From positions 32,166 to 69,789 of the forward strand of contig PBOD01000101.1 in NCBI GenBank assembly GCA_002724215.1: DNA of 37,624 nt, read 5' to 3'. The notes under the pieces are model-generated. The model ran no database searches and was not told where the DNA came from. It was given only the letters and a program-made list of their open reading frames with translations. The stretch's first letter is position 1; each line of letters opens with the position of its first letter. The position numbers and the translations under genes are program-made. Below are positions 1-37,624 of this stretch, in pieces. The DNA is from Gemmatimonadota bacterium. GTDB taxonomy: Bacteria > Latescibacterota > UBA2968 > UBA8231.

Positions 1-2
1 AA

Positions 3-269
3 GCCCGCCATATCCTGGTGCCGAATGAAGAGACCTGTGCCGACCTCAAAGCCCAGATCGAAGGCGGTGCTGATTTCGCCGAACTGGCCAGAGAGCACTC
101 GACCTGCCCATCGGGCAAAAGCGGCGGCGATCTCGGCAGCTTTGGCCAGGGCATGATGGTGCCCGAGTTCGACGAGGTGGTCTTCCGCGACGAACTGCAC
201 GTCGTACACGGCCCGATCAAGACCCAATTCGGTTACCACTTGCTGGAAATCACCAGCCGCGAAGACTGA
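3..269 (+). CDS. ppiC: Parvulin-type peptidyl-prolyl cis-trans isomerase (5' end outside window)
   Basis: Small single-domain rotamase that isomerises the peptide bond before proline. The visible 88 codons open with ARHILV, the first strand of the parvulin fold, and continue with GADFAELAREHS, CPSGKSGGDLGSFG, MVPEFDEVVF and a closing TQFGYHLLEI. These are the family signature blocks in the right order and spacing, and they closely follow E. coli PpiC (about 93 aa) from memory. Only a few N-terminal codons are probably missing. A GTG at 18 is in frame but lies inside the first beta strand, so it is unlikely to be the true start. No signal peptide can be judged because the start is cut off. An intrinsic terminator follows 30 nt after the stop, so this gene ends its transcription unit. 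Family assignment is firm; the cytoplasmic PpiC role is inferred from the size. Confidence 0.93.
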   Translation, partial: ARHILVPNEETCADLKAQIEGGADFAELAREHSTCPSGKSGGDLGSFGQGMMVPEFDEVVFRDELHVVHGPIKTQFGYHLLEITSRED

Positions 270-298
270 GCGGCGACCACAGCACCTTCGCAATGGAT

Positions 299-333
299 AC
301 CCACCCGCGCCATTTGTGCGCGGGTGGGTTTTG
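299..333 (+). terminator. Rho-independent terminator after ppiC
   Basis: A perfect 12-bp GC-rich stem (299-310 with 318-329) closes a 7-nt loop and runs into a T-rich stretch (TTTT at 329-332). It lies 30 nt downstream of the parvulin stop codon and separates that gene from the cupin gene. Confidence 0.9.
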
Positions 334-372
334 TGTTATCGGTAGTATGAATCTGTCACGAGGAGCGATGTT

Positions 373-1005
373 GTGCCAATTACCAAAAGCGGTGAGGACT
401 GCGCCCCGGCCTGGTGTGGTCTCAGATATTTCGAAGTGGTGACGCTGGTCAAGGGCGAGGAACGGGTCTTCGCGCGGCGCGGTCGCAAGGAGAAGCTCAT
501 CGTCGGGGAAGGGTGCTGCGAGATCCGCTGCGGGGACCGGGTGATCGCCGGGGAGTACAAGACCAATGTCGATCTGACGGGGGCCGATGAGCATTTTGCG
601 GTCAGGGCACTCGATGGGCCGGCAACGGTGGTGTGGATGTGCGGCGACTGGATGCGGGAGACGGCGTCGGGGATTTTTGCCGTCGCTGGGGCGGACGGGC
701 GCGAGGATCGCGGGGATGCGGTGGATTATCCCAAGGAGACGAGCTTCGATAGCCACTACCACGATTGCGATGAGTACTGGATTGTGTTCGCGGGGTGCGG
801 GGTGGCGGTGAGCGAGGGGCAGTCGTACGAGGTCGAGCCGGGCGATTGCGTGGCGACGGGTATGGGATTCCATCACGATTTTCCACAGGTCCACGAGCCG
901 GTACGGGCGGTGTATTTTGAGACCGAGCTAGAGGGGCAGTGCCGGAAGGGACATCTGTGGGAGCACACGCACGGGGCGGCGGTGCCGCGGGCAGAACGCG
1001 TGTGA
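373..1005 (+). CDS. Cupin-domain protein (210 aa)
   Basis: Cupin-fold protein of unknown substrate. The C-terminal half carries a clear cupin motif 1 with H128, H130 and E134 (HYHDCDE), a glycine-rich turn, then PGD at 156-158 and H167/H168 as the motif 2 histidine. This is a complete 3-His/1-Glu metal site. The N-terminal half is also beta-rich and could be a degenerate second cupin without metal ligands. The start is GTG, chosen because an AGGAG Shine-Dalgarno lies about 8 nt upstream; the nearby ATG at 368 is out of frame. It stands alone between a terminator and a convergent operon. Right after its stop there is a second ribosome-binding site with a nine-codon reading frame, possibly a stub of a lost downstream gene. 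Function could be enzymatic (isomerase or dioxygenase-like) or ligand binding; the sequence does not decide. Confidence 0.8.
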   Translation: MPITKSGEDCAPAWCGLRYFEVVTLVKGEERVFARRGRKEKLIVGEGCCEIRCGDRVIAGEYKTNVDLTGADEHFAVRALDGPATVVWMCGDWMRETASGIFAVAGADGREDRGDAVDYPKETSFDSHYHDCDEYWIVFAGCGVAVSEGQSYEVEPGDCVATGMGFHHDFPQVHEPVRAVYFETELEGQCRKGHLWEHTHGAAVPRAERV

Positions 1006-1111
1006 GGAGTGGCGATGAACGCCCCTAAATGGCCGCATCAATAGCTGCGGCAACAAGAAAGTCTCCCCGCCCTTAGATGGCTTCGCTAGCGCATGCTGTG
1101 GCGATAGGTCG

Positions 1112-1990
1112 CTAGCTGAGCGGTTCTAACCTGATTTCCCTGTATCCGCCTTCGAAACAAGGCCGGGTGATATACTGATAGCAGGTGGGACTCACTTGGT
1201 CGGCGTGGGGGAAGTGGACGTGGCCGCAGAAGATGGCGACGAGATTCTCGGCCCGCGCCAGCAAATCGCGGGCGGCGAGGGTGCTTTCATCGTCCTCGCG
1301 GATGCGCCATTTTTCGCGGCCCGCAGCGGTCCAGCCTGTGGCGGCCATGACGATGGGGTCTTGCCAGACAGCGCATACATCCGGCATCAGCGTGGGGACG
1401 GCGATGGGGATGTGGACAAAGAGTAGGCAGGGCAGGGGCGTATTCAGCTGTCGGTGCAGGTAGGACAATTGATCCGGACTCATATGGTAATTGCTATTGT
1501 CGATGGCGAGGAGGCGGACGCCGTCGAGATCGAGGGTCTGCGCGGCGGGAGACGGTGCGGTCACGCCCGCGAAACGCGAATAATGGGCTTGGCGGGTGTC
1601 GTCGTTCCAGTCGAGGTGGGGAAAGTACCAGTCGTGATTGCCCATGGTGTACAGATATTGACCCGGCAGAGAATGAACGCCATCGGCCACGAAATCGATG
1701 CCGGCGTGCGAGGGGTAGTGGATGATGTCGCCGGTTAGAGCGGTGCCGTCGGCGTCGAGATCCCGGGCGTGTTGTAGAGCGCGTTGCAGAAGTTGGGCGG
1801 CGGGCACATTGCCCGGGGTGCGCTCCGCAAAGCGGGCCTGGTCGGCGGCGACGTATGCGAGTGCGTCTGGATCGCGATCGTCGGCCAGGGCCACGTGGCT
1901 ATCGGTGATGTGCAGCAGGGTCAGGGTGCGGGGCAGGTCCGCGATGGCGATGGTGGTTTGATCGTCGGTGTGCGAGTGTCGGGTGCGCAT
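1112..1990 (-). CDS. Calcineurin-like metallophosphoesterase
   Basis: Dimetal phosphoesterase of about 292 aa. The canonical motif series is present in order: D30-x-H32 (TDSH), G87-D88 (GDII), G117-N118-H119-D120 (GNHD), H193 (VHIP) and G256-H257-V-H259 (GHVH). These supply the two-metal site, so the protein should be active. No signal peptide or membrane segment is evident, so it is probably cytoplasmic. The start ATG lies 5 nt after the stop of the upstream PhyH oxygenase gene, making it the third gene of the GH32-PhyH-phosphoesterase operon. The family is broad (phosphodiesterases, phosphatases, nucleotidases) and context does not fix the substrate; a phosphorylated sugar or phosphodiester is possible given the GH32 neighbour. 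A perfect 6-bp hairpin at 1032-1051 lies beyond the stop but lacks a convincing T-tract. Confidence 0.9.
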   Translation of the reverse strand: MRTRHSHTDDQTTIAIADLPRTLTLLHITDSHVALADDRDPDALAYVAADQARFAERTPGNVPAAQLLQRALQHARDLDADGTALTGDIIHYPSHAGIDFVADGVHSLPGQYLYTMGNHDWYFPHLDWNDDTRQAHYSRFAGVTAPSPAAQTLDLDGVRLLAIDNSNYHMSPDQLSYLHRQLNTPLPCLLFVHIPIAVPTLMPDVCAVWQDPIVMAATGWTAAGREKWRIREDDESTLAARDLLARAENLVAIFCGHVHFPHADQVSPTCYQYITRPCFEGGYREIRLEPLS

Positions 1991-1995
1991 GAGCT

Positions 1996-2835
1996 TTATG
2001 AGTGTTGGAGGTGGGGGCCGAAGAGATAGTCTGGAACGGCATCGACGAATTCGGCGTTGGGGTCGAGATCATCGCTTTTGAATTCGGCCTCGCAGCCCGT
2101 TTGGAACTGCAGGGTGGCAACGCGGCGGTACCACTTGATCTGGTGGACCATGGCGATCATATGCCGCACCTGGTCGGATCGGTTGGGGACGCCGCGGTGC
2201 CAGAGGCGGATGTCGCGGATGACGGCGCTGCCCTTGGGGGCGGTGATGCGGACTGGCGGTGCGGTGGCGCGGCGCTCGGCGATCAGCGCGGCGGTCAACT
2301 CGCCGGTGACCCGGTGCGAACCGGGCCAGATTTCGGTGCTGCCCTTGTCGGGGTGGGTGTCGATGGGTGAAATATTGACGACCAGAGTTGTGGCCGGATA
2401 CGCTCGGTCCCAGTCGTGCCACAGCGGCAGGGCGTCGCGGTGCAGGGGTTGCTCTTCGCTGCCGGGCAGGTTGGTGTTGCCGCTGTAGAAGGCATTGAAC
2501 AGCCCCTCGCCGAGGACGCCCCGCGTAATCTGGGTCGCAAAGGGGTTGGCGACAATGGTGCGGAATACATAGGGCGGATGGTGCGGGGGTTTCTGCTGCA
2601 GGTGGCCGTGCTTCCAGCCGCTGATATTGTCACCGCGGTCGCGCGCGGTGACAAGCTCGCGGGTGTCGGCGAGCATTTTCTCGTGCAGGACATCGAGTGC
2701 GGTGTGGTCTACGGCGTCTTCGACGACGACATAGCCCTGTGCGGCCACGGATTGTACGGCGTGGGCGGCTTGCGCGTCGGTCAGGCGGCCGGCGGCGCGC
2801 TCGGCAGAGGATACTGCGACGCGGGGCTCAGGCAT
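1996..2835 (-). CDS. Phytanoyl-CoA dioxygenase (PhyH) family protein
   Basis: Non-heme Fe(II)/2-oxoglutarate-dependent oxygenase of 279 aa, the usual PhyH length. The iron facial triad is visible as H132-x-D134 (LHRDA) and the distal H213 (WHRG), with R224 in position to bind the 2-oxoglutarate carboxylate. The PGSHR block (171-175) is also typical. The frame is open further upstream, but the start at 2835 is preferred: it gives the family length and overlaps the GH32 stop in an ATGCCTGA arrangement, so translation is probably coupled. Members hydroxylate unactivated carbons in very different small molecules. The substrate cannot be named; co-transcription with a GH32-fold protein hints at a carbohydrate-linked molecule, which is inference only. 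Confidence 0.9.
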   Translation of the reverse strand: MPEPRVAVSSAERAAGRLTDAQAAHAVQSVAAQGYVVVEDAVDHTALDVLHEKMLADTRELVTARDRGDNISGWKHGHLQQKPPHHPPYVFRTIVANPFATQITRGVLGEGLFNAFYSGNTNLPGSEEQPLHRDALPLWHDWDRAYPATTLVVNISPIDTHPDKGSTEIWPGSHRVTGELTAALIAERRATAPPVRITAPKGSAVIRDIRLWHRGVPNRSDQVRHMIAMVHQIKWYRRVATLQFQTGCEAEFKSDDLDPNAEFVDAVPDYLFGPHLQHS

Positions 2836-4366
2836 AGATATCCTGCATCTGCCAGGCGTCGAGCGCGCGCAGTTCGGCGGCCTGGCCCTGGGCGCGCAGC
2901 GATACTCCGACGCTGTCGGCGCGGTCGGGATAGACCCGGGCGGCGACGCACTGGCGGCCATTGGCGAAGACCTCGACGACGCTTTTATCAACGAAGACGC
3001 GCAGCTTGAGGGTTTCGTTTTTTTTCAGCGGCACCTGGGCGGTCTCTGGCGCGCGCGAGAGGGCGTCGGGGGCGATGGAGGAATACGAGGTGTCGAGGGT
3101 GAGCAGCGACGATGTCGCGTCGGTGCCGTTTACGCGGTCTCGATAGCCACGGTCGCGGTAGAAGGCGATGCGGGTGTACTCCTGGCGGTCGGGTGATCGC
3201 AGCACGTTGAGCTCGACCATCGGGGCATCTCCCGGGTCGATTTCGGCGGCGATTTCCACGGCGTTGCCGCGGACCGTGTCGAGGACCTGTTCTTCGTTGG
3301 CGGGCATCGCGGTCGGGCCGATGTGAACGTGGCCTGCGCGCAGCGATTCGATATCGCCGGTCGGTTCCATCAAGACCTCGTCGCCCTCGACGGTGAGGCG
3401 GCGCGGCAGGGTCATGATCTGGTTCCAGCCGGCGGTGGGCTTGCCGGGGTTCATATTGAAAATGACCACGAGGCCGCCCTCGCCATCGGGCGCGGCCGAC
3501 GGCGCGTGGACGCCGCTGGGTCCGTAGGGACCGAAGTTGAATTTGGCGCCGTGGGTGACGATGAATTTATCGCGATCGGTGTCGTAGTCGCCGAGCAGGT
3601 ACTGGCCGCCGCTCATATGGCTGAAAAACAACAGCATGTGGCGGTCGCCGATGGGCCAGAAGTAGGGGCAGGCGCCGTCGTCGCCGACCAGCGTGTAGAG
3701 GTCGTCCTCGACGAAGGGGTGGAGATACTCCCAGTGCTCGAGGTCGGGTGAGCGGAAGAGGAAATTGGCGCGGATCGGCTTGCCGCCGGGGCCTTCGGGT
3801 TTGGTGCCGGCGGAAAGCGAGTAGTAGTGGTCGCCTTGCTTCCAGATGCAGGGGTCGAAGACGCGGTAGGGCAGGTCGCGGCCGATGGGAATTACGGCCT
3901 GGCCGGCGATCTTGTGCCAGTTGAGCAACAGCGGGTCGGAGGAGACAGCGACCATATTGCCTACCTCGGTGCCGTGGTACATGGCGATGACGCGGTCCGC
4001 CTCGACCAGCGCGGCGCCCGAAAAGCAGCAGCGCTCGGGGTCGGGGTAGATGCAATAGGGCAGGTCGCGCCAGTGGACGAGGTCGGTGCTGATGGCGTGG
4101 CCCCAGTGCTGGCGCGTATCTTCGGGAGGATAGGCCTGGTAGAAGAGGTGCCAGTGGCCCTGCCAGAAGCAGAGGCCATTGGGGTCGTTGAGATTGGCCT
4201 CGGGGTTTATGTAGTGGTAGATAGGGCGGTGCGGGTCGCCGGCGTAGGCCTGGCGCGCGGCCAGCAGCCGCTGCATCAGCGGGTTTTGCGCCAGGGCCTC
4301 TTCCTGGGCGGCGAGCGAGTCGGTGGGAAAAGTGTAGAAAGGTACTTTCGAGGTAAAATCGGCCAT
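2828..4366 (-). CDS. Glycoside hydrolase family 32 protein, acid/base Glu apparently replaced
   Basis: GH32 fold of 512 aa: an N-terminal five-bladed propeller and a C-terminal beta-sandwich. Motifs seen are NDPNG (60-64, with nucleophile D61), FSG (115-117), the transition-state stabiliser block read as VFDP (D171, normally RDP), and a C-terminal segment containing VDKSVVEVFANG. In family members the general acid/base is the Glu of an EC(P) motif. Here the aligned stretch reads GDDGACPYF (228-236), so alanine 232 sits where Glu is expected. The protein may be a non-hydrolytic binder, use another acid, or belong to a divergent subclade. No signal peptide is apparent, so it is probably cytoplasmic. 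The start has AGGAGG about 9 nt upstream. It is first in an operon with a PhyH oxygenase and a phosphoesterase. Fructan, sucrose or sucrose-phosphate would be the normal substrates. Confidence 0.88.
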   Translation of the reverse strand: MADFTSKVPFYTFPTDSLAAQEEALAQNPLMQRLLAARQAYAGDPHRPIYHYINPEANLNDPNGLCFWQGHWHLFYQAYPPEDTRQHWGHAISTDLVHWRDLPYCIYPDPERCCFSGAALVEADRVIAMYHGTEVGNMVAVSSDPLLLNWHKIAGQAVIPIGRDLPYRVFDPCIWKQGDHYYSLSAGTKPEGPGGKPIRANFLFRSPDLEHWEYLHPFVEDDLYTLVGDDGACPYFWPIGDRHMLLFFSHMSGGQYLLGDYDTDRDKFIVTHGAKFNFGPYGPSGVHAPSAAPDGEGGLVVIFNMNPGKPTAGWNQIMTLPRRLTVEGDEVLMEPTGDIESLRAGHVHIGPTAMPANEEQVLDTVRGNAVEIAAEIDPGDAPMVELNVLRSPDRQEYTRIAFYRDRGYRDRVNGTDATSSLLTLDTSYSSIAPDALSRAPETAQVPLKKNETLKLRVFVDKSVVEVFANGRQCVAARVYPDRADSVGVSLRAQGQAAELRALDAWQMQDIYA

Positions 4367-4406
4367 AGCTTACGCCCTCCTGTGGCGCCGCGTGGATAGC
4401 GCGCAG

Positions 4407-4435
4407 AGTATAGGCAATAGTCGTCCCCCGATCCA
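4407..4435 (-). promoter_or_regulatory. Possible promoter of the GH32 operon
   Basis: On the minus strand a TATACT -10 box (4412-4407) lies 17 nt downstream of a weak -35-like TGGATC (4435-4430). The predicted transcript would have a leader of about 35 nt containing the AGGAGG of the GH32 gene. Only the -10 box is a good match (5/6). Confidence 0.3.
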
Positions 4436-4542
4436 GATGACCGCGTCGTCGTTGTGGGACGGGGTGGCTGCCCGCGCGCGAAAATTGCTCCAGTCATTCC
4501 ACACGATTGTTGTAGCGCGCCCGATTATATAGGTTGAACCCC

Positions 4543-4562
4543 CATGCGCATAGGTGCGCGTG
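4543..4562 (+). promoter_or_regulatory. Hairpin just upstream of the RraA ribosome-binding site
   Basis: CATGCGCA and TGCGCGTG form an 8-bp stem (one G-U pair) with a TAGG tetraloop. It ends 9 nt before the Shine-Dalgarno CAGGAGGA (4571-4578) of the first gene of the ten-gene operon. It could tune transcript stability or initiation. An AT-rich patch at 4524-4531 precedes it, but I cannot define a convincing promoter there. Confidence 0.25.
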
Positions 4563-4584
4563 TCTACAGACAGGAGGATATTTG

Positions 4585-5244
4585 ATGTTGAGCCAGGAGA
4601 TATTGGAGGGATTCAAGGCCTTTGATTCGGCGACTATCTTCAATGCCGTGGTCAAGAAACTCGGCTTGCCCAACGAGGACTATACCGATCACCGGATCCG
4701 CTGCCTGTTGCCCGACACGGGGCCGGTAGTCGGCTATGCGGTCACTGCGGAAGTGACCACCAACGACGCGGATTCGGTGGCTGCGCCGTGGGAGGATTAC
4801 TACGAGGCGTTGCACCGGACCGAGGGGCCGGTGGTGGCGGTGTTGCGAGATGTCGATTCGCGACCGGGCCGCGGTGCGAGCTTCGGCGACGGTATGGCGC
4901 GACTGCACAAGAAATTGGGGACGGTGGGGGTGCTGGTCGAAGGGACGGTGAGGGATCTGGCGGGGATCGGCGAAGTCGGGCTGCCGGTTTGGGCCTGGGG
5001 CACAGTGCCGGGGCACGGGGTGTTCTGCGTTACCCGGGTCGGCGGGCCGGTGACGGTCGGCAGCATGCGGGTGCGCGGCGGAGATCTGATCTTCGCCGAC
5101 GGGGACGGAGCGGTGCGGATACAGGAGGAGCACGCGGAAGAAGTGCTGCAGCTGGCGGCAGAAGTCAGGGCGTTTGAGGCGGAGGTCTTCGCGCAGTACG
5201 AGGCGGAGGATTTTACCTTTGAAAAGTGGAAGGCGTCGCGCTAG
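4585..5244 (+). CDS. RraA-like / HMG-CHA aldolase family protein
   Basis: 219-aa protein of the RraA/class II 4-hydroxy-4-methyl-2-oxoglutarate aldolase family. It carries the family metal/substrate motif D-x20-R-D exactly (D102, then R123-D124) within GDGMARLHKK...EGTVRD. Family members with this motif cleave 4-hydroxy-2-oxoacids to pyruvate or decarboxylate oxaloacetate, while the name-giving RraA instead inhibits RNase E. Conservation of the catalytic motif and the catabolic neighbours favour an enzyme. The start is ATG 4585, placed 6 nt after a strong CAGGAGGA; a longer in-frame extension to 4534 has no such site. It is first of the ten-gene plus-strand run and its stop codon directly abuts the ATG of the M24 gene. 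Confidence 0.85.
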   Translation: MLSQEILEGFKAFDSATIFNAVVKKLGLPNEDYTDHRIRCLLPDTGPVVGYAVTAEVTTNDADSVAAPWEDYYEALHRTEGPVVAVLRDVDSRPGRGASFGDGMARLHKKLGTVGVLVEGTVRDLAGIGEVGLPVWAWGTVPGHGVFCVTRVGGPVTVGSMRVRGGDLIFADGDGAVRIQEEHAEEVLQLAAEVRAFEAEVFAQYEAEDFTFEKWKASR

Positions 5245-6492
5245 ATGGTGCTTTGCAATCGCGCCAGGGTGCTCGAGTATATGCGGCGGGCGGGCATCGA
5301 CGCGATCGTTGCGACCTCGCCGGTCAATGTGACGTATTTTACCGGCTACTACAACTGGCTGGCGGGGCAGTTCAAGGACTTTATGGTCAGGCCGGGGGGC
5401 AATGGCGACTTACTGCCGGCTTTTGGCCTGTACCCCGCTGCGGGGGCGCCGGCGCTGGTGGTAGACGCGGCGCTGGCGGTGAACGCGATGGACATAGAGG
5501 GCCTGGAGTTGCGACCGGTGGGGGGCGCCATGCTGGATCGGGCGGGGGGCACGGTGGATCTGGCGGGACGGCAGCGCGAGGTCTACGAGTTGCTGGATGC
5601 CGCGCCGCTGGCGCAGACGGCGGTGCAGGCGTTGGTGGCGCTGCTGCAGGCGCGGGGGTTGGCGCGGGGACGGGTCGGGTTGGAGATGGAGGGCATGGCA
5701 GCGGACGTGTTGGCGGAGGTCCGGGACGCCTTGCCGGAGGTTGAGTTCGCCGAGTGTGCAAATTTGATCCGGCTGGTGCGGATGGTCAAAACTGAGGAGG
5801 AGATCGCGCGGATGGCGCGGGCGGCGGCGCTTGGCGAGGACGCGGCGGCCAGGGCGCTGGCGACGGCGCGGCCCGGTCGGTCGCTGCGCGAGCTGGGGCA
5901 GATTTTTCGCGCCGAGGTCGCGGCCGAGGGGGCGGATCTGGACCACTTCGCCTATGGGATCAAGGGGATGGGGCTGGCGACGGAGACCGACTATGTGCCA
6001 GACGCGGGCGATCTCATGTATATCGACTACGGCTGCGTCTACCGGAACTATTGCTCGGATAGCGGGTTGACGCTGGCGCTGGGCCCGCTGTCTGAGGTGT
6101 GGGCGCATCGCTACGAGGCGCTCTGCGCGTGTCTGGCGGCCGGGCGGCGGGCGATGGTGCCAGGTGCCCATTCTTCGGCGGTGCCGGCGGCGATGTGGGC
6201 GGCGCTCGAGGAGTGCGGTATTGCGGTTTCGTTCCCACACGGGCACGGGGTGGGGCTGGAGGTGCGCGACTATCCGATCCTGGTCGCCGACACCGGGCTG
6301 CGGATCCGCGACGATTGCGTCGACGAGCCGGCCGATTTGCCGCTGGAGGAGAATATGGTGCTCAATATGGAGGCGATGGTCTTCGCGCTGGGTGAGGCCT
6401 CGGTGCATATCGAGCAGTCGTTCGTGGTCGGGGCGGCGGGGGCCGAACCGCTGGTTGAGCAGGACCGCAGTAGCCCCTTTATCCCCGCATAG
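5245..6492 (+). CDS. M24 family metallopeptidase / creatinase-like protein
   Basis: 415-aa pita-bread-fold protein with an N-terminal creatinase-type domain (to about residue 170) and a C-terminal catalytic domain. All five metal ligands of M24 peptidases can be placed: D261, D272, H334, E376 and E390. Complete ligands argue for a dimetal hydrolase of Xaa-Pro aminopeptidase type. True creatinase shares this fold but does not need metals, so aminopeptidase or a related C-N hydrolase is more likely than creatinase itself. The ATG directly follows the RraA stop codon, so the two are translationally linked. A creatininase-family gene lies three genes downstream in the same operon, which makes an amide- or guanidino-type substrate worth considering. 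Cytoplasmic; no signal peptide. Confidence 0.88.
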   Translation: MVLCNRARVLEYMRRAGIDAIVATSPVNVTYFTGYYNWLAGQFKDFMVRPGGNGDLLPAFGLYPAAGAPALVVDAALAVNAMDIEGLELRPVGGAMLDRAGGTVDLAGRQREVYELLDAAPLAQTAVQALVALLQARGLARGRVGLEMEGMAADVLAEVRDALPEVEFAECANLIRLVRMVKTEEEIARMARAAALGEDAAARALATARPGRSLRELGQIFRAEVAAEGADLDHFAYGIKGMGLATETDYVPDAGDLMYIDYGCVYRNYCSDSGLTLALGPLSEVWAHRYEALCACLAAGRRAMVPGAHSSAVPAAMWAALEECGIAVSFPHGHGVGLEVRDYPILVADTGLRIRDDCVDEPADLPLEENMVLNMEAMVFALGEASVHIEQSFVVGAAGAEPLVEQDRSSPFIPA

Positions 6493-6509
6493 CGCAACAG
6501 CGGCAGTTT

Positions 6510-6568
6510 GCGCACGGCCCGGTGTTGTCCGGCTGAGAGTCGCACGGGGAGCAATCCCGATTGTGCGC
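6510..6568 (+). other. Potential RNA structure in the gap before the PhyH gene
   Basis: The 127-nt spacer between the M24 and PhyH genes is the longest gap in the operon. GCGCAC (6510-6515) can pair with GTGCGC (6563-6568) around smaller GC-rich pairings, and a separate perfect hairpin GCCCAT-CTT-ATGGGC occupies 6581-6595 just ahead of the Shine-Dalgarno. No T-tract follows, so it is not a standard terminator. Confidence 0.25.
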
Positions 6569-6619
6569 AGTGACTGGGTTGCCCATCTTATGGGCTGGCT
6601 TATAGCGGAGGAAAACAAG

Positions 6620-7495
6620 TTGAAGACCACAACGGTGAAAATCGACCCGGGCGAAGAAATCGACTTCATGGAAGTCGATGAAACCGATTTCGCTACCTTT
6701 ACCCGCGGCGAGCAGATCCACCATCTCGAAGTCGAGGGCTTCGCGGTTTTTCCCGATGTACTCGACGCCGACCACATTGCGCGGCTGAAGGCGGCGACCC
6801 GAGAGCTGCCGATGCAGACTAAGGACTACAGCGAGGCCCAGACCTACCACCACGAGCCCCAGTGCCGGAGCGACGCGGTAGCCGAATTGATCGGCCATCC
6901 ACCAATCGTCGAATTTCTGCATCAACTGATGGGCCCGGAAATTGTCTTTACGCACGGATTATTCACTCGCACGCTGTCCGGTTCGCCGGGGATTTCGCTG
7001 CACACCGATGGCCAGCCCTTTGGCTCGTCGATCTTCGGCTACGAGGGCTCGTCGCCGCGATTATTGCGGGTGCTCTACTATCTCGACGACCTGCCGTCCG
7101 ACCGCGCGCCCTTTCGGCTGATTCCGCGCTCGCATTTGTCCTTCCACGCCGAGGCCAATCCCTATGTGCGCTATATCTCGCACCCGCAGGAGATCACCCT
7201 CTGCGCCAGAGCGGGCACGGTGGTGATGATTCCGGCCCTGCTCTTCCATGGCACCCATCCCAACCGGGCGGCGGAGCCGCGGGAACTGATACAGTTCGGC
7301 TACCGGCCGGCGTGGGCGGGGCCGGTGCGGGAGATGGAGGACTGGGACCCGGAGTGGGTGGCACAGGCGCCGGAAGCGGCCCGGCCCTACTTACAGAGTC
7401 GCAATACCACCGGCATCGCGTGGCAACAAGCGCACAAGCCCCAGGGCATGCAGCGCGATGCGCCGGGCATCAATCCGAGCCGCTGGGGAGATTGA
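6620..7495 (+). CDS. Phytanoyl-CoA dioxygenase (PhyH) family protein
   Basis: Fe(II)/2-oxoglutarate oxygenase of 291 aa. The facial triad is H128-x-D130 (LHTDG) and a distal histidine at H210 (LFHGTH), followed by R221 as the probable 2-oxoglutarate-binding arginine. The chosen start is TTG 6620 because GGAGG (6607-6611) is correctly spaced. An ATG at 6590 is in frame but has no ribosome-binding site and falls inside a hairpin, so it is less likely. Third gene of the ten-gene run, with the phosphatase gene starting 5 nt after its stop. The acidic, charged N-terminus (residues 9-35) precedes the usual PhyH helix. Substrate unknown; it presumably hydroxylates the molecule handled by the neighbouring hydrolases. 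Confidence 0.88.
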   Translation: MKTTTVKIDPGEEIDFMEVDETDFATFTRGEQIHHLEVEGFAVFPDVLDADHIARLKAATRELPMQTKDYSEAQTYHHEPQCRSDAVAELIGHPPIVEFLHQLMGPEIVFTHGLFTRTLSGSPGISLHTDGQPFGSSIFGYEGSSPRLLRVLYYLDDLPSDRAPFRLIPRSHLSFHAEANPYVRYISHPQEITLCARAGTVVMIPALLFHGTHPNRAAEPRELIQFGYRPAWAGPVREMEDWDPEWVAQAPEAARPYLQSRNTTGIAWQQAHKPQGMQRDAPGINPSRWGD

Positions 7496-7500
7496 GTCCT

Positions 7501-8280
7501 ATGGATGAAACACTGGATTCCAGGCGTCGGCTGGCGCTGGCGGGGGCGCACAATGTGCGGGACCTGGGCGGCTACCGCACGCGGAGTGGCGATATCACGC
7601 GCTGGGGGCGGTTTTTGCGGGCCAGTAGCATGCACCTGCTCACCGACGACGACCAGGAGGCGCTGGTGCAATACGGCCTGCGCACGGTGGTCGATCTGCG
7701 CCGCACCGATGAAACCGCGAGCGAACCCAATGTCTTTTGCCGATCCGCCCAGGTGGCCTATCACCATCTGAATATGATCGGTGACGAGGGGCTGGAGACC
7801 GAGCTGTCGCAGCGCTATGCGCAAGAGCTGCGCGCCGGGGCGCGCATGGAGGGGGATGCGGACCGCATCGCCTATACGTATTGCGGGTGGCTGGACCAGC
7901 GCCAGTCGATGGTGCGCGATATTCTGCAGACGCTTGCCGCGGGGCCGCATGCGGCGCTATTCCACTGCGCCGCCGGTAAGGATCGCACGGGCGTGACGGC
8001 GGCGCTGCTATTGGGGCTGGCCGGCGTGCCCGAAGAGACGATTGTGGCGGATTACGGGCTGACGGCGCGTTTTTCGGTGGATCACTACCAGACGCTGCCG
8101 GGGGCGAATCCGGCGGTTCGTACCTGGGAGGATTACCAGCGCGAATCGTGTCCGCCGCAGACGATGCAAATGGTACTCGACCACCTGGCACAGGACTACG
8201 GCGGCTGCGAAGGCTATATGCGGGCGGTGGGGCTCGGACAAGAGGAGATCGGGCGGTTGCGGGATGGTCTGCTGGCTTGA
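7501..8280 (+). CDS. Tyrosine phosphatase-like CX5R protein (Y_phosphatase3 type)
   Basis: 259-aa cysteine phosphatase. The P-loop HCAAGKDRTG gives the catalytic C156 and R162 in the CX5R spacing, and the N-terminal NVRDLGGY block (18-25) with VVDLRR (63-68) is characteristic of the prokaryotic tyrosine/serine or lipid phosphatase group. Characterised relatives act on phosphotyrosine, phosphoinositides or small phosphate esters. The start is ATG 7501; GGGGAG about 12 nt upstream, inside the PhyH 3' end, can serve as Shine-Dalgarno. It is tightly coupled to the upstream PhyH gene and 15 nt ahead of the creatininase gene. In this metabolic operon a small phosphoester substrate seems as likely as a signalling role; this is inference. 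Confidence 0.9.
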   Translation: MDETLDSRRRLALAGAHNVRDLGGYRTRSGDITRWGRFLRASSMHLLTDDDQEALVQYGLRTVVDLRRTDETASEPNVFCRSAQVAYHHLNMIGDEGLETELSQRYAQELRAGARMEGDADRIAYTYCGWLDQRQSMVRDILQTLAAGPHAALFHCAAGKDRTGVTAALLLGLAGVPEETIVADYGLTARFSVDHYQTLPGANPAVRTWEDYQRESCPPQTMQMVLDHLAQDYGGCEGYMRAVGLGQEEIGRLRDGLLA

Positions 8281-8295
8281 TATGGAGGAGGAACG

Positions 8296-9030
8296 ATGAA
8301 ACTGGGCGAATTCACCTGGCCCGACCTCGAGGACGTATCGCGGGATGTGGTGGTGGTATATCCCATCGCGGCGTTTGAACAGCACGGCCCGCATTTGCCG
8401 TTTATAACTGATACGGCCGAGGTGCAGGGCATTGTCGATCGGCTCGACGCAGCGATTCCCGACCAGGTGTTGTGTCTGCCGGCGCAGTGGTTGGGCTATT
8501 CGCCACACCACATGAATTTCAAGGGTACGGTGACGGCGAAGTCGGAGACGCATATCAATATGATCGTGGAGACGGCGGGCTGTATGGTGAGTGCCGGCTT
8601 TGAGCAGATTTTGATCGTCAATGGCCACGGTGGCAATGTCGCTAATATGAATGTGGCGCTGCAGCGGTTGATGGAGGGGCACCCGCAGGCGAAGGTCTAC
8701 GGTACGTCGTGGTTTACGTACGACGAGGTGGGCGAGATCCGCGAGGCGGGACCGCACGGGTGGGGGCACGCCGGGGAGTTGGAGACATCGGTGATGATGG
8801 CGTTGCACCCGGAATTGGTCAAGACCGATCGGCGGCAGCGGGACGGCAAGCCGATCGGCGGTGCACTGGCCGGACAGGTGGTGCGCTATCGCTGGGTACA
8901 CGAGTCGACCGAGCGCGGGGTGTACGGCGATCCGACCTTTGGCACGGCGGAGAAGGGCGAGCGATTTTTGGCAGCGGCGGTGGAGGTTTTGGCGCGGATC
9001 GTTGGCGAGATTCGCCAGGGCCAGTTATAG
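8296..9030 (+). CDS. Creatininase-family amidohydrolase
   Basis: 244-aa member of the creatinine amidohydrolase family. The metal-binding blocks are present: E28-Q-H30-G with HLP and T38-D39, then H111-G-G-N, then H158-x-x-E161. Creatininases are cytoplasmic Zn/Mn enzymes that open a cyclic amide; relatives such as MftE process peptides and others deformylate pterins, so the family name does not prove creatinine as substrate. A strong GGAGGAGG lies 5-6 nt before the ATG. Its presence three genes from a creatinase-fold M24 protein and in the same operon as a sodium/solute symporter is suggestive of catabolism of an imported cyclic amide or similar N-containing compound. A dozen bases separate it from the following membrane-protein gene. 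Confidence 0.9.
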   Translation: MKLGEFTWPDLEDVSRDVVVVYPIAAFEQHGPHLPFITDTAEVQGIVDRLDAAIPDQVLCLPAQWLGYSPHHMNFKGTVTAKSETHINMIVETAGCMVSAGFEQILIVNGHGGNVANMNVALQRLMEGHPQAKVYGTSWFTYDEVGEIREAGPHGWGHAGELETSVMMALHPELVKTDRRQRDGKPIGGALAGQVVRYRWVHESTERGVYGDPTFGTAEKGERFLAAAVEVLARIVGEIRQGQL

Positions 9031-9040
9031 CCACGGCGAG

Positions 9041-10969
9041 ATGGATGCGGGTGAGCGGCTGCGCGACACGGCGGTCACCGTTCGGGGCCTGTGCGTTGGC
9101 TGCGTGCTCGCGCTGGGGATCGCCATCGGCGCACCCTATGGGCGCCAGGTTATCCAGGGCACTTCGCTGGCCCTGACCTCGGCGACGCCCGCGGCGTTTT
9201 TTCTATTCTTCCTCCTGCTATTGTCCCTGCACCTCTTCCTCGGCTGGCTGCGACGCGACTGGGCGTTCTCTCGCGGCGAGCTTCTCACCGTATTCTTCCT
9301 GATGATGGTCGCCTCCGCCATTCCCACCAAGGGGGTCGCCGGCTTGCTGTTGCCGATGATTACCGGCACCTATTATTACGCGTCCCCCGAAAACGACTGG
9401 GCGCATGCGATCCACCCCTATCTGCCGACCTGGCTGCTGGTTGACGACCCTGTTGTGGTGCAGGGTTTCTACGAGGGATGGGATGGACCGGTTCCCTGGG
9501 ACGCCTGGCTACAGCCATTGGGAGCCTGGCTCCTGTTTTATCTGGCATTTTACCTGGCGCAGACGTCGATCATGGTCATCCTGCGCAGGCAATGGGTTCA
9601 ACACGAGCGCCTGGTGTACCCGCTGATGCAGGTGCCGCTGGCCATGTTGCAGGACGATGGCGAGGATCGTCTGCTCAAGCCCTTTTTTCGCCGCGGCAGC
9701 ATGTGGTTGGGTTTTGCCGTTCCCTTCGTCGTGATGAGCGTTTACGCGCTGCAAAAATACTTTCCCGTCTTTCCCCCGCTGTTGCTGCACACCCAGATCG
9801 ATCTATTCGGCGAATACGCTCAGTTCCGAGTCGGGCTCAACTTTCTCATGCTGGGCTTTGGATATTTTATCAACACGAGCGTGAGTTTCAGCCTGTGGGT
9901 GTTTTATCTGCTGCACCAAATGCAGGTGGGTACGATGGCCTATCTGGGAATGGAGAGTGCGCATGCCAGGCTGGGGTGGTGGACCGAGCCGGGGATGGGG
10001 CATCAGATGATGGGGGCGTTGATCGCGCTGCTGGCGGTCAGCCTGTGGGTGGCACGTGCACATCTGAAAGAGGTGCTGCGCAAAGCCTGGAATCCCGCCG
10101 CCGGGATCGACGACGCCGATGAAATACTGTCGTATCGAGCCGCGGTAATCGGACTGGCAAGCGGCACTGGCATCATGTGGCTGTGGCTGTGGGCGAGCGG
10201 GATTCCCTTTTTCATCGCGCCGGTATTCATCCTGGCTGCGCTGACCATTCTGACCAGCTTGGCGCGGATCATCAGCGAGACGGGACTGCCGATTATCAAG
10301 GCGACGATGATTCCGGCCGGCTTTGCAGTTTCCACCGTAGGGGTACCGGCGCTGGGCGTCAAGGGGATGGTGGCGACCGGCTACACCATGGTCTGGTGTG
10401 GTGATTTGCTGGTTTTCATGATGGCGCCACTGGCCAATGGACTCAAGTTAGCCAGCGAGACCGGCGGCAACAGACGGCGCCTGTTCTGGGGGGTGTTGGC
10501 CGCGATGCTGGTCGCGCTGGTGGCTTCGGTGTGGTTCACGGTGGAACTGGCCTATGAGCACGGATCGATGAATCTGCTTATATCGGATCACTACGCGCGC
10601 GAGCCGTCGCGGTTTGCCGCCGAGAAAATCGCCGCCCCGACGGGGCCGGACGGTTTTTTGCGGATGGGCGGCGGTGCACTGCTGATGACCGTGTTGATGC
10701 TGCTGCGCCAGCACTTCCTGGGCTGGCCTTTGCATCCGCTGGGATTCGTGGTCAGCCACGGGCGGGTGATGGATGGGATCTGGTTTACTATATTCTTGGC
10801 GTGGCTCTGCAAGTCAGCGGTTTTGAAATACGGCGGCGCATCGGCCTACCGTCGACTGCAGCCCTTCTTTCTGGGTTTGGCTCTGGGCCACATCGTCGTT
10901 GGCGGCTTTTGGCTGGTGATCGACGGTTTCACGGGGATGGTAGGCAATCGCATCCACCTCTATAGTTGA
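9041..10969 (+). CDS. Large multi-pass membrane protein (DUF6785/DUF6784-like)
   Basis: 642-aa integral membrane protein with about a dozen hydrophobic segments, for example around residues 15-32, 45-65, 80-105 and several more to the C-terminus. I recognise the overall pattern (SRGELLTVF near residue 80, then a long periplasmic stretch with a TWLL motif, paired C-terminal halves) as resembling the DUF6785/DUF6784 proteins found in planctomycete- and Latescibacteria-type genomes; this is from memory. Topology vaguely recalls oligopeptide-type transporters, but function is not established. The start is ATG 9041, 10 nt after the creatininase stop, with a weak GGCGAG as ribosome-binding site. 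Being co-transcribed with hydrolases, an oxygenase and a sodium symporter, a second transporter is a reasonable guess. Confidence 0.65.
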   Translation: MDAGERLRDTAVTVRGLCVGCVLALGIAIGAPYGRQVIQGTSLALTSATPAAFFLFFLLLLSLHLFLGWLRRDWAFSRGELLTVFFLMMVASAIPTKGVAGLLLPMITGTYYYASPENDWAHAIHPYLPTWLLVDDPVVVQGFYEGWDGPVPWDAWLQPLGAWLLFYLAFYLAQTSIMVILRRQWVQHERLVYPLMQVPLAMLQDDGEDRLLKPFFRRGSMWLGFAVPFVVMSVYALQKYFPVFPPLLLHTQIDLFGEYAQFRVGLNFLMLGFGYFINTSVSFSLWVFYLLHQMQVGTMAYLGMESAHARLGWWTEPGMGHQMMGALIALLAVSLWVARAHLKEVLRKAWNPAAGIDDADEILSYRAAVIGLASGTGIMWLWLWASGIPFFIAPVFILAALTILTSLARIISETGLPIIKATMIPAGFAVSTVGVPALGVKGMVATGYTMVWCGDLLVFMMAPLANGLKLASETGGNRRRLFWGVLAAMLVALVASVWFTVELAYEHGSMNLLISDHYAREPSRFAAEKIAAPTGPDGFLRMGGGALLMTVLMLLRQHFLGWPLHPLGFVVSHGRVMDGIWFTIFLAWLCKSAVLKYGGASAYRRLQPFFLGLALGHIVVGGFWLVIDGFTGMVGNRIHLYS

Positions 10970-10981
10970 GGAGAGGATTTT

Positions 10982-11986
10982 ATGTCGGTGGAAATTAGCA
11001 CGCGGTCGATCGGCTGGTACCGCACGCCGGTGGACCGCGATCTCATGCGCGAGCTCAACCAGCGCAGCGATTGGCAGGGCCTGGCGCAGACGCTAGGGCA
11101 TTTGGGCCTGATTGCGCTGACTGGGGCACTGGCGTGGCAGGTGCAGGATAGGTGGTACTTACTGTTGCCGGTATTATTGATCTACGGCACCTTCTATATC
11201 TTTCTGCTCAACTCCACGCACGAACTGAGCCACAATACGGTATTCAGGACCAGATGGCTCAACTGGTTTTTTCTGCGCCTGCACTGCTTCTTCGGCTGGC
11301 GTAGCCACGTGCACTTCTGGACCAGCCACGCCGAGCACCACAAATACACCCTGCACCAGCCCGACGATCTCGAGGTGGTGCTGCCGGCGCAATTGAACCT
11401 CGGGCACTTCTTCAAGACCGGTTTCGTCGACCCGCTGGGTATGTACGCGACGATCAAGACGCATGTCGAACACAGCTGCGGGATTATCAGGGGCGAGTGG
11501 TCGCAGCATTTGTTCCCGGCGCAGGACGTACAGAAACGGCGGCGGCTGGTGTGGTGGGCACGCTTCCTGCTGGTGGGGCACGCGGTGTGGGTGGCGGCCT
11601 GGTTACACTATGGGTTATGGCTGGTGCCGGTGCTGACGACCTGCGGGGTATTCTACGGCGGCTGGCTGCGCTACCTGTGCAATGGCACCCAGCACGCGGG
11701 GCTACAGGACGATATTGCGGATTTTCGCCTCTGCACTCGCACGGTGATCCTGAGCCCCTTCGTGCGCTTCCTCTACTGGCATATGAACTACCACATCGAG
11801 CACCATATGTTCGCGGCGGTGCCGTGCTACAATCTGGGCAAGTTGCACGCGGCGATCCGCCACGACTCGCCCGCGCCGGCGCGGGGCCTGTACGCGGCCT
11901 GGCGCGAGATCGCGGCGATTTTGCGGCGGCAAAAAGTCGAACCCGAGTATCAATACATTCCCCAATTGCCAGCGAGGGTAGCCTAA
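10982..11986 (+). CDS. Membrane fatty acid desaturase family protein
   Basis: 334-aa membrane di-iron protein. The three histidine boxes are intact: H80-ELS-H84, H116-AE-HH (119-120) and H271-IE-HH (274-275), with hydrophobic segments between them. This is the desaturase/hydroxylase superfamily that oxidises C-H bonds in acyl chains, carotenoids or other hydrophobic substrates using O2 and an electron donor. Some members (such as alkane- or alkyl-group hydroxylases) are not lipid desaturases, so the substrate is open. GAGGAG lies about 7 nt before the ATG. Its stop overlaps the ATG of the symporter by one base (TAATG). It is a second, unrelated oxygen-dependent iron enzyme in the operon besides the PhyH protein. 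Confidence 0.9.
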   Translation: MSVEISTRSIGWYRTPVDRDLMRELNQRSDWQGLAQTLGHLGLIALTGALAWQVQDRWYLLLPVLLIYGTFYIFLLNSTHELSHNTVFRTRWLNWFFLRLHCFFGWRSHVHFWTSHAEHHKYTLHQPDDLEVVLPAQLNLGHFFKTGFVDPLGMYATIKTHVEHSCGIIRGEWSQHLFPAQDVQKRRRLVWWARFLLVGHAVWVAAWLHYGLWLVPVLTTCGVFYGGWLRYLCNGTQHAGLQDDIADFRLCTRTVILSPFVRFLYWHMNYHIEHHMFAAVPCYNLGKLHAAIRHDSPAPARGLYAAWREIAAILRRQKVEPEYQYIPQLPARVA

Positions 11987-13665
11987 TGCTGGGCCTGCAC
12001 ATCGCCGATATTGTGGTGCTCGTCGCCTATCTACTGGGGATTATCGCCATCGGGATCGGGGCCGCGCGCCTGATCAAAAATATGGGTGACTTCTTCATGC
12101 CCCGCAGCTTTGGCAAGAGTATGCTGGTGATGCACGCCTTCGGCACCGGCACCCATTCGGACCAGGCCGTCAGTGTCGCGTCCAAGACCTTTACCAGTGG
12201 ACTGTCGGGCATCTGGTATCAGTGGCTGTGGCTGTTCTGCACCCCGTTCTACTGGCTCATCGCGCCGATTATGCGGCGCTTCCGCGCGATTACGGTGGCC
12301 GATGTCTTCGCCGCGCGCTACCACCGCAGTGTCGGCATGCTCTTTGCGGTAGTGGGGATGTTCAATCTGATGGTGACGATCGGGGTGATGCTCAAGGGCT
12401 CGAGCGCGGTGGTGGCTTCATGCTTTGGCGATCAGGTCTCGCCAAATGTGATTATCGCGGTGATGACGGCGATGTTTCTGGCCTACGGGCTGGCCGGGGG
12501 ATTGGCGGCGGCGATAATCACCGACTTCGTCCAGGGCATCATGACCATCGTGTTCTCGTTTATCCTGCTGCCCTTCGCGCTGGAGGCGGTTGGGGGTATG
12601 GCGGGCCTGCGACAGGCGATTTCCGACCCGCAGATGTTTTCTCTGGTGGCGCCGGCGGAGATCGGCTTTTTCTATATCGCGATCATCGCGCTCAACGCGC
12701 TAATCGGCATCGTCACCCAGCCGCACACCATGGGCAATTGCGCTGCCGGGCGCACCGAGTCGGATGGTCGCTTCGGCTTTACCGTGGGCAGTTTTATCAA
12801 GCGGCTGTGCACTATGGCCTGGAGCCTGACGGGGCTGGCGGCGGTGGCGTATTTTGCCGGGCGCGAGGTAGATCCGGACCAGGTCTACGGGCTGATGGCG
12901 CGCGAGTTTCTGCCGGCGATCCTGCCGGGTTTGCTGGGCGTATTTCTCGCGGCCTTGCTGGCCTCGGTGATGAGCAGTTGCGATTCGTTTATGATCGCCT
13001 CATCGGCGCTATTCACCGAGAATGTCTACAAGCCGCTCAAGCCCGACCGCGAGCCGGGCCACTATCTGACGGTGGGGCGAATGACATCGCTGGTGGTGGT
13101 GGCCGGGGGCGTTATGTTCGCGTTTTGGCTGCCGGGAGTGGTCAAGGGATTGGAGATTTTCTGGAAGATTTCGCCGATGATGGGCATCGCGTTCTGGCTG
13201 GGGCTTTTCTGGCGTCGAGCGACTGTGGCCGGGGCCTGGGCATCGACTGGGGCGGCGTTTTTTATGTGGTGGCTAACCACGACCGAGGCCTTTGTCGGCT
13301 GGGCGGGCGCGCTGTCGCCGGGTTTTGTGCACAATGGCGAGATCTACCTGCCGTGGCAGATGATTTTCTATCTGGTGGCGGGTTTGGTAGCGGGAATTGT
13401 GGTCAGCTTGTTGACCGAGCCAGTAGCTGAAGAGCAGCTCGACCGCTATTACGAATTGGTGCGGACGCCGGTCGCAGCGGGCGAGCCAGTGCTGGAGGAG
13501 CCATGCACGATCCCCGCCGGGATCGCGATCCCGCCCAAGCGCAATGTCTTTACCGATAGCAGTATTGAGGTGATGGTGCCGGATAGAAGCTCGGTTTACG
13601 GCTTTGCCGCGTCGTGGGGTTTAGTCGGCGTGCTGATCTATTTTTTCTTTGCGGTAACGCGGTAG
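11986..13665 (+). CDS. Sodium:solute symporter family (SSS) transporter
   Basis: 559-aa inner-membrane transporter with about 13 hydrophobic helices and the LeuT-like SSS layout. Recognisable features are the N-terminal GDFFMPRSFGKS region, a GLAGGLAAAIITDFVQG segment (SSS consensus for the helix carrying the substrate/Na+ site), and LLASVMSSCDSFMIASSALFT-type helix 8 with clustered serines expected for sodium coordination. It would import a small organic solute (sugar, amino acid, proline/choline-like or carboxylate) with Na+. The start overlaps the desaturase stop by one base. The cytoplasmic C-terminal tail (about residues 475-535) ends with one more hydrophobic helix. Probably the uptake step for the compound processed by the upstream operon genes; the substrate is not predictable. 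Confidence 0.9.
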   Translation: MLGLHIADIVVLVAYLLGIIAIGIGAARLIKNMGDFFMPRSFGKSMLVMHAFGTGTHSDQAVSVASKTFTSGLSGIWYQWLWLFCTPFYWLIAPIMRRFRAITVADVFAARYHRSVGMLFAVVGMFNLMVTIGVMLKGSSAVVASCFGDQVSPNVIIAVMTAMFLAYGLAGGLAAAIITDFVQGIMTIVFSFILLPFALEAVGGMAGLRQAISDPQMFSLVAPAEIGFFYIAIIALNALIGIVTQPHTMGNCAAGRTESDGRFGFTVGSFIKRLCTMAWSLTGLAAVAYFAGREVDPDQVYGLMAREFLPAILPGLLGVFLAALLASVMSSCDSFMIASSALFTENVYKPLKPDREPGHYLTVGRMTSLVVVAGGVMFAFWLPGVVKGLEIFWKISPMMGIAFWLGLFWRRATVAGAWASTGAAFFMWWLTTTEAFVGWAGALSPGFVHNGEIYLPWQMIFYLVAGLVAGIVVSLLTEPVAEEQLDRYYELVRTPVAAGEPVLEEPCTIPAGIAIPPKRNVFTDSSIEVMVPDRSSVYGFAASWGLVGVLIYFFFAVTR

Positions 13666-14102
13666 TGGCCGACTCTGCACGGGGGCTCGATCCAAACTGG
13701 ACCTTGCTGTTTAGCGCCTGGTTTATCGCTTGCACCTCGACCCTGGGCAGCCTGTTTTTCAGCTACGTCATGGACTTCGCCCCGTGCGTGTTGTGCTGGT
13801 ACCAGCGGATATGCATGTTCCCGCTGGTCGTAATTCTCGCGCGTGGGCTCTTTCCATTCGACCGGAGTGTCATTAAGTACGCCCTGCCCCTGGCGGGTGT
13901 CGGTTGGCTGCTGGCGGCGTATCACAACTTGTTGCACGCGGGGTGGATCCCGGCCGATATGCAGCCCTGCGCCAAGGGCGTATCGTGCACCGAGGAATAC
14001 ATTGAACTATTCGGCCTGCTGTCGATCCCCGCGCTCGCGTTACTTTCGTTCACCGCACAAATATCTATTCTGATCGTCCTCAAGAGGAGAATCACCGAAT
14101 GA
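13665..14102 (+). CDS. dsbB: Disulfide bond formation protein DsbB/BdbC
   Basis: 145-aa inner-membrane protein with four hydrophobic helices. The two redox cysteine pairs of the DsbB family are in place: C41-V-L-C44 in the first periplasmic loop, followed by WYQR as in classical DsbB, and C102-x5-C108 in the second loop, the spacing typical of the BdbC type. It reoxidises a DsbA-like partner and passes electrons to quinones. The start is GTG 13665, overlapping the symporter stop by one base (TAGTG), which fits the length of the family; there is no separate Shine-Dalgarno, so translation is probably coupled. Its gene overlaps the DsbA-like gene by 4 nt, as expected for a functional pair. Confidence 0.92.
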   Translation: MADSARGLDPNWTLLFSAWFIACTSTLGSLFFSYVMDFAPCVLCWYQRICMFPLVVILARGLFPFDRSVIKYALPLAGVGWLLAAYHNLLHAGWIPADMQPCAKGVSCTEEYIELFGLLSIPALALLSFTAQISILIVLKRRITE

Positions 14103-14752
14103 ATCGCATCCTGTTCGTCGCAGCGGGCGCTGTCTTGATTGCGGCTTTTTTTATCGGCTCCTGGTACTACAAGAGGGAGCGGGCGGAGGAGCTCGGCTCG
14201 ATGGCGCAGGAACAGGCTTCGGTATTCGTACGGCCTCACTCGCCGATTCTCGGCAGCGATGATGCCAGGGTCACGCTGGTCAAATTTTCCGATCCCGCGT
14301 GCGAGACATGCGCGTCCTTCTCGCCCTTCGTCAAACAGGCACTGGATACTTTTCCCGGCCAGCTCAAACTGGTGCTGCGCTACGCTCCCTTCCACGAGGG
14401 ATCCGACGACGTAGTCCGCATTCTCGAGGCGGCGCGGAAGCAGGGGAAATTCTGGGAGACCCTGGAAATGCTCTACGAGCGGCAGAATGTCTGGACCCGG
14501 CACCACCGCGTGATCCTCAGCGCAGTCTGGCCGCTGCTGCCCGAGGTGGGGCTGGACGTCGAGCGGGTGAGGGTGGATATGCAGGAGCAGAAGATCGCGG
14601 CGATTATCGAGCAGGATTTGGCCGATGCCACGACCCTGGGCGTGCGCAAAACGCCGGGCTTTTTCGTCAACGGCAAACCGTTGCAGCCCTTCGGCGCGCG
14701 CCCGCTGGCGGCACTGATCAAGGCGGAAATCCGGGCAAAGTATCCCGAATGA
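14099..14752 (+). CDS. DsbA-like thioredoxin-fold thiol oxidoreductase
   Basis: 217-aa extracytoplasmic thiol oxidoreductase (Thioredoxin_4/DsbA type). One N-terminal hydrophobic segment (about 5-22) is followed by KRERAEE and looks like an uncleaved anchor. The active site is C68-E-T-C71 and the cis-proline is P186 in KTPGFFVNGKPL. A CETC dipeptide differs from the CPHC of E. coli DsbA and will change redox potential. The ATG overlaps the DsbB stop (ATGA), so the two are translationally coupled and most likely form one oxidation couple. This is the last gene of the plus-strand run; the next gene is convergent with 6 nt between stop codons and no visible terminator. Confidence 0.92.
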   Translation: MNRILFVAAGAVLIAAFFIGSWYYKRERAEELGSMAQEQASVFVRPHSPILGSDDARVTLVKFSDPACETCASFSPFVKQALDTFPGQLKLVLRYAPFHEGSDDVVRILEAARKQGKFWETLEMLYERQNVWTRHHRVILSAVWPLLPEVGLDVERVRVDMQEQKIAAIIEQDLADATTLGVRKTPGFFVNGKPLQPFGARPLAALIKAEIRAKYPE

Positions 14753-14758
14753 AATAGC

Positions 14759-16396
14759 TCAGTCGAGCAGGCGGATGGTGCCGGCGCTGCCATCGACTTC
14801 GACTTGCTGCCCATCTTTGAGCTGATCGACTGCGTCCTTGACGCCAAGGACGGCGGGGATGCCGTACTCGCGGGCGACGACCGCGCCGTGGCTGAGTTTG
14901 CCGCCGGTCTGGGTCACCAGCGCGGCAATGGTGGCAAAGAGCGGTGTCCACGCCGGATTGGTGGTCACCGCGACCATAATATCGCCGGGTTGGATGGCGT
15001 CGGTGTCGGTCATCGCGCGCAGTACGCGGACCGGGCCGCGGGCGATGCCGGCAGCGCAGGGATTGCCGTGCAGGACGCCCGGCTCCTCGGGTAGCCGTTC
15101 TTTTTCTGCTCCGTCTTTCCTGGGTGGCGGCTCGACGCCGAGGCGATCGGGAGGAGTGATGGCGCTGAAGTGCTGGAAGGCGGCGCGGCGCTTGGCGACC
15201 AGGGGGCGCAAGTCTGCTGCAGGCGGGGCGGCGAGCGCGGTGTGGATTTCGTCACAATGGAGGAACAGGGCGTCCTCGGCTGCATCGATTGCGTCGGCGC
15301 TGGCGAGTCGGTGTCCGCAGGCCATAAGCACGTAGCGGATCCGGGCCGTGGATGCAAAATCGATGTAGACGCCGTGGTCCTCGGAGAGGATCATACCGGT
15401 TTGCGCCCATTGTAATAGTTGTTCGAAGCGGTCGCGCACCGGCTGCGGGAAATGAGTGAGTTTGGCCCGGGTTGCGGCGATGGCTTCATCGCGTTCAGCG
15501 GCCAGGCGGGTCATTTCGACGCGGGGGTCGCGGGCGTCGGGCTGCAGGTAGTCGCGCAGGTTTCTAAAAATCGGTGCCGGGTCTTCGCGCCAGGTCGGAT
15601 GGGCGATGGTCCAGGTCGGTGGGCGTTGGCCGTGCTGGTCGAGAAAGAGGTCGAGCGCAGCGGCGAAGTCTGCGTGGTCGGCGGCGCGCAGGGCGTCGAG
15701 CGTACAGCCAGGGGCGCGGAGCTGATCGGCGAGTGCGGGTTGATCCATAGCGCGGCGGCTCAGATCCCATAGCGCGTGGCCCATTGCGACGGTGAGGTTG
15801 GGCATGGCCTGGAACAGCCGCTGGGCGGCGAAGGGATCGGTTTTTTCGTCGTAGTCTGCGAAAAGCTCTTCGTAGTATTCGGCCAGCTTGCCCATGGCGT
15901 CGTAGGCCGGGCGGACGATGGCAAAGTGGATCGCCCACAGGCGCGGCAGGCGTTCCCATGTGTCGGCCAGATGGGCGGCTAGATCCTCCGGGGCGGCGCT
16001 ATCGAGGTCGAACTCGTCCCAGAAGGCTAGGTGGGCGAGTATTTCGGGCTGCCATTGCTCCTGCCAGCGGCGGCCCATTTCGGCCATAGCTTTTTCCTGG
16101 GCGGCTTCGTTGGTCTTTTTTGCAGTTTTCTTCGCGTCATCGTCCAGCAGCGTGCGCCTGCTGCTGTATAGATATCCGTTGAAACATCGGTCGCACATCT
16201 GGTAGACTGGCTCGAGGTCGAGGATCCGCAGGGTGTCTTGCCAGCCCAGGCCGGCCTGCTGCCAAAAATCGGCTTCCAACGGCGTAATGGGGTCGGGCCG
16301 ATGGTGGGTATCGCGCTCCCAGGTGTAGCCGGCCTCTTCCTCGCTTTCCCACGCGACGGGGAAATTTTCGGGCAGGGCGATGCGCTTGCTGGTCAT
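14759..16396 (-). CDS. PEP-utilizing enzyme mobile (phosphohistidine swivel) domain protein without ATP-grasp
   Basis: 545-aa protein. Only the C-terminus is recognisable: TQTGGKLSHG followed by AVVARE and GIPAVLGV (495-519), the PEP-utilizer mobile domain whose H503 is phosphorylated in PEP synthase, PPDK and enzyme I. The N-terminal 400 residues are helical and contain no ATP-grasp nucleotide-binding domain and no PEP-binding TIM barrel; a CDRC pair (residues about 67-70) is conspicuous near the N-terminus. Split enzymes with this layout are known: in phenylphosphate synthase, one subunit carries the histidine domain and another the ATP-binding part. No such partner is visible in the window. 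The start is ATG 16396, overlapping the upstream PhyH stop by 4 nt. Last gene of the nine-gene minus run. Catalytic independence is doubtful; a phosphoryl-transfer subunit is the best inference. Confidence 0.75.
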   Translation of the reverse strand: MTSKRIALPENFPVAWESEEEAGYTWERDTHHRPDPITPLEADFWQQAGLGWQDTLRILDLEPVYQMCDRCFNGYLYSSRRTLLDDDAKKTAKKTNEAAQEKAMAEMGRRWQEQWQPEILAHLAFWDEFDLDSAAPEDLAAHLADTWERLPRLWAIHFAIVRPAYDAMGKLAEYYEELFADYDEKTDPFAAQRLFQAMPNLTVAMGHALWDLSRRAMDQPALADQLRAPGCTLDALRAADHADFAAALDLFLDQHGQRPPTWTIAHPTWREDPAPIFRNLRDYLQPDARDPRVEMTRLAAERDEAIAATRAKLTHFPQPVRDRFEQLLQWAQTGMILSEDHGVYIDFASTARIRYVLMACGHRLASADAIDAAEDALFLHCDEIHTALAAPPAADLRPLVAKRRAAFQHFSAITPPDRLGVEPPPRKDGAEKERLPEEPGVLHGNPCAAGIARGPVRVLRAMTDTDAIQPGDIMVAVTTNPAWTPLFATIAALVTQTGGKLSHGAVVAREYGIPAVLGVKDAVDQLKDGQQVEVDGSAGTIRLLD

Positions 16397-17199
16397 CGGG
16401 CGGTCTCCTTGCTGGCGGCTAGGGCGGCGCGGGCTTGCTGCTGCGCATATCGCCAGCGCTCGGTGAGTGGACCGCCGTCGGCGTGGCTGACGATGTCGTG
16501 GATGGTGGCGCGCGGTTGGTAGGGCAGGTAGAGGCCGGTGTGCCAGGCCAGGTTGCGGTAGATCATAAAGTCGCCGGCATTGAGGTAGATCTGAACGGCA
16601 CCGGGCATGGCGCGGCAGTGCTCGAGGTAGAAGCGTTCGGCCTCGACGTGGGTGATATCCGGAGCCGGTTCGCGCATGCGGGGGTCGTCGGTGCTCTGCT
16701 GCTCGCCGGGCAAATCGAAGGAGCGCAGATGGCTGCCAGGGACGTACCAGGTGCAGGCGTCGGCGTAGAGCGCGCAATTGACCTGGTTAAATACGCGCAG
16801 GTCGTGCCAGACTTCGTCGAGGGCGGTACGGACTGCGTCGCTGCGGGCTGCGAGCGGGACTTCGACCACGCCGTCGCGGTGCCAGCCGCAGTGCCAGGGG
16901 TGGTCGAGCGGCTCGACCAGCAGGCCCATGATGTGGAGATGGCCATGGGTGTATCCGGGGCCGAGGAGTTTTGCCACCGCGTCTTTGAGCGCGGGTAATT
17001 CGACGTAGTCGCGGAAGGGCTGGAGGTCGATTTTGTCGCCGTACTGGTCCAGGGGTTGGATGCGCTGGGTCTGCGGGCCGTTGAGCTCGTGGGCCAGGTC
17101 GCGGGCGATATCGGCCTGGCGGCGCAGATCCGCGAGGAGGCTCGGCGGGACGATGCCGCGGAAGACGAGGTGTCCCCTGGTGAGATATTCGTCGAGCAA
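16393..17199 (-). CDS. Phytanoyl-CoA dioxygenase (PhyH) family protein
   Basis: 268-aa Fe(II)/2-oxoglutarate oxygenase. The iron ligands are H107-x-D109 (GWHRDG) and the distal histidine in AWHTGLY near residue 220, with an arginine nine residues later (QPRAT) as the 2-oxoglutarate anchor. An insertion of about 40 residues between the core strands (around 150-200) is longer than in the other copies here and may shape the substrate pocket. The gene starts 3 nt after the dehydrogenase stop and overlaps the PEP-swivel gene by 4 nt, so it belongs firmly to the nine-gene minus-strand operon. The close pairing with a phosphohistidine protein suggests the two act on the same intermediate; this is inference. 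Confidence 0.9.
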   Translation of the reverse strand: MLDEYLTRGHLVFRGIVPPSLLADLRRQADIARDLAHELNGPQTQRIQPLDQYGDKIDLQPFRDYVELPALKDAVAKLLGPGYTHGHLHIMGLLVEPLDHPWHCGWHRDGVVEVPLAARSDAVRTALDEVWHDLRVFNQVNCALYADACTWYVPGSHLRSFDLPGEQQSTDDPRMREPAPDITHVEAERFYLEHCRAMPGAVQIYLNAGDFMIYRNLAWHTGLYLPYQPRATIHDIVSHADGGPLTERWRYAQQQARAALAASKETAR

Positions 17200-17202
17200 G
17201 GG

Positions 17203-18189
17203 CTAGATATCGCGGTTGGTGACCAGGCCTTCGAGCGGCTCGCCGCGGGCGTAGCGGTCGAGATTGTCGGCGGCGAAGCGCGCGCGGTTGCGGGCAGTGC
17301 CATTGGTCGAGCCGGCGGTGTGGGGCATGGTGAAGACATTGGGCAGCCGATAGACGGGCAAATCGACATCGGGCGGCTCCTGCGCGAAGACATCGAGGCC
17401 GGCACCGCCCAGGCGGCCTTCCTCCAGAGCCTGGTAGAGCGCTTCCTCATCGACGAGTTCGCCGCGGGCGATATTGATCAGGCAGGCGCTGGTCTTCATT
17501 AGGCCGAGGCGCCGGGCGTTTATCGTGTGGTGGGTTTGCGGGGTGAGGTGGAGGTGCAGGGACAGATAATCGCTGTCGGCGACGAGTTGGTCGAGGTCGT
17601 CGGGGGTGCCCAGAAATTCGGGTTGGAGTTCGGCGAGAATCTCCTCCTCGATGGGGCGGATGTCGATGGCGTGTATTTTGAGGCCAAAGGGTTTGGCACG
17701 GCGGGCCAGCTCCTGGGCACTCGAGCCGAAGCCGACCAGGCCCAGGGTCTGGCCCGCGAGTTCGGTGCCGGTGGGCGAGTAGAGTTTGCCGGCGGCAAAG
17801 TTGGCGTGTGCCTCGGTGTATTTGTGCGCATGCATGAGGATGAACATCATTGCGCTCTGGGCCAGGGCGACGCTAGAGAGGTGGCCGGGGCAGTGGGCGA
17901 GCGTCAGGCCGGCGTCGAGGATTTCCTCGACGTGGACGTGGTCGAGGCCAGTGGTCTGGGCCTGGAGGTATTTGACGCCGGCCGCAGCGGCGATGGGGAT
18001 GAGGTCTTTGGTGATATTGCCGCCGAGATCGACGATGACTTCGATGTCGGCGAATTGGGGTCCAGGAGAAGCGGAGCGGTCGAAGATGCTGAGGTTGTGG
18101 GTGCGGGATATGAGGTCGGTTATTTCGGTATTCCAGGATTTCAGCACGTCGTTGGGATGCGGGAGAAAGAGGACGTTGAGTGTGCGCAT
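17203..18189 (-). CDS. D-isomer-specific 2-hydroxyacid dehydrogenase
   Basis: 328-aa NAD(P)-dependent dehydrogenase of the D-2-hydroxyacid family (glycerate, lactate, phosphoglycerate type). The Rossmann motif G153-F-G155 (GLVGFGSSAQE) is present, with D176 after the second strand favouring NAD+. The catalytic triad is complete: R242 (NIARGELVDE), E271 (FAQEP) and H290 (MPHTAG). AHCPGHLSSVALA near 100-110 is the usual inter-domain block. It would interconvert a 2-hydroxyacid and a 2-oxoacid in the cytoplasm. AGGA sits 5 nt before the ATG. A 110-nt spacer separates it from the upstream Ldh-type gene, so an internal promoter is possible. The operon also holds a second, unrelated dehydrogenase for similar substrates. 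Confidence 0.93.
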   Translation of the reverse strand: MRTLNVLFLPHPNDVLKSWNTEITDLISRTHNLSIFDRSASPGPQFADIEVIVDLGGNITKDLIPIAAAAGVKYLQAQTTGLDHVHVEEILDAGLTLAHCPGHLSSVALAQSAMMFILMHAHKYTEAHANFAAGKLYSPTGTELAGQTLGLVGFGSSAQELARRAKPFGLKIHAIDIRPIEEEILAELQPEFLGTPDDLDQLVADSDYLSLHLHLTPQTHHTINARRLGLMKTSACLINIARGELVDEEALYQALEEGRLGGAGLDVFAQEPPDVDLPVYRLPNVFTMPHTAGSTNGTARNRARFAADNLDRYARGEPLEGLVTNRDI

Positions 18190-18299
18190 CGGGATCCTGA
18201 TTTGAGGGTTAGGTGCGTGCGGGCAGGTTGCGGGGATGCTCAGTAGTCACTTGGTGATTAGGGTAAAGTGGAATGCAGGTCTGCACAAGGGAGAGGCTG

Positions 18300-19361
18300 C
18301 TAGATGACAATGGTTTGTGCCTCGGCAGCGTCCAGGCCGAGTTCATTGGCAGTGCTGATCAGAGTCTGCCAGGTGGTGTCGTCGACAGCGATGCCATTGG
18401 CGAGATTGTGCTGGCGATTGCGCTCTTCTATTTCGCCGGGCATCAGGATATCGTCGACGCCGGGGGCTTTGCGCGAGCTTTTGACGAAGTCGATGAAGCG
18501 CTGGACTTCGACGGTGAAGCCGAGTTCGGCCGGCAGGCGTTCGCAGTCGATGATCAGCGAGTACATGCCGTTGAGCAGGCGCTGGTCATTGGCGGGGTTG
18601 GAGCAGGAGTTGCCGGTCAGCGCGCCGGCAAACATTTCGGCGATGACGCTGAGGCCGTAGCCCTTGTGGCCGCCGAAGGGCAATAGCACGCCCGGCGGAT
18701 CGGTGTAGAAGCGGGCGGGATCGGTGGTGGGCTGGCCCTGGTTGTCGATGATGCAGCCGGGCGGCACGTCGGTGCCCTTGTTGAGCGCGACCTTGAGCTT
18801 GCCCTCGGCGGTGGCGCAGGTCGAGATGTCGAGTATGATCGGCAGACCGTCTTTGACCGGCACACCGGCGGCGAGGGGGTTGGCCGAGAGGCGGCGATCG
18901 ATGCCGCCGAAGGGTGCGGTGAGCAGGCCGTAGCCGCTGGTGTTGACGAAGTGGAACGAGGCCATGCCGGCGCGCGCGACCAGCGTCGGCCAGTCGCCGA
19001 TGCGGCCGAGGTGGGCGCTGTTGCGCAGCGACACAGTGGCGATGCCGTGCTTTTTGGCCATGTCGATCCCCAATTGCATGGCCTGCTCGCCGATGACCTG
19101 GCCGAAACCGAAATTGCCGTCGACAATGGCCATCGAGTCGGTCTGGAAGATCACGCGCAACGATTGGTTGGGGCGCACCTGGTCGTTTTTTACATAGTCG
19201 ATATAGTAGGACACGCGGATGATGCCGTGCGAGTCGTGGCCGACGAGGTTGGATTCGACGAGGTAGTGGGCGACGCGTTCGGCTTCGTGGGCGTTGGAGC
19301 CGGCGCGTTCGAAGATCTGTTGGACGAAGGGGCGGAGCTTGTCGGGGTTGAGGAGCGGCAT
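18300..19361 (-). CDS. Malate/L-lactate/ureidoglycolate dehydrogenase family (Ldh_2) protein
   Basis: 353-aa NAD(P)-dependent dehydrogenase of the Ldh_2 family, which has its own fold unrelated to classical lactate dehydrogenases. Typical blocks are ESNLVGHDSHG (36-46, H45 near the active site), DGNFGFGQVIG (about 85-95), RNSAHLGRIG (about 113-122), LDISTCATAEGKL and FGGHKGYGLS. Members oxidise L-malate, L-lactate, L-sulfolactate, ureidoglycolate or other 2-hydroxyacids. It lies 3 nt after the cyclase gene and is followed by a 110-nt gap. Together with the D-2-hydroxyacid dehydrogenase it could invert the stereochemistry of a 2-hydroxyacid through the 2-oxoacid (as in sulfolactate catabolism), an idea suggested only by context. 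Confidence 0.93.
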   Translation of the reverse strand: MPLLNPDKLRPFVQQIFERAGSNAHEAERVAHYLVESNLVGHDSHGIIRVSYYIDYVKNDQVRPNQSLRVIFQTDSMAIVDGNFGFGQVIGEQAMQLGIDMAKKHGIATVSLRNSAHLGRIGDWPTLVARAGMASFHFVNTSGYGLLTAPFGGIDRRLSANPLAAGVPVKDGLPIILDISTCATAEGKLKVALNKGTDVPPGCIIDNQGQPTTDPARFYTDPPGVLLPFGGHKGYGLSVIAEMFAGALTGNSCSNPANDQRLLNGMYSLIIDCERLPAELGFTVEVQRFIDFVKSSRKAPGVDDILMPGEIEERNRQHNLANGIAVDDTTWQTLISTANELGLDAAEAQTIVI

Positions 19362-19364
19362 GGT

Positions 19365-20009
19365 CTATTCTGCTATCGTGGCGAAGGCGCGCACCGGCGA
19401 GCCGTCGCGTCCAGCGATGGCCAGCGGGATGGCGCTGAAGGTAAAGGCGTTGTCGCCGATCTCGGCGAGATTGGTGAGGTTTTCCACGATGAGTACGTCG
19501 TGGCCCAGCAAGACGAGGTGTGCCGGGTGCGGCGGGCGATCGACCGAGGGAAAGTCGACGCCGATCAGGCGCACTTTGCAGTCGACGATGAGTTGTGCGG
19601 CGGCGGCGGTGAGCACGGGGTGCTCGCTGAAGAAGCCGGGTTGCCGCCATTGTTCATACCAGCCGGTATTGATAATGAGATGTGGGTGGCCGGCGATGGC
19701 ATCGCGATGGGGCGCGAGATCGATTTCGTCGATGACGGGGCATTCGCAGAGGTCGATTTTGTACGCAGGGCCGGCACAGTCGGCGAGCGGAATCTGGTCG
19801 ATGGTGGCGCGGTCGGCGTAGAAGTGGAAGGGCGCGTCGATATGGGTGGCGCAGTGGATCGGCAGGGTGATCTGGGCGCAGTTGAGGCTCTGACGCTCTT
19901 CGCGGCCGGTCTGGTCGGTGGATTGCAGGATTTTGATGGCGACGGCCGGGTCGCCTGGGAAGGGCGGGGTGTCGTCGGTCAGTGGATGGCTGAGGTCGAT
20001 AAGCGGCAT
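19365..20009 (-). CDS. Cyclase-family metal-dependent hydrolase (kynurenine formamidase-like)
   Basis: 214-aa protein of the cyclase/KynB family. The metal motif H52-x3-H56-x-D58-x-P-x-H62 (HCATHIDAPFH) matches the family signature HxGTHxDxPxH with a Cys-Ala in place of the usual Gly. Such enzymes hydrolyse formamides, cyclic amides or act in isatin and polyketide chemistry using Zn or Mn. The N-terminal IDLSHPLTDDTPPFPGD is the second characteristic block. It is separated by 3-4 nt from both neighbours and is part of the nine-gene minus-strand operon. KynB itself is unlikely, as no other kynurenine pathway gene is present. A ring-opening or amide/ester hydrolysis step between oxygenation and dehydrogenation would fit. 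Confidence 0.9.
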   Translation of the reverse strand: MPLIDLSHPLTDDTPPFPGDPAVAIKILQSTDQTGREERQSLNCAQITLPIHCATHIDAPFHFYADRATIDQIPLADCAGPAYKIDLCECPVIDEIDLAPHRDAIAGHPHLIINTGWYEQWRQPGFFSEHPVLTAAAAQLIVDCKVRLIGVDFPSVDRPPHPAHLVLLGHDVLIVENLTNLAEIGDNAFTFSAIPLAIAGRDGSPVRAFATIAE

Positions 20010-20013
20010 TGGA

Positions 20014-20832
20014 TCAATCCCAAACCACGGGGCGGTAGCGCTTCAATAGCTGCTTGCCCCGTGCGGACAGGGCACGGTACGAGGATTCGGGCATCTTGAT
20101 GGTTTGATCGATGTGCCAGAAGTTGCGGCCGTAGCAGAGGCAGAGCTCGGGCCGGGGGTCGGGGCTGGGGTTGGGGGTACCGCGGTGTAAGGTGCGAACG
20201 TCTTGCACCCACATCGCGCCCTTGTTGAGATTGAGGCGGTGGGCGGAGGGGAAGTGCCCTTTGCCCAGGATTTCGTCGTAGTGGCCCTCGTATTCGGGCA
20301 GGGCCAGATACTGGGTTGAAGGCAGGACTTCGAAGCTGCCATTTTGTTCGGAGGTGTCGCACAGCGGGTATTTGACGCCGACGATGGGGACGGTCTCCGG
20401 GCCGACGTGAGGGATGTCGTTGCCGATGTTGGTATCGCGGTGCCAGTGCTGGAAGACGCTGCCGTGACAGGGGGTGTTGGAATGGTAGCAGGTGAGGATA
20501 TAGCCGTCGGGCTTCCACAGGCGGTCGAGGAATTCGAGGATGACCGGGTGTTCGTAGATTTCGGGGTCGGCAAAGGGAGCGAGCCAGGGGATGGTCAGGG
20601 TATAGCGGTTGGTGGTTTGCAGCCGGCCCATGCCGGTGCGCGGGTCGCCGCGCTCGCCGAGGTCGTGGACTTCGGTCTCGCGCTCCTGCACGTTGGCCAG
20701 CAGGGGCAGGAAGGCGGCGCGGATGGCATCGACTTTTTCCGGCGCGATCATATCGTCGAAGACGGTATAGCCATTGATCCTGAACTCGGCGATTTTGAGG
20801 TCGAAGTCGACGTCTTGGCAGGAGAGGGTCAC
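20014..20832 (-). CDS. Phytanoyl-CoA dioxygenase (PhyH) family protein
   Basis: 272-aa Fe(II)/2-oxoglutarate oxygenase. The facial triad is H131-x-D133 (WHRDT) and H216 (TLHRGTP). The start is GTG 20832, three bases after the aldolase stop, with GAAGGA about 9 nt upstream; the frame is open further upstream, but that segment lies inside the aldolase gene and does not look like PhyH. The region after the distal histidine (NPSPDPRPELCL) contains the expected arginine. It lies between the HpcH/HpaI aldolase and the cyclase-family gene with almost no spacing, so expression is surely joint. One of four oxygenases in this operon; identity to the others looks low outside the motifs, arguing for different substrates rather than recent duplication. 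Confidence 0.88.
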   Translation of the reverse strand: MTLSCQDVDFDLKIAEFRINGYTVFDDMIAPEKVDAIRAAFLPLLANVQERETEVHDLGERGDPRTGMGRLQTTNRYTLTIPWLAPFADPEIYEHPVILEFLDRLWKPDGYILTCYHSNTPCHGSVFQHWHRDTNIGNDIPHVGPETVPIVGVKYPLCDTSEQNGSFEVLPSTQYLALPEYEGHYDEILGKGHFPSAHRLNLNKGAMWVQDVRTLHRGTPNPSPDPRPELCLCYGRNFWHIDQTIKMPESSYRALSARGKQLLKRYRPVVWD

Positions 20833-20834
20833 GA

Positions 20835-21557
20835 TTATTTGTCCTTCAATTCGGCCAGTAGCGCGCTGCCGCGGTCGAGCAGGAGGTCGAGGTCGGATTT
20901 GAGCGTAATGGCTTGGAAGCCGGCGGCCTTTTGCGCGGCAAAGTCGTCGGGCGAATAGGTGTTGCAACAGGCGAGTTTGCCGGCGGCGAGGGTGGTGTCA
21001 ATGACCTTCTTGAGCGCGGCCTTTTGCGCGGGTTCTTTTTCGTACTCTTCGCGGTGGCGCGACAGGCCCAGCGAGATGGCGAGGTCGACCGGGCCGACGA
21101 AACAGCCGTCGACGCCGGGCAGGGCCATGATGTCGGCGCAGGCATCGACGCCGTCGATGTGTTCCATCTGCACTAAGAGCAGCGTGTCGTCGTTGGCCTT
21201 TTCGAAGTAGTCGGCGCCGTAGTGGAGAAAGTTGTCGCCGCCCAGAGAGCGGACGCCGGTAGGCGGGTATTTGGCGGCATCGGCGACGGCTTTGGCGGTG
21301 CCCAGCGAGTTGACCATGGGCACCACGATGCCGCCGGCGCCGAGGTCGAGGGCCTTTTCGACATCGCCGGGGGCGCCGATGGCGGTGCGGACCAGTGGCC
21401 GGGCGCCGGTAGCGCGGATGGCGTGGATGCACTCGTAGGCGGTCTCCCAGTTCATGGCGCCGTGCTGGAGGTCGAGGATGATCCAGTCCCAGCCCATCTG
21501 TCCGAGATAGCGCGAGATCATGGGTTGGGGGATGCTCTGCCAGATGCCGATGGTCAT
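20835..21557 (-). CDS. HpcH/HpaI aldolase/citrate lyase family protein
   Basis: 240-aa class II (metal-dependent) aldolase of the HpcH/HpaI type, which cleaves 4-hydroxy-2-oxoacids to pyruvate plus an aldehyde. Characteristic blocks are GWDWIILDLQHG (22-33, with H32), RPLVRTAIG (53-61, substrate-binding R57), GAGGIVVPMVNS (73-84), QMEHIDGV (130-137, metal ligand E132) and FVGPVDLAISLG (153-164, metal ligand D158). The TIM-barrel length is about right. The start is ATG 21557, because the frame upstream enters the neighbouring PhyH gene; GAGGGG lies roughly 12 nt upstream. It could produce or consume the 2-oxoacid or hydroxyacid handled by the two dehydrogenases downstream in the operon. Confidence 0.93.
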   Translation of the reverse strand: MTIGIWQSIPQPMISRYLGQMGWDWIILDLQHGAMNWETAYECIHAIRATGARPLVRTAIGAPGDVEKALDLGAGGIVVPMVNSLGTAKAVADAAKYPPTGVRSLGGDNFLHYGADYFEKANDDTLLLVQMEHIDGVDACADIMALPGVDGCFVGPVDLAISLGLSRHREEYEKEPAQKAALKKVIDTTLAAGKLACCNTYSPDDFAAQKAAGFQAITLKSDLDLLLDRGSALLAELKDK

Positions 21558-21574
21558 TTGTCGCGAAGATCCCC

Positions 21575-22513
21575 TCAACTCGAAAAACCAGGCGTTCCGC
21601 GCCCTCGGCCCGCCGCCTGGTTGAGCTGCATGCTGCCCGCGCTCTCCTCGCTGCGGGCGTCTTCGTCCCATAGATCCAGGCCGAGCAGTTTTCTGCCCAG
21701 TGGGGTCAACGCGGCGGTGGTGCCGTATTCGCGCTCCCAGTTGCGCGGGTCGCCGGGGAAGGGATTGCCTTGCGGCGCCCGGCGGTGCAGCCAGGCGTCG
21801 ATGCGCCACTGGCGCGCCTTTTCGTTTTGCTCTTGGGCGGGCGACATCGACATGTACTGCGCCATGCGCGGCTGGTCGGAAGTGTTGGGGCTGACGCCAT
21901 GCGGGAGCTGGCTATTCCAGATCAGCAGGTCGCCGGCTTCGATCGGAATCGTCTCAATGGTCAATCCGCGGATATCGGGTTTGTGCGGATCGCGGTCTTT
22001 AGGCTGGGTCTTGATCCACTCGGGCAGGCGTTTGGGCATGCCGGGAACGCACTGGAAGCCACCCTGGCCGGGCACGGTGTCGGTGAGGCTCAAGATGCCC
22101 TGGACGTCGAAGGGCAGCGGATCGAGCGCGGTGTCGATATCCCAGTGGATGAAGCCTTTAAAATCGAACTCACCGCGGTTGGGCACGTTGAGATTGCAGC
22201 GATCGATGCTGGTCCACAGCTTTTCGGTGTTCCAGATATCGACGAAGGCACCGTAGATTCTGGGCAACTGGCGGATGGCCCACATCGCCGGGTGGTGGTA
22301 CATCTCGATCATGCCCGAGCCGTTGAGTTCGGCCATGCCGTTTTCGCGCTCGGGCTTGCGGTACCAGGTGTCGGGATCGCCGGGTTCCATCTCCTGAAAT
22401 TTCCAGATCGCATCGACGACGGCCTGGACCATATCGGGCGGCGCGGCCTGGCGGACGATGACGTAGCCCAGGTCGTCGAAGCAGGCGCGATCCTGCGGCG
22501 TGAGTACGCGCAT
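21575..22513 (-). CDS. Phytanoyl-CoA dioxygenase (PhyH) family protein
   Basis: 312-aa Fe(II)/2-oxoglutarate oxygenase. Ligands are H123-x-D125 (IHWDID) and H205 (LPHGVSP), with R216 as probable 2-oxoglutarate anchor. The chosen start, ATG 22513, is preceded by GGGGAA about 7 nt upstream; the frame continues further upstream but into the neighbouring oxygenase gene. The C-terminus has an extra tail of about 40 residues (LGRKLLGLDLW and a Ser/Gly-rich end). It is the second gene of the nine-gene run, 17 nt after the first oxygenase and 17 nt before the aldolase. The FQCVPGMPKR block replaces the more usual PGSH, marking it as a distinct PhyH subgroup. Confidence 0.88.
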   Translation of the reverse strand: MRVLTPQDRACFDDLGYVIVRQAAPPDMVQAVVDAIWKFQEMEPGDPDTWYRKPERENGMAELNGSGMIEMYHHPAMWAIRQLPRIYGAFVDIWNTEKLWTSIDRCNLNVPNRGEFDFKGFIHWDIDTALDPLPFDVQGILSLTDTVPGQGGFQCVPGMPKRLPEWIKTQPKDRDPHKPDIRGLTIETIPIEAGDLLIWNSQLPHGVSPNTSDQPRMAQYMSMSPAQEQNEKARQWRIDAWLHRRAPQGNPFPGDPRNWEREYGTTAALTPLGRKLLGLDLWDEDARSEESAGSMQLNQAAGRGRGTPGFSS

Positions 22514-22530
22514 CGATTGTTCCCCGTGGT

Positions 22531-23364
22531 TTATGACCAGACGAAAATCTCTTCGCGGTCTGCGGCCATCGCGCAAAAGAAAGCCAGCACTACGCGCGGC
22601 GTTGCGCGCGCGACGGGGGGCACCGCGTGGATGTTTTCGGTATAGAAGAAGTAGAGGTCGCCTGGCTCGAGTAGCACTTGAGCACAGGCGATTTTTTGTG
22701 CCTGGACGTATTCATCCCACTGCCCAGCGCGGACCAGGGCGTCGATTTCGTCGTCGGCGTAGCAATCGTAGATGAAGGGTTCGCCGTCGGGTTCGGCGCT
22801 CTGCATGCAGAGGATGCCGGCGAACTGGTGGTCGAATTGGGCGGCGGCGTAGTGCGAGCGCTCGCCCGAGCGGCGAGCCAGCGAATCGTAGTGGGCGCGG
22901 TGGCCCTCGTCGCCGTGGTAAATGCGGAAGATGGCCGGGCCATAGCGGCGGCCGTCGGGCTCGCAGGCGGTGTGAACCTCTTTGTCGGGCGCCAGTTTTT
23001 GCAGGGCGTTGTACATAGTTGCGACGGGGTCGGCGAAGCCGTCGAAGAGATGGGAGAAAAGCTGGTGGGTGCGCGCGGCATGGGCGAAAAAGGCGTCCGG
23101 GTCGGCGCCGGTCCGCCCCATGCTGGTGCCGAGGTCGAGATAGGAGCCGCCGCTGAGCTGGCTCTCTTGATCGACGGTGTCGCGGCTGAAATAGCCGCGC
23201 TCGGCAAAGCGCTGCATCAGCCCGGTGGCGTGCTCGGACGGGTAGGCATTGCGCAGGACCAGGGCGGGTATCTGGCGCTGGGCCAGGGCTTCCAGGGGCC
23301 GCGGGTAGCGCGCGAGGATCTGGTCGAGATCGGCCTCGAAGGGCTGCCAGTGAGTGGTCGTCAT
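22531..23364 (-). CDS. 2-oxoglutarate/Fe(II)-dependent oxygenase-like protein
   Basis: 277-aa protein that is not a typical PhyH but shows the same double-stranded beta-helix logic: H158-x-D160 (AHYDSL), a distal histidine H246 (NIHAVPP) and R257 as probable 2-oxoglutarate anchor, spaced as in the superfamily. The N-terminal 120 residues are helical. An EPGDLYFFY strand (233-241) precedes the distal histidine, as in cupin-like oxygenases. First gene of the nine-gene minus-strand operon. Its ATG has no Shine-Dalgarno, and the -10 box of the putative promoter ends 7 nt before it, so the message may be leaderless. Substrate unknown; chlorinating or hydroxylating relatives exist, but the Asp ligand here argues for hydroxylation rather than halogenation. 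Confidence 0.8.
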   Translation of the reverse strand: MTTTHWQPFEADLDQILARYPRPLEALAQRQIPALVLRNAYPSEHATGLMQRFAERGYFSRDTVDQESQLSGGSYLDLGTSMGRTGADPDAFFAHAARTHQLFSHLFDGFADPVATMYNALQKLAPDKEVHTACEPDGRRYGPAIFRIYHGDEGHRAHYDSLARRSGERSHYAAAQFDHQFAGILCMQSAEPDGEPFIYDCYADDEIDALVRAGQWDEYVQAQKIACAQVLLEPGDLYFFYTENIHAVPPVARATPRVVLAFFCAMAADREEIFVWS

Positions 23365-23371
23365 GGACTAT

Positions 23372-23400
23372 AGTATTGGCAAGATGCGCGGGCTGGGCAA
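23372..23400 (-). promoter_or_regulatory. Putative promoter of the nine-gene oxygenase operon
   Basis: On the minus strand TTGCCC (23400-23395) and AATACT (23377-23372) are separated by 17 nt. Only 7 nt lie between the -10 box and the ATG at 23364, so transcription would start at or one base from the start codon. An alternative -10, TATAGT, overlaps this spacer. Confidence 0.45.
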
Positions 23401-23480
23401 GCGGTTATCTGATTTGGAGCAACACTAAAGCATTTGCGGCTGCGGCAGCGTCTGCTGGGGGCGTGGATGCTTCGGGCGCG

Positions 23481-25997
23481 TTAGTCGCGGGGCCAGTGGG
23501 CGTCGAGCAGGCGGCGGGCGGCGTCGGTGTCGGTCTGCGCCAGGTAGGTTTTTACCTGAGCGCGGACCCGGTCGTCGGTGCCGTGTAAGGCGCCGGTGAG
23601 AATGCGCTCGTAGAGGCCGAGCGCCTCGTCCGTCCGTCCCTTTTCCTGGTAGAGGCGGCCGAGGAACAGGTGGGCGTAGACATGGTCGATGCCCAGCTCG
23701 ACGGCTCTGCCCAGATCCTCAAGCGCGGCCTCGGATTGGCCGCGCTCGAGCGCCAGACTGCCCAGCTTGAAGTAGTTTTCGGGATCGGTGGGAGCGAGTT
23801 CGGTGGCGCGGCGCAGCGCCTGTGCCGCCTCGTCGGGGCGACCCATCGCGTGCAGGACCACGCCGAGGTCGTGTTGGGGGGGCGCGTGGTACGGGTCGAG
23901 GCGGATGGCTTCGCGGTAGGCGGCTGCCGCTGCGGGGCGGTTGCCAGTGCGGAAGTAGAGCGTGCCGAGGTTGGCGTGATCCAGAGCGACGGCCTGGCCG
24001 AGGCCGATGATCTTTTCGAGGCTGGCGAAGGCGGTCTGGTGGTGGCCGGCGCGGCTGGCCAGGCGCGCCAGACCGCGGTGACCGGCTATGTGATTGGCGT
24101 CGAGGGCTAGGCTCTGGCGATAGGCCCTTTGCGCCGGTGCGGGCTCGCCGGCCTCCTCGTGGCATTCTCCCAACAGGGCGTAGAGGTCGGCGCTGGGCCG
24201 GGCGGCGAGCGCCTCTTCGCAGGCGGCAATCGCTTCCCGAAAGCGACCGTCGAGCTGCAGGGCCATAATCGCGGCGTAGGCGACGCCACTGTCGCTGGCA
24301 TCGGCGTCCTGGGCCTGGTGCAACAGCGCGGCGGCTGCTCCGGCCTGGCCCTGCTTGTAGCGGATCGCGCCGAGCCGCTTGAGCGCCTTGACGTGGTCGG
24401 GGGCGAAGACCAGAGCGTGCTGGTAGGCGGCGATGGCGCGGTCGAGGTAGAGGGAATCGCTGTGCGATTGGTAGATGCCCTCGTAGCCCAGGCCCAGATT
24501 GGTGTAGACGTGGGATAGCGCGACACTGGCCCTGGCGTGGCCTTGCAGCGCCTCGAGGCGCGGTTGTTCGGCGAAGCCGGGCAGCAGCGAGCGGTAGGCG
24601 AGGTCGTAGATCTGCAGATAGGCGTTTTGCGGGAAGCGCGCCAGCCCGTCTTCGAGGACAGCGACCGTCTCGAAGGGATGGCGCATTAGGGCCATTGAGA
24701 GCCGGACGTAGGCGTCCTCGAGATTGATCAATTCGGGTGCGCGCGTCATGGCCTGGCGCAATTGCGCGGCGCCGGTGCTGTCGTCTGCGGCCGAGAGATA
24801 GGTGCGGCCCGAGTTGTAGTAGGTCAGCGCCTCGGCCCGGTGCAGCGCGCGATAGGAGCTAAAGGCCAGGGCGAGGATGGCGAGTGCCAGCGCGAGTTGG
24901 CGGCCGCCGGGCAGGGCGTGCGCGCCCCGGCGCAGTCCCCAGGCCATCAGCAGCGCGGTGCCGGCGCTGGGAAAGTAGAGATAGCGCGACGGACCGACCG
25001 GCAGGGCGACGATGCTTTCTTCGGTGAGCAGGACGAAGGGCACCAGGAAGAACAGCGTCCAGCCGGCCCATAGCGCGGCGGGGGCTGGTCGGCGCCAGAT
25101 AATCAGCGCGAGGGCGGCGACGACCAGCGCGCCGGCGGCGTATTCCCAGCTAGCGCGCTGGTGTTGTGGCCAGGTTATCCAGTGCGCGGTGGTCAGCAGG
25201 CGGCCGGCCAAAAAGAGCGTCGAGCGCAAGATGCCCGCTATCAGCTCCCACAGCCCGGCGACCGAAAAGAAATCGAGCGCCTCCCAGGTGCTGGTGCGTT
25301 TGGCGGTGAAGTGGAGAATCAGGGCCAGGGCGGGGGCGAGCAAGGCGGCGAAGGGGATCAGTTCGCGCGCGGCGCGGCGCGGGCTGTGGCCCCGCAGCCA
25401 GGCGAGGTAGCAGCAGAAGGGCCAGGCCATCAGACTGGCCAGATGGCTGAAGGCGCCCAGGATCAGGCTGGCGTAGCAGGCGGCGAGCCAGTGCGGGCGC
25501 TGGGTGTCGCCGTAGCGCAGATAGGACAAAACTGCAGCGAGGGCCAGCGCGAAGGCGAGGATGTAGTTAAAGCCGGAGAGCCAGTGGATGGCGCGGAAGT
25601 GGGCGACGTTGAGCAGGAAGAGCAGTCCGCCGAGCAGGCCGAGCTCGATATCGGCACCAGCGCGAACGAATAAGTACGCCAACAGCAGGCTGGCCAGAAA
25701 GTGCAGGGCGACGACCAGCAGATGGAAGGCGGCCGGGTCGGGGCCGAAGGCCAGGTGGAAAAGCCACATGGCAAATTCGTGCAGCAGGCGGCCGGAAGCC
25801 TGTTCTTTTTCGGGCGAAAAGAAATAGCCGAAGTCGGCGCTGACTTTTGCATTGTCGCGGAAGGTTTCGAAGTCGTGGGTTTCGAGCAGGTGGAAGCGCA
25901 GGTTGCCGAAGCAGGCCCAGGTCAAAACGGCCATCAACAGGGCGTAGGCGGCCCAGGTGCGGGGCGTAGAGGGCAGGTTGAAAAGGGTCGCGGGCAT
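23481..25997 (-). CDS. Membrane protein with C-terminal TPR repeats (GT-C-like)
   Basis: 838-aa protein in two parts. Residues 1 to about 385 hold roughly ten hydrophobic helices with a large early extracytoplasmic loop (about 30-75, containing ETHDFETFRD), the layout of GT-C polyprenyl-phosphate-sugar transferases and of the many membrane/TPR proteins in environmental genomes. Residues about 390-830 are a long run of 34-residue TPR units (for example GRPDEAAQALRRATELAPTD and similar copies), probably more than ten. A glycosyltransferase or a scaffold at the inner membrane is plausible, but no catalytic acidic pair is certain. It is a single-gene unit, divergent from the enolase-superfamily gene and 117 nt upstream of the oxygenase operon, which runs in the same direction. 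No clear Shine-Dalgarno precedes the ATG. Confidence 0.75.
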   Translation of the reverse strand: MPATLFNLPSTPRTWAAYALLMAVLTWACFGNLRFHLLETHDFETFRDNAKVSADFGYFFSPEKEQASGRLLHEFAMWLFHLAFGPDPAAFHLLVVALHFLASLLLAYLFVRAGADIELGLLGGLLFLLNVAHFRAIHWLSGFNYILAFALALAAVLSYLRYGDTQRPHWLAACYASLILGAFSHLASLMAWPFCCYLAWLRGHSPRRAARELIPFAALLAPALALILHFTAKRTSTWEALDFFSVAGLWELIAGILRSTLFLAGRLLTTAHWITWPQHQRASWEYAAGALVVAALALIIWRRPAPAALWAGWTLFFLVPFVLLTEESIVALPVGPSRYLYFPSAGTALLMAWGLRRGAHALPGGRQLALALAILALAFSSYRALHRAEALTYYNSGRTYLSAADDSTGAAQLRQAMTRAPELINLEDAYVRLSMALMRHPFETVAVLEDGLARFPQNAYLQIYDLAYRSLLPGFAEQPRLEALQGHARASVALSHVYTNLGLGYEGIYQSHSDSLYLDRAIAAYQHALVFAPDHVKALKRLGAIRYKQGQAGAAAALLHQAQDADASDSGVAYAAIMALQLDGRFREAIAACEEALAARPSADLYALLGECHEEAGEPAPAQRAYRQSLALDANHIAGHRGLARLASRAGHHQTAFASLEKIIGLGQAVALDHANLGTLYFRTGNRPAAAAAYREAIRLDPYHAPPQHDLGVVLHAMGRPDEAAQALRRATELAPTDPENYFKLGSLALERGQSEAALEDLGRAVELGIDHVYAHLFLGRLYQEKGRTDEALGLYERILTGALHGTDDRVRAQVKTYLAQTDTDAARRLLDAHWPRD

Positions 25998-26072
25998 AGG
26001 TTTTTTGCGGGCCGGCAGGGGCTGCGGGGAAAGATCGGCCAGGGGTCGCGAAGACGCAAGCTATGGTGTCCC

Positions 26073-26100
26073 TTGCGCGGCGATCGGGTGCTTCTATTAT
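26073..26100 (+). promoter_or_regulatory. Possible promoter of the enolase-superfamily gene
   Basis: TTGCGC (26073-26078), 16-nt spacer, TATTAT (26095-26100) in the divergent intergenic region. The predicted leader is about 34 nt. Confidence 0.4.
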
Positions 26101-26140
26101 ATTCACGTTCGCATTTAGCCCTTAGCCAGGTGTCCGCGCC

Positions 26141-27412
26141 ATGAAAATCGTTCGCGCCGAGCGCATTGCTCTCAATTTGCCCTTCTATCACCGCCGCGTA
26201 TCCCACGCCATGCATCGCGCCTCGACCCATGGCGAGCGCGTGTGGGTTGTGCGGCTGGAAGCCGACAATGGTCTGGTCGGCTGGGGCGATGATCTGGGCT
26301 GGGACGAATACTGGGATTTCGGCGGCGCGCCGCCGCCGCGGCCGGCAGTTGATCACTTGATCGGGCGCAATCCGGTGGCGGTGATGTTCGACGACGGGCT
26401 GGGCTTCGCGGCGCAGGTGGCGGTGTTAGACCTGGTCGCCCGGGACAATGGCGTGCCGGTCCACGCGCTGCTGGGACAGAAGGTGCGCGACCGGTGCCCG
26501 ATTTCGTGGTGGGATATCGACATGCCGCCCGCCGACTGGGCGGCCGAGGCGAGGGAATCGGTCGTGCGCGGGTATGCGTCGTTCAAGATGAAGGCGCGAC
26601 CGTGGCGCGATATTTTCGCCCAGGTCGAGGCGGCGGCTGCGGTGGTGCCCGGCGATTACAAATTCGATATCGATTTCAACGGTTTCCTGCTCGACCAGGC
26701 GCGGTCTGAGATTTGCCTGGCGGCGCTGGACGGGCACCGCAATGTCGGGATGTACGAAACGCCCTTCGCGCTGGCTGCTGATCTAGACGGCGCCCGGCTC
26801 CTGCGCGAGCGCGCGGTCAAGCCGCTAATTGAGCACTTCAGCGATACGGTGTGGGCGGCGGATTGTTGCGACGGCTTCGTCGTATTGGGTGGGGTGGAGA
26901 AAATGCGTCGCGATGCAGCGCTGGCTGCGGCGCATAACAAACCGTTCTGGCTGCAGTTGGTGGGCACGGGGATTACCACGGCGTTTACCGTGCAGTTGGG
27001 TTCGGTGCTGAGCCACGCGCAGTTGCCCTATATCACCTGTCACGAGTTGTGGAAGCACGATCTGCTCAAAAAGCGCCTGGACGTTGTGGACGGTTATATT
27101 GCGGTGTCGGACCAGCCCGGTCTGGGCATTGCCGTCGATGAAAAGGCGATCGAGAAATACCGCGTCGACGAGTGCGAGCCGTCGCCCAAAAGGCTCTATC
27201 GCGAAAAAAAGCGCATCCTGCGAGTGCAATGGCCCGGTGTCGCCGGCAAGAAGCGCGTGTGGGAGTTCACTACAGAGGCCAACTACCAGCGGTCCTTTTA
27301 CGCCGGCAATATCCCGCCCTTTGAGCGCGGGGTCGAGCTGGAGATCGTCGAGGGCGACAGGAGCGCGGCGTTTAAGAGGCGGCATGCGCAGCTGGTGGCG
27401 CAGGGGCGCTAA
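26141..27412 (+). CDS. Mandelate racemase/muconate-lactonizing enzyme family protein
   Basis: 423-aa enolase-superfamily enzyme. The N-terminal capping domain (1-120) is followed by the barrel with the KxK motif K149-M-K151, where the second lysine is the usual catalytic base, and metal ligands D178 (FDIDFN), E206 (MYETP) and probably E231 (LIEHFSD). The HELWKH block (301-306) may supply the general acid/base on the other face. Family members racemise, epimerise or dehydrate 2-hydroxyacids such as sugar acids. About 60 extra C-terminal residues (after about 355) with KRLYREKKRILR are longer than in typical members. It is monocistronic, with a candidate promoter upstream and a convergent SDR gene downstream. 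An acid-sugar dehydratase is a reasonable guess but unproven. Confidence 0.88.
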   Translation: MKIVRAERIALNLPFYHRRVSHAMHRASTHGERVWVVRLEADNGLVGWGDDLGWDEYWDFGGAPPPRPAVDHLIGRNPVAVMFDDGLGFAAQVAVLDLVARDNGVPVHALLGQKVRDRCPISWWDIDMPPADWAAEARESVVRGYASFKMKARPWRDIFAQVEAAAAVVPGDYKFDIDFNGFLLDQARSEICLAALDGHRNVGMYETPFALAADLDGARLLRERAVKPLIEHFSDTVWAADCCDGFVVLGGVEKMRRDAALAAAHNKPFWLQLVGTGITTAFTVQLGSVLSHAQLPYITCHELWKHDLLKKRLDVVDGYIAVSDQPGLGIAVDEKAIEKYRVDECEPSPKRLYREKKRILRVQWPGVAGKKRVWEFTTEANYQRSFYAGNIPPFERGVELEIVEGDRSAAFKRRHAQLVAQGR

Positions 27413-27436
27413 AATAGCGTAGATCGGGGTGCGCTT

Positions 27437-27556
27437 CTACCGCAGCGCGCCTCCCCAAGACGATCGCTCGACCAGTTGCCACTGTAGTTTTACCCGCCCG
27501 TCCCGTGTTTCAGGTTGTATTCCACGCCTTCTTTCTTCCGTTAACTGATTTAGCTG
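27437..27556 (-). pseudogene. Possible remnant of a LacI/GalR-type regulator C-terminus
   Basis: A minus-strand frame without a start, ending at TAG 27437, encodes QLNQLTEERRRG, then ETRDGRVKLQWQLVERSS and WGGALR. The VxLxxxLVxRxS ending is like the last strand of LacI-family effector domains. The frame uses codons unusual for this window (AGA, AGG, ATA, CTA, TTA). It begins within the end of the SDR gene in another frame, so nothing upstream of it survives. I read it as a decayed 3' end; a chance match over about 39 residues is possible. Confidence 0.35.
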
Positions 27557-28383
27557 AGACCAACCTGTTCAGTGGGCGCGCCGGGCTGGCCTGGATGGGT
27601 GCCGCCGGCGTTCTTGGCGAGGTTGCCGCCGTCGAGGGGCACCAGGGCGCCGGTGATCCAGGCCGAGGCATCCGAGGCCAGGAATATGGCTACGCCCTTG
27701 ATGTCGTTGGAGTCGCCGATGCGGCCCATGGGGATGCCGCGCAGGTAGGTCTCGCCGAGCCCGGGGTCGGCGGCGATGCGCCTTTCGAGCTCCTCGTTCA
27801 TGAGCTGGGCGCAGACGATGGCATTGACGCGCACGCCGAGGGCGGCCCATTCGGTGCTGAGCTCGCGGGTCATCTGCGCGGCGCCGCCCATGCCGATGCT
27901 ATAAGCTAGGTGGCTGCGGCCGAGGGCGTTGATGCCGGCGATCGAGACGATATTGATGATGCTGCCGCCGCGCTTGCTGTCGATCATGCGGCGGGCGGCT
28001 TCCTGGCAGGAGACAAGGCGGCCGACGAGCAGGTTGTGCAGGGTGTAGGCCATGTCGTCGGGCGTGACCTCGAGCGGGGTGTTGCGGCGGGCGGCGCCGG
28101 CGACATTGCCGACGATGTCGATCTGGCCGAATTCGGCGTCTACTCGCTCGTAGAGGGCGCGAATCTGATCGGGTTGCGACATGTCGCAGGTTATGGGGAG
28201 GGCGCGGTTGCCGAGGGCTGCGAGTTCGCTGGCAGTGGCGGCGTTGCCTGCGGGGTTGATGTCGGCTAAGACTACGTGGGCGCCGGCTTCGGCGAAGGCG
28301 GTGGCCATGGCTTTGCCCAGGCCGCTGGCGGCGCCGGAGACCAGGGCTACTCGGTTGGCGAGGTCGAAGAGGGGGTGTGACAT
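27550..28383 (-). CDS. Short-chain dehydrogenase/reductase family protein, catalytic Lys replaced
   Basis: 277-aa classical SDR. The cofactor motif GAASGLG (17-23) is intact, D41 after strand two points to NAD(H), and the NNAG block reads NVAG (93-96). S147 and Y161 of the active site are present, but the YxxxK motif reads Y161-S-I-G-M165, so the catalytic lysine is methionine. Lysine lowers the tyrosine pKa and binds the nicotinamide ribose, so activity may be lost or altered. The C-terminal 20 residues after the usual DGGN end are Pro/Gly-rich and not SDR-like, perhaps read from sequence brought in by a rearrangement. It lies 180 nt downstream of the sulfatase gene behind a structured inverted repeat. 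Only a weak GGAG precedes the ATG. Confidence 0.88.
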   Translation of the reverse strand: MSHPLFDLANRVALVSGAASGLGKAMATAFAEAGAHVVLADINPAGNAATASELAALGNRALPITCDMSQPDQIRALYERVDAEFGQIDIVGNVAGAARRNTPLEVTPDDMAYTLHNLLVGRLVSCQEAARRMIDSKRGGSIINIVSIAGINALGRSHLAYSIGMGGAAQMTRELSTEWAALGVRVNAIVCAQLMNEELERRIAADPGLGETYLRGIPMGRIGDSNDIKGVAIFLASDASAWITGALVPLDGGNLAKNAGGTHPGQPGAPTEQVGLS

Positions 28384-28402
28384 TGGGGGCTCCGTGGGTG
28401 AC

Positions 28403-28506
28403 GGTCCGGCGGAGGGTCTCCCCTTCGCTCATGTCGCTGCACCCTGCGGGTGAGCGCGCTGCGCGGGTTTGGATCGCAATCTTGCGGTGAGTCCCTCCGA
28501 CGGACC
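28403..28506. repeat. 104-bp element with 14-bp inverted ends and internal hairpins
   Basis: GGTCCGGCGGAGGG (28403-28416) and CCCTCCGACGGACC (28493-28506) are inverted repeats with 13 of 14 matches. Inside are smaller pairings: CGCTCA (28426-28431) with TGAGCG (28451-28456) around a CACCC-TGC-GGGTG hairpin, a GCGC/GCGC pair and a CGCAA/TTGCG-type pair. It lies between the sulfatase and SDR genes, ending 20 nt before the SDR start on the minus strand. It could be a miniature inverted-repeat element or a structured RNA leader. No target duplication is obvious. Confidence 0.55.
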
Positions 28507-28564
28507 TTCGCAACTTCGGGAATATCTATCGGTAAATGATGGGAGGAAAATAGGGGAATGCGCG

Positions 28565-29884
28565 CTAGGGGCCAAGTTCCTGGATGAGCTGGTCGCAGCG
28601 GGTGCGGAGGGAGGCAAGCTGGTGAGAATGAGTTGGATCCGCCGCCAGATTGGTCGATTCGCAGGGATCGGCCCGCAGGTCGTAGAGGCATTCGTAGTCA
28701 TGCTGGTAGTAGCGGAAATACTTCCAGTCCCGAGTGCGGATGCCCTCGCTCTGGGGGATGCCGGGATGGGGGAAGTGGTGTTCGCAGAGGAAATCCTCGC
28801 GCCAGGGGGGCGTTTCGCCGTTGAGGAGGGGGGCCAGGCCGCGGCCCTGGTAGGTGCTGGGGATGGGGAGGCCGGCCAATTGCAGCAGGGTCGGAGCGAG
28901 GTCGATATTGAGGGCCAATTCGTCGCGGACCACGGCGTCTCGCGGCGCGCGGGGGTCGTAGATGAGCAGGGGGACGCGGAGGGTTTCTTCGTGCGGGAGC
29001 CAGCAGTCGCTGAGGCCGCGCTCGCCGTAGAACATGCCGTGGTCGGAGGTAAAGATGACAACGGTATTGTCGGCCCGGTCGTCGAGGGCGGCGAGGATGC
29101 GGCCGAGATTGCGGTCGATGCCGCTGATCATGCGGCAGAGGCCGCGCATACTGCGCTGGAATTTGTCCGGTGCGTCGTAGCGGAGATGCCAGCGGCGTCG
29201 GCTTTCGGATTCGCGCAGGAAAGGGGGCAGGGCGTCGAAATACGCGGGATCGGCATTGGCTGGGTCGGCAAAGATCGCGTCGGTGTAGAGCTCGTTCTCG
29301 TCCTCGGGCCAGATATACTGGCGGGGGTCGTCGTCTTGGGCGTGGGGGGCATTGAAGCTGATCGAGAGGCAGAAGGGCTCGCGGCAGCTTTGCAAATAGG
29401 CGATGGCCTTGTCGCCGGTCAGATCGGTGAGATGGCGGATATCGCCATTGGGTTGGGGGATTTCGTAGCCGTGTTCGGACCAGTGTTCGTAGTGGTCTAG
29501 GTGGTCGAACATCGCGGGGACGGTGGCGGCGGCGTCCTCGATCGAAACGATATCGCCGACGCCGCGCGATTCGATGCCGAGTTTGCCAATCAGGGCGGTG
29601 TGGTAGCCGGCGGCGTGTAAGAGGGCGGGATAACTCGCGAGGGCGAGGTCGGCGTGCAGGGGTGGGGCGTCGAAGGTGAACTGGTGGCGGCGCTCGTAGA
29701 GGCCGGTGAGAATGCTGGCGCGACTGGCCGAGCAGATGGGGGTGGTGGCGAAGGCGCGGCTAAAGCGGGTGCCGCGGCGGGCCAGGGCGTCTAGGTGGGG
29801 CGTGCGCAGCACGGGGTGGCCGGCGCAGCCGAGCAGGTCGTGGCGCTGGTTGTCGGTGAGGACGAAGAGGATATTGGGGGACAT
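28565..29884 (-). CDS. Sulfatase (FGE-dependent type I)
   Basis: 439-aa alkaline-phosphatase-superfamily sulfatase. D11-N12 near the N-terminus are metal ligands, and C51-S-A-S-R55 (ICSASRASILTG) is the C-x-A-x-R maturation motif where the cysteine becomes formylglycine, so the cell must have a formylglycine-generating enzyme; none is in this window. A FTSDHGMFYGE block near residue 280 supplies the second metal ligands D and H. No signal peptide is evident because the core strand starts at residue 3, which suggests a cytoplasmic enzyme acting on small sulfated sugars or metabolites. GGAGA lies about 7-8 nt before the ATG, within the 3' end of the 68-residue upstream gene, 3 nt after its stop. 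Sulfated polysaccharide or sulfate-ester use fits a marine-type habitat. Confidence 0.93.
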   Translation of the reverse strand: MSPNILFVLTDNQRHDLLGCAGHPVLRTPHLDALARRGTRFSRAFATTPICSASRASILTGLYERRHQFTFDAPPLHADLALASYPALLHAAGYHTALIGKLGIESRGVGDIVSIEDAAATVPAMFDHLDHYEHWSEHGYEIPQPNGDIRHLTDLTGDKAIAYLQSCREPFCLSISFNAPHAQDDDPRQYIWPEDENELYTDAIFADPANADPAYFDALPPFLRESESRRRWHLRYDAPDKFQRSMRGLCRMISGIDRNLGRILAALDDRADNTVVIFTSDHGMFYGERGLSDCWLPHEETLRVPLLIYDPRAPRDAVVRDELALNIDLAPTLLQLAGLPIPSTYQGRGLAPLLNGETPPWREDFLCEHHFPHPGIPQSEGIRTRDWKYFRYYQHDYECLYDLRADPCESTNLAADPTHSHQLASLRTRCDQLIQELGP

Positions 29885-29887
29885 CGC

Positions 29888-30094
29888 TTAGATCTCCGGC
29901 TGATGCGTCGCCAGGTTGGGCCGCTGCGCTATGTGACCGTAGACCTTGTTGCCGGAGGTGGCGGGCAGGCGGTCTGCGGCGTGGTCCAAGAGTATGGCGA
30001 TCTGCTGCGGCCATTCGTCGATGTGGTGGATCGGCCAGGGGCGGAAGATGGGGAGGTAGATCGACAGGTCGTCTGCAGCGGCATAGTGGGACAT
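29888..30094 (-). CDS. Small protein of unknown function (68 aa) ahead of the sulfatase
   Basis: I do not recognise this protein. It is supported as a gene by a strong GAGGAG about 10 nt before the ATG at 30094, a good upstream promoter candidate, and a 3-nt gap to the sulfatase gene, with whose ribosome-binding site it overlaps. The sequence is soluble and moderately hydrophobic with aromatic residues: LSIYLPIFRPWPIHH and EWPQQIAILLDHAADRL, a possible amphipathic helix, followed by a polar tail with histidines. No Cys, no signal peptide, no membrane segment. It may be a chaperone-like or regulatory partner of the sulfatase, or simply a leader peptide coupling its translation. Confidence 0.6.
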   Translation of the reverse strand: MSHYAAADDLSIYLPIFRPWPIHHIDEWPQQIAILLDHAADRLPATSGNKVYGHIAQRPNLATHQPEI

Positions 30095-30121
30095 GGCGTC
30101 GTCTCCTCGGGTATGGGCGAT

Positions 30122-30150
30122 AGTGTAGAAAATGCTGGGCATCTGGCCAA
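30122..30150 (-). promoter_or_regulatory. Putative promoter of the small protein-sulfatase operon
   Basis: Minus-strand TTGGCC (30150-30145), 17-nt spacer, TACACT (30127-30122). The predicted leader of about 20 nt contains the GAGGAG ribosome-binding site. It lies back to back with the promoter of the divergent SDR gene. Confidence 0.45.
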
Positions 30151-30151
30151 C

Positions 30152-30181
30152 TTGACCGCGGCGTGGGCGGCGGTCTATTTT
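30152..30181 (+). promoter_or_regulatory. Putative promoter of the seven-gene plus-strand operon
   Basis: TTGACC (30152-30157), 18-nt spacer, TATTTT (30176-30181). The ATG at 30189 follows 7 nt after the -10 box, so the mRNA would start essentially at the start codon, and there is no Shine-Dalgarno. Confidence 0.55.
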
Positions 30182-30188
30182 GCTGTGC

Positions 30189-30941
30189 ATGGATATTGCA
30201 GGGCGCATAGCCATCGTCACCGGTGGCGCTTCGGGCATTGGTCGTGCCGTCTGTGAGGTGTTGGCGGAGGCTGGTGCCAGGGGAGTGGTCATCGCCGATG
30301 TCGATGCCCAGGGGGCAGCAGAGACCCGAGCGCGGATCGAGGCCGATACCGCTGCCGAAGGGCTGGCGGTGGCGACCGATGTTTCCGACGAGGATCAGGT
30401 CGCGGCGCTGGTTGCGGCGACCATCGAGCGCTTCGGGCGGATCGACATTCTGGTCAACAACGCCGGGATCTGTCCGATGGTCCCCTGGGACCAGACCGAT
30501 CTGGCGAGTTGGAACCGCATTATCGAAGTAAATCTCACCGGGGCTTATTTGTGCTGCCGGGCGGTGTTGCCGCATATGCGGGCGCAGCGCTCGGGGCGGG
30601 TGGTTTTTATCTCGTCGGCCGGGGCCTTTATGGGCAGCGTCACGGGCCACGTGGCCTACGGGGCGAGCAAGGCGGGGATGCTGGCGCTGATGAAGGTGGT
30701 GGCCAAGGAGTTCGCAGCCGAAGGGGTGCTGGCCAATGCTATCGCGCCGGGCAGTATCGACACGCCGATTACCGCTAGCTTTGGCCCCGAGAACAAGCGC
30801 AAATACGCCGAGGCGGCGACCTTGAAGCGCCAGGGTACGACGCGCGAGTTGGCCGACGCGGTGCTCTATCTGGTCTCGGACCGGTCCACGTACCTGAACG
30901 GCGCGACACTGCACGTAAACGGCGGGTCGCTCTTAGTGTGA
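30189..30941 (+). CDS. Short-chain dehydrogenase/reductase family oxidoreductase
   Basis: 250-aa classical SDR with all key residues: TGGASGIG (11-18) for cofactor binding, D37 favouring NAD(H), NNAG (90-93), S142/S143, Y157 and K161 (YGASK). It ends with the usual NGGSLLV. It oxidises a secondary alcohol or reduces a ketone on an unknown substrate in the cytoplasm. The start is ATG 30189; a TTG at 30180 lies inside the -10 box and is rejected. No Shine-Dalgarno is visible, and the promoter spacing predicts a leaderless message. First of seven genes (SDR, cupin, Gfo/Idh, PhyH, VOC, bicupin, UPF0173) ending at a terminator. Unlike the SDR at 27550-28383, this copy is catalytically complete. 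Confidence 0.93.
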   Translation: MDIAGRIAIVTGGASGIGRAVCEVLAEAGARGVVIADVDAQGAAETRARIEADTAAEGLAVATDVSDEDQVAALVAATIERFGRIDILVNNAGICPMVPWDQTDLASWNRIIEVNLTGAYLCCRAVLPHMRAQRSGRVVFISSAGAFMGSVTGHVAYGASKAGMLALMKVVAKEFAAEGVLANAIAPGSIDTPITASFGPENKRKYAEAATLKRQGTTRELADAVLYLVSDRSTYLNGATLHVNGGSLLV

Positions 30942-30950
30942 GGAGGCATT

Positions 30951-31349
30951 ATGAGTGTGGAAAAGAAGTGGGTGATTGATCCGCGGCGCGAGCCGATGTG
31001 GCAGGCGCCGGATGCGTCGCGGAAGTTGAATTTGCTCATCGGACCCGACGCGTGCGGGGCGGAGCACTTCGCGGCGGGTACTTTCCATCTGGCGCCAGGG
31101 TGCGAGACCATGCCCGATATCCATCCGCAATCCGAGGAATTGTACTATGTGGTGAGCGGATCGGGGCGGCTGGTGATGGACGGGGAGGAGTTTCGCGTCG
31201 AGGGTGGGATGGCGGTGTATATACCGGCGGGGGTGGAGCACCAGTCGTTCAACGACGGAGAAGAGGATCTGGTGTATTTCTACGTGTTCGGGCCGCCGGA
31301 GCCGGGGGCGCCGCGGCAGGATCGGGAGGGCTGGCTGCGGTTACAGTGA
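30951..31349 (+). CDS. Single-domain cupin protein
   Basis: 132-aa cupin. The metal-binding set is H58 with E62/E63 (IHPQSEELYYV), the G-rich turn VSGSGRLV, and H97 in IPAGVEHQ; the first histidine of the usual HxH pair is missing or replaced (D56-I-H58). Small cupins of this type serve as sugar isomerases, dioxygenases or ligand-binding subunits. GAGGAGG lies 4-5 nt before the ATG, and the gene starts 9 nt after the SDR stop. It sits in an operon containing another, two-domain cupin four genes downstream; the pair could be related functions on one substrate. Cytoplasmic. Confidence 0.88.
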   Translation: MSVEKKWVIDPRREPMWQAPDASRKLNLLIGPDACGAEHFAAGTFHLAPGCETMPDIHPQSEELYYVVSGSGRLVMDGEEFRVEGGMAVYIPAGVEHQSFNDGEEDLVYFYVFGPPEPGAPRQDREGWLRLQ

Positions 31350-31372
31350 GCAATTGAGACGGAAGGCAAAAC

Positions 31373-32467
31373 ATGGCTAAATATCGGGTCGGGGTCATTG
31401 GCGCCGGGATGATCGCCAACGCCGGGCACATCCCCGGCTGGAAAAGCGTTGGTGACGATGTCGAAGTGGTGGCGGTGGCCAATCCGACGCTGGAAAAGGC
31501 GCAGCTGACGGCTGCCAACGAAGGCATCGCGCACGTCTATGACGACTGGCGGCAGATGCTCGACGAGATGGACCTCGATATCGTCTCGGTCTGCACGCCC
31601 AACGCCTATCACAAGGAGCAGACCATCGCCGCAGTGGAGGCGGGCGCGCACGTGTTTTGCGAGAAGCCCATCGCCACCTGCTGCGACGACGCGGCGGCGA
31701 TGTACGCAGCGGCTGAGGCGGCGGGCCGGCGGTTGTTCGTGACGCAGACGGCGCGGTTTTCGTCGGGGTCGATGGCGGCTAAGGAGATCGCGGCGTCGGG
31801 GCAGTTGGGTGAGATATACTACGCGGAGTGTTTCTTTATGCGGCGGCGCGGGATTCCGACCTGGGGCCGCTTCCACATGAAGGGGGATTCGGCGGCCGGG
31901 CCGCTCTACGACCTGGGCGTGCACATGGTCGATAAGATTCTGTGGCTGATGGACAGCCCCAAAGTGGTGGCCGCCAGCGGCGCGACGTACACCAAATTCG
32001 GCAACCGCGACGAGGGGCTGGCGACTTCGCTGGCCGAGAGCGGGGCACCGGCGGGGGGATTGGCCCCGCGACCCTATAGTCACGAGGAATTTACGGTGGA
32101 GGATATGGCGGCGGGCTTTATCCGGCTGGAAGGTGGGGCGACGCTGGCGGTCAAGACCAGCTGGGCGGCGAATATCCCGGAGAATTCCGGGGGCAGTGCG
32201 ATCCTGGGCACAGAGGGTGGTTTGAGCTTCGATCCGCTGGTGCTGTCGACCAATATGGGGAGCTACCAGGTCAATGTCGAGCCGCGGGTGCCGCGCGATC
32301 TGGACGTGGATTTCTACGGGCACTGGCTGGCGGCGGCACACTTCGTCGCGGTGCTCAACGGCGAAGAGGAGCAGATCGTCGCCAAGGAAGAGGTCTTGAA
32401 CGTGATGCGGGCGCTCGACGCGCTACACGAGTCGGCGGCGCAGGCACGCGAAGTGCGGGTTGATTAG
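31373..32467 (+). CDS. Gfo/Idh/MocA family oxidoreductase
   Basis: 364-aa NAD(P)-dependent dehydrogenase, typically acting on sugars, inositols or amino-sugars. The Rossmann motif is VIGAGMIA (8-15), with the conserved CTPNAYH (74-80) and E97-K98-P99 (EKP) motif containing the catalytic lysine. The second block reads GPLYDLGVHMVD (about 175-190) with the D and H that position substrate. The ribosome-binding GGAAGG lies about 6 nt before the ATG. It follows the cupin gene by 23 nt and precedes a PhyH oxygenase. An insertion of about 30 residues around 205-235 (TSLAESGAPAGG to the EEFTVEDM stretch) is longer than in basic members. A sugar or polyol substrate is the best family-level guess. Confidence 0.92.
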   Translation: MAKYRVGVIGAGMIANAGHIPGWKSVGDDVEVVAVANPTLEKAQLTAANEGIAHVYDDWRQMLDEMDLDIVSVCTPNAYHKEQTIAAVEAGAHVFCEKPIATCCDDAAAMYAAAEAAGRRLFVTQTARFSSGSMAAKEIAASGQLGEIYYAECFFMRRRGIPTWGRFHMKGDSAAGPLYDLGVHMVDKILWLMDSPKVVAASGATYTKFGNRDEGLATSLAESGAPAGGLAPRPYSHEEFTVEDMAAGFIRLEGGATLAVKTSWAANIPENSGGSAILGTEGGLSFDPLVLSTNMGSYQVNVEPRVPRDLDVDFYGHWLAAAHFVAVLNGEEEQIVAKEEVLNVMRALDALHESAAQAREVRVD

Positions 32468-32485
32468 TCGCAGGGGAGCATGGAC

Positions 32486-33310
32486 ATGTATCTCACTCAG
32501 GAGCAACACAACTTCTTCGATGCCTTCGGCTATCTGGCTTTTCCCGGGCTCTTCGCTGCCGAGGAGATCGCCTGGATCGCCGCGGAGTTCGAACAGGTGC
32601 TGGATACCTTTGGCGCTGGCGACCAACACGACGGGTCGCGGCGGACAATGATCGTGCCGACGATCGACCACAGCGAGCGCTTGTGCACGCTATTGGACGA
32701 CGCGCGGATTCTGGGCATCGCCGGGGATCTTCTCGGCGACGATTTCAACTACGCGTCGGGGGACGGCAACTACTACAGCGGCGATACCGGGTGGCACCCC
32801 GACGGCAATTATCCAGAGCTATTCGCGATCAAGGTCGCGTTCTACCTCGACCCGGTCGGGCGCGACAGCGGGTGTCTGCGGGTCTTGCCGGGCAGCCATC
32901 ACAACGACTCGATCTGGCGCAGCGGGGCGGCCAATCCGCGCGAGGCCGCGGCGTGGGGCGGCGATCCTGCGGATGTGCCCGGCCATGTGGCGCTGGAGAC
33001 CGAGCCGGGCGATCTGGTGGTCTTCAACCACAATACCTGGCACGCCTCGTTCGGCGGCGGCACAAGGCGGCGGATGTTTACGATGAATCTGCATAAGCGC
33101 GGCAAGACCGCCGAGGAATTGGCCTGGGTCGATGAATATCTGCAGCACCACTGCCCGGTGGCACATGGCTTCAAGATCGGGGGCATGTACACCGACGCGA
33201 TGCTCGACACGGCCCCGCCGGGGCGATTGGTCCATTTGCAGCAGCTGTTCGAGCGGCACGCGTTGGTGCACCCGGAAGATACGGTGGCGCGAGATTTTCC
33301 CGCTACTTGA
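32486..33310 (+). CDS. Phytanoyl-CoA dioxygenase (PhyH) family protein
   Basis: 274-aa Fe(II)/2-oxoglutarate oxygenase. Iron ligands are H104-x-D106 (GWHPDGN) and H186 (TWHASFG), followed by R194-R196 for 2-oxoglutarate; LRVLPGSHH (131-139) is the typical PhyH strand. Two ATGs are available: 32480 lies directly on the AGGGGAG ribosome-binding site, while 32486 has a 7-nt spacing and is preferred (two residues shorter). It is fourth of seven genes in the plus-strand operon, next to a sugar-type oxidoreductase. An 81-nt gap with a promoter candidate separates it from the VOC gene. Of all oxygenases in the window it has the most standard PhyH profile; substrate unknown. Confidence 0.9.
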   Translation: MYLTQEQHNFFDAFGYLAFPGLFAAEEIAWIAAEFEQVLDTFGAGDQHDGSRRTMIVPTIDHSERLCTLLDDARILGIAGDLLGDDFNYASGDGNYYSGDTGWHPDGNYPELFAIKVAFYLDPVGRDSGCLRVLPGSHHNDSIWRSGAANPREAAAWGGDPADVPGHVALETEPGDLVVFNHNTWHASFGGGTRRRMFTMNLHKRGKTAEELAWVDEYLQHHCPVAHGFKIGGMYTDAMLDTAPPGRLVHLQQLFERHALVHPEDTVARDFPAT

Positions 33311-33323
33311 GGCGGGCGCTTCG

Positions 33324-33352
33324 TTGTTGCCCGTCGGGCGATATTGTATATT
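33324..33352 (+). promoter_or_regulatory. Putative internal promoter before the VOC gene
   Basis: TTGTTG (33324-33329), exactly 17 nt, TATATT (33347-33352). The small hairpin GCCC-GTC-GGGC falls in the spacer. The predicted leader is about 33 nt and contains AGGAGG. It would let the last three genes be expressed apart from the rest of the operon. Confidence 0.5.
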
Positions 33353-33391
33353 TCCCGGCACCTTGACGAGGAAAACGCAAAGGAGGGCACG

Positions 33392-33763
33392 ATGGTACAG
33401 AAGATTCACAAGATCGCCATCGTCAGCGACGATATCGAGGGGGCGGTCGAATTCTATACCCAGAAGATGGGTCTGACGGTGGTAGAGCGCTTCGCCAACG
33501 AAGACGACGAGGACTACGTGTTCCTCGACGCGGGCGGCATCCTGCTCGAGCTGATGCCGCAGAAGTCGATGGGCCACCCGCCGGGCTTCCATCACATTTC
33601 CTTCGAGGTCGATAGTGTTGCCGATAGCGCGCAGGAACTGAAAGACAAGGGGGTCACCATCACCAAGGAACCCTTCGATGTCGGCGGCGGCACCGGTATC
33701 ACCCTGGGCTTTTTCGAGGGCCCGAACGAGCTCAATTTGCAGCTCTTTCACCGCGAGAAATGA
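33392..33763 (+). CDS. VOC/glyoxalase superfamily protein (methylmalonyl-CoA epimerase-like)
   Basis: 123-aa vicinal-oxygen-chelate fold protein made of two beta-alpha-beta-beta-beta units. The four metal ligands are at the expected places: H6 (IHKIAI), E53 (LLEL), H67/H68 (FHHISFEV) and E113 (NELNLQLF). This full set suggests a metal-dependent epimerase, lyase or isomerase; the length and HKIAIVSDDIE start resemble methylmalonyl-CoA epimerase and lactoylglutathione lyase. Strong AGGAGG 6-7 nt before the ATG; an open frame upstream to 33344 lacks such a site. It has a candidate promoter of its own. A role in epimerising a product of the neighbouring oxidoreductases is possible. Confidence 0.88.
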   Translation: MVQKIHKIAIVSDDIEGAVEFYTQKMGLTVVERFANEDDEDYVFLDAGGILLELMPQKSMGHPPGFHHISFEVDSVADSAQELKDKGVTITKEPFDVGGGTGITLGFFEGPNELNLQLFHREK

Positions 33764-33770
33764 GCTCCCC

Positions 33771-34592
33771 ATGCGCGTAACCAACGCCCGGCGCGAGGAC
33801 ATGCAGGAACTGAGCGATGTCCACGGCGGTGCCGGAACGATTCTCTTCGGCCGCCTGTGGGAGCGCGACGATTTCGAAACACCTTTCGCCTTTGTCCACA
33901 GCGCAGTGCTGCCGCCCGGCGGCGGGATCGGTTATCATCGCCACGACGATAGCGAGGAGATCTTCGTCACCGTCGATAATGCCGCGCAATACACCCACAA
34001 CGGACGCACGGCAATTGTCGAAGGGGGGGCGGCGGTGCCTTTGCGCACGGGAGAAGCTCACGCGATATACAACCACACCGAGGCAGATACGCGGTGGTTC
34101 AATTTTCATTGCGTGGTGCCCGGCGGTGAGCCTAAGTCCACAGACCTAGGCGACGACCGGGTCGGGGTCGAACTGGAGTCGACGGACCGGCTGCCGGTGG
34201 GGCGACTCGAGCGCACGGCGCTGGCGGAGACGCCCAATCTCCACGGCGGCAAGGGCGCGGTATTCGGCCGTCTGGTCTGGGAACAGGAGGATTTTCGCAG
34301 CAACTTCCACTACCTGGGCCACTGCCTGCTGCCGCCTGGTGCCTCTATCGGCTATCACAGCCATCAGGGCGTTGAGGAAGTCTATGTCGTCATCGCGGGC
34401 AGCGGGCGGGTGACGGTGGACGACGAGACGCGAGAGGTTGGGCCGTGGGATTCGATCCCTAGCAAACTGGGCGGTAGCCACGGCATCTTCAATCACACGC
34501 AAGACGATCTCGAGCTGCTAGGCGTCGCCGTCTGCGCCACAAAGGGGCAGTTCGATTTTACCGATCTGGGCGACGATCTGAGTTCGCGTTAA
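33771..34592 (+). CDS. Bicupin protein with internally duplicated cupin domains
   Basis: 273-aa two-domain cupin. The first domain has H56-R-H58, E62/E63 and H97; the second has H196-S-H198, E202/E203 and H237. Both halves share FGRL(V)WE-x-DF and LPPG-x-x-IGYH blocks about 140 residues apart, so the gene arose by internal duplication, and both metal sites appear intact. Such proteins include oxalate decarboxylase-like and quercetinase-like enzymes, but neither signature can be assigned. It starts 7 nt after the VOC stop with only a weak ribosome-binding site, so coupling is likely, and is followed 23 nt later by the metallo-hydrolase gene. Substrate unknown. Confidence 0.88.
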   Translation: MRVTNARREDMQELSDVHGGAGTILFGRLWERDDFETPFAFVHSAVLPPGGGIGYHRHDDSEEIFVTVDNAAQYTHNGRTAIVEGGAAVPLRTGEAHAIYNHTEADTRWFNFHCVVPGGEPKSTDLGDDRVGVELESTDRLPVGRLERTALAETPNLHGGKGAVFGRLVWEQEDFRSNFHYLGHCLLPPGASIGYHSHQGVEEVYVVIAGSGRVTVDDETREVGPWDSIPSKLGGSHGIFNHTQDDLELLGVAVCATKGQFDFTDLGDDLSSR

Positions 34593-34615
34593 GAGATAAG
34601 AGAAAGGACCATTGA

Positions 34616-35386
34616 ATGGCATCGGTTAAAATTACCTTTATCGGCCACGCCTCGTTTCGCTTCGAGTCCGAGAAGTCGACCACCTATTTCGATGCGTGGT
34701 TCGACGACAATCCCACCGCCAAGATGAAGCTCAGCCAGGTCCGCAAGGCCGACATCGTCATCGCCAGCCACGGCCACCGCGACCACATCGGCGATTCGTA
34801 CGCCCTCTGCAAAAAGACCCGCGCCAAGTTCGTCGGCAACTACGAGCTGTGCGCGGTCGCCGAACAGGTACACGGGCTGAAGATGGGTTCGCGCTCGCTG
34901 TCGATGAACCCCGGCGGCACGGTCAAGGTCAAAGACGCATCGATCACTATGGTGCAGGGCCATCACTCGCAGTCGCTGTCGGACCACGTGATTGGCGCCG
35001 ACCTGCCCCCGGGTTTGTTATTCCATCCCGACAGCGCGGTCAATGGCTTCTGCATCGCCTACGACAATGGCATCACCATTTACGACACCGCCGATACTTG
35101 CCTGTTCAGCGACATGCAGTTGATCGGACAGATGTACGGGCCGCAGATCATGGTCATGCCGGTGGGCGGGCAGTATACGATGGGCGTGCGCGAGGCGGCG
35201 CGGGCGGCGAGCTTGGTGCGGCCGGATGTGGTGATCCCCTGCCACTACGGGCCGGTTATGGGGCAGCCGGCGGATATCAAGGAGTTGAAGCGGGCGGTGA
35301 AATTCCTCTCGCCCAATACTGAGGTGGTGGAGATGAAGGTGGGGCAGACGCTGACCTATACGGCGAGTAGTTGTAGAGTGAAATAG
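34616..35386 (+). CDS. Metallo-beta-lactamase-fold metal-dependent hydrolase (UPF0173-like)
   Basis: 256-aa MBL-fold hydrolase. The metal motif is H52-G-H54-R-D56-H57 (SHGHRDH), with a further H in VQGHHSQS (about 116-117), D in YDTADT (about 155-160), and H in PCHYGPV near 207, giving a complete dinuclear site. The FIGHASF start and VMPVGGQYTMG block are those of the UPF0173/UlaG-like group, which includes L-ascorbate-6-phosphate lactonase and many uncharacterised hydrolases. AAAGGA lies about 7-8 nt before the ATG. Last gene of the operon, followed by a strong intrinsic terminator 25 nt after the stop. Hydrolysis of a lactone or phosphoester sugar would fit the operon context but is inference. 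Confidence 0.92.
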   Translation: MASVKITFIGHASFRFESEKSTTYFDAWFDDNPTAKMKLSQVRKADIVIASHGHRDHIGDSYALCKKTRAKFVGNYELCAVAEQVHGLKMGSRSLSMNPGGTVKVKDASITMVQGHHSQSLSDHVIGADLPPGLLFHPDSAVNGFCIAYDNGITIYDTADTCLFSDMQLIGQMYGPQIMVMPVGGQYTMGVREAARAASLVRPDVVIPCHYGPVMGQPADIKELKRAVKFLSPNTEVVEMKVGQTLTYTASSCRVK

Positions 35387-35410
35387 CTGCGGATCAGCGC
35401 ATTGGACTAA

Positions 35411-35440
35411 AGGCAGGCCCTGGATGGGCCTGCCTTTTTA
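35411..35440 (+). terminator. Rho-independent terminator of the seven-gene operon
   Basis: A perfect 10-bp stem (35411-35420 with 35426-35435), TGGAT loop, then TTTTTA. It lies 25 nt after the UPF0173 stop. On the minus strand the tail is short, so it is mainly a plus-strand terminator. Confidence 0.93.
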
Positions 35441-35452
35441 TTTGGTGGCAAT

Positions 35453-35511
35453 CTCATTCGGCCACGCCCGGCAGGGCCGACGTGCTGAGTAGGCCTCCGT
35501 CGACGTCGAGC
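35453..35511. repeat. 59-bp direct repeat, copy 1
   Basis: Identical to 37542-37600 at 58 of 59 positions (G/A difference at 35505 versus 37594). In the minus direction it encodes the last 19 codons and stop of an SDR gene (DVDGGLLSTSALPGVAE). This copy is cut off from the rest of any SDR gene. It includes the palindrome TCGACGTCGA, which the other copy has lost. Confidence 0.95.
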
Positions 35512-35603
35512 AACCGCAGCGCGCCTTCGCTAAGGGCAAGGGGGAAAAGCTGCCCAGCGCCAGTAAGGCCGGTGTAGACGGCTTTGCGGTCGGGGCGAAT
35601 CAC
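35454..35603 (-). CDS. 49-codon chimeric ORF downstream of the GT-C gene
   Basis: An open frame starting with GTG 35603, which overlaps the GT-C stop (GTGA), and ending at TGA 35454. Its first 30 residues (RPDRKAVYTGLTGAGQLFP and following) are unique in the window; the last 19 (DVDGGLLSTSALPGVAE) are the SDR C-terminus carried by repeat copy 1. There is no Shine-Dalgarno. I read it as the scar of the event that duplicated the SDR 3' end; a translated product through coupling cannot be excluded. Confidence 0.35.
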   Translation of the reverse strand: MIRPDRKAVYTGLTGAGQLFPLALSEGALRLLDVDGGLLSTSALPGVAE

Positions 35604-37546
35604 GGCTCGAATTTTGCGTTTTGATAAAGGGACGGCAGGGCATCGGTCGGCAGGTGGCGGTGGGCGAGGGTCAGGGTGTTTTGCAATGCTTCGCTGTCGT
35701 TGGCTTTTTGTGCCAGCCAGATGAGGGCGCGGTATGTTTCGGGCACTTGCGAGCCCAGGGCGGCGGATTGGCTGAATGCTATACGCGCCCGTGATGGGTC
35801 ACCCAGAGAGAGATAGGTCGCGCCGAGGTTGTGGTGGGGGAAGGGTTCGTCAGGGGCGATGGCGATAGCTTCGCTATACGCGCGGGCGGCGCGTTTGAGT
35901 TGGCGACGGGCGAAATAGGTGTTGCCAGCTTCGATCATGCGGGTTAGGGGGGCCGGGCGCGGGTGAATCGGCGGCGATAGCGAGGCTTGTGAGCGCTGTC
36001 TTTCATCGGCATCCGGGTAGCGATAGAAACGGTAGTCGATCAGGTGGTCGTAGGCGCCGGTATGCATTGCCCAGATAGCTTCCCAGCGTTCCCCGCTGAA
36101 CAGCGGACCGCTGATGATGGTTTGCAGCCGATCGTAATAGGTCGCAAGGTTCGGATCGGAGATCAGGTTATAGCCGTAGAGGCGGGTCTCTATATAACCT
36201 TCCGCGACGATTCGCGCGAAGTGGCCCGGCGCCCAGGTGGCATCGTCATAGGCGGGCAGGCGCGATAACAGCGGGTCGGTGATACCGAGGACGTCGATAT
36301 GGTGGGCGTGGGGACCGGCGTAGTAGCCGAGGATGCCGAGGTTGACGAAGGTGGTGACGACCTGTTGCTCCGCGGCGGTGCGGGCGGTGATTGTGCGACC
36401 GAGGTCTACCCATTGGTGGCTGGGGAAGGATTCATCGGTGGCCAGTGCGGGCCATAGGCCAGTGTGCTGGTAGTAGCTGGCGCGTTCATCGACAATGTGA
36501 TGGTCGCCTCGGGCGCCATGGTAATCGGGCCCGCTAGTGAGTGGGGCATGAGGCATGGCCAGGCCGGCGACGAGGATGGCGAAAGGGGCGATGGGCAAGT
36601 ATTTGTGCGTGGGTAGGAGGCGTGCGATCAGCAATGCCGCGCCGAAGAAGGGGATGCTGAGGAAGCGGCCGCTCATATAATCACCGCCGATCATGACGGT
36701 GTATGCGAGATAGAGCAGCAGGCCAGCGGCGAGGGGTAAGTGGTCCCAGCGCCGGGCGTAACAAAGACCCGCGCAAGCGCCGCCGATGGCAAATAGGGTT
36801 GGGAGGTCCACGCGCAGGGAATTGTATAGATAGTAAAATCCCTGTTGGACCAAAGCGGTGCTCGCAATGCCGGTATTGAGTTTTCCATATGCGGTATTGG
36901 GAAACAAAAAACCGTAGTAGCAAAGTGAAAATAATTCCCAGAGGGCCAGAGGGGCGAAGCCTGCGGCGAGGGCAGCCAGGGCGCTCGCCGTGCGCAGGCG
37001 CCAGGCGGTGGCGACTAGTGGCGGTACGTAGAGTAGCATCGCGTCGATGCGGGTGCAGGTAGCCAGGCTGGCGGCGAACGAGAGCAAGACCAGTGCGCGC
37101 CGATCGCAGCGTGCGCTGAAATACTGCGCGGCGAAGAGAGCTAATAGCAGGTGCGAAAGCGGATTTCCGAGGCCGGAGGTCGAGAAGTCGATGAAGGCTT
37201 TGGAGGAGCACAGTAGCGCGACGGCGACCGCGGCGTGGGCGAGTGATGGCGCGAGGCGCAGAACTAAAACCAGGACGGCAGCGATTGAGGCGGCTAAGCC
37301 CAGGAGTATGCTGGTGTAGAAGACCTCGCCGGTCAGGCCGACGGCGATGGTGAGGACGACAAACCAGAGTGGGTGGGTAAAGGCCTGAACGCGCTCGCCC
37401 GGGTTCCAGGTTGGTCCGAAACCGGCGAGAAAGTTGTCGACGCTGCGCAGGGTGATAAAGGCGTCCTCGTGCAGCCAGGCGCTTTGCAGGACGGTAAGCC
37501 CGTAGAGCGATACAAGGCTGGGTAGGATCAGGCTTTGCTTGCTCAT
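35600..37546 (-). CDS. ZomB/AftB-like GT-C membrane protein with C-terminal TPRs
   Basis: 648-aa membrane protein. The N-terminal region has about ten hydrophobic helices and the diagnostic first extracytoplasmic loop: HEDAFITLRSVDNF (26-39) and NPGERVQAFTHPLW (48-61). I know this pattern from the flagellar motor control protein ZomB and mycobacterial arabinofuranosyltransferase AftB families, GT-C enzymes that use polyprenyl-phosphate sugars; E27/D28 would be the catalytic acidic pair. A large extracytoplasmic domain (about 345-520) follows, and two to three TPR units (about 555-630) form the tail, which is unusual for ZomB/AftB. The start ATG overlaps the SDR stop (ATGA) and lies inside a 59-bp repeat whose second copy follows the stop codon. 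Glycosyl transfer across the inner membrane is the inferred role. Confidence 0.8.
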   Translation of the reverse strand: MSKQSLILPSLVSLYGLTVLQSAWLHEDAFITLRSVDNFLAGFGPTWNPGERVQAFTHPLWFVVLTIAVGLTGEVFYTSILLGLAASIAAVLVLVLRLAPSLAHAAVAVALLCSSKAFIDFSTSGLGNPLSHLLLALFAAQYFSARCDRRALVLLSFAASLATCTRIDAMLLYVPPLVATAWRLRTASALAALAAGFAPLALWELFSLCYYGFLFPNTAYGKLNTGIASTALVQQGFYYLYNSLRVDLPTLFAIGGACAGLCYARRWDHLPLAAGLLLYLAYTVMIGGDYMSGRFLSIPFFGAALLIARLLPTHKYLPIAPFAILVAGLAMPHAPLTSGPDYHGARGDHHIVDERASYYQHTGLWPALATDESFPSHQWVDLGRTITARTAAEQQVVTTFVNLGILGYYAGPHAHHIDVLGITDPLLSRLPAYDDATWAPGHFARIVAEGYIETRLYGYNLISDPNLATYYDRLQTIISGPLFSGERWEAIWAMHTGAYDHLIDYRFYRYPDADERQRSQASLSPPIHPRPAPLTRMIEAGNTYFARRQLKRAARAYSEAIAIAPDEPFPHHNLGATYLSLGDPSRARIAFSQSAALGSQVPETYRALIWLAQKANDSEALQNTLTLAHRHLPTDALPSLYQNAKFEP

Positions 37547-37600
37547 TCGGCCACGCCCGGCAGGGCCGACGTGCTGAGTAGGCCTCCGTCGACATCGAGC
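37542..37600. repeat. 59-bp direct repeat, copy 2 (in the SDR 3' end)
   Basis: Second copy of the repeat at 35453-35511, 2089 bp apart. This one is in its natural context as the 3' end of an SDR gene, and its last bases supply the ATG of the GT-C gene. Confidence 0.95.
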
Positions 37601-37624
37601 GCAACGCCGGTCAGGAACGACGAT
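37543..37624 (-). CDS. Short-chain dehydrogenase/reductase, C-terminal fragment (rest outside window)
   Basis: The last 26 codons of a gene entering from the right edge: SSFLTGVALDVDGGLL followed by STSALPGVAE and TGA. The S-x-F-(L/I)-TG-x-x-(L/I)-DVDGG pattern is the standard end of classical SDRs, where the strand before DGG closes the tetramer interface. Its stop codon overlaps the GT-C start (ATGA). It is the third SDR of the window and the source of the duplicated 59-bp segment. Catalytic residues are out of view. Confidence 0.8.
   Translation of the reverse strand, partial: SSFLTGVALDVDGGLLSTSALPGVAE

Follow-up and report, generated by a model that had tools for sequence, protein, structure and literature searches.

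Several uncultured marine phyla encode greatly expanded sets of PhyH-family oxygenases, for almost all of which no substrate is known. Enzymes of this family can O-demethylate ribose-methylated nucleosides (PMC12709175). In Poribacteria, the available text of PMC3909097 describes a very large and diverse set of PhyH genes, most of which have no known function, and contains no comparable operon to the one analyzed here, which belongs to a different phylum. Earlier Latescibacteria genomes were described as those of algal polysaccharide degraders (PMC4454575). Among the other related systems are the class II aldolases HpaI, GarL, and RhmA of sugar-acid and homoprotocatechuate degradation, the WelO5-type carrier-protein-independent halogenases, the dikinase-type kinases phenylphosphate synthase, phenylphosphoamidate synthase, and rifampin phosphotransferase, and SlcC/ComC, a proposed two-component sulfolactate racemase (PMC12421959).

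The window (the whole 37,624-nt stretch of DNA analyzed), from an uncultured marine bacterium, contains nine minus-strand ORFs at positions 14759 to 23364 that combine an aldolase and two hydroxyacid dehydrogenases with four oxygenases unrelated to each other (Table 1). The intergenic distances from g1 to g9 are 17, 17, 2, 4, 3, 110, and 3 nt, followed by a 4-nt overlap of g8 and g9. The tight run and its spacing are thus as originally predicted, the gene families proposed for it are borne out by Pfam matches, and the layout as a single operon is supported. A scan for promoters and terminators returned sites no more frequently than in shuffled sequences.

Table 1. The nine genes of the operon and its widest gap (window coordinates).
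Feature	Position	Strand	Assignment	Length	Remark
g1	22531-23364	-	WelO5-like Fe(II)/2-oxoglutarate oxygenase	277 aa	
g2	21575-22513	-	PhyH-type oxygenase	312 aa	
g3	20835-21557	-	HpcH/HpaI class II aldolase	240 aa	
g4	20014-20832	-	PhyH-type oxygenase	272 aa	GTG start
g5	19365-20009	-	Cyclase-family metal hydrolase, arylformamidase-like	214 aa	
g6	18300-19361	-	Ldh_2 (malate/L-lactate-type) 2-hydroxyacid dehydrogenase, HcxB-like	353 aa	
g6-g7 gap	18190-18299	-		110 nt	Site of second HpcH/HpaI aldolase in G005/G006
g7	17203-18189	-	D-2-hydroxyacid dehydrogenase	328 aa	
g8	16393-17199	-	Divergent, probably PhyH-type oxygenase	268 aa	TTG start
g9	14759-16396	-	Phosphohistidine (PEP-utilizer) subunit, predicted split dikinase-type kinase	545 aa	

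The nine-gene operon is not a chance arrangement, because its gene order is conserved. Eight of the nine genes are kept, under purifying selection, in two metagenome-assembled genomes of the same genus (SZUA-1027, Latescibacterota; SI037_bin186; G005 and G006 below), with the same order and strand in species that differ by 16 to 36% in protein sequence. The original prediction had allowed that the order might be unique to this assembly; two further species keep it. For the eight genes common to the window and the orthologues from the two other species, dN/dS is 0.11 to 0.26 (the G006 orthologue being the sole comparison for g9), so the operon genes are real, and the catalytic residues are present in their products.

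The composition of the operon shifts from species to species. G005 and G006 lack oxygenase g4 and carry, exactly at the g6-g7 gap, a second HpcH/HpaI aldolase (272 aa); g4 and this aldolase have been gained or lost, and an enolase-superfamily gene is found only in the window. The second aldolase has no close copy elsewhere in the window's own genome (best match, 41%), and a degraded copy within the gap was rejected, as nothing recognizable appeared in its three-frame translation. Four other species of the genus (G002, G003, G004, and G010) have only a mini-operon of a short-chain dehydrogenase (SDR), aldolase, and oxygenase 4, in which the orthologues of g3 (76%) and g4 (73 to 76%) adjoin each other in the same order as in the window. 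The mini-operon borders orthologues of the window's SDR, cupin, and metallo-hydrolase genes, but it lacks g1, g2, and g5 to g9; of the operon genes, only g3 and g4 co-occur more broadly across the genus. Therefore, an aldolase core was apparently the starting point around which the operon expanded, and sister species allow its growth from two or three genes to be followed. Neither 47 genomes of the class nor a strict scan of ∼85,000 species yielded another full copy. In a plasmid collection, g1 and g8 had no match, and the operon was absent from all eight plasmid loci that were opened (those of g2, g4, and g9 relatives). Thus far, the operon is confined to a single Latescibacterota genus, in which three species carry it.

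The four oxygenases differ widely from one another. The product of g1 matches the WelO5 family over its whole length (PF22814, 86 bits against a cut-off of 27) and also WelO5 structures (phmmer), with iron-site residues H158-Y-D160, H246, and R257. A role as a halogenase was rejected: WelO5-type halogenases have a halide-binding HxG motif, whereas g1 and both of its orthologues have HxD, and because HxD is kept, g1 should, judging from these residues, be a hydroxylase-type oxygenase. The other three are of PhyH type, in the case of g8 probably. Both g2 (PF05721, 47 bits) and g4 (51 bits) exceed the 22-bit cut-off and possess an HxD motif, HWD at 123-125 and H131-R-D133, respectively; the g2 orthologues in G005 and G006 are 81 to 82% identical, compared with 43 to 58% for relatives elsewhere. 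The g8 product scores 19.5 bits, under the cut-off, but all seven of its homologues that were scanned match PhyH (best E value, 4.9e-10), and the motif WHRD, which includes H107-R-D109, is invariant. Models of g8 and g1 predicted from alignments of three sequences were of no use (mean pLDDT, 33 and 38, respectively). An origin of the four genes by tandem duplication was rejected, given that the best mutual blastp E value is 0.003 and that, for each gene, there are closer relatives at other places in the genome or class. The window's own genome encodes at least 150 PhyH proteins, an abundance like that in Poribacteria, and at least 10 other tight clusters (8-kb stretches with three or four PhyH genes). 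The co-occurrence of four oxygenases is less striking for that reason, and the novelty of the operon is limited.

The g3 product (PF03328 HpcH_HpaI, 96 bits) has the complete HpaI-type His/Arg/Glu/Asp set (LQHG, VRT, MEH, and GPVD) and thus shares family and catalytic residues with HpaI, GarL, and RhmA, but it falls under every equivalog cut-off (132 bits against 369 for HpaI). The g5 product (PF04199 Cyclase, 100 bits; metal motif HCATHIDAPFH) matches kynurenine formamidase structures; it was not assigned as the kynurenine formamidase KynB, as it scores 110 bits with the arylformamidase model TIGR03035, under the cut-off of 223. The g7 product (PF02826 2-Hacid_dh_C, 176 bits) has the catalytic Arg, Glu, and His residues. 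The g6 product (PF02615 Ldh_2, 347 bits) is the exception, exceeding the cut-off of the HcxB-type hydroxycarboxylate dehydrogenase model (NF007504, 367.4 bits against 336); all other equivalog models remained below theirs. A text search of the literature retrieved no paper joining PhyH with an aldolase, a 2-hydroxyacid dehydrogenase, and a gene cluster. The claim that the operon matches no known pathway therefore holds, with the HcxB-type g6 as the only step named by a curated equivalog.

The biochemistry of the operon is still a prediction. The reading that we prefer, to which we assign a probability of about 45%, is that the operon forms a catabolic module whose substrate is a polyhydroxy carboxylic acid bearing decorations, with oxygenation preceding C-C cleavage by the aldolase. 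One possibility for the substrate is a sugar acid, O-methylated, branched, or dehydrated, that derives from algal or particle polysaccharide. The oxygenases, four in all, would target different positions on this acid or different variants of it, by hydroxylation or oxidative O-alkyl removal; g5 would open an ester, lactone, or amide; g6 and g7 would jointly oxidize a 2-hydroxy group, or invert it via the 2-oxo acid; and g3 would split a 4-hydroxy-2-oxo acid, yielding pyruvate and an aldehyde. In a two-part kinase, the g9 product would serve as the subunit that handles phosphotransfer and substrate. In favor of this reading are the conservation, low dN/dS, and catalytic residues of the operon, the complete HpaI-type set of g3 and its recurrence with g4, the O-demethylation known for PhyH-family enzymes, the SlcC/ComC pair proposed as a racemase, and the algal polysaccharide degradation ascribed to earlier Latescibacteria. 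In the conserved operon, this scheme has a concrete, testable enzyme set for finding the substrate of a PhyH oxygenase.

The original prediction had left open whether the operon serves oxidative breakdown or biosynthesis; the context favors breakdown, without proving it. Near the operon are an SDR (gluconate 5-dehydrogenase/KduD-like), an inositol/levoglucosan-dehydrogenase-like oxidoreductase, the enolase-superfamily protein (gluconate/galactonate-dehydratase-like), an arylsulfatase, a GH32 protein, and a sodium:solute symporter, which remains near g9 in G006; distant g4 homologues adjoin LacI and sugar ABC transporters, once with an aldose 1-epimerase. It is these sugar-type dehydrogenases, the dehydratase-like protein, the sulfatase, the symporter, and the transporters near g4 relatives that favor breakdown. 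Against the catabolic reading, the operon itself has no transporter, regulator, or sugar-acid kinase, g9 has no local kinase partner, all equivalog models other than HcxB score too low, and g2 relatives occur in loci that look biosynthetic.

A biosynthetic cluster, in which the oxygenases would tailor a secondary metabolite, the aldolase would condense, and g9 would form part of a PigC/RedH/rifampin-phosphotransferase-like ligase or kinase, appears unlikely. The g2 relatives do lie in biosynthetic-looking loci (in Streptomyces and Agrobacterium, relatives at 43 to 49% adjoin carbamoyltransferases, MFS exporters, and a condensation-domain protein), g1 is in a family of tailoring enzymes, and the g9 C terminus matches RedH/PigC models. 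However, the operon and its immediate neighborhood contain neither an exporter nor a gene of the carrier protein, NRPS, PKS, terpene, or ligase kind, the g9 relatives that keep an exporter form a separate module, and the surroundings are of sugar type. It is similarly doubtful that the genes are merely accreted neighbors of two or more unrelated pathways, drawn tightly together by repeated insertion into one transcribed locus. The interspecies differences in g4, the second aldolase, and the enolase-superfamily gene, as well as the finding that the oxygenases are not duplicates of one another, are compatible with accretion, but the shared order and strand of eight genes at such protein divergence, the purifying selection on all of them, and the g8/g9 overlap argue against it.

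The phosphohistidine protein noted in the original prediction was assigned to the right family, but it amounts to only half a kinase, which had escaped that reading. The g9 product (PF00391 PEP-utilizers, 88 bits) matches rifampin phosphotransferase over its C-terminal 355 aa, and its His503, within GGKLSH, is invariant in an alignment of 12 relatives. As in the alpha subunits of phenylphosphate and phenylphosphoamidate synthases and in rifampin phosphotransferase, a C-terminal phosphohistidine domain with the conserved His follows a long N-terminal part. The g9 product has no ATP-grasp domain, and, unlike in kinases of the phenylphosphate synthase type, no ATP-grasp (PPDK_N) beta subunit is encoded with it in the window operon. 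By its domain content, g9 is thus a predicted phosphohistidine component of a dikinase-type kinase divided into subunits, here without the ATP-grasp partner. Because the operon has no such gene, g9 would have to borrow the subunit, of which the same genome has a stand-alone copy on contig 18, beside a g9 paralogue, or have another role. In six loci of the class, g9 paralogues do have an ATP-grasp partner, followed by an MFS gene.

Phosphorylation of a phenol- or amine-like substrate, as by phenylphosphate or phenylphosphoamidate synthase, with subsequent oxidation, is improbable: g9 has the architecture of the alpha subunit with the phosphorylatable His (PMC7500099), and a g9 relative in Thermomicrobium roseum occurs with cyclase-family, stand-alone PPDK_N, fumarylacetoacetate hydrolase, and xanthine-dehydrogenase genes, but the operon contains neither the PPDK_N beta subunit nor a UbiD-type carboxylase, ring-cleaving, or CoA-ligase gene. 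A route for sulfolactate or another C3-sulfonate is very improbable: although g7 and g6, together with an aldolase, resemble SlcC/ComC, respectively, which we take to be an Ldh_2 and D-2-hydroxyacid dehydrogenase pair encoded side by side, and the L-sulfolactate dehydrogenase (ComC) model matches g6 with 223 bits, this is far under the 500-bit cut-off, and no SuyA/SuyB sulfolyase or sulfite exporter lies in or next to the operon.

A further scheme, of oxygenation, then phosphorylation, then cleavage, is a long shot: g9 would be an exchangeable subunit that gives specificity to a split kinase used in common, and this kinase would phosphorylate a hydroxyl made by the PhyH enzymes. If so, the kinase would be modular, with several alpha subunits of different specificity sharing one ATP-grasp subunit; the orphan phosphohistidine subunit in any case raises a clear question on shared subunits of split kinases. 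The adjacency of a PhyH gene and an orphan swivel-domain gene recurs, as g8-g9 in the window and, with a different PhyH gene located 80 nt upstream, in another genome (G011).

The nine-gene operon is real and conserved: an oxidative cluster specific to its lineage, unusual in its combination of genes, built of known families, and apparently without prior description. The nine minus-strand ORFs of the original prediction and the spacing it gave were both found in the window: the gaps from g1 to g8 are 17, 17, 2, 4, 3, 110, and 3 nt, and g8 and g9 overlap by 4 nt. Although g8 falls slightly below the PhyH cutoff, all seven of its homologs that were scanned match PhyH, with an invariant WHRD. The aldolase and the dehydrogenases were assigned to their families from tool results.

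Operon genes and neighboring features (window positions; families of g1 to g7 and g9 by Pfam/NCBIfam)
Feature	Position	Strand	Assignment or observation
g1	22531-23364	minus	WelO5 family
g2	21575-22513	minus	PhyH
g3	20835-21557	minus	HpcH/HpaI
g4	20014-20832	minus	PhyH; GTG start
g5	19365-20009	minus	Cyclase family, arylformamidase-like
g6	18300-19361	minus	Ldh_2; exceeds cutoff of HcxB-type model
g7	17203-18189	minus	D-2-hydroxyacid dehydrogenase
g8	16393-17199	minus	See text; TTG start
g9	14759-16396	minus	Phosphohistidine (PEP-utilizer) domain
DsbB and DsbA-like	13614-14752		Convergent with g9; stop codons 6 nt apart
Membrane/TPR protein	23481-25997	minus	838 aa, immediately upstream; 67% identity in G005 and G006
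Enolase superfamily	26141-27412		Between SDR and TPR genes; not found there in G006
SDR	27550-28383		Ortholog in three-gene run
Cupin, metallo-hydrolase	33678-35386		Orthologs adjoin three-gene run

The gene order is not unique to this assembly; uniqueness is what would have counted against the original prediction. It is shared by two MAGs, SZUA-1027 (G005; DQLG01000344.1, Candidatus Latescibacterota) and SI037_bin186 (G006; contig 40, record JABHFS010000116.1, deposited as Gemmatimonadetes), in which the TPR protein is followed by g1, g2, g3, g5, g6, a second aldolase, g7, g8, and g9, the last split over a contig end. Both copies lack g4 and carry, between g6 and g7, at the site of the window's sole long gap, a complete 272-aa HpcH/HpaI aldolase whose closest match in the window genome is at 41%. 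The deposited phylum names of the three genomes are discordant, whereas the genome tool assigns them to a single genus; JABHFS010000116.1 was likely misnamed at deposit. Among 47 genomes of the class, orthologs of g5 and of g6 above 70% occur in these two MAGs only, and a scan of ∼85,000 species with two strict peptide patterns of g6, which divergent copies would escape, returned the same pair.

The eight genes with orthologs in these MAGs show dN/dS values of 0.11 to 0.26 between the window and G005/G006, and catalytic residues are retained: the His/Arg/Glu/Asp set typical of HpaI in g3, the metal motif HxxTHxDxPxH of g5, the Arg/Glu/His set of g7, the GGxLSH histidine of g9, and the HxD of g2, g4, and g8. 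In g1, the iron site comprises H158-Y-D160 and H246, with R257 as the candidate 2-oxoglutarate arginine; the HxD, the distal His, and the Arg are conserved in two orthologs. WelO5 halogenases carry glycine at the position equivalent to D160, and a WelO5-type sequence aligned to g1 reads HVG at this site; g1 is therefore predicted to be a hydroxylase and should hydroxylate rather than halogenate.

A shorter relative of the operon, an SDR-g3-g4 run, occurs in four other genomes of the genus (G002, G003, G004, and G010), with identities of 76% for g3 and 73 to 76% for g4. In the simplest reading, the ancestor would have been an SDR-aldolase-oxygenase core, with the TPR gene, g1, and g2 inserted upstream and g5 to g9 downstream; g4 would then have been lost in one branch and the second aldolase in the other.

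The window genome, a 5.85-Mb MAG, holds at least 150 PhyH (PF05721) matches (297 first-look candidates). Among the 150 matches listed, ∼10 8-kb stretches contain three or four, compared with ∼3 expected under random placement; other tight clusters include four PhyH genes within 4 kb on contig 196. The four operon oxygenases are scarcely alike (best blastp E value, 0.003), and closer relatives of each occur elsewhere in this genome or in the class, which argues for separate recruitment. Expansions of PhyH genes of unknown function were already reported in Poribacteria (PMC3909097), and the operon offers a defined handle on PhyH expansions.

The surroundings of the operon point to sugar-derived acids. 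The SDR is close to gluconate 5-dehydrogenase/KduD, the enolase-superfamily protein is nearest to gluconate/galactonate dehydratase, and further neighbors are an inositol/levoglucosan-dehydrogenase-like protein, an arylsulfatase, a GH32 protein, and a sodium:solute symporter. Distant g4 relatives in Azospirillum, Skermanella, and Caballeronia adjoin LacI regulators and sugar ABC transporters. SlcC and ComC presumably belong to the same families as g7 and g6, in line with a sub-threshold match of g6 to a sulfolactate-dehydrogenase model. This pair is a proposed two-component racemase for sulfolactate (PMC12421959), and PhyH enzymes can O-demethylate ribose-methylated nucleosides (PMC12709175). 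From these contexts and precedents, we infer a route in which a polyhydroxy acid would be tailored by oxygenation, an ester or lactone opened, the 2-hydroxy/2-oxo state adjusted, and pyruvate released by retro-aldol cleavage; the step order, the substrate, and the role of g9 are putative. The operon may instead be biosynthetic: relatives of g2 lie in biosynthetic-looking loci, which counts against the catabolic reading.

The orphan phosphohistidine subunit is a second point of interest. The last 355 residues of g9 match rifampin phosphotransferase structures, but g9 has no ATP-grasp domain. Its relatives (39 to 43%) in six loci of the class (L055 to L059 and L066) lie directly behind a stand-alone PPDK_N ATP-grasp gene and ahead of an MFS transporter gene, a recurring trio that resembles a split kinase of the dikinase type accompanied by an exporter. 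Phenylphosphoamidate synthase of Desulfatiglans anilini has the same two-subunit design, and one pathway in that organism draws enzymes from different gene clusters (PMC7500099). Swivel genes without a PPDK_N gene, namely g9, its G006 ortholog, and one further gene each in G006, G011, and G042, form no supported clade. The window genome, G005, and G006 each encode one stand-alone PPDK_N elsewhere, so g9 possibly shares such a partner; PPDK_N had zero matches in G042, which counts against sharing unless that MAG is incomplete. Another uncharacterized split-kinase operon, on a Thermomicrobium roseum plasmid (NC_011961.1, 54300-65940), encodes a cyclase-family protein, a stand-alone PPDK_N, an FAD protein, a fumarylacetoacetate hydrolase, a small monooxygenase, a swivel protein, and xanthine-dehydrogenase subunits.
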